Of a stretch of 64,000 nt of DNA, positions 1 to 64,000 are shown piece by piece; the first letter of the stretch is position 1; each line of letters begins with the position of its first letter. The position numbers and the translations under genes are program-made. A model generated the notes under the pieces. The model ran no database searches. It was not told the DNA's origin and saw only the letters and a program-made list of their open reading frames with translations. Origin of the DNA: Aphrocallistes beatrix (lineage: Eukaryota > Porifera > Hexactinellida > Sceptrulophora > Aphrocallistidae); contig OY725490.1 in NCBI GenBank assembly GCA_963281255.1, positions 6,572,001 through 6,636,000 of the forward strand, given 5' to 3'.

Positions 1-1388
1 TTTCGAGACGCTCGTTTCATATCCTCAGTCAGCTTAACATCTCTCTTCTTGACAACTAACGCGCTCACCTTGTAATACTGAATCTTTCCCTCGACGTGAA
101 GTGGGTTCAGCCTCCCTGTTCGCCCAACCCGATGCAAGTAATCAATTGGTTGACTGGGAAAGTCGAACATGATCACGTGTTTAACAGTAGCAGTATCGAT
201 GCCGCGAGAAAGTATGTCAGTACCGACTAGAATACGATTCTCCTCGGTCTGAAACTCTTTGATGATCCGACTCCTCTCTATATCCGGTAGACCGCCGTGT
301 ATTTGAAGTGTGCTTATATTGTTTTGGGACAAATGATGGCCGAGCCATTCAACTGAATCGATTGTATTGCAGAATATGAGTGTTTTAAGGTTAGAATTGT
401 TAGAGATTACTTTCAAGATGGTTTTCTCCTTGTCTCCTGGCAAGCAACGGTAGAATCTCTGCTCTACGTGTGGCAGCACCTTATGCAGACCCTCTGACTG
501 GATGAACTCGACCTCTGGGATTTGTGAGACGATACGTTTTTTGACGTAAGTGCTAAGCGAAGCACCCGCGACTACAACCTGTATCCCCTCCTCTGAGAGG
601 GGGCTGGTGCGTAGATTGAGGGACTTTAGGATGATCTCGTTTATCCCGAGGAAGGAGCTGTCGAACAATGTATCGTGCTCGTCGAACACGAGATAGGCCA
701 AGTCCTCGAGACTGATGTTATTGTACTTCTTCTGTAGGAAGAGGGTCATTGGGGTGCTTATAAGTATTTCATTTGGACTCTCTAGGGCAGATTTTAGTTT
801 CACACCTGGTAAACCTTTATAAATCGCTCTAGCGCGAAATTTCGTAGTATGCGCAAGTGATTTCGCGACAGCCAACACCTGAATGCACAGCTCTGCCGTC
901 GGAACCAGAATCAGTGCGCGCGGTCTGGATACACGTGTTTCTACATTGAGAATGGTCTGTTCCTGCTTGAGGAGATGAATGATAGGCGCCAGATAGGCGA
1001 GGGTTTTACCTGAACCTGTTTCTGCGGCTATACACACGTTTCTACCCTCGATTATTCGCGGGATGGCGAGCGCTTGTATCTGACTGGGACGGATAACCTC
1101 AATTTTTGTGAGTGCATCTAGAACATCCTTTCTCAGATCAAATTCCATGAAATCTGTCAGTGCTTTGCTTTCAAATTCTTTATTGCTTTTTCGTATTTTC
1201 AGAGGTTGAAGTGAGGGATGAGCTGCGTCATGCGTAACATGCGTTTTGCTGACATTCTTGCTGGTATATTGTGAAGATTCGCTTGTGCTTGTGTGTAAGA
1301 GATATTTCGGAAGATATTGATTGGAAATTTTACAGTTGAAACTCAAGATTCTTGACATCACTATATTAAACCTCAGAACTGACTCCAT
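1..1388 (-). CDS. DDX28: DEAD-box RNA helicase, DDX28-like (5' part; C-terminus cut by window edge)
   Basis: I translated the minus strand directly. The frame is open from an ATG at 1388 to the window edge, with an in-frame stop just upstream of the ATG; a second in-frame ATG lies at 1358. Helicase motifs appear in order: a Q-motif region (RPSQIQALAIPRII), Walker A AETGSGKT, PRALILVPT, DEHD in place of DEAD, FCNT, DILSRGID and HRVGRTGR. The motif II context (DEHDTLFDSSFL) and the sequence around PHVEQRFYR resemble human DDX28, a mitochondrial helicase for large-ribosomal-subunit assembly. The 100 or so residues before the core are basic and Ser/Thr-rich, compatible with a mitochondrial presequence. 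Oddities are DEHD and a motif III that reads GASLST rather than SAT. The extreme C-terminus lies outside the window. The helicase assignment is near certain; DDX28 orthology is likely. Confidence 0.85.
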   Translation of the reverse strand, partial: MESVLRFNIVMSRILSFNCKISNQYLPKYLLHTSTSESSQYTSKNVSKTHVTHDAAHPSLQPLKIRKSNKEFESKALTDFMEFDLRKDVLDALTKIEVIRPSQIQALAIPRIIEGRNVCIAAETGSGKTLAYLAPIIHLLKQEQTILNVETRVSRPRALILVPTAELCIQVLAVAKSLAHTTKFRARAIYKGLPGVKLKSALESPNEILISTPMTLFLQKKYNNISLEDLAYLVFDEHDTLFDSSFLGINEIILKSLNLRTSPLSEEGIQVVVAGASLSTYVKKRIVSQIPEVEFIQSEGLHKVLPHVEQRFYRCLPGDKEKTILKVISNNSNLKTLIFCNTIDSVEWLGHHLSQNNISTLQIHGGLPDIERSRIIKEFQTEENRILVGTDILSRGIDTATVKHVIMFDFPSQPIDYLHRVGRTGRLNPLHVEGKIQYYKVSALVVKKRDVKLTEDMKRASR

Positions 1389-1501
1389 GTATATCCTAAC
1401 ACAGTATTAAATAAAATATTAATTAAAAATCAGTCTTATTTCACTAGGTAAAAGCACAAAAATCTAATCTATTCTCTCTAAAATATATACACAAAAAGAT
1501 T

Positions 1502-3853
1502 CTAAAGCGAAAATTCCGAGAGTCCGTGTTCAAATTCCTGAGAGAACCCTACGCTCTCTCTGAGGTTCATCACAGCATGGCCCCACATGTCAGGAATGTA
1601 GAGGAGGTCTCCAGGGAACTGCGTACAGGTCGACATGCCAGCACCCTTGGCGATAAATCTAGCATTGTCTCGGTACCAATCCAGTACATGTTGTTTGGAA
1701 TAGAATGCCACATTGGGAGGAAAGAAGAACCACTTTTTCTTGCCATACACGAGGAGATTCCAAGCGTGGCTGTGGAAATGCGGTGGAACCCCAGATAACG
1801 CTGGTCCCAAGTAGAACTGATAATCTCGGAGATGGATGTTAAGCTTTTCAGGAGAGAGCATTTCTGGGAATTTGAAATCTTCTAGTAGAGAGGAATCAGT
1901 TGGGATGGCCTGGTAAATGTAATTCGGTGTAGGAAACTCTTCAATTTGGCGATAGTTATTCTCTGAAAACTGGTTAGACATCTCAACGAGGAACTCACTA
2001 AGAGTTACTTCACTCGTGTTCAGTCGTAACCCACTCGGCTCCCCATAGCTTATCTGCTTCTGTTGAAATCTGAAAGCACCATACTTTTTCTCGAAATTCT
2101 GTCTTTGGAAATTTAGCTTAAACTTGTTCCTATCCTTGAGTATGTTCCGAATCAGGACAGGTTTCTGTATGGATAAGTAGTCAATCATAAAACTTTCAAG
2201 AGACAAAGTTTCCAACACATCAATGCTACACCTATCATTTGTCAATTCAGGAGGGAGGTCAGTTGGTCCCTCTAACCAACCCCCTAACCGCGTAGGCTTA
2301 CTCTCCACAAACGCCGGTTCCACTAAACAGCCCTTGGTCATTTTTAAATTCAGTGCTCCATAAAATCCATCTGCCGCCCAACCATGCTGACAGGCGACGT
2401 CACCTGCTGTTCTCCCAAACAGATCTACAGAGGAGAGATTAAAGTCATTCTTGTTCAGATGCCGCACAAGATTGAAACTTCCGTACATGACCGCGATATG
2501 CAGACAGGTTTGTTGGAGTGCGTTCCTCGCGTTTCTGTCAGCTCCACTGGCTATTAATTGATTCAGAAAGTTGGTCGAGTCTAAGCTACAAGCTTGCAAT
2601 AGTGGAGTCCATCCATACTGGTTACTAATGTACAGTAATGCACCTTTATTCACCAACGCTTTCATCAGACTCTGTCTCGTTAAACATCGCTCTAAAACTC
2701 GGCGAATCAAGGGTAGGTACAACTCATTCGCTCTCAAACCTTTCTGCTCTCTCGCTTCGAGATAGCATGCGTCTGTCATGAGTTCAGAGGCAGAATCATG
2801 GTTGCGTAGCAACGCCCTTACCATGCTAATCGTTTGGGAATTCAACCCAGAAGTGAGTAGAAGTAAGGACTGCTCTCCGATAATGGTGTACGCCTCATGC
2901 AGTGAACCTCTCTCCTGACGAATGAACTCGAGTATCATATACCGTTGTAGCTCTACCGCCCCTCTCACAGCTACACCGATACCGAATGAGAATGTGGAAT
3001 AGTGCAGGTGCAACACCTGGTCGTCTTGCCAAAGCGAGGAAAGAATGTCATATGTCTGATCAGCTTTTCTGAAGTCGCCTGTCTCGATGTAACAAGCGAC
3101 TAACTGATCAAGTGTCATCTTCAAGTCATCGTTGTCAGCAAACATCTCTAACAAGAACGATTTCTCATCGTCACGCATCAGATACATCTCCCCTAGCATT
3201 CCAGGCCAATCCTCCACTCCTCCTTTGTTCTGGAGGTAAGCTTCAAGATGAGGCCCTGCCTCTTGGAAGCGGAGCATATTCATGTAAAACTCAGAAAGGC
3301 CTTTTCTATAAGAAGCATCACTGGGGTCCAATTCGACAGCTTCTTCCATCCAGATGACCGCCTCCTCCCACCTGCCCATTTTAAGCAACACCACTGCCAT
3401 GTTCCACCTGACACCTGAGTTCTTTGGTTCCTGAATGGCGCAGGCGGCCAGTAGGTCAAGAGCAGGCTCATACCAATCCGATCCTCTCGTTACCATGCTA
3501 CGGGCATGAGAAGACAGTTCACTACAATTGTAGTTGGAGATCCGGTCCTCAATATCCGCATTCTTGTCTCCTTTCTGGTTGTTAGGTTTATCTATCACTG
3601 AACGAGGTCTATTCTTGTCAGAGGAGAAGAGACGCTCACTGCTGGGATAGAACAAGTAGAGGAAGATAGCGGAGAGGAGGAGCAGAAGTGTGATGAGGAG
3701 GGAGATCCTGTACACACGGAGGTCTTGATCGCCATCAGGTGGAGGAGGCTTATGCTTTCTTGTCGCGATTCTCTCCCTTTCCTTCGGAGGAGAGTCTTTG
3801 GATGAGGAGGGAGGTTTGCTGGACTGTGTCCTATGCCGGGCTGTAGAACTCAT
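1502..3853 (-). CDS. Membrane-anchored TPR-ankyrin-JmjC (JMJD8-like) protein
   Basis: A 783-aa single-exon gene starting at ATG 3853. A basic, Ser/Pro-rich cytosolic N-terminus precedes one hydrophobic segment (about residues 48-69), predicting a type II membrane protein. TPR-like helices follow (about 130-215, e.g. NMAVVLLKMGRWEEAVIWME). Ankyrin repeats come next (about 405-490, including GWTPLLQACSLDSTNFLNQL). A C-terminal cupin/JmjC domain occupies about 560-775. The PPHFHSHAWNLLVYGKKKWFFFPP-type region and the later DMWGHAVMNL match the JMJD8 pattern. Candidate metal ligands are H692, H694 and H759, an H-x-H instead of the usual H-x-D/E. JMJD8 in vertebrates is ER-luminal, which fits the predicted topology. 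Catalytic activity is not established; hydroxylase or a structural role are both possible. A broken copy of its 5' end lies at 5741-5880. Confidence 0.8.
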   Translation of the reverse strand: MSSTARHRTQSSKPPSSSKDSPPKERERIATRKHKPPPPDGDQDLRVYRISLLITLLLLLSAIFLYLFYPSSERLFSSDKNRPRSVIDKPNNQKGDKNADIEDRISNYNCSELSSHARSMVTRGSDWYEPALDLLAACAIQEPKNSGVRWNMAVVLLKMGRWEEAVIWMEEAVELDPSDASYRKGLSEFYMNMLRFQEAGPHLEAYLQNKGGVEDWPGMLGEMYLMRDDEKSFLLEMFADNDDLKMTLDQLVACYIETGDFRKADQTYDILSSLWQDDQVLHLHYSTFSFGIGVAVRGAVELQRYMILEFIRQERGSLHEAYTIIGEQSLLLLTSGLNSQTISMVRALLRNHDSASELMTDACYLEAREQKGLRANELYLPLIRRVLERCLTRQSLMKALVNKGALLYISNQYGWTPLLQACSLDSTNFLNQLIASGADRNARNALQQTCLHIAVMYGSFNLVRHLNKNDFNLSSVDLFGRTAGDVACQHGWAADGFYGALNLKMTKGCLVEPAFVESKPTRLGGWLEGPTDLPPELTNDRCSIDVLETLSLESFMIDYLSIQKPVLIRNILKDRNKFKLNFQRQNFEKKYGAFRFQQKQISYGEPSGLRLNTSEVTLSEFLVEMSNQFSENNYRQIEEFPTPNYIYQAIPTDSSLLEDFKFPEMLSPEKLNIHLRDYQFYLGPALSGVPPHFHSHAWNLLVYGKKKWFFFPPNVAFYSKQHVLDWYRDNARFIAKGAGMSTCTQFPGDLLYIPDMWGHAVMNLRESVGFSQEFEHGLSEFSL

Positions 3854-4142
3854 TGTCTTAATTCAAAATAAAATAAAATTTATTAGCGATAAAATTAATT
3901 CAAATCGAAATCAGTTCATGTAAACACTGGTGGACTAGTGGTTTAGAAGTGTAAATAAATCATAGATGAATAAGTAAATAAAAAAAATAGTACACATCAA
4001 AGTCACAAATAGCAAACAGGCAAGCTATAGCTGGTAACTATTTTACCAAAATTCGTGAGAAATTCACACATATCTATTTGCAATACTAGCAGAAAATAGT
4101 TTAGTATAAAATATAGAATATCTTGCATAAATAAAATAAAAG

Positions 4143-5375
4143 TCAAAATATGGCAAAAACATTAGAACCATCTTGAAAGCAGATCAATAATCTCCCATCT
4201 TGAAAAGCGGAAATACTGAAAGGGGTGTTGATGATACTTTTTAATTCGTTAAAATCGACTGAATGAATGATATTTCCTTCAGGAGATAGGATGAAGAGAG
4301 AATTCTGGAAAGGGATCGTAATCAGAAAGTTCGATTGAAGGTCAAAGTTAAAATGGAAAACGGTCTTGTGAAATTGTGGAAGCTTGGGAATAGTATTCAG
4401 GAGTTGACCCAATGTAGAAAACAGTTTAATGACGCCAGTCTCTTCCACAATGTAGACTATGCTACTTCTCACGCGCAAACAATAAGAATTAGTTATGGAA
4501 TCCTCAGCCATAATTCTTTTAAATCTGAGATTCAAGTCAAACACAGAAATGCGCTTATTACCATGTTCAACTACGAACAAATCTTCTTTATCGATATCTA
4601 GACCTGCGGGACGATTCAACTGACCAGGTTCAGGGCCTTTATGAACGTTCGATTCCTTTACGAAAGTAAAAGTATTCAAGCACCATTTAGATAAGGTGTG
4701 TCCATTGATATCAGAAATGTAAATAAAATTATCACGCAATAAGATCTCCCATGGACTTCTGAGATTTCCACCAAACTCAGACAAATATTCTCCTTCCATA
4801 CTCCAAACTTGAATATGAGAATTATAACAATCAGCAATGAATATTCTTTGATTTTCATTATCGATTACAACTCCTCTAGGATTAGTGAACTCTCCTTTTC
4901 CTTTCCCAAATGTACCAAACACTTTCACAGGTTTAGAGAGTTGAGTGTAATTCCTGACTAACACCTTGTCGGTCTCTTTACTAAAAGATCCGAATTTGGA
5001 AATTTTCAATTCCAAACCATTTTTATCACAAACGAATCGAACTTGGTAATATAGTTTCTTTTCTTTCTCACTAATGACAGAACTTAAATCAGCAATTCCC
5101 TTTCCCATTGAAGTTCTAGCTTGATTCATTTTCAATTTAGAAAGACATTCTTCTATCTCAGCTCGTTCTCTCTTAATTTCTTCTAAAGATTGGATGCAGC
5201 TAGCTCGTGTTCTGTTGAACTCTTCTTCCCATTGGTACAGCTGTGACAGGAGAACTTCTCTCCTCACATTCACTTTCTCCATCAGAGAATCGAATATCTC
5301 GTTTATTTGTGCTCTCACTTTCTGGAATATATTTACTCGATCGGGACCGGGAGCGTCCACTAAACTTGTGGCCAT
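4143..5375 (-). CDS. NHL-repeat protein with N-terminal coiled coil (copy 1)
   Basis: A 410-aa single-exon gene with ATG at 5375. The N-terminal 110 residues are a charged coiled coil (NEIFDSLMEKVNVRREVLLSQL onwards). From about residue 150 come NHL/beta-propeller blades with the usual GxFxxPxGVxxD...IFIADxxNxxIQVW pattern, for example KGEFTNPRGVVIDNENQRIFIADCYN. This is the coiled-coil plus NHL half of a TRIM-NHL protein, but there is no RING or B-box, so no E3 ligase activity is expected. It is one of three paralogues here (others at 6364-7590 and 28742-29974), and the most diverged in its C-terminal blades. Function unknown; a protein- or RNA-binding scaffold is a family-level guess. Confidence 0.85.
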   Translation of the reverse strand: MATSLVDAPGPDRVNIFQKVRAQINEIFDSLMEKVNVRREVLLSQLYQWEEEFNRTRASCIQSLEEIKRERAEIEECLSKLKMNQARTSMGKGIADLSSVISEKEKKLYYQVRFVCDKNGLELKISKFGSFSKETDKVLVRNYTQLSKPVKVFGTFGKGKGEFTNPRGVVIDNENQRIFIADCYNSHIQVWSMEGEYLSEFGGNLRSPWEILLRDNFIYISDINGHTLSKWCLNTFTFVKESNVHKGPEPGQLNRPAGLDIDKEDLFVVEHGNKRISVFDLNLRFKRIMAEDSITNSYCLRVRSSIVYIVEETGVIKLFSTLGQLLNTIPKLPQFHKTVFHFNFDLQSNFLITIPFQNSLFILSPEGNIIHSVDFNELKSIINTPFSISAFQDGRLLICFQDGSNVFAIF

Positions 5376-6363
5376 AATAATCTACAATAATAAAATAAAT
5401 AATGGTTATTTGGGTTTATAACTCGGGATGAACTGAAAACCTAGTTACATATTTCGTATGATGAAATATTCCCAAATTAAACTTGCTAAGTGTTGAAAGG
5501 TAATTCTAAGTAACAAATCTCGGTTAAGTGAATGAGGATAAATCAAAATTTTGTGAGTGGGACTCATTTCATCATATTTGGATGATTTTATGTTTCAGGA
5601 GAGAGACATATGATAATAGTCGTCTCCTGTTACTACGCACCACTAGGGTGTCAAAATTATCAGAGTAGGTTTAGAAAGAGTGCTATTTATCCGTCCATAC
5701 TAAAGAGTCTACTGTGTACTCTAATAACCAGTTATTTTGAACGGAGGTCTTTTTCACCATCAGGTGGAGGAGGCTTATGCTTTCTTTTCGCGATTCTCTC
5801 CCTATCCTCCGGAGGAGAGTATTGGATGAGGTGGGATGTTTGCTGGGCTGTGTCCTGTAGAACTCATTGTCTTAATTCAAGCAAATTCGAAAGTTAATTT
5901 TATGTTATTATTTAACTTTAGGGTGAAGCTATTGAACCGACTGGTCTTATCACATCTTTAGTGAATAAATATATTGTTCAAATCACGAACTTTTATGTAC
6001 AGATTGTACCAAACACTTGAGATGAAGGAAACAGTTGGGAGGGGTAAGGTCGTTTTTTTATTACTTAAGGTTTGGATGGCCCTTAATAGTATGCAGGTTT
6101 CAATTCAATGAACTGCCCTGAATATACAATGTAATAATTATAAAAAATCTCACAATGACCTTATATTCAACTAACATGTAAAAGTTAGCATAATACAATA
6201 AAATCTGCAGGAATCAGTGAATACAGCTACAGAACTACAAATAACTAAGGTGCAGTAACACAAATGTCTAGTCCATATCCTCCTAATGAGGTAGGCAATA
6301 TATACAGAACTAATGATATAAAAATAAAGATATCTCAATAGAGTTAATCTTACGGAGAAGAAA
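5376..6363. other. Intergenic region between two NHL genes, holding a gene fragment
   Basis: No intact gene. 5741-5880 is a degenerate copy of the 5' end of the JmjC gene (separate entry). The rest is AT-rich and unassigned. The last ~130 bp (about 6230-6363) is the 3' flank shared with the NHL copy at 28742-29974. Confidence 0.7.
5741..5880 (-). pseudogene. Broken copy of the 5' end of the JmjC gene
   Basis: Positions 5741-5880 closely match 3716-3866, which covers the start codon, basic N-terminus and 5' leader of the TPR-ankyrin-JmjC gene. Several small deletions remove the reading frame: for example, a block around the second to seventh codons is missing, and 3 or more bases are lost near 5820. 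Nothing downstream (transmembrane segment, repeats, JmjC) is present. With NHL copies on either side, this reads as the truncated remnant of a tandem duplication of a [JmjC gene + NHL gene] unit. Confidence 0.85.
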
Positions 6364-7590
6364 TTAAAATAAGGCTACTGCACTAGAACCTCCAGAGAAG
6401 CTTAACACGATAGTCCCGCATTTGCCAATATCAACTCCAAAAGGTTTATTGAGTCCGTATTTAGAGAAAGAGACAGAATGAATGAGATCTCCTTCTGGAG
6501 ATAAGATGAAGAGAGATTTGTTACGATAATCTGTGATGAGAAAATTTAAATGCATATCAAAATTAAAAAACCAAACATCATCAGAGAAGACTGGAAGCTT
6601 TGGAATAGTTTTGAGGAGTACATCTGTTTTAGAGAATAGTTTGATAACACCAGTAGTCTCTAGAATGTAGATTGTGTTGTCACTCACTCGCAAACAATAA
6701 GAATTAGCTATTGCGTTAGCAGCCATAATTCTTTTGAATTCAAGATTCAGATCAAACACAGAAATGCGCTTATTACCAAACTCTACAACGAATAATTCTT
6801 CTTCATCGATATCTAGACCCGTGGGGGAGTACAACTGACCAGGTGCAGGACCTTGAGAAGTTTTCGATTTCTTTACGAAAGTAGAAGTATTTAAGCACCA
6901 TTTAGATAAGGAGTGTCCATATATATCAGAAATGTAAATGCAATTATCACACAAGACGATTTCCCATGGATCTTGAAAAAAATCTTTACCAAACTCAGAC
7001 AAATACTCTCCTTCCATACTCCAAACTTGAATACAAGAATTAATCGCATCAGCAATGAATATTCTTTGATTATTATTATCGATTTCAACACCTCTAGGAT
7101 CAGTGAACTCTCCTTTTCCTTTCCCAAATGTACCAAACACTTTCTCAGGTTTAGAGAGTTGAGTGTAATTCCTGACTAACACATTGTCAGTCTCTTTACT
7201 CAAAGATCCGAATTTGGAAATCTTCAATTCCAAATCATTTCTATTACAAACGAATCGAACTTGGTAATAGAGTTTCTTTTCTTTCTCACTAATGACAGCA
7301 CTTAAATCAGCAATTCCCTTTTCCATTGAAGTTCTAGCTTGATTCATTTTCAATTTAGATAACAATTCTTCCATCTCAGTTCGTTCTCTCTTCATCTCTT
7401 CTAAGGATTGGATAAAGCTAGCTCGTGTTCTGTTGAACTCTTCTTCCCATTGGTTCAGCTGTCTCAGGAGAACTTCTCTCCTCTCATTCACCTTCTCTAT
7501 CAGAGAATCGAATAGCTCTTCTATTTGTCTCCTCACTCTCTTGAACACATTCTCTTCAGAATAGGAAACATCAACTAAACGCGTGGCCAT
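6364..7590 (-). CDS. NHL-repeat protein with N-terminal coiled coil (copy 2)
   Basis: A 408-aa single exon with ATG at 7590. It has the same architecture as the copy at 4143-5375: a coiled coil (about residues 15-120) then NHL blades (about 150-405), with no RING or B-box. The coiled-coil half is almost identical between paralogues (QWEEEFNRTRAS, DLSAVISEKEKKLYYQVRF), while the propeller surface diverges. It is closest to copy 3 at 28742-29974: both share the C-terminal SFSKYGLxxPFGVDIGKCGTIV block and their 3' flanking DNA. This suggests copy 3 was seeded from this locus. Function unknown. Confidence 0.85.
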   Translation of the reverse strand: MATRLVDVSYSEENVFKRVRRQIEELFDSLIEKVNERREVLLRQLNQWEEEFNRTRASFIQSLEEMKRERTEMEELLSKLKMNQARTSMEKGIADLSAVISEKEKKLYYQVRFVCNRNDLELKISKFGSLSKETDNVLVRNYTQLSKPEKVFGTFGKGKGEFTDPRGVEIDNNNQRIFIADAINSCIQVWSMEGEYLSEFGKDFFQDPWEIVLCDNCIYISDIYGHSLSKWCLNTSTFVKKSKTSQGPAPGQLYSPTGLDIDEEELFVVEFGNKRISVFDLNLEFKRIMAANAIANSYCLRVSDNTIYILETTGVIKLFSKTDVLLKTIPKLPVFSDDVWFFNFDMHLNFLITDYRNKSLFILSPEGDLIHSVSFSKYGLNKPFGVDIGKCGTIVLSFSGGSSAVALF

Positions 7591-7782
7591 TATTATCTAT
7601 AATACAGAGCAAAAGAGTATTTATATTTAATTCAATCTTGTAAGACGACCTGAGGCAAAACATTATGTTTAAATTCACACATATTAATACCATCATAAAT
7701 AAATTTGAATACACAGAATGAAATTGTAAATCCACAAATAATACAATACGATCATTCTAGTTAATCTAAATGCTCAGTTTAG

Positions 7783-8994
7783 TTAACTAACTCTACACTT
7801 CTCATTCCGTCTCGGGGTAGGCCTCGGTTTGGATGGAGCTTTATAGCCAATCATTTCCAATTCCTCTTTATAGTAATTCGCCACCTCCGTCATTTCTAAC
7901 TCTTGAGCTAGTTTCAGAGAAGCATTCAAATCTTTCTGCTCGGCTTTAGCGATTTCAAGGCACTTATCTGAACAGCACCACTGACGAAATGCAACAACAC
8001 TCGCGCCGAGAAAAGTCGGGAGAACAGATTCCAAAATGAATCCACCGTTAGCGTCGGAATAAACGTTATTACAAACGAAACAGAGCTGGCATCTCTCCAA
8101 GGCCCGGTCTAACACACGGCAGAGCAACGGTGCTAAAGACCGGTTTTTCCAACACATGGAATCACGCTCCAGGACTACCTCACTCGACAGAATTTGCAAG
8201 GGTAGGGGCTTAAATAGTTTTCGCTGCTCTGTTGGTGTAGCCTTGACAATGCCAGTTTTAATGTTCCGATTGACACGATCCAAAAATCTTGAATCAGTGT
8301 TTGTGAAAAACTTAAGCGAAGGTAACTTCTGAATAATGAAAGGCAAAAAATGCTGTGCTGCACTCTGGCAATGGAACTCGTGTAATCTCTCACAATTCAG
8401 AAGTGTGAAGGGAACTTTATCTGGAGTAATGCTATTATTATTTATGTTCAACATTTCCAATTTGCTCAACATTCCGATCGAAGCTGGAAGTGCCTTTAAG
8501 TTTGAATTTAACACCAACACTCTTAAACTCGTCAAATTCCAAAATTGTAGTAGTTCCTTGCTATCTTCGAGAGAGGAACGGCGGATCGTTAGCACTTCTA
8601 GTTGCTCGAAATTGAGAATGGAAGAGAGAGCAGATTCCTTGTCAGGGCTAAGATTTTGTAGGTTCTCCACCTGAAGGTCAATCAACTCTGGCAAGAATTT
8701 CTGGTTGAAGTATCGAATAAAGAAAATACGCCAGTTTAAGTATTTCGTTAGAATTTCAGTAAATAATTCAATCGTAGCGTCTTCTTCCGTCTTAAGATGT
8801 TCGAACAATTCATCAGATGAAACCTTGCAACAAATTTTCTTTTCTTTTATTTCCTCAATCGGAGATGTAAAATCAAAAGATATTCTCTTAACCACCCGAA
8901 AGGCATCGAATATTTTTCCAATTAAAAGTGGGAAATCGATGATCATTTCTTGGGGACGGATTCGAACAAGATTGAAATCAAAATTAGCGGCCAT
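7783..8994 (-). CDS. Leucine-rich-repeat protein with C-terminal Cys cluster (LRRC28/LRRC58-like)
   Basis: A 403-aa single exon from ATG 8994. About residues 105-235 carry LRRs in the short intracellular style (LTSLRVLVLNSNLKALPASIG, LSKLEMLNINNN). Then comes a C-terminal module with paired cysteines (CQLCFVCNNVYS ... WCCSDKCLEIA), likely zinc-binding. LRRs followed by such a C-x2-C ... CC-x2-C tail are the layout of animal LRRC28 and LRRC58. Those proteins lack a signal peptide and act in the cytosol, and LRRC58 acts as a ubiquitin-ligase substrate receptor. The N-terminal 100 residues are unassigned. Orthology to one or the other cannot be settled by eye. Confidence 0.7.
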   Translation of the reverse strand: MAANFDFNLVRIRPQEMIIDFPLLIGKIFDAFRVVKRISFDFTSPIEEIKEKKICCKVSSDELFEHLKTEEDATIELFTEILTKYLNWRIFFIRYFNQKFLPELIDLQVENLQNLSPDKESALSSILNFEQLEVLTIRRSSLEDSKELLQFWNLTSLRVLVLNSNLKALPASIGMLSKLEMLNINNNSITPDKVPFTLLNCERLHEFHCQSAAQHFLPFIIQKLPSLKFFTNTDSRFLDRVNRNIKTGIVKATPTEQRKLFKPLPLQILSSEVVLERDSMCWKNRSLAPLLCRVLDRALERCQLCFVCNNVYSDANGGFILESVLPTFLGASVVAFRQWCCSDKCLEIAKAEQKDLNASLKLAQELEMTEVANYYKEELEMIGYKAPSKPRPTPRRNEKCRVS

Positions 8995-9243
8995 AGCTAA
9001 GTTCTTAGATAAATAAATTAGAAATTTTGCTACCTAAAGAACAGTGTGAGCTATTTCTACCATTAATTAATCTAATTTATAATAATCCCAATCTATTTAA
9101 TGTTATGAAATATGCTATTTAATAAACAATATAATAAAGCTAATTTATTGAAAAAGAGTGGGAAATATTTGACTGAATTCAAGTGTCACAATCTAAATAC
9201 ATTGAAAAACCATTCACTGCAATTCTAAAACACTATCAAGTTA

Positions 9244-11052
9244 TCAATTTTCTTGATTATAAGCTAGAATCGCATTTCGTAAAACTGGATGGGTTTCTAG
9301 ATACTTGTTCGCATTTGATACGGATAGTTTCCAAGAGGCGATAAGAATCGCAGTGGGAACCACTTTCTTAACAGTGGTAGCTTTCGCGATATGCTCACCT
9401 ACATCCGCTAATATGAACTTCGAAGGATCATCAGTTTGGTAGATCGCGGAAATTAACGCTTCTCTCGCCATTTCAGCTGTTGTATTACTAAATCTCCGAA
9501 CAATATCGACAGAACGGTCGAAAAGTTTGCTATTCGTAGGCTGGACATCAATCATAAAGTTCTTCAGGATTTTTCCCTGTAGTATGTGTGCTCCTGTCGT
9601 AACTGCGTTAAGAATCCATTTTAAAATCATTTCCTCGAAAAACTCAACTCCAGACATATTTAACAGATCAGGCGAAGAGAGGGAGATGGAATGTTTGCGG
9701 ATGATAACAGAGTTATCTTTGAGAAGATTCAGTAATTCTGAATAACATTTCACTTCAGGCATCTCTCTTACCAAGCCATACAACTGGCAGTGAGTTCTCT
9801 GAACTTGGCTAATCATCTGTTTTGTATAGCCAAATTCCTCTAGTTCGCATATCAGAAATATAACAGTATCATACATGTGCAATGTGGGGATAATATTTTC
9901 AAAATGCTGCCAAGAAATCGCGTAGAAATCTCCATATTTAGCTTCTAAGTCCCCTTCATTGTTACCTAGGGTCGTGTACGCACCGTTCAAAAACCCTCGA
10001 ACTGTAGAATACTCAGTGCCAAAGGTAGGCGGGCATTCTGAGGTGTCGATAAGACCAAGCAAACCAAAGGTCCCATCAGCCACATAGTAAATATGCCCAC
10101 TCTCGTTCTGTGGCGTTTTCTTAATCAGAGAATCAGCGCAAGACTGTATGACTGGAACAATTTGCGATTTGTAGCTAGGAAATTGCTCGTATGCTTGGAA
10201 ATAGATCTTTTCAATAAAAAACTGGATAAGTTCAAAGTAGGTTTTGTTACTGAGACTCGACAAAATGTGTCCTGCTTTAATATGCGCTGTCAGAAAAATC
10301 GATTCGAGAAGAATTTTCGTCGCAGTACCCCCTTTCATGCGTGACGAGCCTGTGATTGGTTCAGCTCCTACCACCGGATTCAAGATAAACGCCCCCTTCC
10401 CTTCCAACTTTTCCAGTTCTAGAGCTACGTCATAGAAGCTCTTACCGAGACCAGGGAAAGTTGTCTTCCTCGCCAAACTAACCGGATTGAATCCTAACAG
10501 GACTGGAATGAATTTTTCTTTTTCTCCATGCAGACAATAGTTCAATTGCCCAGCAACATAGGGAGCAGATAACCCGCACGTTATACCGAAGTAGACCACA
10601 CGCGAAGAGTAATTACTCTCCATCTCAAGTTCATTAGCAGCCACATCCCACTCATCCTCTTTAGCCTCCTGAGAAATGAACAAGGACCTATCCTTCCCTG
10701 CGATTAGGTACTCGTAGCACTGGGGTAGAGATAAGCTCTCTAATATCCTGTTAAACGCACGGACGACCATAAACCCTATACGGCCAGAGGTCCCGCAGCC
10801 ACTTAATATGATCTTCCCAGTGGACAACTCAGAAAAAATGATTTCGACAATTGCTTTGGAAATGTTAGCGCATTGGTTGATGCATGTATTGTTGAGAATG
10901 CCATTGCAAAAAGGGTTAGAATTGCCTTTGAAGGTCTCTGCATTGCACTGATGGAGCAAATCAAATATGCTATCGGCATCAGCAATATCAATGTTTGCAG
11001 TTATGTCGTTGGAGAGCTCAGTAAAAGGAGTTTCTTCTTCGATCTGTGCCAT
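9244..11052 (-). CDS. GCKR: Glucokinase regulatory protein-like (tandem SIS domains)
   Basis: A 602-aa single exon from ATG 11052 (human GCKR is 625 aa). The first SIS domain carries the sugar-phosphate-binding signature SGCGTSGRIGF at residues 84-94, GITCGLSAPYVAG (156-168), and ITGSSRMKGGTATK at 233-246, as in GCKR and bacterial MurQ. A second SIS-like half and a helical C-terminal lid follow. GCKR inhibits glucokinase in a fructose-phosphate-dependent way in vertebrate liver. In an invertebrate the protein might instead sense or process amino-sugar phosphates (a MurQ-like etherase ancestor). The extended length and second SIS-like half favour GCKR over MurQ. Confidence 0.87.
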   Translation of the reverse strand: MAQIEEETPFTELSNDITANIDIADADSIFDLLHQCNAETFKGNSNPFCNGILNNTCINQCANISKAIVEIIFSELSTGKIILSGCGTSGRIGFMVVRAFNRILESLSLPQCYEYLIAGKDRSLFISQEAKEDEWDVAANELEMESNYSSRVVYFGITCGLSAPYVAGQLNYCLHGEKEKFIPVLLGFNPVSLARKTTFPGLGKSFYDVALELEKLEGKGAFILNPVVGAEPITGSSRMKGGTATKILLESIFLTAHIKAGHILSSLSNKTYFELIQFFIEKIYFQAYEQFPSYKSQIVPVIQSCADSLIKKTPQNESGHIYYVADGTFGLLGLIDTSECPPTFGTEYSTVRGFLNGAYTTLGNNEGDLEAKYGDFYAISWQHFENIIPTLHMYDTVIFLICELEEFGYTKQMISQVQRTHCQLYGLVREMPEVKCYSELLNLLKDNSVIIRKHSISLSSPDLLNMSGVEFFEEMILKWILNAVTTGAHILQGKILKNFMIDVQPTNSKLFDRSVDIVRRFSNTTAEMAREALISAIYQTDDPSKFILADVGEHIAKATTVKKVVPTAILIASWKLSVSNANKYLETHPVLRNAILAYNQEN

Positions 11053-11326
11053 TGAATGTGTGGTAGTAATGCAAGATTCCTAAACATAGTATGAATATTG
11101 AATATATCAATTTCAAAGAATTTGAATCCTTGGAATATGTATTTGCTAAAACCCACGCTTGCCACAGGAATGTGTTGCGTCATTTCCGGTTTAAGCCATT
11201 TTCAACGGGGAAGTCATATAAGTTTGGGGTTACTACTATAAATAGAAAAACACAAATGCTTCCAAGGGATATTATTAAAACAATATGAGAAATTTACATT
11301 TAATTTAATCATATTATTTACAAATA

Positions 11327-11641
11327 CTAAAGAAAGGTTTCTGGAAGCTCGACATTACCCATTGAAACACCTATCATTAGTTTTTTCTCAACTAATGGTC
11401 CAACATCCATCCATTTCAGCATGATTCTATTCCTAACATTTATAATCTTAGCTATACATAAATGAGTGCATTTGCGTTCGCTTTCACTTAGTCCCCATTG
11501 ACTATGGGCTGTGATGCAATTCTGGAAACAGGATTCCGTGATTAGGTTGTACATTTGCATTATTAGTCTGAATTGGTTCAATTGGTCTTGAGTAGAGCTG
11601 TCTGCTTGCTGTGGAAACTCTTTCCGGATAAGTGAATTCAT
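11327..11641 (-). CDS. TIMM10B: Small Tim chaperone, TIMM10B/Tim9b-like
   Basis: A 104-aa ORF with ATG at 11641. It has the twin CX3C motif of small TIM proteins: CFQNC, then 15 residues, then CTHLC. The preceding LNQFRLIMQMYNLITESCF matches the LRDFLLVYNRMTELCF region of human TIMM10B (103 aa). These chaperones sit in the mitochondrial intermembrane space; TIMM10B is the TIM22-bound member that helps insert carrier proteins into the inner membrane. The four cysteines would form two intramolecular disulfides. Length and motif spacing fit, and no intron is needed. Confidence 0.9.
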   Translation of the reverse strand: MNSLIRKEFPQQADSSTQDQLNQFRLIMQMYNLITESCFQNCITAHSQWGLSESERKCTHLCIAKIINVRNRIMLKWMDVGPLVEKKLMIGVSMGNVELPETFL

Positions 11642-11703
11642 GAGGAAAGTTATCTCAAGCTAACAGTGCAAACATTGAATTCTTGTAAAAAGTAATTAGG
11701 TTC

Positions 11704-11814
11704 GTTCAAACGTTACGTAACGCAAAGTTCTCTGATTTTAGATACCCCCTCCCTATGTCACGCTTTTTGACACACTTTGCTACCCCCCTTGGAAGCGTTA
11801 CGTAACGTTTGAAC
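11704..11814. mobile_element. MITE-like element with perfect 20-bp TIRs (GTTACGTAACG core)
   Basis: The left end GTTCAAACGTTACGTAACGC (11704-11723) is the exact reverse complement of the right end (11795-11814). The TIR itself contains the palindrome GTTACGTAAC. The interior is about 70 bp and non-coding, with C-runs near each end. Size and structure are those of a non-autonomous DNA transposon. Confidence 0.85.
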
Positions 11815-12043
11815 GCCCCCTTATGGATCTCATTCCGCAAACCAATTTTGTGAATACATATATCATAATCACATTTACTGTTATATTGCATAATGTGTTT
11901 ATGGAAGTTCTGCTAGATTAATTCTCGAATGAGAAATGGTAATATGGAGATAGAACATCAAAGAAAGTTTGCTGAATAGAATATTTGAACTCTAATATTG
12001 ATAAGAATTTTGAGAATTTCACCCAAATTTCCAAACAACATAA

Positions 12044-12246
12044 TACGTATAATCAGGCTTTCATCCAGGCGTACTGGGCGAGCCTAGAGGCGCGTATTTG
12101 ATCCCATGGATCATAATTAGGCGTATGATTTTTTGGGGCTAGGCGCGTGGCATAAAACAAAAAAATGAGTCTAGGCGCGTAGAAAAATGGCGACGTCTAT
12201 TTAGGCGTATGACCTTGGAAATCTGGATGAAACCCTGCGTATAATG
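12044..12246. mobile_element. Inverted-repeat element with internal AGGCGCGT/AGGCGTAT repeats
   Basis: The ends are imperfect inverted copies: left TACGTATAATCAGGCTTTCA then TCCAG, right CTGGATGAAACCCTGCGTAT. The interior repeats a short AGGCG(C/T)(G/A)T word at least four times (about 12107-12215) in one direction and once as its complement near the left end. Non-coding; it looks like a MITE or a transposon end cluster. Confidence 0.6.
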
Positions 12247-12295
12247 ATAAATCATCCAAAAATGTGACAGAATCGCCTTTTTGCTACAGCCCAAA

Positions 12296-12462
12296 ATGGT
12301 AATGCGGAAATGGTTCGACTTTTCGAAAAAGGAAATAGTTAGAATAGCAGATTTAGGAAATAGTTCGACTTTTTATTATTGGAATTAATGGTGGTTTTCA
12401 TGTGAACTATTTCCTTTTTTGGGAAATCGAACTATTTCCGGTTTTTGTGCTATTTCCACCAT
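12296..12462. mobile_element. Hairpin-forming inverted repeat, GGAAATAGTTCGA motif
   Basis: The left arm (12296-12342) and right arm (about 12406-12462) are imperfect inverted copies built on CGGAAATRGTTCGA and AAAAAAGGAAATAGTT, with ATGGT/ACCAT at the extremities. A further direct GGAAATAGTTCGACTT copy lies at about 12357. Non-coding, MITE-like. Confidence 0.65.
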
Positions 12463-12740
12463 ACTCCCAAAATTACCCGAAATCCATCGTGAAAAGACAA
12501 TATTTTCAAGAGATGTGTGCTCCACCTGCTTTCGCTCATTCCAAAACAAATAGATTGTCTTGAAAGTCCTGTATTTGAGTAGTTATACCCTAGAACCCTA
12601 AATGATCTAATTGAAAGACAAAAATTAATAATTTCAACTAAGAGTGCAATGGATGGAATAACTCGAGTGTCTCTTCATTACATAACAAATCAAATTAATA
12701 AAGGTTAGCATATGTTTGTTAAGCGATCGAGGTGTCACTC

Positions 12741-14912
12741 TCATTTCGTTGATGGCTGATGTTGAGCCATCATTTCCTGTGCAATGCCCTGTAAGCTTTT
12801 ATTCTCACTCTCCAACTTCTGTATTTCAAGGTGCAAATCTGAAAGCTGCATCTTTTTCGTTCGTATTTGTGTTCGCAACAAGAGCATCTCCTGATTGTAT
12901 TGCTTACTCGAGCCTTCATGCATTTTGTTGGCGTCCTTGAGTTTAACCATTGCTCTGTCTTCAAGAAGGAAAAACCTCTTCTCATTCTCTCCAGAAGTCT
13001 TTGCAGTGGAATCGATCTTCACAATTAGCTCGTTTATCCGACTCAGATTTTGCAGTATCGATTCGTTAGCCTCGATAATTTTCGTCTCAAAATTTGATCG
13101 AGTACTAGACATGTTTTCCAGCTCAGAAATAACTTTGCATTTCTTTGCTTCTAAACGCTCCGTATCTTCTAATAACTCGTTTGAACGCTCTTGCATACTT
13201 TTTATATGAGTACCCGACTCACTCAGGTCTGCATTAAGCAACTCCTTCTCAGCTCTAAGCAGATTAAGATCCGCTTTTGCAGCCTGGTACTGTCCGTCTA
13301 CAACTGCCCACTTACACACAATTGAGTTCATATACAACTCTCCATCATCTTTCACTCGATGCAGCCCTCCCTCCTTTTCTTTCATCATGTCATTCCGTCG
13401 CTTCCGTTCACTCTCGAGCAGCGCAAGCAAGCGAATCCTTTCTCTCGCTAACACTTCTTCTTTTTCCTTCTTCCTCTTACGAACTTCCAACCGTACCCTA
13501 CCTCTATCGCCACGTGTGATCGCTCGCACCTCACTCTCTGTATACCGGAGCAAACTCCGTGATTCCTCATCACCGGTGGCACCGGGATTTACCGGGATAA
13601 TTATGTTATTCACTGATTTATTAAGGCTCAGAGGGTTAGAGGTATAAACATTTCCTGATTTCCTGCTACTATGCAATAATTTGGTAGACGAACATCCGGG
13701 AGTTATGTGCTGAGATTTAGGGGGAGTAGCGAAGGTGAGAAGATTTGCATTCTCAAGACATTTTCCGGTTGTATCATTGGTGTTAGGAGGTTGGCTAGAG
13801 TCAGATAGCTGGCTACTCCTCCTTAACAACTCGGTAGGAGGAATGGATTGTTGGGTGAGAGGATCAAAACGAGTGAAGAGACTCTCTCTCGGCAAGTCTC
13901 GCTCCCCCACTATATCCAACCCTTCCAAGAACTCAAGGGCTAGATCAACTTCATGAGAAGGACGAAACACTTCATTGCTGACATCAGCAGTCTGAAATTC
14001 TTGTTTTTCCGATAATCCTATTAGAAAAGATTGACCTGATGCTTGATCCTTCTGTAACGTCGGAGTGTTCTGATCCTGTGACGTATCCAATAGCTCAGAT
14101 TGCAGCCCATCGATAGTTCCATTATTAGAATCATTGTCTGCATTATTTGATTCGCTAATAGAAGTGTGAATGGGAGAAGTCATCCTTTCTGCTCCAACAA
14201 CTTTCAAACTCGTTTCTGGCACAATTACATCTACAAAACTGTCCTCATGCGTAGAATCATATTCATCACCGGAAGTCAGCCCATCCCCTGACACCTCATC
14301 AGGGAGGGGATTCTGACAGGAGCAGAAACTGCCGGTACTCTCCCGATAGTCCACCTCCATTTCAGGATTGACCTCTCCGGGTAGCGGATCACAGTTAGGG
14401 ACGATAACTGGGACTGGTTTGACTTTTGATTCATCTTTCTTCAAGACTGGAGAATCACTGCTGACTAGAGGGTCGAATGTACGGAATAAGCTCCCTCTCG
14501 GTATGTACTTGATATCTTCACTAGAGCCGATCTGCTCGAAATAACTGAGTTCGAAATCAAAGTCAGAAGCAGGCTTGAAATCATTGTCACTTGGCATAAC
14601 TTGGAATTGAGCTTCAAGATTGGATTCAGATTTCTGGTCTGCACTAGCTTCAATGATACTTTCAAACTCAACGGTATTGCTATCTGGCAGAGATGGCGAG
14701 TGTGTGATCTCTTCCATTGGTTCTTGGTTAACACCAGCCATTGCATTGTCAACTATTTTCTCCACGAAATTACGAAGGAATGTTAAACTTTGTTTGTGTT
14801 CGTGTTTGGTTATGATGGCATTGCGATCTCGCCATTTCTCAACTTCATCAAGCTCGCGAATTTCTTCCCAAGTTTTGTTCGAAGAGAATTCTCTGATGCT
14901 TTGAGGCTCCAT
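12741..14912 (-). CDS. TACC: Transforming acidic coiled-coil (TACC) family protein
   Basis: About 723 aa, taking ATG 14912 as start (an upstream in-frame TTG at 14918 is not used). The N-terminal two-thirds is acidic, low-complexity and Ser-rich. It contains two related short motifs, RGSLFRTFDPL (near residue 142) and RESLFTRFDPL (near 347), like the R-x-SL-x-x-x-FDPL motif of TACC proteins. The last 200 residues are an unbroken coiled coil, the position and size of the TACC domain. TACC proteins sit at centrosomes and spindle microtubules with XMAP215/ch-TOG and clathrin. The family is typical of opisthokonts, mainly animals. The duplicated FDPL motif is notable. Confidence 0.75.
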   Translation of the reverse strand: MEPQSIREFSSNKTWEEIRELDEVEKWRDRNAIITKHEHKQSLTFLRNFVEKIVDNAMAGVNQEPMEEITHSPSLPDSNTVEFESIIEASADQKSESNLEAQFQVMPSDNDFKPASDFDFELSYFEQIGSSEDIKYIPRGSLFRTFDPLVSSDSPVLKKDESKVKPVPVIVPNCDPLPGEVNPEMEVDYRESTGSFCSCQNPLPDEVSGDGLTSGDEYDSTHEDSFVDVIVPETSLKVVGAERMTSPIHTSISESNNADNDSNNGTIDGLQSELLDTSQDQNTPTLQKDQASGQSFLIGLSEKQEFQTADVSNEVFRPSHEVDLALEFLEGLDIVGERDLPRESLFTRFDPLTQQSIPPTELLRRSSQLSDSSQPPNTNDTTGKCLENANLLTFATPPKSQHITPGCSSTKLLHSSRKSGNVYTSNPLSLNKSVNNIIIPVNPGATGDEESRSLLRYTESEVRAITRGDRGRVRLEVRKRKKEKEEVLARERIRLLALLESERKRRNDMMKEKEGGLHRVKDDGELYMNSIVCKWAVVDGQYQAAKADLNLLRAEKELLNADLSESGTHIKSMQERSNELLEDTERLEAKKCKVISELENMSSTRSNFETKIIEANESILQNLSRINELIVKIDSTAKTSGENEKRFFLLEDRAMVKLKDANKMHEGSSKQYNQEMLLLRTQIRTKKMQLSDLHLEIQKLESENKSLQGIAQEMMAQHQPSTK

Positions 14913-15126
14913 AGTCAAGTTCCTATTCGCTAAATGCTATTTCGCAAATACAAAAGATAGTAATTTAATTAGAAACAATGAAAACTATCAAATTTCAGAA
15001 AAGCTAGAAGGCTTATTGTAAACCCATTCGAGTACTCAAGCATCCAACTCAAGACATTACACACTAAACAACGGTTATGAACTTGTATCATTGAATACTA
15101 AGTCACTAATTTTAAACGAATTAAAC

Positions 15127-16761
15127 ATGACCAGCAAAGGACTGGACCCAGATTACCTGTTACATTTCGCGATTGCCAAGAATCAGCCCTCAATCGTTGA
15201 ATCACTAATACAACAGAAACAAAATGTGAACTTCTATGAACCAACAACAGGCTACACACCATTACACAGCGCAGCTTGTCAAGGCTATTACGACATAGCT
15301 CTCACTCTCATCGAATCAGGAGCTCAGATAGACGTAGAAAACCTGGACGGAGAGACTCCATTGCATCTAGCATGTCACGCCGCCTCACTCCAGCTCGTTC
15401 TCTTCTTGGTAGCGAAAGGAGCGGATGTTAATCATGTTGATAAGCAAGGTAGGACTCCGCTCATGTTAGCTGCTTCTAACCGTAACAGCTATGACCTTAT
15501 TCGAGTGCTGATCAAACTGGGAGCAGATGTCAACACCTGTGACAAGCTTGATAGGTCGACTGCGCTGCATTACGCAGTGAGGAGTGACAATTCAGCTGCG
15601 ATCGCTTACCTTGTAAAGATCGGAAACGCTTCTACAACTGTCGCAAACTCGAAAGGAGAAACTCCATTAAAACTAGCCTGCCTCTCAAATGACCTGGCTC
15701 TTATGCGTAGAACTTTATCAAAAGTTCTTTGGTACAACAGCAAAACATTTGCAACCATATTGCTAAGAACAATCCCGTTTGTCTACATCGGGTTCATGGG
15801 TGTCATACCTAGTCTGTGTCCGAACCTACTCGTCACTATAATAAGCGGACTGAGTTTCACGCTGTTGACTTGCTTGACACTTTTCTACTACATTCCAGTC
15901 GTCTATCCCAGACAACCAGCCATGCCTAGCTTAATGCTGGCCTACTTGTTCTACCTCCACGTCTCCAACTTCACACACAACATACCTGAAGCTATCTCGC
16001 CATCACCCTTCATTATCCTGTACATTGTAAGCTCCGTTTCAGTACCGATATTCCTGTACAAGATGGTGATAGGTGATCCTGGCTATATTATACGTAGGCG
16101 GGAAGATAACCTAGCTGACATTGCTAGGAAGTGCGAGGGTAGAGAGTTCAGAATGAGTGAGTTATGTACCACATGTATCCAATTCAGACCTCTTCGGAGC
16201 AAGCATTGTAGAACGTGTGATAAGTGCGTGGCCAGGTTTGATCACCATTGTCCATGGACGGATAACTGCCTGGGTGTGCGAAACCACAAGTTTTTCTGGT
16301 TCTTCCTCGCAAACGGTTTGATCGGGCTAACTCCTATCATATACGATGGATTCAGTTACTTCTACAAAGTCTGTGATGAGGATTACAGACAAGCGACTTT
16401 TGTTATTCCTGTTTTTAAGTTTTGGTATGCTTACAACTGCAGTCCATGGTCCGCCTGGATGGGAAGCCTACTGACCATGTTCTATGTTTGGATGTTATTC
16501 ATGTTCTGTCTGCACACGTACACCGTCATTCTGAAAGGAAGCACCACTAACGAGATAATCAATAAGGATAAGTATAGTCGAATGAGGCCAAACTTTGAGA
16601 AGGAAAGGAAGTTCTATGATAAAGGGATACTACAGAATCTGTCGGATTTCACTGGGTTTGATTTGTTTAACATCCATACAGAAGATTACAACTATACTAC
16701 TTTCAAGCCAAGAGATATTGACTGGTATAAAATTGAGACTGTACCAGAAGGAAATGAATGA
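15127..16761 (+). CDS. Ankyrin-repeat DHHC palmitoyltransferase (ZDHHC13/17-like)
   Basis: About 544 aa from ATG 15127. An in-frame TTG at 15091 extends the open frame but is not a credible animal start. Five to six ankyrin repeats (about residues 10-195, e.g. [25 protein letters not shown]) precede TM helices (about 210-310). The cysteine-rich domain follows with the catalytic D372-H-H-C375 in [19 protein letters not shown], then two more TM segments and a cytosolic tail. The enzyme S-acylates cytosolic cysteines at the Golgi/ER; the ankyrin repeats of ZDHHC17/HIP14 select substrates. It is divergently arranged with the TACC gene (14912 to 15127), so a shared ~200-bp promoter region is likely. 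Confidence 0.92.
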
Positions 16762-17095
16762 GATATAAATGTTTAGTTGTAATGAAATTAATTGCTAGCT
16801 TGGTAATGAAACTCATAAATTTCAAAAAGTCAATGTGAATGATGTACACTACTAAGTATATGACAGCTATTATATTTATTTTGTTACCAGAGATTGTCAT
16901 AACAAATTCCCATAAGAGAATTCTGAGTATATTTCCATATATTTTAATGAACTACGTACTAGAGAGGGAACTAGGTATGGAATATAAGAGAGGAATTTTT
17001 CCGATTAATTAGTAGCATTATTTTAACCCAAAGCAGGAAGGAAAGAAACATATAAAGGTCTATTTCTTAGCATTTAAGATGAAAATGACGAACTT
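16762..17095. other. Convergent 3' intergenic region
   Basis: AT-rich spacer between the DHHC gene and FCF1, which converge here. I see no ORF or repeat worth naming. Confidence 0.7.
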
Positions 17096-17686
17096 TCATA
17101 CTCTAGGTGCCCCATATGCCTCAGGCATCCTCTCAATGTTGTACTTTCGCTGTGTAATGTACATGATTGGGATTCCGGGTACTTTACGAATTCGTCTCTT
17201 CAAGTCTCTATCACAAGTAGCCACAATATAACACTTGTGTTGTGTGACTCTGTTTACTAAACAATCATCTGCATAGGTACCTTGATGTAAACAAGGAATG
17301 CGTTGAAATTGAGGGTCTTTAGCTATTTTGAGCGCTAATCTAAACTTAGGACCTAACTTCTCAAGTTCTCCCATAACACAGTCAGTAATGTAAGGAGTGC
17401 ATTTAGCGTAGAGACAGTCCATCATTGATTGGACAATGTCAAGTTTGTTTTTGATCGAAAAGTTAATGAAATTGGTGTCAATTAGGATTCTGTAGGGAGG
17501 ACCGAGCTGCTCGTTGTACTTGAAGAAAAGCGCGGATGAATATTTGGGTACATTATTCACACCTTTGCTCAATTCCTTTCTCTTCTTCTCGATTTTTATT
17601 TGGTTAGCTTTGATGCGAGGGTCTTTCAGCGAGATAACTTTCTTTCTCTGTGCAAACTTTCTCTGCTTTCTCTTCGAGCGAGCCAT
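17096..17686 (-). CDS. FCF1: rRNA-processing protein FCF1 (PIN domain)
   Basis: A 196-aa single exon, full-length for the family, ATG at 17686. A Lys/Arg-rich N-terminus ([16 protein letters not shown]) precedes a PIN nuclease-fold domain with acidic positions D70 (ILIDTNF), E107, D140/D141 and D159/D161 ([11 protein letters not shown]). FCF1/Utp24 is the endonuclease of the nucleolar small-subunit processome that cuts pre-rRNA at the A1/A2 sites. It is among the most conserved eukaryotic proteins, and this copy retains all candidate catalytic acids. The assignment is essentially certain. Confidence 0.97.
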
Positions 17687-17982
17687 TGCTAGTTATAAAA
17701 AAATAAATCAACTTTAGATATAATGCACATTCTATAAAGAGCCCTGACGTGATAATTTAATGGAGAGAAATAAAGTAAGAAAAGAATTTAGATATAATTA
17801 AAAAGAAAGGGTATATGAAGTGATACAGAAGTTTAGTAAGGGAACTTTGTGAGTAAAATCCTTCACAATTATATTGCAAGTAAGTGATGAATTGATTGAT
17901 TGAGCAATGAACTGCTCTAAATATAAAGTGAATGTTGTTGCTGGATCGGACTAAACTAACTTGAAGGGGGGGGAGGGGGGTA

Positions 17983-19917
17983 TCAAGTGGACCCATGCCT
18001 ATCTTCATCACGAATGTACTCGTCAATGAAGAGCTCAACTAACTGCCAAAGCTTCCCATCTCTTAGGAGGTCTTTACTCTTCTTGATGTCAGCTGCCATA
18101 TACCTGTCTGCATCCCATGGTGGGATGGAGTGACGTACCAAACGGTGAATCGACTCGAGAGGGAGATTGGTGCGTTTCGGTCGTACAAGGTCTATAGCCT
18201 GACAAGCAGCTAACAACTCAATAGCTAACACGTACTCAACATTTTCGATAACTTTCAAGGCTTTCCTAGCACTGTACCCTCCCATGGAGACGTGATCCTC
18301 TTGACCAGCTGAGGTGGGGAGGCTGTCTATGCTCGATGGGTGACACAGGACTTTATTCTCCGAGACAAGACTACTGGCAGTGACCTGTGCCATCATGAAC
18401 CCGGAATTAACGCCACTGTCCTTAACCAGGAATGCTGGCAGGTTAGATAGGCTCGGGTTGATCATCTGTTCGAGCCGCCGCTCGCTAATAGAAGCCAGCT
18501 CGTGTACCGCAATTGCGAGATAGTCCAGCGCCTTAGCAGGGTACTCACCATGGAAATTCCCGCCCGACAGGATCAGTTTGAGGTCAGGAAACACGGTAGG
18601 ATTGTCCGTAGCACTGTTAAGCTCCGTCTCTATTATCCCTGCGACAAACTCGACAGTGTCCATGACAACACCGTGCACTTGAGGAATGCAGCGTAACGAA
18701 TAAGGATCCTGCACCTTATCACAGTGTCTGTGCTGTAGTGAGATTTGAGAGGGATACACATCGGAGTGGAGAAGAGCGCGCATGCGTTGAGCACACTTCC
18801 CTTGCCCCCTGTGTGCCCTCACCCGGTGGAGACAAGAAGAGAAGGGGACCGTTGAACCAGACAAAGCCTCCAGAGTGAGAGCAGCCACTACGTCAGCTTG
18901 TCTGCCCAATAGTCTGGCGTGATTGACCGCGTCAGCTCCGATAGAAGTGATGAACTGAGCGCCGTTTATCATTGAGAGTCCTTCCTTTATCCCTAGCGTG
19001 ATAGGAGTTAAGTCGTTAGCTGCTAGAACATCACTAGCTTGCCCCCACCCAGTCTTTGGGCTCCACATCTCCCCGTTACCCATGAGGCCGTGTGCTATGT
19101 GCGCGAGAGGTGCTAAATCACCGCTGGCGCCAGCTGTGCCTTGCTCTGGCACCTTAGGCAGAAGTCCTTTATTGAATATGTCGACTACGTGGCACAGGAG
19201 ACTATAGGATATGCCGCTGTACCCTTTCGCCAGGACGTTAATACGGAGCGCGAACATCATCCGTGTGTGTTCGAGAGAGAGAGCGTTGCCTACTCCTGCA
19301 GCGTGGGAGGTAATTAGGTTCTCTTGCAGCTTCTGTAGTTTCTCTCCGGAAATACGAGTGTTAGCCAACTTCCCAAACCCGGTGTTTATTCCATATATGG
19401 TCTTGCCTTCCTGGATTTCAGATTCAATGAAATTCCTAGCCGTTTTGACTATTTTCTGCACAGATGGCGCCAGCTGTACTTTCTTATTAACATCTGCCAG
19501 AGTTGTCAATTCAGCAATTGAAAGATTTTCACCATCTAAAATCACATGCGCTTCATAAGATTGCGCTTTTTTACGCACAATAATCGTATCTAAAGGCGAG
19601 AGAAGAGATTCCAACTCTAGCTTATCACCACTAGCCAAACGTATAATATCAAATCCGTCCATTATATCGTCTGTAGAGGTGAGAGGTAGTTTTGCTAATT
19701 GAATTACTTCTCTCACACTTGCTTGTCCATCCAATGTGTCCATAACTGTAGCATGATATAGACCAGGCTTTTCTGCTTCGGAGGAAAGGAAGATTATATT
19801 GAAGATATTATCGTTAGGCTTGTGTATACTCTTTCCATCCAATGCCCTATTCCCTGCATTGGCTACTTCTCTCTCAACTTCGAGGGATACGCCGTTGTTG
19901 CTTTGAAGCTGCGCCAT
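17983..19917 (-). CDS. HAL: Histidine ammonia-lyase (histidase)
   Basis: A 644-aa single exon, ATG 19917 (human HAL is 657 aa). The Ala-Ser-Gly triad that cyclises into the MIO electrophile is at residues 264-266 in EQGTAGASGDLAPLAHIAHG. YGINTGFGKL at 175-184 supplies the active-site Tyr. The C-terminal helical domain (QEDHVSMGGYSARK) is intact. The enzyme deaminates L-histidine to urocanate, the first step of histidine catabolism in the cytosol. The N-terminal ~120 residues match the animal-type extension. An intronless gene of this length is notable next to the 24-exon NPC1. The 3' UTR begins with a C-rich tract (G-run at 17965-17980 on the plus strand). Confidence 0.97.
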   Translation of the reverse strand: MAQLQSNNGVSLEVEREVANAGNRALDGKSIHKPNDNIFNIIFLSSEAEKPGLYHATVMDTLDGQASVREVIQLAKLPLTSTDDIMDGFDIIRLASGDKLELESLLSPLDTIIVRKKAQSYEAHVILDGENLSIAELTTLADVNKKVQLAPSVQKIVKTARNFIESEIQEGKTIYGINTGFGKLANTRISGEKLQKLQENLITSHAAGVGNALSLEHTRMMFALRINVLAKGYSGISYSLLCHVVDIFNKGLLPKVPEQGTAGASGDLAPLAHIAHGLMGNGEMWSPKTGWGQASDVLAANDLTPITLGIKEGLSMINGAQFITSIGADAVNHARLLGRQADVVAALTLEALSGSTVPFSSCLHRVRAHRGQGKCAQRMRALLHSDVYPSQISLQHRHCDKVQDPYSLRCIPQVHGVVMDTVEFVAGIIETELNSATDNPTVFPDLKLILSGGNFHGEYPAKALDYLAIAVHELASISERRLEQMINPSLSNLPAFLVKDSGVNSGFMMAQVTASSLVSENKVLCHPSSIDSLPTSAGQEDHVSMGGYSARKALKVIENVEYVLAIELLAACQAIDLVRPKRTNLPLESIHRLVRHSIPPWDADRYMAADIKKSKDLLRDGKLWQLVELFIDEYIRDEDRHGST

Positions 19918-20047
19918 AATACGCGGTTAGTATAATAGCTATATTGACAATAATATTCCGCACTGTAAGTATGTGTGTGAATTGATCAAGATATTAATAC
20001 TACCAGAAAATGACATATAAACTGGATACTGCTACTATCTACGCAAT

Positions 20048-20284
20048 TTAACACTCTATTCTATAATCTTCTTGTGTGGTAGAATACACAAGAAGAGATA
20101 TTGGTACCATAGCTCGAGTTTTATCAGCATATACTAGCATTCTATTACTCTTCAGGTAAGGTGGTAATCCATACGTCATTGTATGGTTATGCCGCGCAAC
20201 TTCATAGAATTCTAATTTCGACATCGCTCTTCTTGTCGAATTATAAATTTGTTCGAGAATATTTAAAAAGTAAAACAGAAACAT
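20048..20284 (-). CDS. Small ORF, unassigned (faint COX7A-like pattern)
   Basis: A 78-aa ORF with ATG at 20284, sitting between HAL and the DUSP-Ubl gene on the same strand. The N-terminus is hydrophobic (MFLFYFLNILEQIY). The middle carries GLPPYLKSN then a short hydrophobic stretch after DKTRAM. The GLPxYLK...YR-x-TM arrangement of cytochrome c oxidase subunit 7A is vaguely recalled, but the membrane helix here is short and polar, so this is a weak idea only. It could be a real small protein, a terminal exon, or chance. Confidence 0.3.
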   Translation of the reverse strand: MFLFYFLNILEQIYNSTRRAMSKLEFYEVARHNHTMTYGLPPYLKSNRMLVYADKTRAMVPISLLVYSTTQEDYRIEC

Positions 20285-20357
20285 AATTACCTAAAAGTTC
20301 ACACTTTTGAATGGGATAATAACTTTATATAAAATGAATTAAAATAAATTCAATTTA

Positions 20358-21476
20358 TTACATTTTTGGATTGGGCCAAGATCTGTCTTCATCCTGAATT
20401 GTCAACAATACACATTGTCCATCAAATATTCCTACATCTTGTGCTTCTTGAGATAAGTCCTTTAACTCTTTCCAGGCATTTAAATGTTTGTTGTAAATAC
20501 GAGTCCGTTTGTCAGAACTAATATTATAAGCCTCTCTAACCTTACGAACTAGTGTTAGAACTGTGTCAGCTCTTGATAGACTCACTACTGTGTACTCATT
20601 CACTCTCGGGTAGACACTGGCTGTCAGCTCGAGAGGATAGACTTCCACTTTATTCTGTTTTACGAACTTTCCATAAGGTACCACATAGCGCTTAATCTCA
20701 GATCCTTCCACAGTCCCGTACCAACTCACTAGCTTATTCCAGGCTTCTTCTGGGACTAGTTTGTAGTCTATTTCGTCCACTTGATGTCTCCTCAGTTTCC
20801 CTCTTTCAATTAGAGGTATGTTGTCAATAGGACCAGGTTTAGCTACTTTGTCTCCAGCACTCGCTCGATCCCTATTATCATAGCCCACAAACCTTTTCCA
20901 TTGCTTGAACCAACGAATATGAATTAGATACCAGCTCTGTCCGTCTTGAAAAGGGCGGCTCAATAGAGAATGGATTTCTGTCCTTTGTTGATCAAAAGGG
21001 GGAGGTGAAATAAGAGAGATTGGAATGGTTCTCGTTTCTGGAAGAATTTCAACTTTTCCTGTTACCTCTTTTTCAGGTGTTGGGATTAGACCATATTCGC
21101 CAATATTTCTTATTTCATGAAAAAGTTTCTGAGGTGACCAGTTTAAAAGCAATGTTTTCTCCTCTTTTAAAAGATTCTCTATCTTTTTCTGGATTGGCTC
21201 AATTGCTTCAATTCCAGTCTCGCAAAGGGTGTTAGAAGATAAAGTGGATTTCAAATGCTCCATCGCATTTATCAGTTGCTGTATATCCGTAGACATAACT
21301 TTTTTTTTCTTCAAATTTTCTCGACACAAGTTCTTCAGCTGTAGAGACAATTCGAATTCTCTTTCGTCCAATTTCTGTCTAGCCTCTGTGAAACACTGAG
21401 AGAGAATTTCTCTGTGCTTTCTGTACTCCTCGCATTCCTCCAACTCAGCATCAGCTGTAGGATCAGCTGTAGCCAT
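20358..21476 (-). CDS. DUSP-Ubl protein related to USP4/11/15, lacking the protease domain
   Basis: A 372-aa single exon from ATG 21476. Residues ~10-130 form a Lys/Glu-rich coiled coil. About 160-265 is a DUSP domain (GQSWYLIHIRWFKQWKRFVGYD, PGPIDN, DEIDYKLVPEEAWNKLVSWYG). About 270-365 is a Ubl (KVEVYPLELTASVYP through GQCVLLTIQDEDRSWP). Both match the DUSP-Ubl tandem of USP4, USP11 and USP15 closely, including the linker to the catalytic core. The protein stops exactly where the USP core should begin, and neither Cys nor His box exists downstream. A non-catalytic adaptor or competitor of the USP15 group is the likely role; I infer this from the architecture only. Confidence 0.85.
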   Translation of the reverse strand: MATADPTADAELEECEEYRKHREILSQCFTEARQKLDEREFELSLQLKNLCRENLKKKKVMSTDIQQLINAMEHLKSTLSSNTLCETGIEAIEPIQKKIENLLKEEKTLLLNWSPQKLFHEIRNIGEYGLIPTPEKEVTGKVEILPETRTIPISLISPPPFDQQRTEIHSLLSRPFQDGQSWYLIHIRWFKQWKRFVGYDNRDRASAGDKVAKPGPIDNIPLIERGKLRRHQVDEIDYKLVPEEAWNKLVSWYGTVEGSEIKRYVVPYGKFVKQNKVEVYPLELTASVYPRVNEYTVVSLSRADTVLTLVRKVREAYNISSDKRTRIYNKHLNAWKELKDLSQEAQDVGIFDGQCVLLTIQDEDRSWPNPKM

Positions 21477-21931
21477 AAAAAACCTCTAGGTTAACTGTAT
21501 ACAAAAAAGGTTATTTCAAGCTACTAAAGACAATAATTAAAATATGGATGTCATATTATTCTGGCAATTAAATCTTGTTTTTTGGCTAACATTATTTTGG
21601 CAAATAATTTGTATTGTGACTCCTATCTTGTGTCAAAATAATGACATTCCAGGTTTTTGCCAAAAGAACACAATTTAGTTGCTAGAATTATGATTCATTT
21701 AATAAAATATTTGTTTTATCGCGTATCTTGAACCAGTCAAGTGGAGCTCAGTGGACTCCTACATGAATAAACTAGCTTATTAGCCCAATCAGGGAGAAAC
21801 TTCGAAATATCTCAGCTCTTTTTAACTCTCAATCGTGTAGAATTATCTATTAAACAGTCTCATACTTGTTACGTTAAATTTGGGAGAGAAATTGACCTAT
21901 ACAGTTATAACATTAAATCTAGATGAGTCAA
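21477..21931. other. Intergenic region with an imperfect inverted repeat
   Basis: No ORF. Apart from the inverted repeat at 21561-21685 (own entry) I see only AT-rich spacer. Confidence 0.65.
21561..21685. mobile_element. MITE-like inverted repeat
   Basis: The left arm from 21561 (CTGGCAATTAAATCTTGTTT, then TTTGGC...ATTATTTTG) is mirrored by the right arm ending at 21685 (CAAAATAATG ... GCCAAAAGAA CACAATTTAG TTGCTAG), with a ~35-bp spacer. The match is imperfect, with several mismatches, suggesting an old non-autonomous element. Confidence 0.55.
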
Positions 21932-23134
21932 CTAATCTTTATGAGAATTCTTCACATAAGCCTTGAGCGGATACCTTCTCTTCATCCTACGTCTCCGTCT
22001 CACTTCGATAATGTTCCTCCTCTGCAGACTCTTGTACCTGTCTCTCAAAAGATCGCCCTCAGGCGCCAGTTCCCTCAGACTGCTTGAGATCTGACTGGAA
22101 AGTTGGAAATCTCTCCTCCCTTCTCTAAACCTGAGTCTACCTAATCGTTTCGTGAGAGGAACACTCCTCACTTTGTTCACAACACTCAGTCTGTCAAGCT
22201 GCCTGTTCAATGACTTGATGTTCTGGATATCGTGAGATTGCCTAGCTTGTAATTTCTTACTTTTTAGCTCCATTTCAGCTTTTCGCTTTTCTAACGCTAA
22301 TCCCTTTCGCTTATTTTTCTTTCTCTTCATCTTAGGGGGCTGGGTGTCACGAGTAGCATCGTCCTCACTCTCACTCTCAGACCCCCCGCCCCCTCCGAAC
22401 AGCCCCTCCTCCATCTGGCGCAGCTCCTCTTTCCTAAACTCACCCCTACTCATCGTCTTCATCCCCCTCAGTTTGTGCTTCAGCCTCTGCTCTGCTTTCT
22501 TCTTCCTCATCGCTCCCTCTCTGACACGCCCCATCAGGCGCTCGTGCTCCTCTTCCTCAGGTCGGTACGAGACCCCCGGGTGCGGGAGCATCACAGCGGG
22601 CAGGAACGGTGTACTCTTCCTCTCCTCTCTGCCACTCAGCACTGTATCTGGAATTCTGGGGATGTAAGGTTTCACTAACTCTGTGACGTGTTGTGTGAAG
22701 TCTAACGTGTCGTTATTCGCAGGTGTTACGTCCGCCTCTGACCAGAGAGGAGAGGTGAACATTTCCCATTGTCTTGCCATGGCCTTCTTCTTCCCTCTGC
22801 GTAGCTGGATCCGCCCTTGCTTTATAGCGAGGGCCTTTTTCCTCGTCTTAGCGTCCACAGGTCGGATTATACTTTTCTTGTCGGTAGAGTGAGCATCGCC
22901 TCGTAACGGCTTGACAAGAGGATCCGGGTAGAAGGGACGCCAGGATTTCATGATCCTACGTGGAGGTGTAGTTGTCTGGTCGGGGCGTTTGGAAATGGCG
23001 TAGAGTTCACTGTCTGGACGAGATGTGACTGGACCGCCAAACTTGAATTCCTCATTGACAGTAACCAAATATTCCTCTGCGTCTTCAGTTTTCTGTATTT
23101 TACGCCAATATTTCTTTCTGTTTTTCGAAGGCAT
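21932..23134 (-). CDS. NOP53: Ribosome biogenesis protein NOP53 (GLTSCR2)
   Basis: A 400-aa single exon from ATG 23134. The basic N-terminus (MPSKNRKKYWRKI) leads to an acidic Ser/Glu/Asp patch near residue 255 and then the diagnostic C-terminal block: KRLGRLRF, FQLSSQISSSLRELAPEG, LLRDRYKSLQRRNIIE and a final Arg/Lys run. This block aligns nearly position by position with human NOP53. NOP53 recruits the exosome helicase Mtr4 to the pre-60S particle for 7S/5.8S rRNA processing in the nucleolus. FCF1 (small subunit) lies 4 kb away, but I see no functional linkage beyond proximity. Confidence 0.92.
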   Translation of the reverse strand: MPSKNRKKYWRKIQKTEDAEEYLVTVNEEFKFGGPVTSRPDSELYAISKRPDQTTTPPRRIMKSWRPFYPDPLVKPLRGDAHSTDKKSIIRPVDAKTRKKALAIKQGRIQLRRGKKKAMARQWEMFTSPLWSEADVTPANNDTLDFTQHVTELVKPYIPRIPDTVLSGREERKSTPFLPAVMLPHPGVSYRPEEEEHERLMGRVREGAMRKKKAEQRLKHKLRGMKTMSRGEFRKEELRQMEEGLFGGGGGSESESEDDATRDTQPPKMKRKKNKRKGLALEKRKAEMELKSKKLQARQSHDIQNIKSLNRQLDRLSVVNKVRSVPLTKRLGRLRFREGRRDFQLSSQISSSLRELAPEGDLLRDRYKSLQRRNIIEVRRRRRMKRRYPLKAYVKNSHKD

Positions 23135-23567
23135 TTGATTGGTCTTATGGCCAATAACCTAGGGAGGGAATTAATTTGTGGCAAGTAATCCCAAAAAACT
23201 GGCGAATACAGTGGAATATACTATAACGACCACCAAAGGGAATGTGGTCAGAAATGACAGTTATATAAAGAGTCGCCATTAGAGATAAAAGGGTCTGATG
23301 CTATCAGAGAACAAATAATAGTTAAATACGTTTGATATATAAGACCATTCAATTTTAGGAGTGGCCTGAGGCAATAACCATTGAATACTTGCTCAGTATT
23401 AATATACAGATTACTACGTGAAGTCATTAATAATTGTTTGTAACGTGACTGATCACCCAAATTGTCACGGGGGATGAACTGAATAGCCGTGAGGTTACGC
23501 TGGGGATATATATATATATGACAAAAACACACACACAAACAGAAAACAATAAATTAGTTTAACAGTG
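23135..23567. other. Divergent intergenic region (NOP53 / sugar porter promoters)
   Basis: AT-rich spacer between the divergently transcribed NOP53 and the first sugar-porter gene. It contains a short (TA)n tract (about 23506-23518) and an (AC)n tract (about 23526-23538) just before the transporter ATG. No ORF. Confidence 0.6.
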
Positions 23568-24920
23568 ATGATATCAACAGAGTGTGAAGAATTATCAGCT
23601 ACAAGGCCGTCCATTTATTGCAAAAGAAATGCAGTTCAATTAGTCTCTATTGTTGCAGTGTGTTTATGCTATTCAATGACAGCATGGATGGATGGATACA
23701 CATCTCCCACAGAGAAAGAATTCCTCCAATCTGGACTCTTCAGTCCTTTCACATTTTCAATTTTCTCGGGGTTGACATTATTTGGAATTTCCTCGTTAAT
23801 CATCGGTCCAATTACTCCCAAGTTAGGGAGTAAATGTATCCTTATCATTTCCAGTATATTGGGAGGTCTTGGTTGGTTCTTGATAATACTATCACATGAT
23901 GTGTATTCGATGATAATTGGTCGGCTTTTGTCATCATCTCAAGTGGGTATCTGCATGACAGTAGCCAATATTCATATGAGTGAGATATGTGTAGAAGAAA
24001 ATCGAAAATTTCTTTCAGCGTTAGTCGTGGCACAAGCTAAATGGGGACTCTGTCTTATATACTTTCTCGGGATATTCCTGAATGCACAATGGCTGGCAGT
24101 GGTTGCTCTGATATCTGTGTTTTCCTATACCATTCTTCTTCTATGGACACCTCAGAGTCCCAACTGGTTGTTACGTCAAGGATATGAAAGGAAAGCAAGA
24201 TCAACTCTGATTGAAATCAATGGGGTTGATTTCGATGTGAACACAGAAATCGATGAATTAAAATTGGAGTTAAATACAGATAATTCTTCAGGAAATGATA
24301 GAATATCTCAACTACGACAGATACTGAGGTGGAACACATTTCGTCCCATTCTGATCGCTTCAACATTGCAGACATTTAAAGCGTTCAGCGGTCAAGGAGT
24401 ATTCTTCTCTTACGCAGCATCCCTATTTTCAAAGACAGGATTCGATCCCAGAGTGTCTGCTCTACCTTACACAATCTCCTTAGCATTAGGGAGTTTTATG
24501 TCTGCCTTGCTGGCTAAACGAATGAAGAGAAAGTATCTTCTTATTTTAGCAACTGCAATCCAAGCACTGTCAAACCTCTCTATCGCCATCTTTTTTTTAA
24601 CAACAGAACATGTGAATGCACACCATTCCACTAGCTGGACAATTTTACTTAGCGTGTGGCAAATTTCAAATTCGGTCACTTTTGGATTTTCCTATTCTTT
24701 AGGTTGGGGTACAATTGCTTGGTCTATGTATTCTGATTCTTTCGATCCGAACTATAAACAGATTTCTGCTGGAATTGTCACATTTTGGTATACTTTGGTT
24801 CTGAGTGCAATGATAGCTGTTTATCCCAATTTCATATTTGCAATCAGTGAATTCGTATTCTTTTTGCTTTTGACTATAAACTGTATTTTGGGTTTGATAT
24901 TCGAATACTGCTGCTTCTAA
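23568..24920 (+). CDS. MFS sugar porter, Tret1/GLUT-like (copy A)
   Basis: About 450 aa from ATG 23568 (the preceding in-frame GTG is not used). Twelve hydrophobic segments are visible. Sugar-porter marks are present: a modified PESPRWL box reading PQSPNWLLRQGYERKAR at the end of TM6, GRLLSSSQVG in the TM4 region, and QTFKAFSGQGVFFSYAASLF in TM7 (cf. QQxSGINxxxYY). The protein should move a sugar (trehalose or hexose) across the plasma membrane; substrate is not readable. Copy B at 26350-27696 is nearly identical in inverse orientation. Copy A has FKAFSGQG where B has FMGFGGQG, and A has two extra residues (Ile-Leu) before RWNTF. Confidence 0.88.
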   Translation: MISTECEELSATRPSIYCKRNAVQLVSIVAVCLCYSMTAWMDGYTSPTEKEFLQSGLFSPFTFSIFSGLTLFGISSLIIGPITPKLGSKCILIISSILGGLGWFLIILSHDVYSMIIGRLLSSSQVGICMTVANIHMSEICVEENRKFLSALVVAQAKWGLCLIYFLGIFLNAQWLAVVALISVFSYTILLLWTPQSPNWLLRQGYERKARSTLIEINGVDFDVNTEIDELKLELNTDNSSGNDRISQLRQILRWNTFRPILIASTLQTFKAFSGQGVFFSYAASLFSKTGFDPRVSALPYTISLALGSFMSALLAKRMKRKYLLILATAIQALSNLSIAIFFLTTEHVNAHHSTSWTILLSVWQISNSVTFGFSYSLGWGTIAWSMYSDSFDPNYKQISAGIVTFWYTLVLSAMIAVYPNFIFAISEFVFFLLLTINCILGLIFEYCCF

Positions 24921-24967
24921 ATATTATTATTATTGATGAAGAGTTGCCCTAACTATCTATTTATATA

Positions 24968-25155
24968 CAGTCGACTCCGCTTAATAGGACCACTGTTTAA
25001 TCGGGTCAGCCGCTTAATCGGGCCACTTTTGGCAGGACCGGAATAGCTCTCACACATAGAAGCTAATACAAAATATTTTCGGTTAATAGGGTCCTCCGCT
25101 TAATCGGGGCAAAATGTCCTCTGACCGATGTGGCCCTATTAAGCGGAGTCGACTG
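24968..25155. mobile_element. CAG...CTG MITE with TA target sites (pogo/Tc1-mariner type)
   Basis: The ends CAGTCGACTCCGCTTAATAG and its reverse complement (CTATTAAGCGGAGTCGACTG) bracket 188 bp, with TA on both sides. Internal GCTTAATCGGG words repeat in both directions. Ends beginning CAG with TA duplication are typical of pogo/Tigger-like Tc1-mariner elements. No transposase is encoded. A shorter relative sits at 53467-53532. Confidence 0.85.
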
Positions 25156-25823
25156 TATATTGAATAAATACTATAACTGCTTATCAAGATAACTTTTTCA
25201 TAAAATTATCCAAAATTTATCATATATTGTTGATTCATTGAAAAGTTTGATGTATGTTGTTTCCCAGCATACTATCATCATCTCCGATAGTCGAATGGTC
25301 ATATGTTGATGTTATTAGGAAACAACCTTATTGTCCAGAATTTTTATTGACAAACCTAATTTTTGCAATTCGAAACACTTCGAAGAAACGTAATGTGGAA
25401 AGTTTAAGCAAACATTCTAACATCGTTTAAGTGAATGAGACAAAACTCTTCACTCTGATAAAGGTAGAGAATTTGGGGTTAAGTCATAATATTTCACCCT
25501 CAAAAAGAAGGGTACAATGATCAGAATAAAACCCCCGGTCACAATCTTATGGTTGTGATAACTGGAAAGTATTGGATGGGGACCTTGTGGAGTAGAACAA
25601 ATACGCCAAACCTAACTGGGAGACATTATGAAATAATTAGCACACGGGTCAGAGTCAGATCCCATGCTAGCCTAGAATTATTTTAGAATACTTTTCTTAA
25701 TGACGAAACAATGGAAAATGATCTGCAAATCAATTCAAATACAACCCGGTGATACTGAAACAATACACATTCAGATTATGAAATTCCCATGATCATGACT
25801 GCTGCCTAGAGAAGGGGCACTTA

Positions 25824-25990
25824 CATACATGCCAACTTGAGCCATGATGAAAGCTGGACGTGGCGTTGAACTTTCCGGGACATAACGGGACGCAAAGAAA
25901 AGTATTATACATGGAATCCAAAAAAGTGGGACATTATGGTGAAATTTAACGGGACACTCGTCATAGTTAGCTCAATAGAAGAATTAAAAA
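25824..25990. repeat. Dispersed repeat, copy 1
   Basis: Shares CATACATGCCAACTTGAGCC, the GGACG(T/C)GGCGTTGAA block, a GGGACATAACGGGACGCAA-like block and GGGACACTCGT with 28492-28680. A partial copy (AAAAGCGGGACATAATG ... CTCGTGAAAATTAG) is at 40925-41020 inside an NPC1 intron. Short open frames inside it are not conserved between copies. Confidence 0.75.
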
Positions 25991-26152
25991 ACTTCACAAT
26001 ATTGAATATTGACAAGTGGATTAGAGGAATATGCAGCTATATTCAGTGGTTATTTATACGTTTCATTATATTTAGAATGATAAGGGATCAAAGTGGCACT
26101 ATTTTTGACATCTGTTCCAGTCTCGATCAATATACCTCCTGGCACCTACTTA

Positions 26153-26196
26153 ACAACCATAATTTTGCAATAATACAACCATAATTTTGCAATAAT
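26153..26196. repeat. 22-bp tandem duplication
   Basis: ACAACCATAATTTTGCAATA followed by AT occurs twice head to tail, immediately abutting the palindrome at 26198. Confidence 0.8.
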
Positions 26197-26197
26197 A

Positions 26198-26263
26198 TTC
26201 ACACTCATTTATGTGCACACTTGTTTGCACAAGCAAACAAGTGTGCACATAAATGAGTGTGAA
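26198..26263. repeat. Perfect palindrome, 31-bp arms and 4-bp loop
   Basis: The left arm 26198-26228 begins TTCACACTCATTTATGTGCA. The right arm 26233-26263 is its exact reverse complement, and the loop is ACAA. No mismatch in 31 pairs. It lies about 90 bp beyond the 3' end of sugar-porter copy B. Confidence 0.95.
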
Positions 26264-26349
26264 GAAACTACCATGATAAAATATATTAATTCAGCATTAA
26301 CAATTCCATGTTGTTTAATTTGCGATTTTTTCTGAGCAATTTATCTAAT

Positions 26350-27696
26350 TTAGAAGAAGAAATACTCAAATACTAAACCCAAAATACAATCTATAGTCAA
26401 GAGCAGAAAGAAAATAAATTCACCAAATATGATTATGAAATTGGGATAAACAGCTATTATTACACCCAAAACCAAAGTATACCAAAGGTTAACAATTCCA
26501 GCAGAAATCTGTTTATATTTCGGATCGAAAGAATCAGAATACATAGACCAAGCAATTGTACCCCAACCTAAAGAATAGGAAAATCCAAAAGTGGCGGTGT
26601 TCAAGATTTGCCACACGCTAAGTAAAATTGTACTGCTAGTGGAATGGTGTGCATTTACATGTTCTGTTGTTAAGAAAAAGATGGCGATAGAGAGGTTTGA
26701 CAGTGCTTGGATTGCAGTTGCTAAAATAAGAAGATACTTTCTCTTCATTCGTTTAGCCAGCAAGGCAGACATAGAACTCCCTAATGCTAAGGAGATTGTG
26801 TAAGGTAGAGCAGACACTCTGGGGTTGAATCCTGTCTTTGAAAATAGGGATGCTGCATAAGAGAAGAATACTCCTTGACCTCCGAATCCCATAAATGTTT
26901 GTAATGTTGAAGCGATCAGAATGGGACGAAATGTGTTCCACCTCTGTCGTAATTGAGATATTCCATTATTGCCTGAAGAATTATCTGTATTTAACTCCAA
27001 TTTTAATTCATCGATTTCTGTGTTCACATCGAAGTCAACCCCATTAATTTCAATCAGAGTTGATCTTGCTTTCCTTTCATATCCTTGACGTAACAACCAG
27101 TTGGGACTCTGAGGTGTCCACAGAAGAAGAATAGTATAGGAAAACACAGATATCAGAGCAACCACTGCCAGCCATTGTGCATTCAGGAATATCCCGAGAA
27201 AGTATATAAGACAGAGTCCCCATTTAGCTTGTGCCACGACTAACGCTGAAAGAAATTTTCGATTTTCTTCTACACATATCTCACTCATATGGATATTGGC
27301 TATTGTCATGCAGATACCCACTTGAGATGATGACAAAATCCGACCGATTATCATCGAATACACATCATGTGATAGTATTATTAAGAACCAACCAAGACCT
27401 CCCAATATACCGGAAATGATAAGGATACATTTACTCCCTAACTTGGGAGTAATTGGACCGATGATTAACGAGGAAATTCCAAATAATGTCAACCCCGAGA
27501 AAAGTGAAAATGTGAAAGGACTGAAGAGTCCAGATTGGAGGAATTCTTTCTCTGTGGGAGATGTGTATCCATCCATCCATGCTGTCATTGAATAGCACAA
27601 ACATAGTGCAACAATAGAGACTAATTGCGAAACATTTCTTTTGCAATAAATGGACGGGATTGTATCTGCTATTTTTGTACACTCTATTGATATCAT
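26350..27696 (-). CDS. MFS sugar porter, Tret1/GLUT-like (copy B)
   Basis: About 448 aa from ATG 27696 (an in-frame TTG at 27708 is ignored). The domain content is that of copy A: twelve TM segments, the PQSPNWLLRQGYERKAR motif and long stretches of identical sequence from residue 20 to the end. Differences cluster at the N-terminus (CTKIADTIPS versus CEELSATRPS), in TM7 and near the C-terminus (NLWYTLVLGVIIA versus TFWYTLVLSAMIA). The two genes are transcribed toward each other, so hybrid transcripts could form long dsRNA. High identity implies recent inverted duplication or gene conversion. Confidence 0.88.
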   Translation of the reverse strand: MISIECTKIADTIPSIYCKRNVSQLVSIVALCLCYSMTAWMDGYTSPTEKEFLQSGLFSPFTFSLFSGLTLFGISSLIIGPITPKLGSKCILIISGILGGLGWFLIILSHDVYSMIIGRILSSSQVGICMTIANIHMSEICVEENRKFLSALVVAQAKWGLCLIYFLGIFLNAQWLAVVALISVFSYTILLLWTPQSPNWLLRQGYERKARSTLIEINGVDFDVNTEIDELKLELNTDNSSGNNGISQLRQRWNTFRPILIASTLQTFMGFGGQGVFFSYAASLFSKTGFNPRVSALPYTISLALGSSMSALLAKRMKRKYLLILATAIQALSNLSIAIFFLTTEHVNAHHSTSSTILLSVWQILNTATFGFSYSLGWGTIAWSMYSDSFDPKYKQISAGIVNLWYTLVLGVIIAVYPNFIIIFGEFIFFLLLTIDCILGLVFEYFFF

Positions 27697-28741
27697 TATA
27701 GCAAACAAACAATTTGTTATTTACAGATTTTTATTAGACATATTTATATATCTCATACCTATTCAATTCATTCTACTGACGATCTGGATGACATGTCACG
27801 TTATCAATAACGTATAACATATGGTAATATGTATATTGTAAGTGTTTTGATGCCATATAGATCCTCATTCAGATAGCCACGAAACAGGAACGATTGGACG
27901 CATGAGGAGACAAACTATCTCAATCAGTGAAATACGTACACTAATTTAGTGTGGACTTAAATATCAACGTAGACAGATCAATGAATAACAATGAACTTAT
28001 CTTAGTACATCCTAATTTTATATTTAAAGGGGGTAAGTCAAAGGATTTTGACAATTCGGACGATTTAAAGTCAATTGTGCGGAAGTGACAGATCAAAACT
28101 ATAAAACCGCAAAGGTCAAATCAATTTTTTTTCGGATCCAAATTTCTTAAAATCCTCGAAAGGAGGAAAGGCAACTTTTCAAAGTTGATCCGACCATTTG
28201 TACATTTCTTGACCCAGCCTATCCAGTCTAGCAGCCTATGTTAACTATAAATCCCTTCAGTGCCTCCACTAGAATATACCCATCCTAGCTAGGCTACATA
28301 CTCGACGGATTATGCTAATAATCTAGTAATGATAGTGTGTAGATTTCCAATTATTACTGGATAGAATGTGGCAAAATTATATTTATTTGCTTGCCGTGGG
28401 GCAATGCCTCTTTATTCAAACTCTGTAAATTAAATTCATTTTCTAATCAATCCATGAGAATAAGGTTTTTGTTTAGGGTCAGAGCCTTATTCATACATGC
28501 CAACTTGAGCCATGGTAAGAGTGGGACGCGGCGTTGAATTTCGTGGGACATGGCGGGACGCAATAGAAATTATTATACATCACATGTACCCCAAAAAAGC
28601 GGGGCATAGTGGAGAAAGTTCAACCCAAAATGGGACACTCGTGAAAGGTTGCTCAATGGAAGAGTGAGAAAAGCGGGAATTACTTTTTGATTTCAAGGCT
28701 TATCATTTCTCTATAATGAATTCTTACATAATCTTATTTCA
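27697..28741. other. Gene-free spacer upstream of NHL copy 3
   Basis: No supported ORF. The dispersed repeat copy 2 occupies 28492-28680. The rest is AT-rich and unassigned. Confidence 0.65.
28492..28680. repeat. Dispersed repeat, copy 2
   Basis: Matches 25824-25990 from CATACATGCC through the GGGACACTCGTGAAAG block. It ends about 60 bp before the start codon of NHL copy 3, so it may border the inserted duplicate. Confidence 0.75.
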
Positions 28742-29974
28742 ATGGCGACACGTTTAGTGGATATTTCCAGTCTTGATAGAGAAAATGTGTTCAAGAGAGT
28801 GAGGAGAGAAATAGAAGAGATATTCCATTCTCTGATAGAGAAGGTGAATGAGAGGAGAGAAGTTCTCCTGAGACAGCTGAACCAATGGGAAGAAGAGTTC
28901 AACAGAACACGAGCTAGCTGTATCCAATCTTTAGAAGAGATTAAGAGAGAACGAACTGAGATGGAAGAGTTGTTATCTAAATTGAAAATGAATCAAGTTA
29001 GAACTTCAATGGAAAAGGGAATTGCTGACTTAAATGCTGTCATTAGTGAGAAAGAAAAGAAACTCTATTACCAAGTTCGATTCGTTTGTGATAAAAATGA
29101 TTTGGAATTGAAGATTTCCAAATTCGGATCTTTGAGTAAAGAGACTGGCAATGTGTTAGTCAGGAATTACACTCAACTCTCTAAACCTGTTAAAGTGTTT
29201 GGTACATTTGGGGAAGGAAAAAGGGAGTTCAGTGGTCCTAAGGGTGTTGTAATCGATAATAATAATCAAAGAATATTCATTGTTGATTGTTATAATTCTC
29301 GTATTCAAGTTTGGAGTATGGAAGGAGAATATGTATCTGAGTTTGGCAAAGATGTTCTACATTGGCCATGGGAGATCATCTTGTGTGGTAATTTTATTTA
29401 TATTTCGGATACCTTCAAACACCTGTTATCTAAATGGTGCATGAATACTTTTACTTTCGTAAAGAAATCGAAGACTTCTCTAGGTTCTGCACCTGGTCAG
29501 TTGAATACCCCCACAGGTCTAGATATCGATAAAGAAGAGTTATTTGTTGTTGAGCATAATAATAGACGTATTTCTGTATTTGATCTGCTGAATCTAGAAT
29601 TCAAAAGAATTATGACTGATAACGCAATAGCTGATTCTTCTTGTTTGCGAGTGAGAAATAACACAATCTACATTGTAGAGGCTACTGGTGTTATCAAACT
29701 ATTCTCTAAAACAGATGTACTCTTAAAAACTATTCCTAAGCTTCCAGTCTTCTCTAATCCTATCTATTATTCCAACTTCGATATTCTTAACAATTTTTTT
29801 ATTTTAGATCCAGATAAACACAGACTCTGCATCTTATCTCCAGAAGGAGATCTCATTCATTCTGTCTCTTTCTCTAAATATGGACTTTATCAACCTTTTG
29901 GAGTTGATATTGGTAAATGCGGGACTATCGTGATGAGCTTCTCCGAAGGTTCTAGTGCAGTAGCCTTATTTTAA
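28742..29974 (+). CDS. NHL-repeat protein with N-terminal coiled coil (copy 3)
   Basis: A 410-aa single exon from ATG 28742. Residues ~15-120 are the coiled coil and ~150-410 the NHL blades (GPKGVVIDNNNQRIFIVDCYNSRIQVW); there is no RING or B-box. The end SFSKYGLYQPFGVDIGKCGTIV is nearly identical to copy 2. Similarity continues for about 140 bp into the 3' flank (TATCATTAGTTCTGT, GACATTTTGTGTTACTG and following), so this is a DNA-level duplicate of the 6364-7590 gene moved 21 kb and inverted. Since no intron exists in any copy, a retro-origin cannot be excluded, but I see no poly(A) tract. Function unknown. Confidence 0.85.
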   Translation: MATRLVDISSLDRENVFKRVRREIEEIFHSLIEKVNERREVLLRQLNQWEEEFNRTRASCIQSLEEIKRERTEMEELLSKLKMNQVRTSMEKGIADLNAVISEKEKKLYYQVRFVCDKNDLELKISKFGSLSKETGNVLVRNYTQLSKPVKVFGTFGEGKREFSGPKGVVIDNNNQRIFIVDCYNSRIQVWSMEGEYVSEFGKDVLHWPWEIILCGNFIYISDTFKHLLSKWCMNTFTFVKKSKTSLGSAPGQLNTPTGLDIDKEELFVVEHNNRRISVFDLLNLEFKRIMTDNAIADSSCLRVRNNTIYIVEATGVIKLFSKTDVLLKTIPKLPVFSNPIYYSNFDILNNFFILDPDKHRLCILSPEGDLIHSVSFSKYGLYQPFGVDIGKCGTIVMSFSEGSSAVALF

Positions 29975-30125
29975 CTTCTTCTCTATAAGATTAACTCAAT
30001 TAAGAATCTTTATTTTTTATATCATTAGTTCTGTTTAGATTGCTTACATCATTAGGTAGATATGCACTAGACATTTTGTGTTACTGTACCTTAGTTAGTT
30101 GTAGTTCAGTGGCTGTATTAATATA

Positions 30126-30280
30126 CAGTAGAACGAGGATAAGACGTATCTCCTCGGGAAGGAATTAATAGTACGTACTATCCGAGTTTAGATTACATAG
30201 AACTCTATATTATAGATTTATTTTGGTTCAGGAAATGAGTACCTCCTAAACCGAATTAAGTCTTATCCCGAGTTCTACTG
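30126..30280. mobile_element. CAG...CTG MITE with TA target sites
   Basis: The left end CAGTAGAACGAGGATAAGAC is matched by the right end GTCTTATCCCGAGTTCTACT plus G (one mismatch). The element is flanked by TA on both sides and is 155 bp, non-coding, with a different TIR family from that at 24968. Confidence 0.8.
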
Positions 30281-30551
30281 TACTAGTTATTGTTATTGAC
30301 CACTCAGCAGCGGTAATAGCCACTCAGACAAAGTACATAATACTTTTGCGACAAGCCAATCGGTTCAATAAAAAAACATAAAATTAAATAATTATATGAA
30401 TTAATATGTAATTTGATATGGAGCTACCCATGAAGGACCGTGAAAGATGACGCAACGCAGCCTTTGTGAGTAAGTTCCCATCGACAAATAATCGAGCTCT
30501 TCTCCAAAAGCTTTATTTTAACTACCTCTCCATACCTTTTCAATTTTGGTA

Positions 30552-31000
30552 CAGTAGAACCTCCATAATCCGACATTCAATGGGAGACGAAAAAAATGTT
30601 GGATTAGCAAATTGTCGGATTATCGAATAGCAAAATGTCGGATTATGGAGGTAAAATAACCTCCACAATCCGACAATATTTGGCAGACGAATAATTTGTC
30701 TGATCAAAGACGTAAAATAACCCCTCCATAATCCGATATTTTTTGATAGACGAATAATTTGTCGGATTATGGAGGTAAAATAACCTCCATAATCCGACAT
30801 TATTTGATAGACGAAAAAATTGTCGGATTATACAGGTCGAATTTACATTACTGGAAAATCATTAAATTGTCGGATTCCGGAATAGCGAGGTGTCGGATTA
30901 TAGAGGTTGTTTTCTATAGAAAAACGATCCGTGAACAGAAATAATGTCGGTTTAGAGAAATGTCGGATTACAGAGGTGTCGGATTACGGAGGTTCCATTG
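30552..31000. mobile_element. Compound CAG-ended element made of repeated CCTCCATAATCCGACA units
   Basis: Begins CAGTAGAACCTCCATAATCC and ends ACGGAGGTTCCATTG, with TA on both sides. Internally the word TGTCGGATTAT/CGGAGGT or its complement occurs about ten times in alternating orientation, as if several short copies inserted in or amplified within one another. No coding capacity. Confidence 0.85.
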
Positions 31001-31311
31001 TATACCTTTTTCTTTTATTAGGTAGTTCAGAGGTTACGAATTAGAGCTTGGTTAGTTCCTTAGTTATTTTAGTTATTCAATATCTACAAATTATATTTTT
31101 AAATTTTTTATTGGTTATTCTATTTGAGGTTGCCACTGTTTTATCGTGGGTTATTTACAAATTATTCTATGTTCTGTAGACACAAGTTGGGAGGCACTGC
31201 TCTCACTGGATTGACTATTTAGTTACAATCCGCGAAAAGCAAAATTTATATGACGTTTTAACAGTCCATTATTTGTATGTGATTTTCAAATTAGATTAGT
31301 TTTGTGTTATA

Positions 31312-34300
31312 ATGGCTGTTCAGGAGTTAGAATTGGAGAGTTTGATCTCCCAGGACAAACTTACAGAAACTCTTCAAAAACCCAAGATTTCCTCTTCGCT
31401 GACTAACAAATCTTTGTGCTATATTGTAGATACGGATGCTGCATACTACGAGAGTGAATCTAAAATAGTTATAGCAGTTTTTGGAGATAATAAATCTGAG
31501 TGTGAAACTCAATTACTTACAATTCCTCCGAGTACAAATATGGTTAGTTCCAAACCTCGGGAACTATTCACGAAACTAGATTCTGATACGGAATTGTTGA
31601 AAAACACCGATTTTAGGCATACTTTAATTCAAGTCGTGTTTCAGCAAGACTCATTCGATGCAATTGAATTGTTGCTGCACCAAAATATATTTTCTTGGGA
31701 AGGGTTTCTGAGAATATCAGTTCGCTTCCCACTGGTACTAAAGTTTGCTCTTGAGACAAAATTACCCAACCACGAATTTCCCTTAAAAGAATTCGCGGAT
31801 GGAAACACACTTCTACACGACTGTGTGGAGTATGATTGTGCTGAGAGTATGAGACTGATCTTCGACACTCTACACAATGAAGCATTCCAATCTAAGAAAG
31901 TCGTTACTAAAGAAATGATACAAGCGTTTATGGATAAACGCAATGATCTGAACTTGAATGCTCTGTATCTCTCCGTTGCTAAGCCGAGTCATGGCTGCTT
32001 GACTCAGTTGCTGAAGGCGGGAGCTGGAATTGGTATGTTACTTAACATTCATGGATTATGAGTTTTCAAATTTTAAGTGTCGAATTCGTTCTTCAAGATT
32101 CAATTTTCAGTTTATTTTCATTCTGAACCTTAAATTTACTCTATTTATACCCTTATTTAGATCTTGAGGATATCAATGGCAACACAGTGTTCCACATCGC
32201 CAGTTATTTCAATAACTCCCGAGCAATCAACGCTATTTTCACGCATATCGAATCAACAGCTGATGGAATCAATCTACGTAGCGCCATGAGACAGTTAAAT
32301 AGACTCCACTTTCCACCCATCATCTTCTCGCAGAGTGAAGAAGTGACGAATGTATACCTCAAATACATTGACCTATCTGAGACTTTTGATGAGAAAGGCA
32401 ATTACATAATTCACATGGCTTCTAAATTCAATAATGTTTCGGTGGTGAAGAGTTTGGTGAGCTCAGGAGTAGAGTTGAATTGTACTAACAAGGACTTGTT
32501 AACTCCTCTGAAGATATCAGCGAGTGAAGGTTTCTTGAAGATAGTGGAAATACTGTTAGAAGCTGGAGTGAGTGTGGAAGAAGAAGGAGATGTGAATACA
32601 GCTCTCTTTATGGCTACGTTGAGAGGACATCTGCATGTGGTTAGGCTAATGATTGAACATGGTGAGTCCCTGTAACCCCACAGATCAATCCAGTTTCCAC
32701 CAGCAAGCCATAACGAATATGATTTGATCAATGTATCTTACATTTTTTTAGTTCTCATTTTTTTATTGGCGTATATTCTTACTATTTCTCCATTAGGTGC
32801 GCGCTTGTACAACGGGGAGAGGAGCTTACTGCATGTGGCAGCGCTAGGAGGAAGCACAGAATTGATAGAGTACCTAGTGAAAGAGCAGAAGATGGATGTC
32901 AGTGCCCTCGATTCAGAAGGAGAATCTCCCCTGTTCAAGGCTGTGCATAAAGGATGTGCGCTGTGTGTTCGCATTCTTCTAGTGAATGGGGCGTATCCCA
33001 ATCAAGTGAATGTTAAGAATCAGAATCTGTTAAATATCGCGATCGAAAACGGACTCGTAGACATTGTGCGAATGCTCGTGGAGTTTAACGTTGATCGATC
33101 TTTCTTGAAGCTGAATGGGATGTCTTCTCTTATGTTGGCCTGTGCAACTGATCAAGTGGAGATTCTCGCTCTATTAGCTGAAGACATTACACCAGAATCA
33201 ATTCGCCATAAGGATAATGATGGAAATAACATCTTCCATATTATCGCGATAAACGATTCTATCCAGTGTGCGAATTACCTGTTTAAACAAATCAATGCTA
33301 CTTTTGAATCGTTTAAGGATATCCTATACACGCATAAGAATAACGAAGGCCTGCTTTTATATGATATCGTTTTCCAGCGAAAAAGCGAGCATCTCAAAGA
33401 GTACTTGACCTTTGGACACGTAGAGTACTTCTTACACCATCCTCGTCACCTCCATTATCTCTATGACGAGGGACTCTACGACATGTTAGTATTGATTTTG
33501 GATAAAATGGTGAAGATAGGACCAAAGGTTACTGTCTATCTGAAATTCTTCGATTCCACGTCTGATGGCTTGTACCCTGGGGATAGAGGGTTCCGTTACT
33601 TCAGAAAGAGTTTATTTCACAAAATGCTGGATTGTCCCAACGAAGAGTTGAAGTATCATCCTGTGGTTGGGCTACTCTCTGAAGCAAAGATCTCTCCCTA
33701 TCGATTTGTTTCTTACTTACAAATGTTTGGTCATTTTATTTTTCTCTTGATATTTTCCTTCGCACTCATATCTGCTTCATACACCTGTGAAGATCAGCTG
33801 TTCGTCTACAATGACCCTATCTCGATTGCTAGATTGATATGCGAAATCATAACCGTATTGTTTTTTATAGTATTCGGGTTTAAGCTGGTATTGCATTTCG
33901 GAACGGAATGGAGACTTGTAAGTTGGATTTATTTACAAATACAGTCGAAACCGTTTTTTCTCACTCCAGTTTTTTCTTACTATCTCAGAATCTTAATTAT
34001 GTAGAAAAATCCAAATCTATATTAATTTCCATCGGTTTTTTCATACTGTTTGAACCTGTAAGGAAATAGTAAGAAAAAAACGGTTTCGACTGTAAAATTT
34101 ACATGCTACGATAATCTGAAGTTCCCAGGATTTTTTACAAAATGTTTTTTAGATATATGAGAACGATTCAAATGAATTCCAAGATGTTGTGCAGATAACC
34201 TGGACGAAGGAATCGAGCAGGCTCAGTGGATTCCGGAGTCAGGGGATCGGGTTTTTATCACACTTTCTCAAACGAGTTTATTTGCTGGATTCAAAAACAC

Positions 34301-35343
34301 GATTCTTCTTCACAGCTGTATATTTCTACTTCGCTGAGCTGTACAATGCTTTAGATATCGGGGTGTTAGCAACAGGTATCATTATGTTCATACTCCGTAT
34401 CGTAGGGGATCAGACTCAATGGGCGTTTGCTTCTCTCACGTTCGCACTTCTGACCCTGGGCTTCCTCCAATACATCCGCGTAATCCCGAGTTTGGGTGCT
34501 TATATCGCTAGCATTCTTAAAATATTCGGAAAAGACATTCCTAAGTTTGGCATTGTTATTTTAGTCGTACTTTTCAGTTTCATCGGGTCTATTCATCTCG
34601 CTGGGAGGTACGAAGCGGAGTTAAGACAACCAGACAATTCTGTCTGCTCTAACAGCTCCTTTATATACTGGTTCAGTGATGAAGCTTCGATTAACTACAA
34701 CTTGAAGTACCCCTTCATTTCCGGATTAATCCTGGTGTTAGATGGGGGGCCTGGTAATGTAGAAGACAGTTTGAATACGTTGAATGTAGTTTTTTTCGTA
34801 GTCTATCTAGCCTTTGCGTTTCTGATCATCGTCGTACTTCTCAATATACTCATTGCACAGTTATCTGAGACGTATGCAGAGATTAGTTCTGAGAGAGAAT
34901 TCCACTTCCAACTCTACCTCGCAATATATTTTGAATTGTATTCCACGACTAATACTTTGTTCGGGAAGCGTTATCGGCCTCGAAGTGTGATTGATCGTGT
35001 CACACTGTCCAGAGCTAAATGGAAGGTTTATCTCGACAAGACTCCGAACCGAAATAGTGATTTGTTAGTGAGAGATATCGACTCCCGCACCAAGAATGTG
35101 AATGATAAAACTGAAGGAATAAATAGTAAGGTGAATGCGTTTAAAAAGAACTTCTCTGTTCTTACGGATTTACTGACTCGTGTGTACGGCGGGGTGGTAG
35201 AGGGTAGGGGTGAGTTTTCGCGGGGAACTATGCGATCCAAGAGCCCAATTAGGGGAGACGTTTCTCTAGAATCTGTCAGTTCCAGACTTGATGGGCTGGA
35301 GCAGAAAATGGAGAAGATTATTCATCTCCTGGAAGCGAAATAG
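31312..35343 (+). CDS. Ankyrin-repeat TRP channel (TRPA/TRPN-like), four exons
   Basis: I joined exons 31312-32032, 32161-32661, 32797-33917 and 34153-35343. The three introns (128, 135, 235 bp) have GT-AG ends and consistent phases, giving 1177 aa from ATG 31312. Many ankyrin repeats fill about residues 90-640 (e.g. NGERSLLHVAALGGSTELIEYL). Six TM segments lie in ~715-1020. A pore-loop region near 976 reads GLILVLDGGPGN, and S6 ends NILIAQLSETYAEI, the usual TRP end. A C-terminal coiled coil (SSRLDGLEQKMEKIIHLL) may mediate assembly. TRPA-type channels are Ca2+-permeable sensors of chemicals or temperature. The filter is unlike TRPA1 or TRPV, so subfamily is left open. A MITE occupies intron 3. 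Confidence 0.85.
33942..34092. mobile_element. CAG...CTG MITE inside TRP-channel intron 3
   Basis: The ends CAGTCGAAACCGTTTTTTCT and AAAACGGTTTCGACTG are inverted copies flanked by TA. The 151-bp element fills most of the 235-bp intron between donor 33918 and acceptor 34152, without touching the splice sites. Confidence 0.85.
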
Positions 35344-35779
35344 TTTTGCTTTTCTGAACTTTAGCGAAATACTTTGAACTGTATATATGCAAGTATTTTA
35401 GAAGATTGTATTTATCATTTTTAGTGTCAGTATTTACTCACTATAGCATTTTATTCTGTAGCATATATTCTGCTAGTTTGTAGATACTTGTAGTATGAAG
35501 CATGATGAGTGTGGATATTTGCAAAGTTATTTCATAATTACAGTTTATGACTTCCTTTTCGAAACAATGTGTTCATATGAGGTATTGGGGTAATTACTAA
35601 AATATTCGATATTTTAATTAAAAGCTGTTGGAACTGTTGCGATAAAATGTATGCTTTGATATTTACAGTCAAACGCTATGCAATGAAGCTTAGCATTGAA
35701 AGATTCCTCGTAACTTATACTTAAAGTATTCTATCTTTATTATTTTGTATGTTTGTACTTGCGTAGAAGCCTCACTCTA
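35344..35779. other. Intergenic region between the TRP channel and CEP44
   Basis: AT-rich 3' UTR/promoter spacer between two same-strand genes. No repeat or ORF that I would support. Confidence 0.65.
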
Positions 35780-37438
35780 ATGAACATTCTGCCTCACTCC
35801 TCTAACGATACTGGAGACCTCAAGAATAGTGTGTTGAAGCTAGTGCGAGAAGCTAAGCGCATGAAGCTAGAGGGGACGCTGGATCCAGACGGACTCATTA
35901 ACGGAGAAACGAAGTCACACCTTCCCGTACTGAGCCAAGCTCTCAACTCGTACTCTTTGCTACTCGCGAAATATCTGCACTCGAAAGGCTATGAACTGTT
36001 TGGTAAAACAGACTCGCGGTTTTTAGAGGTTGTCTACCGAATGTTACGCGACGAATTCAACTACAGACCTAAATTAACGAGACAGCAGTTCCTCACTGAT
36101 TCTGCTTTCATCGAACGCAAGATTCTATTCACCCTCGACCTTCTGAAACTCTGCCAGTCCAAGCATCAGGATCTGCAGCGGCTGAGTATCAAGGTGGCCA
36201 AGCCAACCACCAAACCCAAAGCAATAGATAAAGCCACACGACCGATCCGAATGCAGACCATCAAAGCTACGCAGTTGGATTCTGCGGATTTCCTCACCTC
36301 AGCACAGGATGAAATATTCCCCATCAGACCTGAGCCAGTTGTGACCACAGACCGCTTATTAAAAGCCTCAGCCAATTCAAGCCTAGCTCCTCTCTTCCAG
36401 CACAACATTCCAGTTCCTTCACAGCTGTTACCGCAATTTGATAATTCTCACCTCACCACACCATCAGATCCTGTATCAGTACACGATGATGAAATGCTCC
36501 CATCCCCCACCCCAAGACCTACCTCCTTCCCCACACTCGATTTCTTACACGACAGAGAACTTGACGTCACACCGTTACAGACCCCAGAGAAGCCTTCTAG
36601 AACCACAAAAACAGGACCGACGAGGGATGAGTTGAAAGAGGGAGTGCGGCGAATTCGTTTCCAGCTTGATCCCATCCCGGATATATCCAGTGAGGTGTCA
36701 GAAATAGAAGACATGCTATCAGACATAGCTCCAGAAGACCCGTTGCCTAAATGTGAGGATGAAAAGGTAGCTATAGCCACCTCAACAACTGGACTCTTTG
36801 ACTCTCCTCTACCTGAGAAAGTCGAAAAAGTTGAAAAACCATCTAAATCTTTTCACGCCCCATCGCCAAACATTTCAAATTTGGTAGAGCAGATGTCAGC
36901 TCGACTCGCTCTCCTCGAGACAAGATTGAAACACGTTGAGAGCACCCCGATTCCCCCGTTCAGCACTTCTCCCCCACCACAGGTGTCAACATCTGTTCCC
37001 ATCCCTCCATCCAGCTCTCCGACCATGACGTCATCACGTATTTACAATCCGCATAAATACTCAGATACAGATCCCATCTTTCAGAAACTGACAGGCAAAC
37101 TGACCACTTCGAAATGCTGCGCTTCTACCATATCTCCTTCACCATCTTTAGCCATTAGTCGCGAGCATTTTTCACCGCCATTATCCAAGAGAACTTTCAC
37201 AAATGATAGTCAATTGAGCAGAATAGAATCGGTTTTGCATAAGCATAATGCATCTTCAGTTTCTTCACTTTCTGACAGCCTATCTACCGAAATATCACAC
37301 CTTCCTCCTGCGTCACCTCCAACTCACGAGGATGAAGTGTTAACTGTTATGTTCAACTTGCGAAAAAGGGCAGAACGCGCCAGGGATATGCTAGAAACCG
37401 CGAATTCCAATCGCAAGAGGCTCCGCTACAAGTGTTGA
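35780..37438 (+). CDS. CEP44: Centrosomal protein CEP44
   Basis: About 552 aa from ATG 35780; the open frame extends upstream only through a TTG. The N-terminal ~130 residues form the CEP44 domain: GDLKNSVLKLVREAKRM, LPVLSQALNSYSLLLAKYL, DSRFLEVVYRMLRDEFNYRPKLTRQQF. This matches human CEP44 strongly (YKLLRDQFNYKPILTKKQF). The remainder is Pro/Ser/Thr-rich and probably disordered, with a short coiled coil near the middle (NLVEQMSARLALLETRLKHVE) and a helical C-terminus. CEP44 localises to the proximal centriole lumen and supports centriole-to-centrosome conversion. With TACC at 12.7 kb it is the second centrosomal gene here. Confidence 0.9.
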   Translation: MNILPHSSNDTGDLKNSVLKLVREAKRMKLEGTLDPDGLINGETKSHLPVLSQALNSYSLLLAKYLHSKGYELFGKTDSRFLEVVYRMLRDEFNYRPKLTRQQFLTDSAFIERKILFTLDLLKLCQSKHQDLQRLSIKVAKPTTKPKAIDKATRPIRMQTIKATQLDSADFLTSAQDEIFPIRPEPVVTTDRLLKASANSSLAPLFQHNIPVPSQLLPQFDNSHLTTPSDPVSVHDDEMLPSPTPRPTSFPTLDFLHDRELDVTPLQTPEKPSRTTKTGPTRDELKEGVRRIRFQLDPIPDISSEVSEIEDMLSDIAPEDPLPKCEDEKVAIATSTTGLFDSPLPEKVEKVEKPSKSFHAPSPNISNLVEQMSARLALLETRLKHVESTPIPPFSTSPPPQVSTSVPIPPSSSPTMTSSRIYNPHKYSDTDPIFQKLTGKLTTSKCCASTISPSPSLAISREHFSPPLSKRTFTNDSQLSRIESVLHKHNASSVSSLSDSLSTEISHLPPASPPTHEDEVLTVMFNLRKRAERARDMLETANSNRKRLRYKC

Positions 37439-38345
37439 TTGAGTCTAGTTTAACTTCAATTCGATGTATGAACGCATTCTTATTAACCTTGTGACTGATT
37501 ATTCCTGTACATCTCTGTTTTCCTTATATATCCTCATCAGTACCATGCGTACAAGTATCTACTAAATATCAGCAATCTATCTCGATTCTCTTCATTAATA
37601 GGATTAAGTATTGTAGAACAGTTTGGCAGGAAACTGATTTATTGCAAATTCAGTTGTTTGAATAGGAAATGCGATTTATTGAAATGAAAGAAATACCTTC
37701 ACCTTCCATTACAGGACAAATCCTTTTTGTAAGAATTAAAGAATTTCGCGAGATAACTTGAGAGTCATATGGATTATTACGATTGAAACTGTGGGTTTCT
37801 TTACAAATTAACTTCCAAAGCTCTCTATTCATTGCTCTTCTGCTCATGAAATATATTTCCGCGCGAATATCATCATAGAACCTTATATGCGTATAAAGAC
37901 AATACATATCCTACTTAGATGTAAATCAAATATTTGTTTCGACTTTACCATCGTTGTAGCATCAGAATTGAACAATTCTTGTTGGTTGTCCAGTACGATT
38001 ATACATTTACACACCTTCTGACATTGAATCACAAATATGCTTATTAAAGTATTAAAAGCGATATACATTGTATAATACATTCATTTGTATTGATCTCATG
38101 AATGAATGATTTTAAATTAAATACAAGATGTGATTTCATTTACTAACTTCTGACCCTAAAACCTTACATTATATTACTTGATAAAATCTAACATATTCAG
38201 TTTCTCTTTCTCATATGATGTTATACCCAATCGACTGATATATTATGTAATAACGGTCCTATGTAAGATGATTTAGAATTAGTAGTGGACGATCACTATA
38301 TAAATAGTTGGAAGAACTGCACACTGAGTATATGTCTATTCTGCA
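37439..38345. other. Spacer between CEP44 and NPC1 with two small minus-strand ORFs
   Basis: Apart from the overlapping ORFs at 37650-37907 and 37883-38080 (own entry), the sequence is AT-rich. The NPC1 promoter should lie in about 38100-38345, where I see no clear TATA box. Confidence 0.55.
37650..38080 (-). CDS. Possible small or two-part gene, unassigned
   Basis: Two overlapping minus-strand ORFs in different frames: 38080-37883 (65 aa, ending ...KQIFDLHLSRICIVFIRI) and 37907-37650 (85 aa, ...RFYDDIRAEIYFMSRRAMNRELWKLICKE...). Read in sequence, the first resembles the start of a FERM F1 lobe (VCKCIIVLDN...SKQIFDLHL). The second could continue it after a frame change or tiny intron near 37890. 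No standard-size intron fits, so this may be a decayed gene or two chance ORFs. There is no confident homology. Confidence 0.25.
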
Positions 38346-41300
38346 ATGAAGTCTACACAATACATTTATTTTGCCTTGTACATATTGGCCAGCATATTAC
38401 AGGTATGCTAATATATAATAAACTTTCATGTATGGAAATGAATTTTTTAAATATATATCTAGGTTTCAAATGCTGAGATATATGAGAAAGGCTACTGCAC
38501 TTGGTACAAGCAGTGTGGAACTGGTCACAATAATGGCAAACTGGACTGCTATTACAACCAGCCAGCGGTACTCCTGGATAAAGAATCAGATACTTTCAAA
38601 AAATTCGCTGAATTATGTCCCAGTATGATCAACACGCAAAATAGCTCAGATACGAGGGCGTGCTGTGACCTGGACATGCTGGAGACCCTAGAAAACTCGG
38701 TAGCCATACCCAAGCAGCTGCTCACCAGATGTCCGTCGTGTTATCATAATTTTCTGGATTTTTTCTGCCGCACGATTTGTTCTCCAGATGGATCTACCTT
38801 TCAGCAACCTGTCCTGACGAATGGCACAAATGGCGAAGTAGCAGTCGCTTCAACAACTATGTACATTGACCCAACTACAGCTGAAAAATTCTTTGATTCT
38901 TGTAAAGATGTTAGTTTCCCTCAATCAAGCAAAAAGGTACTTTTTTAAGAACTTCACTGCTAGCAGTTTTTGCAGCTGTTATTCTTTCGCGGAATTATGG
39001 CTGTTTTCCCTATTATTTCTATTCGATTAATTTATTTCTTCTTCTAGGCACTAGATTTGTTATGCGGAACCAGCGTGACCGAGTGCAGTGGGCTGAAATG
39101 GATGAATTACATGGGTAACATCAATAACGGACAATCCCCCTTTGAGATTCACTACAAGGACACTAAAGATGGACTGAAGGAAGGACAGAGTTTGTATAAA
39201 TACGAACCAGTTCCCTGTAACGCGGACTACAAGGGTACAGTCTGCAGTTGTCAGGATTGCACTCCTGCATGTCACCAGTATCCATCTCTACCTCCTGCAT
39301 ACAGAGAACCTGAAGTATTTGGGATGAAAGTCAGCTTGTTCACGGTTATCGTGGCTTTCTGTGTTTTCACAGTCGGTTTCGTAACGCTAGTTACTCTAGT
39401 CGGACTGATTATGTTCTTTATCAGAAGGTCGGGTGATTCTGAGGAGTCAGTAGCATTGCTGGATAAAGACGATGCAGACGATATTTGGGATGAAGGGTTT
39501 GGCCTACGGAGACCTCCTTGCGGTGTTTGCAGCTTAGGAAACCAGTTTGATTACCTTCTACGAAGCTGTTTCTTCTACTGGGGTTGTCTCGTAGCTAAGG
39601 TGCCCTGGCTTATCCTCATCATAGCGTTCATTCTAATCCTCCCATTCTGCTTCGGAATTTTTCTAATGAAAGTGACGACTGATCCTGTTAAGCTGTGGTC
39701 AGCTCCTGAGAACCAAGCTAGGATAGAGAAGAATTATTTTGACGAACATTTCGGACCGTTTTACCGTAATGAGATGCTGATATTTACCAGTGATAATCTC
39801 ACATCAACCAACTATACTCTGTTTCAAAGCATAGGTGATAAATCAGGTTTTCCAGTAGAATTTGGGCACATGTTCCAGAAAGATATACTACAAGAGGTGA
39901 TGAAATTTTATTTGAATGGGGATTGGAGATATTTATTTTATTTTGTTTACTATTTAGATACTTGAGATTCAGAACCATTTGACATATATGAAAGTACCGT
40001 TTGGGAATACCACCATCACACTGGAGGATATCTGCTTCAAGCCACTATCACCTCAGAACAAGAACTGTACCATTATGAGTGTGTTGCAATATTTCCAGAA
40101 TTCTCCTACCAAGCTCAACTCCACTGAGAAAAGTTTGAACGGAGATGAGATTGATTACCTTTCTCACATCTACAACTGTAATAGGTTCATTCTGCTCGTT
40201 TTATCCTAAGACTAAGAGTCTGTTGATGATTTTTACTGTATCTTCCGTCTAGGAACCCAACTTCCATTCACGATACTTCGCTTCCTATTCCATGTATGGC
40301 TGAATTCGGAGGTCCTGTTTTTTCCAATGTCATACTTGGAGGATATGGAGGTAAGAATATGTTGTTGTGCAATGTATTTATTTGATTATTTGGTTTTGGG
40401 TCTTACATAATGTTTATTGGTGGTATATTACTGGCCAATGCTGTGGAGATAATTGCAAACGTTGTATTATCGAATCGATTAATATGAGGGCATTACTGAT
40501 ACATTCTAAAATTATTTACAGTAATCTTGTTGTAATTCTATCTTGTCGGATGAGCTGATCTGGCGAGATATGGTCTGATCTGGATCAATTACTTCTTAAT
40601 TAATGTTCTTGTAATATAATAATATCATAGATGATGCCATATTTGGACATTAACATTTAGTTTTTAAAACAAACTCGTTTGGGGAATTGAAATTGTCCGT
40701 CACTATTAGGCAACCATTGTACTAATTACCTAATTCCATTTTTACACAATGGTGATAATCAATACAGCATGATTACCACATCAAGAAATTTTTAACGACT
40801 AATGGTTTCTTATAATTATTCTGTCTAATGTATTAACAATGTATCCAAACTTCCGACAGGATAATGCCATATTGCCAGTATTGTTTAACAATACAATGCA
40901 AGAGAAAACGAGCCCATAGTACTTAGAATCCCAAAAAGCGGGACATAATGACGAATTTTCGTGTAAAAACGGGATGCTCGTGAAAATTAGTTCAATAAAA
41001 GAATGAAAAAAAGCGGAACGTCACGCCAGAAACAGAACGGTTGTGCAAATCACATATTGTTATTAAGCACCTGCATCAACTTAATTACTCGACGTAGTCT
41101 GATTATATCATTTAGTTAAGTGAGCATATTTTTTCCATTTTAACTTGAAATCATCTCACTTTTACTCTTGTGGGATGATTCATAAGGTCAATGTACGTTT
41201 TACCACACTCAATACACGTTAGACTTTTACATACAAAATATTTAGTTACCGTTTTACCTGTTTTGTTAGAAAACAAATTCAACCAATCAGCATACGAGAC

Positions 41301-44300
41301 TGCTACAGCTGTCATTGTAACCTTTGTCGTACAGAACAATATCAATGATGCGGATAATCAGGAAGCCAAAGCATGGGAGCAACAGTGAGTATCTTATCTG
41401 AGCCGTTTAAGCATAAAAATTGTTTGAAAAATTGAGGGCATTTAATTGATCTTTTTATGTTAATCTTTAAATCTTAAATAAATAGTTGATAAATAGTAAA
41501 ATAATAGTAATTAATAAATATAAAATGACTGAATCTATTTCTGTGTTTTAGGTATATTGCATATATGCAGAATTATACACGTTTTGGAAGCCGAAATAAT
41601 CTTACAGTCTCTTTCCTATCAGAGGTATGTTATATCTGACTAGTAAATCTTATTTTCAATTATTTTTAGTTTGCCAACTATACTATGTATAGTGTCCAAC
41701 TTCTGAAATGAGTGCTTCCCTTTTTTTAAAAATAATATATTTCTCTTAGAGATCTCTTGAAGACGAGATAAACCGAGAATCACAATCAGATATTGCTACG
41801 ATTGTTATTAGTTATGTCATCATGTTCGCCTATATCGTCATCTTCATTGGAAAGATACCTAACTACAAACATTTCTGCTACGACTTTCTAGTAAGTCCTC
41901 TAATCTATCGATCCTATTCTTAACAACCCATTTTACTGTATAATTTTCTTCCAGATTCGTAGTAAACTTTTCATTGGATTGTTTGGGGTACTCATTGTCA
42001 TCTTATCCGTGCTATCCAGTATTGGATTGGCTTGCTATTACGGAGAGAGTGTTACGCTGATTGTAGTGGAAGTGCTTCCTTTCTTGGTGCTCGCAGTGGG
42101 TGTAGACAACATCTTCATCCTGGTGCACTCAGTAGAGGTGAGTAGAACAGTAGTTTCAGAAACTCTTAGTTAGGAATTGCAACCTGTGTTAAACTGTATC
42201 TATTAGGATGAGTTGTCTGCACATTTCGAAGAGCCTACCTACAAGATAGTCGGGGTAGCTCTGAGCAAGGTAGCGCCTAGCATCACTCTCACTGCTCTAT
42301 CCGAGACGGTTGCCTTCTTTATAGGTAAGGGACACATCTCTAACTATCCATACGATACACTTTCACGTACTTAACTTCATTTCTTTAGGAGCAATATCTT
42401 CTATGCCAGCTGTGCGAACTTTCTCACTGTTCGCTGGCCAAGCCATCTTCATCGACTTCTTATTGCAAGTGAGTATTCTGATTTTATTATCTGTTATACC
42501 GTGTGTTGTATATATACGTCATTTGTTTTTAGTTATCAGTATTCGTCGCAATCCTATCCATTGACGTAGCCAGACAAAAGGTATTTGAATCTCTTTATCA
42601 GAAAGTTATTATATTGAAAATGAATTACAATCAATTTATCTTTTTCTAGCAAAGTCGTCCTGAACTGTTTTGCTGTGCTCGACTTCCACAACCTGAAGAC
42701 ATGGATCGTCAGGTGATTCTGAACAGTGAGAACGACAGCTGTCATCCTACCAATGTACTCGATGAGGGACTGATTCGATTCTTTATTCGAACTATCTACT
42801 CTCCTTTCATCTTATTCCCTCCAGTCAAAATCATTGTGGTGAGTATAGTATCTCCAATAATAAGTTAAAGAATAGAGATATCAGAAATATTTAAATTTTT
42901 TATGGTTGTTTCTAGATGATAGTTTTCATTGGAACTTTCTTGCTGAGTATTTACGCTACAGTTCATTTATCACTTGGGCTTGAGCAAACTCTTTCAGTGC
43001 CAAAGGTGAGTCGAATTTTGTTGGGGTTTTTTATGTCTATAATCTCTGTTAATATATCTTGAATTTAGGATTCGTACGTACTCAACTACTTCAATGATTT
43101 GAACACATACCTACATGTCGGATCTCCAGTGTATTTCGTGATAAAATCCGGTTACAATTACTCTACTCAGGAGGGAATGAATAATGTGAGACTACACCGA
43201 TCTTAATCCCATATACGTACGTAACTTCATGTGTTTGATTACTTTTCTTCTTATATAGATTTGCACACAAGCTGGATGCAGTAACGTTTCAATGTTGTCC
43301 CAAATAAGCGTAGACGTCAATAGTCCTGATTAGTAAGTAGTAATGATTCATTCTCTTTGTTTTACATTTTTTTGATCATTACATAATCCATTTTGTGTAG
43401 TTATCACATCGCTACAAACCCTAGTTCTTGGGTTGACACTTACATCGATTGGCTAGATCCATCCGTCTCTTGTTGCAGATTCCATAATGGAAATCACAGT
43501 AATTTCTGTTCTTATTCTGGTATGTTGCTTGAGTTTGATAATATTATACACCCTTAGTAGGATCTCGGGTTACGTTACAAAACTAAATTATTTTAATGAT
43601 ACCATAATAGTTAGAATCAGCTTAGTTTAAATAAATAGTGGTTGAATTAAAATCATTTGATTTGTATTACCTTTATTACAAGATGGGAGGAACCTACAGT
43701 AAAACCTTGGGTGTAAGCTTACTCGTTCAGTTCGTTTGTTTCTTTTTTGCTTCTGTTTTGAAGACAGAGAAATTTTACGACCTCGCTGGTTCTCTAACCA
43801 CAATTGGACTTGTCCTGCATAGTTACTTGTCAGGAAACAAATCTTGGCAACATTTGATCCAAACTGGTATGATCTTAACTTGGGCGACTCGTCTCGGTTC
43901 TTACCTGCTAACAAGAACTCTACTGGTTGGCGATTGGCGTTTCGACCGTATCAAGCATAAGCCTGTCATATTTTTCTTCTACTGGCTGGTACAAGGGGTT
44001 TGGGTATTCTTGAACCTACTTCCTAGCCTCAGTATGGAGAAACATCCGGTTACCGATGTGGTAATATCCAGGAGACTAATGATTGGATGGGGTTTGTGGG
44101 GGTTTGGTTTTCTCCTTGAGTCTATCTCTGATCTTCAGAAGTTCTTCTTTCGCATGTATCCTGAGAATGCTGACAAATGGCTCGATACAGGGCTATACAG
44201 TGTGATCCGCTATCCCAACTATCTGGGCGAGATTATACATTGGGTTGGTTTGTTCATTTCGGCTTCTGATAGCTTTACTTCAAAGAAAGAATATTTGACT

Positions 44301-47300
44301 GTCATTTCTCCTCTCTTTACCATTCTCCTACTCACCAGAATTTCCGGTATCCCACCCTTGGAGCTTCGTAATTATAACCGTTTTCGCGAGAATCAACAGT
44401 ATAAAGCGCACATCCGCAACACATATCTCATGATCCCTTACATCTACTAGACTTTATTTGATATGTATCATTCGTTGGATTATTTTACAAATTATGTGTG
44501 TTGTTTAATTGTGAAGTTTGTGTAAAACCTTTAGGATTTTAGTTTAAGTTAACTTACTACTTTGTATTGACTATTTTAAATTTAAATTTACTTTGATTCA
44601 TGGAGTGTCTACCATTGGGGTAGACACGGGTTGTCTCATTTTGCGAAACTTCTCACTCTGATATTTCAAATTAGGACTGGAAATTAGTTACAAATTAGCA
44701 TTTTTCTTTGCAAATATGTTTTAATTATGTATCTTCGAGCAATGTGTTCCTACCGATTAAATCTATGAGTATTTACTTCGTATGGCTATACTTTAGATGC
44801 AAATTTCTCTACCTCATGTACTCCCTGCCTATCAACAACCCAAACTCGACCAGATCCAGACCAGTTCGTGAAGTATCTCCCTTGGTTCCTTTCTGACATT
44901 CCTGGAACTACTCAATCATCTTGTACCAAAGGGTGAGCTATTAGTCATAAGTATTTTTTGTTTGAGATACAACTTTTTAAAAAATATATGTCGGTTATTT
45001 CTATAACAGACAATCGAAATAGTTTTGCTTGAGCAAATGAATTTGCTGAAACAAGCATTCTGGTGAAGTCTGACATACGTAAACGAATTAAGTACAAACA
45101 ACAGTAAACTTGCTGTCCGCAATTACAAACAGATTACTCCATATGACTAATTAGGGATAATATATATATTATATTATATTATATTATTCATTAACATGAT
45201 TTGTAATTAGATCAGGGAGAGTTTCTTCTGGGAAAATAATCAAGTTGGATGATATAAGATGTCTCTGATCATTTGAGAATAGTTTATATAAAAAAAGATA
45301 AATAGTTCTTATTGTATTCAATTATAAATTATTAAATATGGACTTCATCACTAGCACCATTAACTCGGTATACGTAGGATTGTTTGGATTTTTCGTAGTA
45401 CCTGGTATTCTCCTTGCCTTATTTTGGAGTGGATTCGTTGCAAAACGTCTGATTGACTATTATCGCGATTACAGAAAGTTGTTAATTAATTGGAATCGAA
45501 ATCCAGATGAGTTTTATAACGATCTCTTCAACTGCAAAATCAAGCTAGTCCTCTACTCATTTTTTCTCGCCATCGTCTTACCTGAGCTTGTAACCATTTT
45601 CAGCTATTCAACTGGACTCCTCATTTTCAATTATAGACCAACTTTGGGCCTCAATTCATTTATTCTTCAGAACATCTCTTTAAATTGTCCCGAATTCGGA
45701 GGTGAAGTCTGGGAGTTTGAACTTGTCAATCCTATTATCGCGTTCTTCATGGGCTTGGGGGACGTAGCGATTTGTTTAACTTTGATCTTGTTGATAGGCC
45801 TTCTGAAATTCATCTTTCTAGCTTATCAGAGTATTAATAATTATAAGAGTGTGAAAAATTTCTTGATTACCTACTCATTTTTCCCTCCTTTTCTTCTGGT
45901 CCTTAGTATAGCCCCGCACACCCAGATATTGTCCAAAATATTGACGCCTGCAATCATGATTTATTTAATCAAACTGCTTTTGCAACATAAGAAGCAATAT
46001 TTCCTCATTTTGAAATGGAGATGTGATGACGCGTTCATCCTACGGGAAGAGTCCAGTTACGCTAGACATTCACAAGTTAGAAGAAACTCGAAATTATCGT
46101 TCAACCTCCTTTTTGCATCATTTATTTTCTTCGCCATTACTATGTGCATAAATAAGTTCAGTTCTCTAGCCGCAATGTTACTCACAGAGCAGTCCAAGCT
46201 CGTGATGAGAGCTTTTAACCTAGATCTCAACTTAGCTTTTCTTGACTGCAGGTTTCAGAATGTAATTTATAAGATTGAATACGTAGCTGACCTTATTAAT
46301 CCATTTCTGGCGCTGGTAGGATCGGTTCTCTACTCGCTTCCCCTATTTGGCGTCACACTGGGTTTTCTCGTGTTTACTCTGTACAGAAAGGCCAAACCAC
46401 GGCAAACCAGATTCGACGGGAACGCTTCGTATCTTAGCTCCAACGCTTAAGTTGAGGAGTTCATTTCATTATTATTTTGCTATTCCAGTTTGGCTTAAAT
46501 TTAAAACCTCCTTGTCTAATATTACCCAATTAATTTGTATTGAATAACTATCTTTCTACTCTCGCATTTGTTGTGGCTATGCATATTAGTACAAACAATA
46601 CATAGTATTATATTGTAAACATATTTAGTTGCAATAATATTTCCCCTGGCATGAGTTGGGGATATATCCTATGGTTTATTGCACAACTTGTTTATCGTTA
46701 TTTGCTAAACTTTTGAACTCTCAAATATCGCAATCACTTTTATATGCTTACAAAGTTTCGTCTTTATAAATAGTTTCAATTACAAACTTTTCATTAAATT
46801 GATATCACACTAAATTCGGCCCAAATGGTTTCAAACGAACATATAGTAAGGATTGCATATATTTCTTTATTCGCCATCATAGGAATACCATGCACCATTA
46901 TGCTATTTTTCTGGTTGCTTTTTATCATATATCGCATTCGGGATCTCATCAAAAAATATAACAAACTCCGCTTGTATTCAAAATTGTATCCTGATTCCTA
47001 TTTGAAATTCTTCAACTGTAAAGTCAAACTTATTCTCTATTCCTTCTTTTTCTTTCTTTTGATATCTGAGTTAATGTCCGCTTTTGGTTTCTGTCTCGGT
47101 TCTCTTTTGCATATTAATTACTCTCCAATCCCTTCCAAGAATCTTAATCACATTCCGCTCAACTGCACCAATGACATAATCGAGGTATGGGAAGCTGAGT
47201 TGGCTGATCCATCTGTAGCCGTTTCTTATGCGTTTAACCATACATCTTTATGCATGATAGGAATTATGTTGGTTGGATTGTTGAAGTTTATCTTCTTAGC

Positions 47301-50300
47301 TTATCAGAATGAGAGGAATTTTAAAGATGTCAAGTTTTTCGTAATAACAAACCTGTTCTTCCTTCCCATTATTTTTGCTCTTTGTGTTATCCCACAGACA
47401 CAAATAATCTCAAAACTATTAACACCTATATACCCCTGCATTCTGTTCTTTTTGATTTTGAAGCATCGGAAGCAGTACATCCTCATTTTGAAATGGAGAT
47501 GTGATGATGCTCAGTTAGCTCAGGATGAAATTAGCTACAGATATCATTCGAAAATTAAAAGTAATTCGCTAATTTCCTTCAACATTATCACTATGGGCTT
47601 TTTCATATTTTTAATTTCGAACATTCTAAGCATGTTTCCTTCCTTATTTCCAATGTTACTGACAGACAAATCTAAATACGTTATGAGGGCTTACAACATG
47701 GATCTGAACTTGGCGTTTTTAACCTGTCCTATTCAGCAGATCATCTACAATGCACGGATAACCATAGACAATCTGGTGCCATTCATTGTACTGCTTGGAA
47801 CCGTCGTCTACACTATGCCTATATTTGTCGTTTCAATTGGTGTACTCATTCACTACGTTAGTCCCAATTATAGTCGCGTTGCACTTAATTTTATCCGACC
47901 TGGAGGGATCATTTGAATGTATTAATATTGCATTTTGTGGTCATTTATCTTACATCCTATTCTTAATTCTATTCATTTATTATTTCCCCTTTTCTTTCTT
48001 TTGTATCATTTCATTAAATTAAGTAATTTACTTGGTCTTTTTATCCTATTTGGGTAATAGTTTTTTCAATAAAATTAACTGACAAATGTCTAATAAGTTT
48101 GTTCAAATGTTATTTTTAAAATACGTAGGTTATCTGATGAGAAATATTTTTATAATGCTCTTACCAAGAATTACCAATTTACTTTTTTAAATTACAGTGC
48201 TTACTGCTTACAATTAAGTATTTCGTATGTAACTTGTTGAAAAAGTCCATGTAGAAACCAAGTTTGATAGATTCAATTTTTCCCAGAGAGATTACAGTAT
48301 TCACTAATTTATGTCATTGGCATTCCGCTCTTGATCCTTGCCTTGTATCACCTCTGTGGGATATGCGTATAATAAATATAGATGTCTCAGAAATTCTACC
48401 CATGTTATATCCATCTGATTTCTCTTAGGATTTTCTCAACTGTAGACTTAATGATCGTATTTTCTTTCTTTTTCTCTCTTCTAATTTCTGAGATCATATC
48501 TTTGATTGCGTTAAATAATGCTTTTGTTTTGTGTTATGCAAAGTAAACCATCAAGGAGATAATACGTAAAATCTGATCATTTCTCCTTGGTAGGAATTTC
48601 TCTGCATATTAGCATGCTCTAAGAATGACACATTTGACTGTGAACTAGCTCTGTGAAATGATGAGCTATAGTGGTGCTTAGCATGATTTTCAAGACAATT
48701 TACAATATTGAACTACACATCTAATTTGAACTCAAGATTCCAGAAAATGAGAGAAGGAAGTGTTTGCTTAGAATAGCTATTTGAATGCAGTATTTAATTA
48801 GTTTTCAAGATGATGTCTGCAGTAACTTGAGCGCCATAAATGTCGAGGTTTCTCTTTGATACGCAGTATTCGTATTTAACCTTCATCATCGATTTTCTAT
48901 GCTTGAATACGTAGTATAAATATAATATCTGTTTAGAATCAACAAGAATCTCTAAAATTTGCTTAAAAATGCATCTACTACTCCAAATTTGTAATTTTAT
49001 TTATTTTCTCTCAGCTGTCATATTTGTAACACCATGTCTGGTGTTTACAACTTTTTGGTTGGTATATATTATATATAGAATTTTTCAACTATACAAGAAA
49101 TATAAAAAACTCCGTCTGTATTCAGAGCTATATCCAGCTGATTTCTACATGGACTTTTTCAACTGTAAAGTTAAGTTTGTCATATATTCCTTTCTGCTCT
49201 TCATCTTGATATCTGAGTTGGTATCTGTGGTAGGGTATTCTGCTGCATCGCTTTTATTGATTTCACAATCCTCTTATCAGATTCCTTCGCCATATCCTCT
49301 TTACATTCCTTTGAATTGCACTGACGGCATTATTGAGTTGTGGCAGGTTGAAATGTCTAATCCGTTGGCAGCGCTTTTTTCTGCAACTGGAAACATTGCG
49401 ATTTTAGTGTTGTATTTTTTGTTGACTAGTCTCATGAATTTTATATTCCTAGCTTACCAGCATAAGACTAATCATATCAAAGTGGGAAGTATCTTCAAAA
49501 AGTTATCTTGTATTACGCCTCTTCTATTTATACTTTCTTCAATCCCCCAAGCACAAATCTTAGGAAAAATATTGATACCATTTTTTGCCATCATATTTTT
49601 TCTATTGTTTTTAAAACACCAAAAACGCTATGTCCTCATTCTGAAATGGAGATGCGACGATGCTTCAATATTACAAGATAAAATTAGTTTTACATATCAC
49701 TCTAAGATTAGGAGAAACTCTGAAATCTCAATTCATTTGGTAGCTGTTGGCTTAGCTATATTACTACTTGCCATGGTGCTGACACAGTTCACTTCCCTGC
49801 TGCCGATGTTACTTACAGAAAAGTCGAAATACTTGACAAGAACCTTCAGCCTAGATCTTAACCTATCATTTCTAGATTGCGCCGGCCAACAAATTATCTA
49901 CTTTATTTGCTCTGTCATAGACATGGTCGTACCATTGTTAGTTCTAGTTGGTTTTATTATATACAATCTTCCTCTGATTGCTGTCTCCTTCAGTTTAATT
50001 GTTTTCTATTTATGTAAAAGATGCTGGAGTGTTGAATCCTTTTACTTCAGAGTTTAGGAAGCACTCAATAATTATTTTATCACATGTTTTATGATCTCTA
50101 TACATATTTGTGAAAAATCATTAGTTTTTAAATAAGTTGAATCTATGAAATTTGTTAGTGTTCTCGAAATTGGCGCCTGAACTAGGTCCTCATTACACAA
50201 TGGACGCGTCCTATAAGTTGATCATTTCCGGGTGGGCACGTGCCCCTAAAATAACCTAGTCACGTCTAGGTCTCTTTGTTATCACTGAGCTAGATGGCGT

Positions 50301-53300
50301 AGTATTGAATCGATATATTATTTAACATTTAACAGTATTATTCATCCATTACAGACATGAATAGCTTGGTAAATTGCATTGAATATTATCAAATGCTAAC
50401 AAATACTAACTAGTCTACCCGAAATTATCCTTGTACTTCCAGTATAAATACCATGCTCTTACAACTGTAATAATAATAATAGTCACTAGCAACGACTAGA
50501 ATGGATATATCTGATATACTTGGCTATACTTATATCGGTTGTTTTGTCATATTTGGGGCACCAATTTTTATTCTCATGTTTTCATGGCTTGGCTATATTT
50601 CATACCAAATTAATGTGTTTTACAAAAAATATAAGAAACTTCGTTTTTATTCAGAGCTTTATTCTGATTTCTACATGGACTTTTTCAATTGTAAAGTAAA
50701 GCTAATCATCTATCTTTTCTTTCTATTCCTTATATTCTCTGAATTGATGAGTATAATTGGTTATTCTGTTGGAACTCTTTTATTGAACTTTTATTCCCCA
50801 GCTATAGAGCCCACCCTCTATCCTCTCTTGATTCCACTGAATTGCTCTGATCCTGTAATCGAATTATGGCAGTTAGAAATAGCGAATCCATTAGTAGCAT
50901 TTTTTTTCGGCGTTGGAAATATGTCGTATTGTGCTGTAAACATATTGTTGACAGGCTTATTTAAATTCATTTTTCAAGCTTATCAGAATAAAAGTGACTT
51001 TAGGAGCGTGAAAAAATTCCTATTCATATCGTCATTTTTCGGTCCATTCATTTTTATTCTCTCCGTAATTCCTCAGACACAAATTATTTCAAAAATATTT
51101 ACCTCTATGTATTGTATTATTTTATTTATTTTGGTTTTGAAATACAAGAAACAATTCTTCCTCATTTTGAAATGGAGATGTGATGAATTTTTCATACAAC
51201 AGGACACCATTAGCCACACCTATCACTCAAAAATTAGAAGAAATTCAAAACTCTCTTTGAATTTTGTTGTTTTTGGAAGTTTTCTTTTTCTGTGTTCGAT
51301 TATTCTCACCTTAATCCCCTCGTTTCTTTCAATGCTACTCACAGAAAAATCGAAATATGTGACAAACACCTTTAATTTGGATATAAATTTGTCATTTCTC
51401 GACTGCCGTGGTCAACAAATATTCTATCATATCCGGTCCTTTTTGGACAATATCGTACCATTGTTTATATTAGTTGGCATGACTATATACAGTTTGCCCA
51501 TGTTTATATTGTCACTCGGCTTGATAGCATGCTATTTCTATAACAGATGTAAGCGTGTTGACACCCGTTATTTTCACTTTAAAGGAAACGCAGACTACTT
51601 TATCCACAACCATGAATGAGTTGACCGCCATTTGTGGCGCTTGTGCTTTTGTAATTCCAGAAAAATCATAATTTGTGTGTACTATGTTAATGGGAATAAT
51701 TTTTTTAAGATGTTTACTTTTTTTTAAGATGTTTACTTCTATTATTCTATTTTGTTAAGTTTATTGTTTGCCATGTAGTGTTTCAGCTTTTAGATTAATG
51801 ATTATAAGATTAATGATTAAAATTTTAAGACACTGTATCCCACGTTATATTTTAGTTAAGGCGTAATTCAGGGGAAAACTCTTGTTTTTTTCCGGAACTT
51901 TTAGTTCCTGAAAGCACTTGAATCAGTGTGTATTCTTGATTAGATAATTTAATGAGATCATGTGCTTATTTCCTTAGAATTGAACGATCTCAGCATTAGT
52001 CGGACAATACAAAATAGTTGCTAATTTTCCTGGAAAATAAGTTTGTACTGGTTTGCATAATTATGTAACCAAATTGTTTTATCTATGCTGAGGTTAATTT
52101 AGCTCTCTGCATCACGCAAGAACCATCCCGGGTTTAAACCAAAGGCTATTGTGTTTCATTATATATAGTCATTTTAAAGTGAAAAGTAAACCAGTACTTA
52201 GATTTAGTAATTGGAAATGGATTTAAGCGAAATAGAACTGTTTCTGTATATTTCATTCTTGATCCTGGTCGGAATCCCTTACTTAATCCTTGTATCATTT
52301 TGGTTGCAATTTATTTTAAGTAGAATCTACAAGTTCAACAAAAATTATAAAAAATTTCGTTTTCTTTCGAAACTTGATCCCGAGTTATGCATAGACTTTT
52401 TCAACTGTAAAATAAAGCTAGTTATCCATGTGTTCTTGCTTTTTCTCCTTCTATCTGAGATAATGTCTGCTGTTGGATACACTATTGGAACTTCTTTAGT
52501 TAGTTATTTTTCTTTATCTCATATGTCTCCTCAAAGTTTGAAGATCCCTTTAAATTGTACGGACGGAGGATTTGAGTTGTGGCAGTTCGAGTTGACTAAT
52601 CCATTTGTCGCATTAGTTTATGCGGTCGGGAATGTGTCTGTCGTTTTTATTTTTGTTTTGTTGATAGGTCTTTTGAAATTTATCTTCTTAGCTTATCAGA
52701 ATAAGACCAATTTTAAGAGTGTCAAAAGTTACGTTATCTATTCATCGTTTTTGCCCCCATTCTTTATTGCTCTGTACACAATCCCACAGACTCAGTTATT
52801 AGCCAAAGCGTCGTTTATTATTTGCGAGATAGTTGTGCTGTTTTTACTTTTCAAGCATAAAAAGAGCTATTTTCTCATTTTAAAATGGAGATGTGATGAT
52901 GCCTTCACACAACAGAATAGCATCGATTTCGCATATCACTCGAGAATTAGAAGAAATTCAAAATTTTCTTTCAACATGGTCTGTGTTGGCTTCGCTATTA
53001 TTGTAATTGCAATGCTGCTGGACAGCATTCCCTCCATTCTCTCAATGTTATTTACAGAAAAATCAAAATATGTAACAAGAACTTTCAACTCAGATGTAAG
53101 TTTAGCTTTTCTCGACTGTCCAAGCCAGAAGATGATCTATCGTTTCCGCTCTGTTTTTGACACGATAGTACCCTTGTTAATGCTGGCTGGAATGAGTATT
53201 TATACTCTCCCGTTGATTGGGGTTTCGGTGGGTTTGATGATAAGATATGTTTATTACAAATGTAAGAGGGTTGACTCCGAATACTTCCGCGTTAAAGGAA

Positions 53301-56300
53301 ATGTACAGTACTTAATTGATGAGCAAGACTGAGTCACTGGGACGATTTTGTTTTGTAATGTTTTATAATTTAAATTTTGGAGTTTGAATTCTTTTTTGTT
53401 AATATGTATAATAATTTTTATGATAATTGTTCTTTAAGCGAATTTATAACTCATACTTTAAAGTCTTTTGACTCTGCTTAATCGGGACAAAATATTGACT
53501 CCCGAGGTACCCCGATTAAGCGGAGTCGACTGCTGTAGTATTATAATATTTGAAGGGAAATTTCCACTCGAACTGTATAATCCGATTTTTACCTAGAAAT
53601 ACACACGACACTGTTATTAAGATTTATTTCCATTTTAGATTACGTCATATTTGTTATTACTGATTGGGATTGTCCGAATTATAATATTCAGGGATACAAT
53701 GTCGTGTAATACATTCGAGTATTGTGACTTGTCATTTCAGTGATTCTATGAGTCTATGCCTTGTTTGGAATTAGTTCATCTTTTCAAGTGTTCTGCTAAG
53801 CTCTGTGCAAAAATTTGGATTTTTTTAATATAATTTCTACTTTTAGTGGTTAGCACATTCTGTCATTTCTATTTTTAATTGGTTAGCATTTCAATGTTCA
53901 TAGTCTGAGGAGTGCAATGTTGATTGCATATACATATATGGTCACTATTCATTAATTAAATAAAATAATCTTGTTTGGCGAAAGTGTCCCTCTTACTGTA
54001 TGCCTTCTAATTAATGCATTTCTATAACTATCACCTTCTTGCATTACCTTCAATATAAATAGTCACAAGACAACTAACTTTAAATTTACAATAATACCAC
54101 ATAAAGCTTTAAAATGCAATTTATTCAAATCTTGAACTATTGTTACGTATGTATTTTTTCACTGATTGTAACTCCTTGTGTGATCTTAATATGCCTTTGG
54201 TTGATGTTTATCTTTAAATCGCATTTATAAGTTTTACAAAATATATCGTACATTCCTCCAATATCCAGAGTTTAATAACCACGAAGACTTCTTTAACTGT
54301 AAAGTTAAACTTATCATCCATTCTTTCTTACTCTTTCTTTTGATATTTGAGTTAATATCTATGATCGGATATGTCGTCGGATCTCTTTTATTTCTATCAT
54401 TTTCCTCTGACCACGTACCTTATCTGTACTCTCTCCACATTCCTCTGAATTGCACGGATGGTGGATATGAATTGTGGCAGCTTGAAATGGATAGTCCATT
54501 GGTTGCCTTTTTTATCGGGGCTGGAGATATATTTGTGTGTGCTGTTGGCATTTTATTGATTGGTCTTTTGAAATTTATAAATCTAGCTTACCAAAATGAT
54601 ACATTTTTTGGTGACGTCAAAAAATTCTTGATTAAATCAGCAGTTTTTTCAACACTTATTTTCGCACTCTACCTAATCCCACAGTTTAATATGCTTTCCC
54701 AAATACTAACACCTTTGTTTGGTGTTTTCTTGGTTATTTTGATTTTGAAGCATCGAAAGCGGTTCTTCCTCATTCTGAAATGGAGATGTGATGATGCCCG
54801 CATAGCACAGGATGGGTACGCGCATCACTGTCGAGTTAGAAGAAATTCACAAATCTCCTTTAACATTATGATCGTGGGCTATATAGTACTACTGTGCGCC
54901 ATGTTCTTAAACGTACTCTCTCCTTTACTCTCAATCTTATTTACAGACAAGTCAAAGTATGTAACCAGAACTTTTAACTCGGATCTAAGCTTGGCATTTC
55001 TAACTTGCCCAAATCAACAGATTATATTTCAGATCTGCTCTGCACTAGGCATCGTCGTGCCATTAACGGTGTTAGTCGGTATGATTATATATGCCTTCCC
55101 TCTGATTGCCGTCTCTGTGGGATTAGTCGCTTACTACTCTTATCACAGATGTAAGAGTGTTGAGTCGCATTACATACGATTTGAAGGAAATGCGCATTAT
55201 TTCGTCGCTGACTGAAGCTGTGTATCACCTCTGTTTCTGTTACAGCCGCATTTTTTCCTATTTTACATAACTATATTGTGTACATTATGAAATACAAATA
55301 TTAAAAAGTCCCATGCTCCACAACTTCAGCATATCCTATGTTAGTTATATGTATGCTGATAATGTATGCTTATTTGGCTATTTTTCCTCTTTTTTTGACA
55401 ACTATGCACGTGCTTACTTTTTTTCTATTTCCCCGCTGCTTCTGTCCAATTTAATTTTCTTCTAAGACATATGACTATCTCAGCATTATTTTATTTTTCC
55501 TCATTCAAATGCGTTACTGAACTATATAAATGCCAGTAAGCGTTCACACTCATCATAATTCAATTTCATAAGTCGACTGAGATGAATATAAACACTCTAA
55601 ATTTGGTCTACGTCGCTATCGCTTCGATGATAATAACACCTTATGTCCTCTTGGCTGCTTTCTGGTTAGGATTTATCGTTTATCGCATTTGTATCCTCAA
55701 CAAAAAATATACAAAACTTCGTCTGTATTCACAGCTACAAGTATATCCGTCTGATTTCTACATAGACTTTTTCAACTGTGAAGTTAAGCTTATCATATAT
55801 TTCTTCCTGCTTTTTCTTTTGATATCTGAATTGATCTCTTTTCTTGGCTACAGTATTGCATCTCTGTTATTAGTTTCGCAATCATCTGAGATGCCTTCTC
55901 TCCACATTCCTCTAAATTGTACTGACCACAGGTTTGACTTGTGGCAATTTGAAATATCTTATCCATTGGCGGCATTTTTTCGCGGGACAGGTGATGCGTT
56001 TATATGTCTTGAGGGAATTCTCCTTATTGCCTTATTGAAATTTATCTTCATTGCTTATCAGAATAAGAATAATTTTCGGAGTATTAAAGTATTCTTGCTC
56101 AAGTGTTCGCTTTTACCTCCAATGCTTCTTGCTATTGGTACAATCCCACAAACACAAATTTTAGCCAAGTTATTCATTCCAATTTTCGGTATCATCCTCT
56201 TATTTTTGCTTTTGAAACATAAGAGACGCTACTTCTTAATTTTAAAATGGCGGTGTGATGATTCTTTTATGCTCCAGGACAACGAATTCCTTTATCACTC

Positions 56301-59300
56301 GAAAGTTAGAAGGAATTCACGTATATCTTTCAACATACTAGTTGCTGGTCTTAGTGTAATGATATTCGCGATGATCTTGAACATGCCAGCCTCCTTATCC
56401 TCAATGCTACTCACAGACAAGTCCCAATACGTAACCAGAACTTTTAATTTTGATTTAAATCTGGCGTTTCTTAGCTGTGGTTCGCAACAGATTATCTACC
56501 AAATCCGCTCTGTTCTAAGCACCATTATACCTATGTTAGTGTGTGTTGGAATGGTAATCTACACTTCTCCTATGATCGGAGTTTCAATCGGGATTTTAGT
56601 ATGCTCTCTCTATCGCTCTTTTAAGCGAGTTGATTCCGATTACATTCGATTGGAAGGAAACGCAAATGACATACTCAATAGATAATTTTGTTTGCATTTT
56701 GCAAACAACTTGTGTTTTGTTTTGTTTTTACCTCTTTACTTCATTATGTATATTTTAAGTTACTTTTTAAGTGTTTATTTTCTATTCTAGTACAGTATCA
56801 TTGATAAATATGTTAACTCTCCACTAAAAACATATTTCATTAATTGTTGATCAAGTTGTTTTATAGTTTTGTACAATATTCAAGGCTATAAATTATGTGA
56901 TATTAATTGATGATATGAGTATAAATGTTAAATACAAGTACAGTACACATAAGACATAAATTATACAGATGCCACTTTCTAATTAGAAGTAGTTAGTTAC
57001 TTGAAAGATTGAGCAAACACAGAAATACTATAAACTGGCTGTAGTATATTATTGATCACTCTACCCTCCTATACAGCCGGTACCCCTTTTCATAGTTTGG
57101 TGCATAGGTGATTGATGGCCATTTTTTCAATCTTAATTTACCTCCAAATTTCTTAATGACCATCTTAATAGTGACGCATGTCAATGGTCCGAACCATGCT
57201 AGTAGTGCCAATTGAATGAGCACGATTTGGAAGAGTGAATAATATTCCCCGAAAACATAATCGTTAAAAAATAACTGTTGTTTGCATGTGTGAAAAATCG
57301 TTGGAATTCTCAGCCCGTACAGATTATATAAAATTTCGTTTTTCGGTGCAATTACTGCTGTGACTATATCTTTGAAATCTTCCACCATTTCTGCTGTGAT
57401 TACTAGGAACAACGCCAATAAGGTTAACATCCGAAAATTCTGGAAAGTTCTGCGTAATTGTACATGGTATCTGTATCGCCGTTTCCCTTGAACATCCTCT
57501 TCATATGCCAGGTCATTGCATACCCATCGTAATACCATTGATACATCATTGAAACTTCTAACTGTGTTGATATAGTATACAGTACAGATAATTGGAATGG
57601 CTGCTCTCTGTAGAAGTTTCGTGTGTGGAAGTATTCCGAGAATTAGTATCAGGGAATTAAATATTAAGGCTTTGAGCGACCAGATTATGATGCTAGTGTA
57701 TCGCTCGTCATGTCTGTAATATTTGAATGCAACTTTCAAGACGATGATGAAGAGTGCCAATTCGTTTAGTATTCCGAACTGTCCAAGAGAGAGAAAAGTA
57801 GCTATTACTGGATTTATTATTTCCGCTTCCCAAGTCCAAGCAACCTCCGTTCTATTCATACAGTCTGTGTATGCGAATCCTGGATAGATGTCCACGAAAT
57901 TCCAATCATAAGAGGAGCACAGTCGTGTTCCGATTACATAGAAAACTTCTGACAATTCGTTTATCAATATGAACATTAGAAGCCAATAGACTTTATAGAG
58001 GAACCTGTTTTGTTTGGCCAAAGCCTGGATTTTCGCAGAGCAGGAATAGCATTCTTGTTTCTCCATATGCGTATAGTTTTTATAAAATACGTGTAAATAA
58101 CGTACTATAATCGCAATCCAAATTAAATCTAGCGTGAAACATAGCGTGAAACTCAACCCTTGGAACCAATGAACCAATACAATTATAATTTTATAGGAAT
58201 TATTAGACATTCTTATTGTAATTTTTTAGCACTTTTTGTTTAAATAGGTGCGCATAAAGTTGCATAAAATCATTTGAAATATTTTGTTGTTGTTAATCGA
58301 AATATTACATCAAGTCAAGCTGTCCACTGGGACAACACTATACTCACTAATATGACGTCATATGTTATAATTACTAGAATGATATGGTGTGTGGATATTT
58401 TACTTTATAATTTCCTTTTTGCAGAGGACGCGCAGCTTATGGTGCAGCAGTCGATATCAACAAAGATACAAATGTAGTTGAAGGTAATTTCTATGAACAA
58501 ACATCATATTTGAAATATTCCTTCCAAGTTAGAATGAGTTATATAATCGTGCTACTTCATATTTTAGCATCTTATTTCATGACTTATCACACTATATTAC
58601 GAGATTCAGTTGAGTTCACTGATGGACTCCGAAAGGCTAGAGCTATTAGCGAGAAGCTCTCTGAAACACTTAACATGACAGTCTTTCCATACAGGTAACG
58701 TTTGATAAAATAATTCCAAATAGTAATGATGAGAATATATCTCATTTCTCGTTCCTCCTTTAGTGTGTTTTACGTCTACTACGAGCAGTATTTAGAACTC
58801 CCGAATCGAGCTATTCTAACTCTCTCCATATCTGTTGGTAAGAATCCATTCCTATCACCACAATCTGCCACTAGGCTTGGGCGTAGTGTTTTCATTTCCT
58901 GTCTTATAGGGTCGGTTTTTGTTATGACATTTGTGCTGATCGGATTTAAACTCTGGTCCACTATTCTGGCTACGCTGACAGTCGTGATGTTTCTGATTGA
59001 TATGATGGGACTGATGTACATATGGGATATCTCTCTCAATGCCCTTGCTCTTGTCAACCTCACAGCGGTAAGATAGCACACTGAATTTATTTCGTGAAAG
59101 CTTTTGTTGAAATGTTAATAGTACAGGTTTGTATTTATATTTGCATTATTCTGTAGTCAATCGGGATTGCAGTCGAGTTTGTGTCTCACATCGTTCGCTG
59201 GTTTGCTTATTCCGATGCTCCCACTCGGCATCTGAGAGCGCACGACGCGCTGGTTAATATGGGATCTTCAGTCTTCAGTGGAATCACTTTAACCAAGTTT

Positions 59301-59649
59301 TTTGGAATCCTAGTTCTCGCCTTCTCAAAATCTCAGATATTTGAAGTAAGCATTTTAACCTCAACGAATATCTCAATAAATCGACTACTTTTGTACTTAT
59401 AACTCTCTGCCTAGGTGTTCTACTTCAGGATGTACTTAGGCATCGTCTTGATTGGAGCTACACACGGTCTTGTTTTCCTCCCAGTACTCCTCAGTTATAT
59501 CGGTATGCTCAGTAGTAGAATTAATTCATTTGATTACTGAATACTTAATATGTAATTCATTTTTTCATTTCTTAGGTCCAAGAAGAGCTTCTAGCAATCC
59601 TTTATCAATTAGGGAGTCAGGAGTGGACAAGGGGTTGCATTACGCTTAA
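38346..59649 (+). CDS. NPC1: NPC intracellular cholesterol transporter 1, 24 exons, with nested genes in introns 17 and 18
   Basis: Exons: 38346-38402, 38463-38936, 39048-39896, 39958-40184, 40253-40350, 41270-41384, 41552-41624, 41750-41890, 41955-42137, 42207-42324, 42389-42468, 42533-42580, 42650-42838, 42916-43005, 43069-43185, 43259-43332, 43401-43519, 44797-44932, 58425-58483, 58568-58694, 58764-59067, 59157-59345, 59415-59502, 59576-59649. All junctions are GT-AG and every phase agrees, giving 1342 aa (human 1278). There is a signal peptide (exon 1), a Cys-rich sterol-binding N-domain ([22 protein letters not shown]), a sterol-sensing domain ([24 protein letters not shown]) and a C-terminal RND half ([25 protein letters not shown]). 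It exports cholesterol from late endosomes/lysosomes with NPC2. Exon 18 ([14 protein letters not shown]) and exon 19 ([12 protein letters not shown]) join in frame across a 13.5-kb intron containing the 7TM array. Confidence 0.93.
40351..41269 (+). other. NPC1 intron 5 (919 bp)
   Basis: No nested gene is visible. It contains a partial copy of the dispersed repeat (40925-41020), which may account for its being longer than the neighbouring 60-250-bp introns. Confidence 0.75.
40925..41020. repeat. Dispersed repeat, copy 3 (partial)
   Basis: AATCCCAAAAAGCGGGACAT, then ATGACG..., and GATGCTCGTGAAAATTAGTT align with the right-hand half of the copies at 25824-25990 and 28492-28680. Confidence 0.65.
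43683..44450 (+). CDS. DUF1295 / steroid 5-alpha-reductase-like membrane enzyme, nested in NPC1 intron 17
   Basis: 255 aa from ATG 43683 (an in-frame GTG at 43638 is not used). Six to seven hydrophobic helices. The conserved C-terminal core reads [59 protein letters not shown] and IPPLE. The [14 protein letters not shown] segment is the NADPH-binding signature of the DUF1295/SRD5A/ICMT-like fold. Members reduce or modify lipids at the ER; the substrate is unknown. The start MGGTYSK fits the N-myristoylation consensus (G2, S6), a secondary guess. The gene lies wholly within NPC1 intron 17 (43520-44796), on the same strand, with about 160 bp upstream and 350 bp downstream inside the intron. Confidence 0.87.
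   Translation: MGGTYSKTLGVSLLVQFVCFFFASVLKTEKFYDLAGSLTTIGLVLHSYLSGNKSWQHLIQTGMILTWATRLGSYLLTRTLLVGDWRFDRIKHKPVIFFFYWLVQGVWVFLNLLPSLSMEKHPVTDVVISRRLMIGWGLWGFGFLLESISDLQKFFFRMYPENADKWLDTGLYSVIRYPNYLGEIIHWVGLFISASDSFTSKKEYLTVISPLFTILLLTRISGIPPLELRNYNRFRENQQYKAHIRNTYLMIPYIY
45295..45303 (+). promoter_or_regulatory. TATA-like box, 7TM gene A
   Basis: TATATAAAA about 43 bp before the ATG at 45338, slightly closer than in the other members. Confidence 0.5.
45338..46450 (+). CDS. Orphan seven-transmembrane protein, array member A (in NPC1 intron 18)
   Basis: 370 aa from ATG 45338, single exon. Seven hydrophobic helices. Family marks: [14 protein letters not shown] entering TM2, ISLNC in the loop after TM2, [18 protein letters not shown] between TM5 and TM6, [15 protein letters not shown], and [23 protein letters not shown] before TM7. 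By the positive-inside rule the basic KWRC...RRNS loop is cytosolic, placing the N-terminus and the Cys-bearing loops outside, a GPCR-like topology. I cannot match it to a named receptor family. Closest relatives are the other array members; A is among the more diverged. It reads as a membrane receptor or transporter of unknown ligand. Confidence 0.82.
   Translation: MDFITSTINSVYVGLFGFFVVPGILLALFWSGFVAKRLIDYYRDYRKLLINWNRNPDEFYNDLFNCKIKLVLYSFFLAIVLPELVTIFSYSTGLLIFNYRPTLGLNSFILQNISLNCPEFGGEVWEFELVNPIIAFFMGLGDVAICLTLILLIGLLKFIFLAYQSINNYKSVKNFLITYSFFPPFLLVLSIAPHTQILSKILTPAIMIYLIKLLLQHKKQYFLILKWRCDDAFILREESSYARHSQVRRNSKLSFNLLFASFIFFAITMCINKFSSLAAMLLTEQSKLVMRAFNLDLNLAFLDCRFQNVIYKIEYVADLINPFLALVGSVLYSLPLFGVTLGFLVFTLYRKAKPRQTRFDGNASYLSSNA
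46765..46773 (+). promoter_or_regulatory. TATA-like box, 7TM gene B
   Basis: TATAAATAG 60 bp upstream of the ATG at 46825. Confidence 0.6.
46825..47916 (+). CDS. Orphan seven-transmembrane protein, array member B
   Basis: 363 aa from ATG 46825, single exon, 375 bp after A. It retains [20 protein letters not shown] (a potential N-glycosylation site), [47 protein letters not shown] and QQIIYNAR. The IC3-like loop has KIKSNS where most members have (V/I)RRNS. The C-terminal tail is shorter than in the other members (ends [12 protein letters not shown]) and lacks the usual final (K)GNA..Y motif. The family is unassigned; I infer a seven-TM, N-out receptor-like protein as for the other members. 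Confidence 0.82.
   Translation: MVSNEHIVRIAYISLFAIIGIPCTIMLFFWLLFIIYRIRDLIKKYNKLRLYSKLYPDSYLKFFNCKVKLILYSFFFFLLISELMSAFGFCLGSLLHINYSPIPSKNLNHIPLNCTNDIIEVWEAELADPSVAVSYAFNHTSLCMIGIMLVGLLKFIFLAYQNERNFKDVKFFVITNLFFLPIIFALCVIPQTQIISKLLTPIYPCILFFLILKHRKQYILILKWRCDDAQLAQDEISYRYHSKIKSNSLISFNIITMGFFIFLISNILSMFPSLFPMLLTDKSKYVMRAYNMDLNLAFLTCPIQQIIYNARITIDNLVPFIVLLGTVVYTMPIFVVSIGVLIHYVSPNYSRVALNFIRPGGII
48295..48515 (+). pseudogene. Relic of a 7TM array gene between B and C
   Basis: Degraded sequence matching the TM1-TM2 part of the family: a TM1-like stretch (about 48300-48350), then TATCCATCTGATTTCT, GATTTTCTCAACTGTAGACT and a hydrophobic TM2-like run ending ATTTCTGAGATCATATCTTT. The order equals YPxDF, DFFNCK and LLISEL in intact copies. 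Stops and frame changes break it, and nothing of TM3-TM7 follows. Confidence 0.7.
48915..48922 (+). promoter_or_regulatory. TATA-like box, 7TM gene C
   Basis: TATAAATA 54 bp upstream of the ATG at 48969. Confidence 0.6.
48969..50057 (+). CDS. Orphan seven-transmembrane protein, array member C
   Basis: 362 aa from ATG 48969, single exon. It shares [64 protein letters not shown] and [23 protein letters not shown]. The loop after TM2 carries the conserved Cys and NCT glycosylation site. TM3's usual FKFI(F)xAYQ reads [10 protein letters not shown] 1-kb gap before it contains the relic at 48295-48515. The tail ends SVESFYFRV, trimmed of the GNAxY end. Function unknown; see the finding on the array. 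Confidence 0.82.
   Translation: MHLLLQICNFIYFLSAVIFVTPCLVFTTFWLVYIIYRIFQLYKKYKKLRLYSELYPADFYMDFFNCKVKFVIYSFLLFILISELVSVVGYSAASLLLISQSSYQIPSPYPLYIPLNCTDGIIELWQVEMSNPLAALFSATGNIAILVLYFLLTSLMNFIFLAYQHKTNHIKVGSIFKKLSCITPLLFILSSIPQAQILGKILIPFFAIIFFLLFLKHQKRYVLILKWRCDDASILQDKISFTYHSKIRRNSEISIHLVAVGLAILLLAMVLTQFTSLLPMLLTEKSKYLTRTFSLDLNLSFLDCAGQQIIYFICSVIDMVVPLLVLVGFIIYNLPLIAVSFSLIVFYLCKRCWSVESFYFRV
50058..50500. other. Spacer C-D with a 12-bp CACGTG palindrome
   Basis: Non-coding. Near 50233-50248 is GGGCACGTGCCC, a perfect palindrome with an E-box core, in a locally GC-rich patch (about 50170-50280) that contrasts with the AT-rich surroundings. I could not link it to a repeat family. Confidence 0.5.
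50443..50450 (+). promoter_or_regulatory. TATA-like box, 7TM gene D
   Basis: TATAAATA 58 bp upstream of the ATG at 50501. Confidence 0.6.
50501..51619 (+). CDS. Orphan seven-transmembrane protein, array member D
   Basis: 372 aa from ATG 50501, single exon. Complete version of the family: [70 protein letters not shown] (here RCDE rather than RCDD), [34 protein letters not shown] and a tail ending [13 protein letters not shown]. Seven TM segments are plain. The spacer to E contains a short tandem duplication of TTTTTTAAGATGTTTAC (about 51700-51737). Ligand and pathway unknown. Confidence 0.83.
   Translation: MDISDILGYTYIGCFVIFGAPIFILMFSWLGYISYQINVFYKKYKKLRFYSELYSDFYMDFFNCKVKLIIYLFFLFLIFSELMSIIGYSVGTLLLNFYSPAIEPTLYPLLIPLNCSDPVIELWQLEIANPLVAFFFGVGNMSYCAVNILLTGLFKFIFQAYQNKSDFRSVKKFLFISSFFGPFIFILSVIPQTQIISKIFTSMYCIILFILVLKYKKQFFLILKWRCDEFFIQQDTISHTYHSKIRRNSKLSLNFVVFGSFLFLCSIILTLIPSFLSMLLTEKSKYVTNTFNLDINLSFLDCRGQQIFYHIRSFLDNIVPLFILVGMTIYSLPMFILSLGLIACYFYNRCKRVDTRYFHFKGNADYFIHNHE
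52160..52168 (+). promoter_or_regulatory. TATA-like box, 7TM gene E
   Basis: TATATATAG 57 bp upstream of the ATG at 52217. Confidence 0.5.
52217..53332 (+). CDS. Orphan seven-transmembrane protein, array member E
   Basis: 371 aa from ATG 52217 (an in-frame TTG two codons earlier is not used). It carries [89 protein letters not shown] and [15 protein letters not shown]. The N-terminus opens with acidic and hydrophobic residues and has no cleavable signal peptide, consistent with a TM1 signal anchor. It is closest by eye to F and G. Function unknown. Confidence 0.82.
   Translation: MDLSEIELFLYISFLILVGIPYLILVSFWLQFILSRIYKFNKNYKKFRFLSKLDPELCIDFFNCKIKLVIHVFLLFLLLSEIMSAVGYTIGTSLVSYFSLSHMSPQSLKIPLNCTDGGFELWQFELTNPFVALVYAVGNVSVVFIFVLLIGLLKFIFLAYQNKTNFKSVKSYVIYSSFLPPFFIALYTIPQTQLLAKASFIICEIVVLFLLFKHKKSYFLILKWRCDDAFTQQNSIDFAYHSRIRRNSKFSFNMVCVGFAIIVIAMLLDSIPSILSMLFTEKSKYVTRTFNSDVSLAFLDCPSQKMIYRFRSVFDTIVPLLMLAGMSIYTLPLIGVSVGLMIRYVYYKCKRVDSEYFRVKGNVQYLIDEQD
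53467..53532. mobile_element. Short degenerate relative of the 24968 MITE
   Basis: GACTCTGCTTAATCGGGACA at the left and CCCCGATTAAGCGGAGTCGA, then CTG, at the right are inverted copies of the TIR seen at 24968-25155. The left end is eroded, and the interior is only about 25 bp. It lies in the E-F spacer. Confidence 0.75.
54054..54062 (+). promoter_or_regulatory. TATA-like box, frameshifted 7TM copy F
   Basis: TATAAATAG 60 bp upstream of the ATG at 54114, the same spacing as in intact members although the gene behind it is broken. Confidence 0.55.
54114..55215 (+). pseudogene. Seven-transmembrane array member F, frameshifted after TM1
   Basis: The ATG at 54114 opens a frame encoding a TM1-like segment that terminates at 54230 or so. 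From about 54217 the family sequence continues in another frame ([10 protein letters not shown], then [14 protein letters not shown]), a one-base offset. From 54340 to the stop the frame is intact for TM2-TM7, with [50 protein letters not shown] and [10 protein letters not shown] see no plausible intron at the break. It is either a young pseudogene or a sequence error; the rest shows no decay. Confidence 0.75.
55525..55531 (+). promoter_or_regulatory. TATA-like box, 7TM gene G
   Basis: TATAAAT 57 bp upstream of the ATG at 55582. Confidence 0.6.
55582..56685 (+). CDS. Orphan seven-transmembrane protein, array member G
   Basis: 367 aa from ATG 55582, single exon; the clearest member for topology. 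TM segments at about 10-37, 68-97, 129-158, 168-189, 194-212, 250-275 and 312-343. Conserved sites: DFFNC 62-66, IPLNCT 109-114 (predicted outside, N-glycosylation), LILKWRCDD 219-227 and YHSKVRRNS 238-246 (predicted cytosolic loop of about 38 residues), [23 protein letters not shown] 277-299 (outside). The paired outer cysteines C113 and C299 could form a disulfide. No GPCR DRY or NPxxY motif is seen. Function unknown. Confidence 0.84.
   Translation: MNINTLNLVYVAIASMIITPYVLLAAFWLGFIVYRICILNKKYTKLRLYSQLQVYPSDFYIDFFNCEVKLIIYFFLLFLLISELISFLGYSIASLLLVSQSSEMPSLHIPLNCTDHRFDLWQFEISYPLAAFFRGTGDAFICLEGILLIALLKFIFIAYQNKNNFRSIKVFLLKCSLLPPMLLAIGTIPQTQILAKLFIPIFGIILLFLLLKHKRRYFLILKWRCDDSFMLQDNEFLYHSKVRRNSRISFNILVAGLSVMIFAMILNMPASLSSMLLTDKSQYVTRTFNFDLNLAFLSCGSQQIIYQIRSVLSTIIPMLVCVGMVIYTSPMIGVSIGILVCSLYRSFKRVDSDYIRLEGNANDILNR
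57056..58210 (-). CDS. Divergent, inverted member of the orphan 7TM family (H)
   Basis: 384 aa from ATG 58210, single exon on the opposite strand to NPC1 and to A-G, ending 371 bp from G (tail to tail). Similarity is modest but collinear: [22 protein letters not shown] versus [34 protein letters not shown] versus the TM4-TM5 IPQTQILAK region, [15 protein letters not shown]...[14 protein letters not shown] versus LILKWRCDD...YHSKVRRNS, and a seventh TM. The extracellular loops carry extra cysteines and NRT. It may be the ancestral or most selected member. Its 3' end lies on the host's antisense strand, and its ATG sits about 215 bp before NPC1 exon 19. Confidence 0.78.
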   Translation of the reverse strand: MSNNSYKIIIVLVHWFQGLSFTLCFTLDLIWIAIIVRYLHVFYKNYTHMEKQECYSCSAKIQALAKQNRFLYKVYWLLMFILINELSEVFYVIGTRLCSSYDWNFVDIYPGFAYTDCMNRTEVAWTWEAEIINPVIATFLSLGQFGILNELALFIIVLKVAFKYYRHDERYTSIIIWSLKALIFNSLILILGILPHTKLLQRAAIPIICTVYYINTVRSFNDVSMVLRWVCNDLAYEEDVQGKRRYRYHVQLRRTFQNFRMLTLLALFLVITAEMVEDFKDIVTAVIAPKNEILYNLYGLRIPTIFHTCKQQLFFNDYVFGEYYSLFQIVLIQLALLAWFGPLTCVTIKMVIKKFGGKLRLKKWPSITYAPNYEKGYRLYRRVE

Positions 59650-60353
59650 CACTCACCTGATAACTCTGTGTTTATAGAAAGTTTTAATCTTGCTTGTTTT
59701 CATATTTCTATCCTCATTAATTAACTGTTTTTGGATATGTACACCTTAAGTAATTGAACTCTTGTAACAGTAATAATCTTTTGATTTGATTATTTCCTTT
59801 CTATTAAATAAGCAACAATAAAATAGACTCATTATTCTCTGAACTTAGTTATTTATATAAGGGAAAGTTTCAAAAAAAATTCTGATTAGAAATTTTCTGC
59901 CGTTTTATCAAGTATACTAGTCTACTATGCATAGGCGCCAAGTGCGGGTACCTGGGAGGGGCTGGAGCCTGTGGGGGGCCGTGGTGCTGGGCAATGGAGC
60001 AGTTGAGGAAGCTGTGGAAACTTATAGGTTACAACTAAACCCCAAAGTTATGTTAATTGAGTCTAAATATATATTCCAATTACATTTTTCTTCCACAAAA
60101 AAATGGTAACAACAATAGCTGTATATCGATAGTTGAAAAAATTTTCTGGGGGGCAAGCCCTCAGACCCCCCCCTTACCGTCGCTCGCTTCGCACGCTCTT
60201 GACCCCCCAGGTTTTATTGTATTTTCCAAAACTTGGCGCCTATGCTACTAAATAACAAAGTGTCTTGAGGTTACTTCTAGTTGAAAATACCTTTAATATC
60301 GTATATACAGTATTTGATATACTTCCTCTCAATTATAGCCCAATCTTTTAGAA
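59650..60353. other. Spacer between NPC1 and beta-mannosidase, holding a MITE
   Basis: No gene. 59929-60245 is an inverted-repeat element (own entry); the remaining sequence is AT-rich 3' flank and promoter. Confidence 0.7.
59929..60245. mobile_element. MITE with GCATAGGCGCCAAG terminal repeats
   Basis: The left GCATAGGCGCCAAG (59929-59942) and right CTTGGCGCCTATGC (60232-60245) are exact complements. TACTA occurs on both sides (a likely 5-bp target duplication, one base off the left TIR). The interior is markedly GC-rich (CCTGGGAGGGGCTGGAGCCT; AGACCCCCCC; CTCGCTTCGCACGC) against an AT-rich background. The open frames inside are not credible genes. Confidence 0.8.
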
Positions 60354-63002
60354 ATGACTTCTCTTTTGCACAACTATTTCTTCATTGCATTGACTCTCTC
60401 TTCTATCCTCAAATCATTTTCTCATCTTTTTGCATGCTCCGTTGACAAATGTACCATAGTGGACCTGAATGGAGAATGGGACGTTTCTAACGATAACGGT
60501 AGTATATCTTTGAAGGGGTTAGTTCCTGGGCAAATTCATCTTGACCTCTTGAAAGAAGGCCTCATCCCTGAGCCTTATAAGGGCTTCAACGATGTTGAAT
60601 TAGCTTGGATTGCACTTGAGAAAAAATGGGTTTATTCAAAGAACTTCACTCTACCTTTCGATTTGATCGATTCCCAATATAATTTGCTATGGTTTGAAGG
60701 GATTGATACAATTGCTAGTATCTTCCTCTCCAATGAGAAATTTCAAGAGAAAACTTTTCTCTTCAACGCTTCAAATCACCATCGAGAATATGTTTATGAT
60801 GTCGCTGGAATGCTTGTCGACGGGAGTAATCTAATAACTGTCGAGTTCTACAGCGCTGCCACATTATCACACAAATATGCCCTTGAATACCCTTATTTCG
60901 TAGATCAGCAATTCACTTACTTCAAAAATACAAACAGGAATTTTGTCCGTAAAGCTCAGTCAGATTTCGGGTGGGATTGGGGGCCTGCATTTGTACCGGT
61001 TGGTCTATGGAAGAGTGTGAGCATAATCAGTTTTAGCGATTTCATAATATCCAATTTCGTCCCCATTGTCTACTGGAATGAAACAGAGAATGCTTTCGAG
61101 ATACAAATGTCAATCTATATAACAGGAGACCAATTTAGAGGGAAATTCGTCGCGAGTCTGGAAAGCATTGCATCAGTCTCTGAAACCTATCAATGCGTTG
61201 ACACTGATTGTGAAGTGAAAATGCAGATGCTAGTGCCAGTAAATAAAGTGGAACTCTGGTGGCCTAACGGGTATGGTGACCAGCCTCTATACACAGTATC
61301 CATCGAGATTATGACTGAGGATGAGATGGAGGCGAAAACCTCGAAACGAATCGGATTTCGAAAGGTTGAGTTGGTGCAAGAGAAATATGAAGGAGAAGAC
61401 GGGTTGAGCTTTTATTTCAAAATTAATGATAGACCTGTTTTTGTCAAGGGTTCTAACTGGATACCAGCTGATGCGTTTACTGGGCGAGTGTCAGAAAAGC
61501 ATATTAACCTCACTTTATCATCTGCTGTCATCTCACATCAGAACATGATACGCGTCTGGGGCGGTGGGATTTACCAGCAAGACGTTTTCTACGATCTATG
61601 CAACCAAAAGGGGCTAATGGTATGGCAAGAATTCATGTTTGCATGCTCTTTGTACCCAAGAGACGTGAATTTTCTTCGGAATGTAGGAGAGGAGATCAAA
61701 CATCAGGTTAGAAGACTGGGTCACCACCCTTCTATCATCATGTGGAGTGGGAATAATGAAAATCAAGACTCCGCACTTTTAAAGGGTACAGGCGCTTTAG
61801 TGGACTACGCTACCCTCTACGATGACGTAGTCAGACAGACACTTTATGGAGAAGACACTTCACGCCCTTTCTGGCCTTCCAGTCCTTCTAACGGAGACCT
61901 TGTCATAGACATTTCACGTGGACTTTATATACAACGATGGGGCGAGTCCCAAAATCCGATTTACGGTGATATTCACCATTACGATTACAATAGCGTATGC
62001 ACTGATGTGAGTAAATTTCCGAGGCCCAGATTTGCTAGTGAGTACGGCTATCAAAGCTACCCTTCCCTCTACACACTTCATGACGTCATCAACGATTCTT
62101 CCGACCTAGATAACGATTCCCCACTGATGTTACACCGTCAGCATCATCCTAATGGTAACCCCCAACTTGAGGCACAAGTTGGTATGCATTTTCTCTTGCC
62201 TAATAACACAGACAAAGCGGCTAGGTTTGGTAACTTTGTTTATCTAACACAAATTGTGCAAGGAATTTGCATGCAAGCGCAAACTGAACATTATCGCAGG
62301 ATTAAGGATGAGGTGGGGCATACAATGGGAACGCTTTACTGGCAGTTAAATGACATTTGGCAAGGACAGAGTTGGGCTTCCATCGAGTATAGTGGAAGGT
62401 GGAAGATACTTCACTATTTAGTGAAACGTTTCTACGCACCTATGATGGTTTCAGGATACCATGTCAAGAATGATTTCTATCTCTATGTGATAAATGATCA
62501 GTATCTTGATTTCAACGTTAGTGCAGATCTCTCAGTCATGCGATGGAGTGGTGAAGTTGTTTCGGATGATAGCAGATTGGTCCCTGTTAAGTCATACACT
62601 TCTACTCGCGTTTTAACTTATTCAAACTTAACCGAAAAATGTCCGCTACAAGAGTGTTTTGTCTATATGGAACTTCTTGATTTCTCAAACAACGATGTTT
62701 TAGCTAAAAATTTCTACTTTCCAGTGCCTTTCAAGGATGTTTCTTTGCCAAAGGCTCAAGTTAAAGTTGAGAAGTGTTCTCAAGCCGGTGAAAAGGAGTT
62801 TAATATATCCGTATCAGCTACAAAGTTAGCACTCTATGTGTTTCTAGAGACCAGTTTCCCTGGTTATTTCAGCGATAATGCTCTGATCATGAAACATGAG
62901 ATTGTTCATGTTGTGTTCTATGCATGGGCGGATGTGAACGAAGAGAATCTCTGTTCTTCCATCACAGTCAGAAGTGTTGCTAGTGTTTACACAGATAATT
63001 AA
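60354..63002 (+). CDS. MANBA: Beta-mannosidase (lysosomal, GH2)
   Basis: 882 aa from ATG 60354, single exon (human MANBA 879 aa). The N-terminus is a signal peptide (about residues 1-30, LLHNYFFIALTLSSIL...). The GH2 sugar-binding domain (GWDWGPAFVPVGLWKSV) precedes an immunoglobulin-like domain and the TIM barrel. The acid/base Glu is E469 in MWSGNNENQ and the nucleophile E563 in FASEYGYQSYPS. GTLYWQLNDIWQGQSW is also conserved. It removes beta-linked mannose in the last step of N-glycan core degradation in lysosomes. It sits 0.7 kb behind NPC1 on the same strand, another lysosomal gene, possibly coincidence. No intron in 2.6 kb. Confidence 0.96.
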   Translation: MTSLLHNYFFIALTLSSILKSFSHLFACSVDKCTIVDLNGEWDVSNDNGSISLKGLVPGQIHLDLLKEGLIPEPYKGFNDVELAWIALEKKWVYSKNFTLPFDLIDSQYNLLWFEGIDTIASIFLSNEKFQEKTFLFNASNHHREYVYDVAGMLVDGSNLITVEFYSAATLSHKYALEYPYFVDQQFTYFKNTNRNFVRKAQSDFGWDWGPAFVPVGLWKSVSIISFSDFIISNFVPIVYWNETENAFEIQMSIYITGDQFRGKFVASLESIASVSETYQCVDTDCEVKMQMLVPVNKVELWWPNGYGDQPLYTVSIEIMTEDEMEAKTSKRIGFRKVELVQEKYEGEDGLSFYFKINDRPVFVKGSNWIPADAFTGRVSEKHINLTLSSAVISHQNMIRVWGGGIYQQDVFYDLCNQKGLMVWQEFMFACSLYPRDVNFLRNVGEEIKHQVRRLGHHPSIIMWSGNNENQDSALLKGTGALVDYATLYDDVVRQTLYGEDTSRPFWPSSPSNGDLVIDISRGLYIQRWGESQNPIYGDIHHYDYNSVCTDVSKFPRPRFASEYGYQSYPSLYTLHDVINDSSDLDNDSPLMLHRQHHPNGNPQLEAQVGMHFLLPNNTDKAARFGNFVYLTQIVQGICMQAQTEHYRRIKDEVGHTMGTLYWQLNDIWQGQSWASIEYSGRWKILHYLVKRFYAPMMVSGYHVKNDFYLYVINDQYLDFNVSADLSVMRWSGEVVSDDSRLVPVKSYTSTRVLTYSNLTEKCPLQECFVYMELLDFSNNDVLAKNFYFPVPFKDVSLPKAQVKVEKCSQAGEKEFNISVSATKLALYVFLETSFPGYFSDNALIMKHEIVHVVFYAWADVNEENLCSSITVRSVASVYTDN

Positions 63003-63249
63003 ATTCTACGAATAATGGATTATTTATTATAATTGTGCATAAGGTGATTTTTTCATTACGTCTTTATTTTTGTTTATTACATTCAAAATTCTATTGCAGG
63101 GCCTTAGCCACTGATACCTACGGCTGGTCTGGTTTATTTATTCGAATTTTGTTCAAATTGGTGGCTACGGCCTCCATTGTTAGGCGCCATTGAAGCACAG
63201 TTTGTTTGTTTGTTTGTTTTTAGTTGCATACCTAGATATTATCATTGTT
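63003..63249. repeat. Short spacer with an imperfect inverted repeat and (TTTG)n
   Basis: AGGGCCTTAGCCACTG (near 63098) and GGTGGCTACGGCCTCC (near 63160) are imperfect inverted copies about 75 bp apart, MITE-like. A (TTTG)n microsatellite at about 63199-63220 follows. The TDP1 start codon is 30 bp further on. Confidence 0.5.
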
Positions 63250-64000
63250 ATGGCATCATCACGAACACCTTGTCAATACGGAGAAAATTGTTACCGGAAA
63301 AACCCAGCACACTTCTTGGAATTCACACATCCAGAAGGAAATGATAAAAGACTAATTAACCATTCTAAGATAAAGTCGCAAATAAAACGAGATAGCGGTG
63401 AATTCGAATTAGATCATAGAGAATATCCTAAAAAAGTAAAAGATTCTCCTTCAAACAGTTATGCTAAACCTCTAGATGAAGGAATCGGATTTTCAGATCG
63501 ATCACCCACTCCTGAATTTGAACTCAACTACTCAACATCGCCAGGCAGTTCAATCTCTCCAAATTTAAATACTTCTACCACTTCAACTGAAACCAAATCA
63601 ACCCTAACACTCCCTTCTTCCTATCAAGACTCGAATAGTCACACATTCATATTTACAACAGTGGATGGGATAGATGATGAATACAACGAATACCCTAAAG
63701 CAGTCTCATTAAAACACATTCTCTCTTCAGATTTCGGAGACCTCAATGCTCTTATTCTATTCAGTTACATGGTAGACATGCACTGGATATTAGAACAACT
63801 CCCTAGGTTGAAACGTTCCATTCCAATCTTAATGGTGGTACAATTCGACTCTTTATCACAACTCCAAGATATAAGGATTCGATTCTCAAGATTTCCTAAC
63901 ATCAAGTTCCTTAGACCCCATTTACCCATTCCTTTCGGCACCCATCACTCTAAAATGTTACTTTTGTTCTATGCTGATGGAATGAGGGTGATTGTAACTA
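63250..64000 (+). CDS. TDP1: Tyrosyl-DNA phosphodiesterase 1 with N-terminal PBZ finger (3' part beyond window)
   Basis: Open from ATG 63250 to the window edge (250 codons). Residues 8-28 are a PBZ (poly(ADP-ribose)-binding zinc) finger, CQYGENCYRKNPAHFLEFTH, with C8, C14, H21 and H27. A Ser/Thr-rich linker follows. From about 150 comes the TDP1 phospholipase-D fold (SSDFGDLNALILFSYMVDMHWILEQLP), with the first HKD half H233-x-K235 in PFGTHHSKMLLLFYADG. TDP1 hydrolyses 3'-phosphotyrosyl links left by stalled topoisomerase I, and PARP1 recruits it in mammals. Here a built-in PAR reader could do that directly. The second HKD motif lies outside the window, so integrity is unverified. Confidence 0.92.
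   Translation, partial: MASSRTPCQYGENCYRKNPAHFLEFTHPEGNDKRLINHSKIKSQIKRDSGEFELDHREYPKKVKDSPSNSYAKPLDEGIGFSDRSPTPEFELNYSTSPGSSISPNLNTSTTSTETKSTLTLPSSYQDSNSHTFIFTTVDGIDDEYNEYPKAVSLKHILSSDFGDLNALILFSYMVDMHWILEQLPRLKRSIPILMVVQFDSLSQLQDIRIRFSRFPNIKFLRPHLPIPFGTHHSKMLLLFYADGMRVIVT

Follow-up and report, generated by a model that had tools for sequence, protein, structure and literature searches.

Intron 18 of the NPC1 gene of a glass sponge probably hosts a tandem-expanded set of self-promoted genes for GPCR-like proteins and is spliced out of the NPC1 transcript; we put the probability of this reading at about 0.8. The window, meaning the whole stretch of 64,000 nucleotides analysed, corresponds to positions 6572001-6636000 of contig C3 (7.0 Mb) in a genome of 100.5 Mb and 28 contigs. 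The explanation draws directly on the NPC1 exon model, the conserved exon junction, the open frames, the separate clade of the array genes, the TATA positions and the equal contig sizes for three of five outside relatives. According to it, a glass-sponge NPC1 intron would have acquired a gene that had no introns, brought its own promoter and coded for a GPCR-like membrane protein. The captured gene would then have multiplied in place by tandem duplication, with one copy inverted, one now frameshifted and possibly one decayed. NPC1 would be transcribed through the array and intron 18 removed by splicing, while transcription of each 7TM gene would be driven by a TATA promoter of its own, some 50-60 bp before the ATG. 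Points that weigh against it are the contig sizes of P0007 and P0008, the lack of an Oopsacas 7TM relative, the missing TATA box of g8, the best Foldseek E of 0.11, the missing class A motifs (apart from ERY in g8) and the saturated dS of the six pairs with g1.

The 7TM genes of the array

Several paralogs were located within the single intron 18 of NPC1 (44933..58424, plus strand). Six were intact and lay on the plus strand with frames of 362-372 codons: the single-exon gene g1 (45338..46450, 370 aa), g2 (46825..47916, 363 aa), g3 (48969..50057, 362 aa), g4 (50501..51619, 372 aa), g5 (52217..53332, 371 aa) and g7 (55582..56685, 367 aa). In g6 (54214..55215, plus strand) the N-terminal part was in another frame, and the longest ATG frame spanned 54361-55215 (284 aa). 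The divergent g8 (57056..58210, 384 aa) was inverted, on the minus strand. The sequence-only reading had listed six intact genes, one frameshifted and one inverted, and this count was borne out. The end of g3 looks slightly shortened, because its likeness to the neighbouring genes continues 24 bases beyond its stop codon.

A relic had also been claimed between g2 and g3 (47917..48914, plus strand), and here the signal was marginal. The best profile score was 3.4 bits, against 3.3 for the best of 60 shuffles and 3.0 for an unrelated intron. DNA alignments beginning at the gene start were equalled by 4 of 100 shuffles for g2 and likewise for g3; for the other five genes, 8 to 90 of 100 shuffles did as well. 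The relic was not accepted as established.

Pairwise identities were 47-53% among g2-g7, 40-44% between g1 and g3, g4, g5 or g7, and 19-27% between g8 and the rest. dN/dS was 0.13-0.32 in the 15 of 21 plus-strand gene pairs with estimable dS; the six pairs with g1 were saturated, and dS values above about 1.5 are unreliable. These ratios fit a view of the plus-strand genes as old copies under purifying selection.

Predicted class of the array proteins

No Pfam cut-off was reached by any of the 12 aligned proteins or by four relatives from elsewhere in the genome. The array proteins matched no 7tm Pfam model, the family profile found no sequence match in the PDB, and no match to the family was found in phage records. 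Two proteins, g4 and g8, were modelled. Both were predicted to adopt a GPCR-like bundle of seven helices whose N-terminus is outside, that is, a putative GPCR fold, and the charge bias of g4 likewise predicted an outside N-terminus. Foldseek alone gave a best E of 0.11; the structure-comparison lists are a re-ranking of Foldseek's own matches, so that families absent from them may still resemble the models.

Class A (Rhodopsin-type) GPCRs are marked by the motifs DRY, CWxP and NPxxY. CWxP and NPxxY each occurred in 0 of 33 family sequences, and a DRY-like motif in one, g8, which has ERY just after helix 3. The insect odorant/gustatory receptor superfamily has its own Pfam models and an inside N-terminus. 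The array family does not fit this pattern: it has no match to those Pfam models, and charge bias places the N-terminus of g4 outside.

From the modelled fold, the array proteins may function as receptors. They could instead be a different type of seven-helix membrane protein, for instance channels or transporters. We consider this unlikely, though it keeps some weight: the family is without a Pfam or PDB sequence match, CWxP and NPxxY are absent from all 33 sequences, and a common fold does not show function.

Genome-wide family and expansion

With g4 as query, 106 places were found in the genome, eight of them in intron 18. Identity to g4 was 45-52% for the other plus-strand intron genes and 23% for the inverted g8, against 19-31%, over shorter stretches, for places outside the intron. 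A relative from elsewhere gave at least 107 places, a lower bound because 107 of the 442 first-look candidates were scored. Most family members consisted of one open frame of about 370-420 codons. The array genes had been called orphans. The term holds in that no described family takes them in; the genes are nonetheless an old offshoot of a family that occupies more than 100 places in the genome.

A tree of 33 sequences grouped the outside relatives P0007-P0011 with the plus-strand intron genes in a single clade (100/99). The inverted g8 attached to this clade with 99/97 and had a long branch, and the 20 relatives taken from other parts of the genome stood apart. By BLAST, the nearest outside relatives of g1 were P0007-P0009, at 44-45% identity. 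A local expansion of a receptor-like family within NPC1, as first proposed, is thus supported both by the identities to g4 and by the separate clade. Ten of the 20 relatives elsewhere closely resembled one another, and another two pairs shared 84% identity. Because of these near copies we read other branches of the family as in recent expansion, while the NPC1 clade is old.

Large clusters of the same 7TM family, with dozens of places, were seen on C1 (about 10.4-12.1 Mb) and C13 (about 4.07-4.28 Mb), their members mostly 42-55% identical to the query from C9. On C9 itself (3846001-3873200), 7TM genes nearly identical to one another formed a minus-strand cluster between plus-strand exon-like ORFs, one of which had an SH3 domain. 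This cluster is possibly a second nested array, the union of the flanking ORFs into one gene being putative. The C12 flanks showed no sign of a spanning host gene. At L044:1183-3740, short tandem repeats formed a long array that can be read without stops in several frames of either strand.

Age of the linkage to NPC1

For each protein cluster, the protein database gives the size of the longest contig holding it. The NPC1 exon-3 frame and g2-g7 of the window were all on a contig of 683,317 bp, as expected. P0009 was on a contig of 910,792 bp, the same size as that of the NPC1 exon-3 frame P0133, and P0010 and P0011 were on a contig of 705,029 bp, the same size as that of the exon-3 frame P0135. 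For P0007 (1,375,190 bp) and P0008 (475,438 bp), no listed NPC1 exon-3 contig was of equal size. Three of the five outside relatives, on two contigs, therefore shared a contig size with NPC1 to the base. Since such equality is very unlikely by chance, we read P0009, P0010 and P0011 as linked to NPC1 on two other contigs, where they would sit inside the intron as well. The association of the array with NPC1 is probably old and not accidental. P0011 fell outside the group of g1-g7 and P0007-P0010, at a weak fork (83/60), which only suggests that two lineages were already present in the common ancestor.

No 7TM relative was found from Oopsacas, though the database contains annotated Oopsacas proteins. 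The Oopsacas annotation, in which the available text of PMC10282587 counts 83 nested genes, may have missed such genes.

The receptor clade might have been held in the NPC1 intron since early glass-sponge history because the position matters, NPC1 and the array being co-regulated. The array could, for example, encode receptors tuned to sterols or lipids in the same cell, or a polymerase passing from NPC1 could choose the receptor that is made. We regard this idea as doubtful.

It is very unlikely that the array is a recent insertion, such as a retrocopy from the dispersed family, that expanded in this species only. The family is indeed mostly single-exon and dispersed, and retrotransposition of single-exon genes is proposed, in the available text of PMC10282587, to be a main cause of synteny breakage in a glass sponge. 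However, outside matches are only 19-31% identical to g4, synonymous sites are near or at saturation, and relatives elsewhere are on contigs equal in size to NPC1 contigs.

Putative promoters of the array genes

TATA boxes were located on the plus strand before g1 (45287..45292, at -51), g2 (46765..46770, -60), g3 (48915..48920, -54), g4 (50443..50448, -58), g5 (52160..52165, -57) and g7 (55525..55530, -57). A TATAWA box starting 40-70 bp before the ATG was present in 6 of 7 intron genes and in 16 of 20 relatives elsewhere. In nine control windows of the same width, the counts were 0-1 of 7 and 0-3 of 20. Positions were mostly between -51 and -63. No TATA box was found at the expected place in g8 or in four relatives; these four are short open frames (281-352 residues), whose start may be misplaced.

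Judging from these motifs, every array gene is probably its own transcription unit with its own promoter. A promoter carried wherever the gene sits would explain how such genes, if expressed as we suppose, live inside the intron of another gene. We give very little probability to the view that the plus-strand genes are promoterless and are cut operon-fashion from NPC1 pre-mRNA with trans-spliced leaders. The NPC1 strand does carry seven of the eight genes, and leader sequences were reported on 4% of Aphrocallistes long reads (PMC10282587, in the text available). The TATA boxes at a fixed distance, which recur in relatives elsewhere, and the position of g8 on the opposite strand argue against it and for separate promoters.

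NPC1 as host gene

The NPC1 gene (38346..59649, plus strand) was defined by a splice model, a PDB match and a match to Oopsacas NPC1. Rebuilt from splice sites, it had 25 exons encoding 1318 aa, with no internal stop and with GT-AG in all 24 introns; the 24 exons and 1342 aa originally claimed were not upheld. A PDB search with the rebuilt protein matched human NPC1 in a single stretch over residues 18-1299 (1030 bits). In the protein database, Oopsacas minuta NPC1 was the best match by far, with 67% identity over 99%, and the remaining matches listed had 41-44% identity. We take the source animal to be a glass sponge. NPC1 exon 3 was 54-60% identical to seven glass-sponge-like sequences, which were 56-85% identical among themselves; this suggests that the source sponge may branch outside the other sampled glass sponges.

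Exons 18 (44797..44932) and 19 (58425..58483), both on the plus strand, were placed by the splice model and by protein alignment. Coordinates and phase 2 agreed with the sequence-only reading, the intron boundaries were GT...AG, and the joined protein read through. Intron 18 is a phase 2 GT-AG intron of 13,492 bp, of which about 64% is filled by open frames. Introns 5 and 17 measured 919 and 1277 bp and the other 21 of the 24 introns 60-167 bp.

The junction of exons 18 and 19 was gap-free when aligned with NPC1 from Oopsacas, Dysidea, a fish, Xenopus and Haliotis; in the same alignment the exons downstream of it were about as conserved as those upstream. A genome search with the NPC1_N family found this one place and no second copy; NPC1 is thus a conserved host, single-copy as judged by that one domain only. 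Because of the gap-free junction, the equal downstream conservation and the single NPC1_N place, NPC1 is very probably one working gene spanning the array. The gap-free, in-phase junction and the open joined protein confirm that the array lies within a single NPC1 intron, and such conservation implies that exon 18 would be joined to exon 19 in the transcript.

We give scarcely any credence to a broken or two-part NPC1, its two halves parted by the array and no longer joined. Most sister introns are about a hundredfold shorter than intron 18, and nested genes in humans have been reported to interfere with splicing and polyadenylation of their hosts (PMC3192792, in the text available), but each half is open and conserved, the two meet in phase at good splice sites, and no second NPC1_N copy was found in the genome. 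A false assembly join between two NPC1 halves can practically be dismissed, as the NPC1 exon-3 frame and g2-g7 are also together on the 683,317 bp contig, beside the 7.0 Mb C3 (the two perhaps not independent), the linkage recurs in other assemblies and the flanking exons fit in phase.

AATAAA occurred 5 times on the sense strand of intron 18 and 32 times on the opposite strand, a difference that is largely due to T-rich coding sequence. A loss of sense-strand polyadenylation signals that would protect NPC1 was rejected. Dinucleotide shuffles of the whole intron gave an expectation of 10.0 AATAAA, and 6% of them had 5 or fewer; in its non-coding part there were 3 against 5.0 expected (26% of shuffles).

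A complete single-exon DUF1295 gene (window 43683-44450, 149 bits) was found within NPC1 intron 17; two neighbouring NPC1 introns therefore hold nested genes. Upstream of NPC1, at window 35780-37438, a CEP44 domain (118 bits) was found in a single-exon gene. An 882-codon single-exon gene adjoined NPC1 at window 60354-63002; we take it to resemble a beta-mannosidase.

Comparison with known nested genes

The array is a clear and apparently long-lived case of a receptor-like family expanding in an intron of a conserved gene, in a group of animals with many nested genes. It brings to light a large GPCR-like family that escapes all Pfam models. Glass sponges conduct electrical signals without neurons. 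The locus also makes it testable how seven nested genes on the same strand coexist with correct host splicing.

No report of a 7TM array in an NPC1 intron was found in the literature on nested, intronic, tandem chemoreceptor or hexactinellid GPCR genes, mostly consulted in forms other than full text. Aphrocallistes vastus has been described as having 2432 nested genes, 12.4% of its genes, along with numerous single-exon genes and with tandem clusters (PMC10282587, available text). The nested cluster identified there encodes AIG1 domains, in contrast to the 7TM proteins in NPC1 here. That account names neither NPC1 nor a 7TM family as nested genes in the text available, in which the words "GPCR" and "receptor" do not occur. 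The available text of the Oopsacas genome paper discusses G proteins and GPCRs and names no such family (PMC10280926). Like the sponge-specific Rhodopsin-like GPCRs of Amphimedon, the array family forms a large sponge-specific set of seven-helix receptor-like proteins. However, the Amphimedon set was collected with Pfam (PMC4302439, available text), and the array family falls below every Pfam cut-off.

Nested clusters of paralogs are known from insects, with TipE genes in CG18675 and GMC oxidoreductases in Flo-2 (PMC3240667, available text). As in the TipE cluster, whose nesting has reportedly been kept for about 350 million years, paralogs share one intron of a conserved gene. In contrast to TipE genes, which encode auxiliary subunits of sodium channels in an order conserved across species, the NPC1 array is GPCR-like, comes from a sponge, has more copies, one of them frameshifted, and has its nesting read in this species alone. 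The GMC oxidoreductases in the large flotillin-2 intron are similar in that one family expands inside an intron of a membrane-lipid gene, but those are enzymes in another host gene and another phylum, whereas here GPCR-like proteins are encoded in NPC1 (PMC3240667, available text). Hence the arrangement is a new case of the known nested-paralog type, built from a GPCR-like family that is undescribed in the literature searched.
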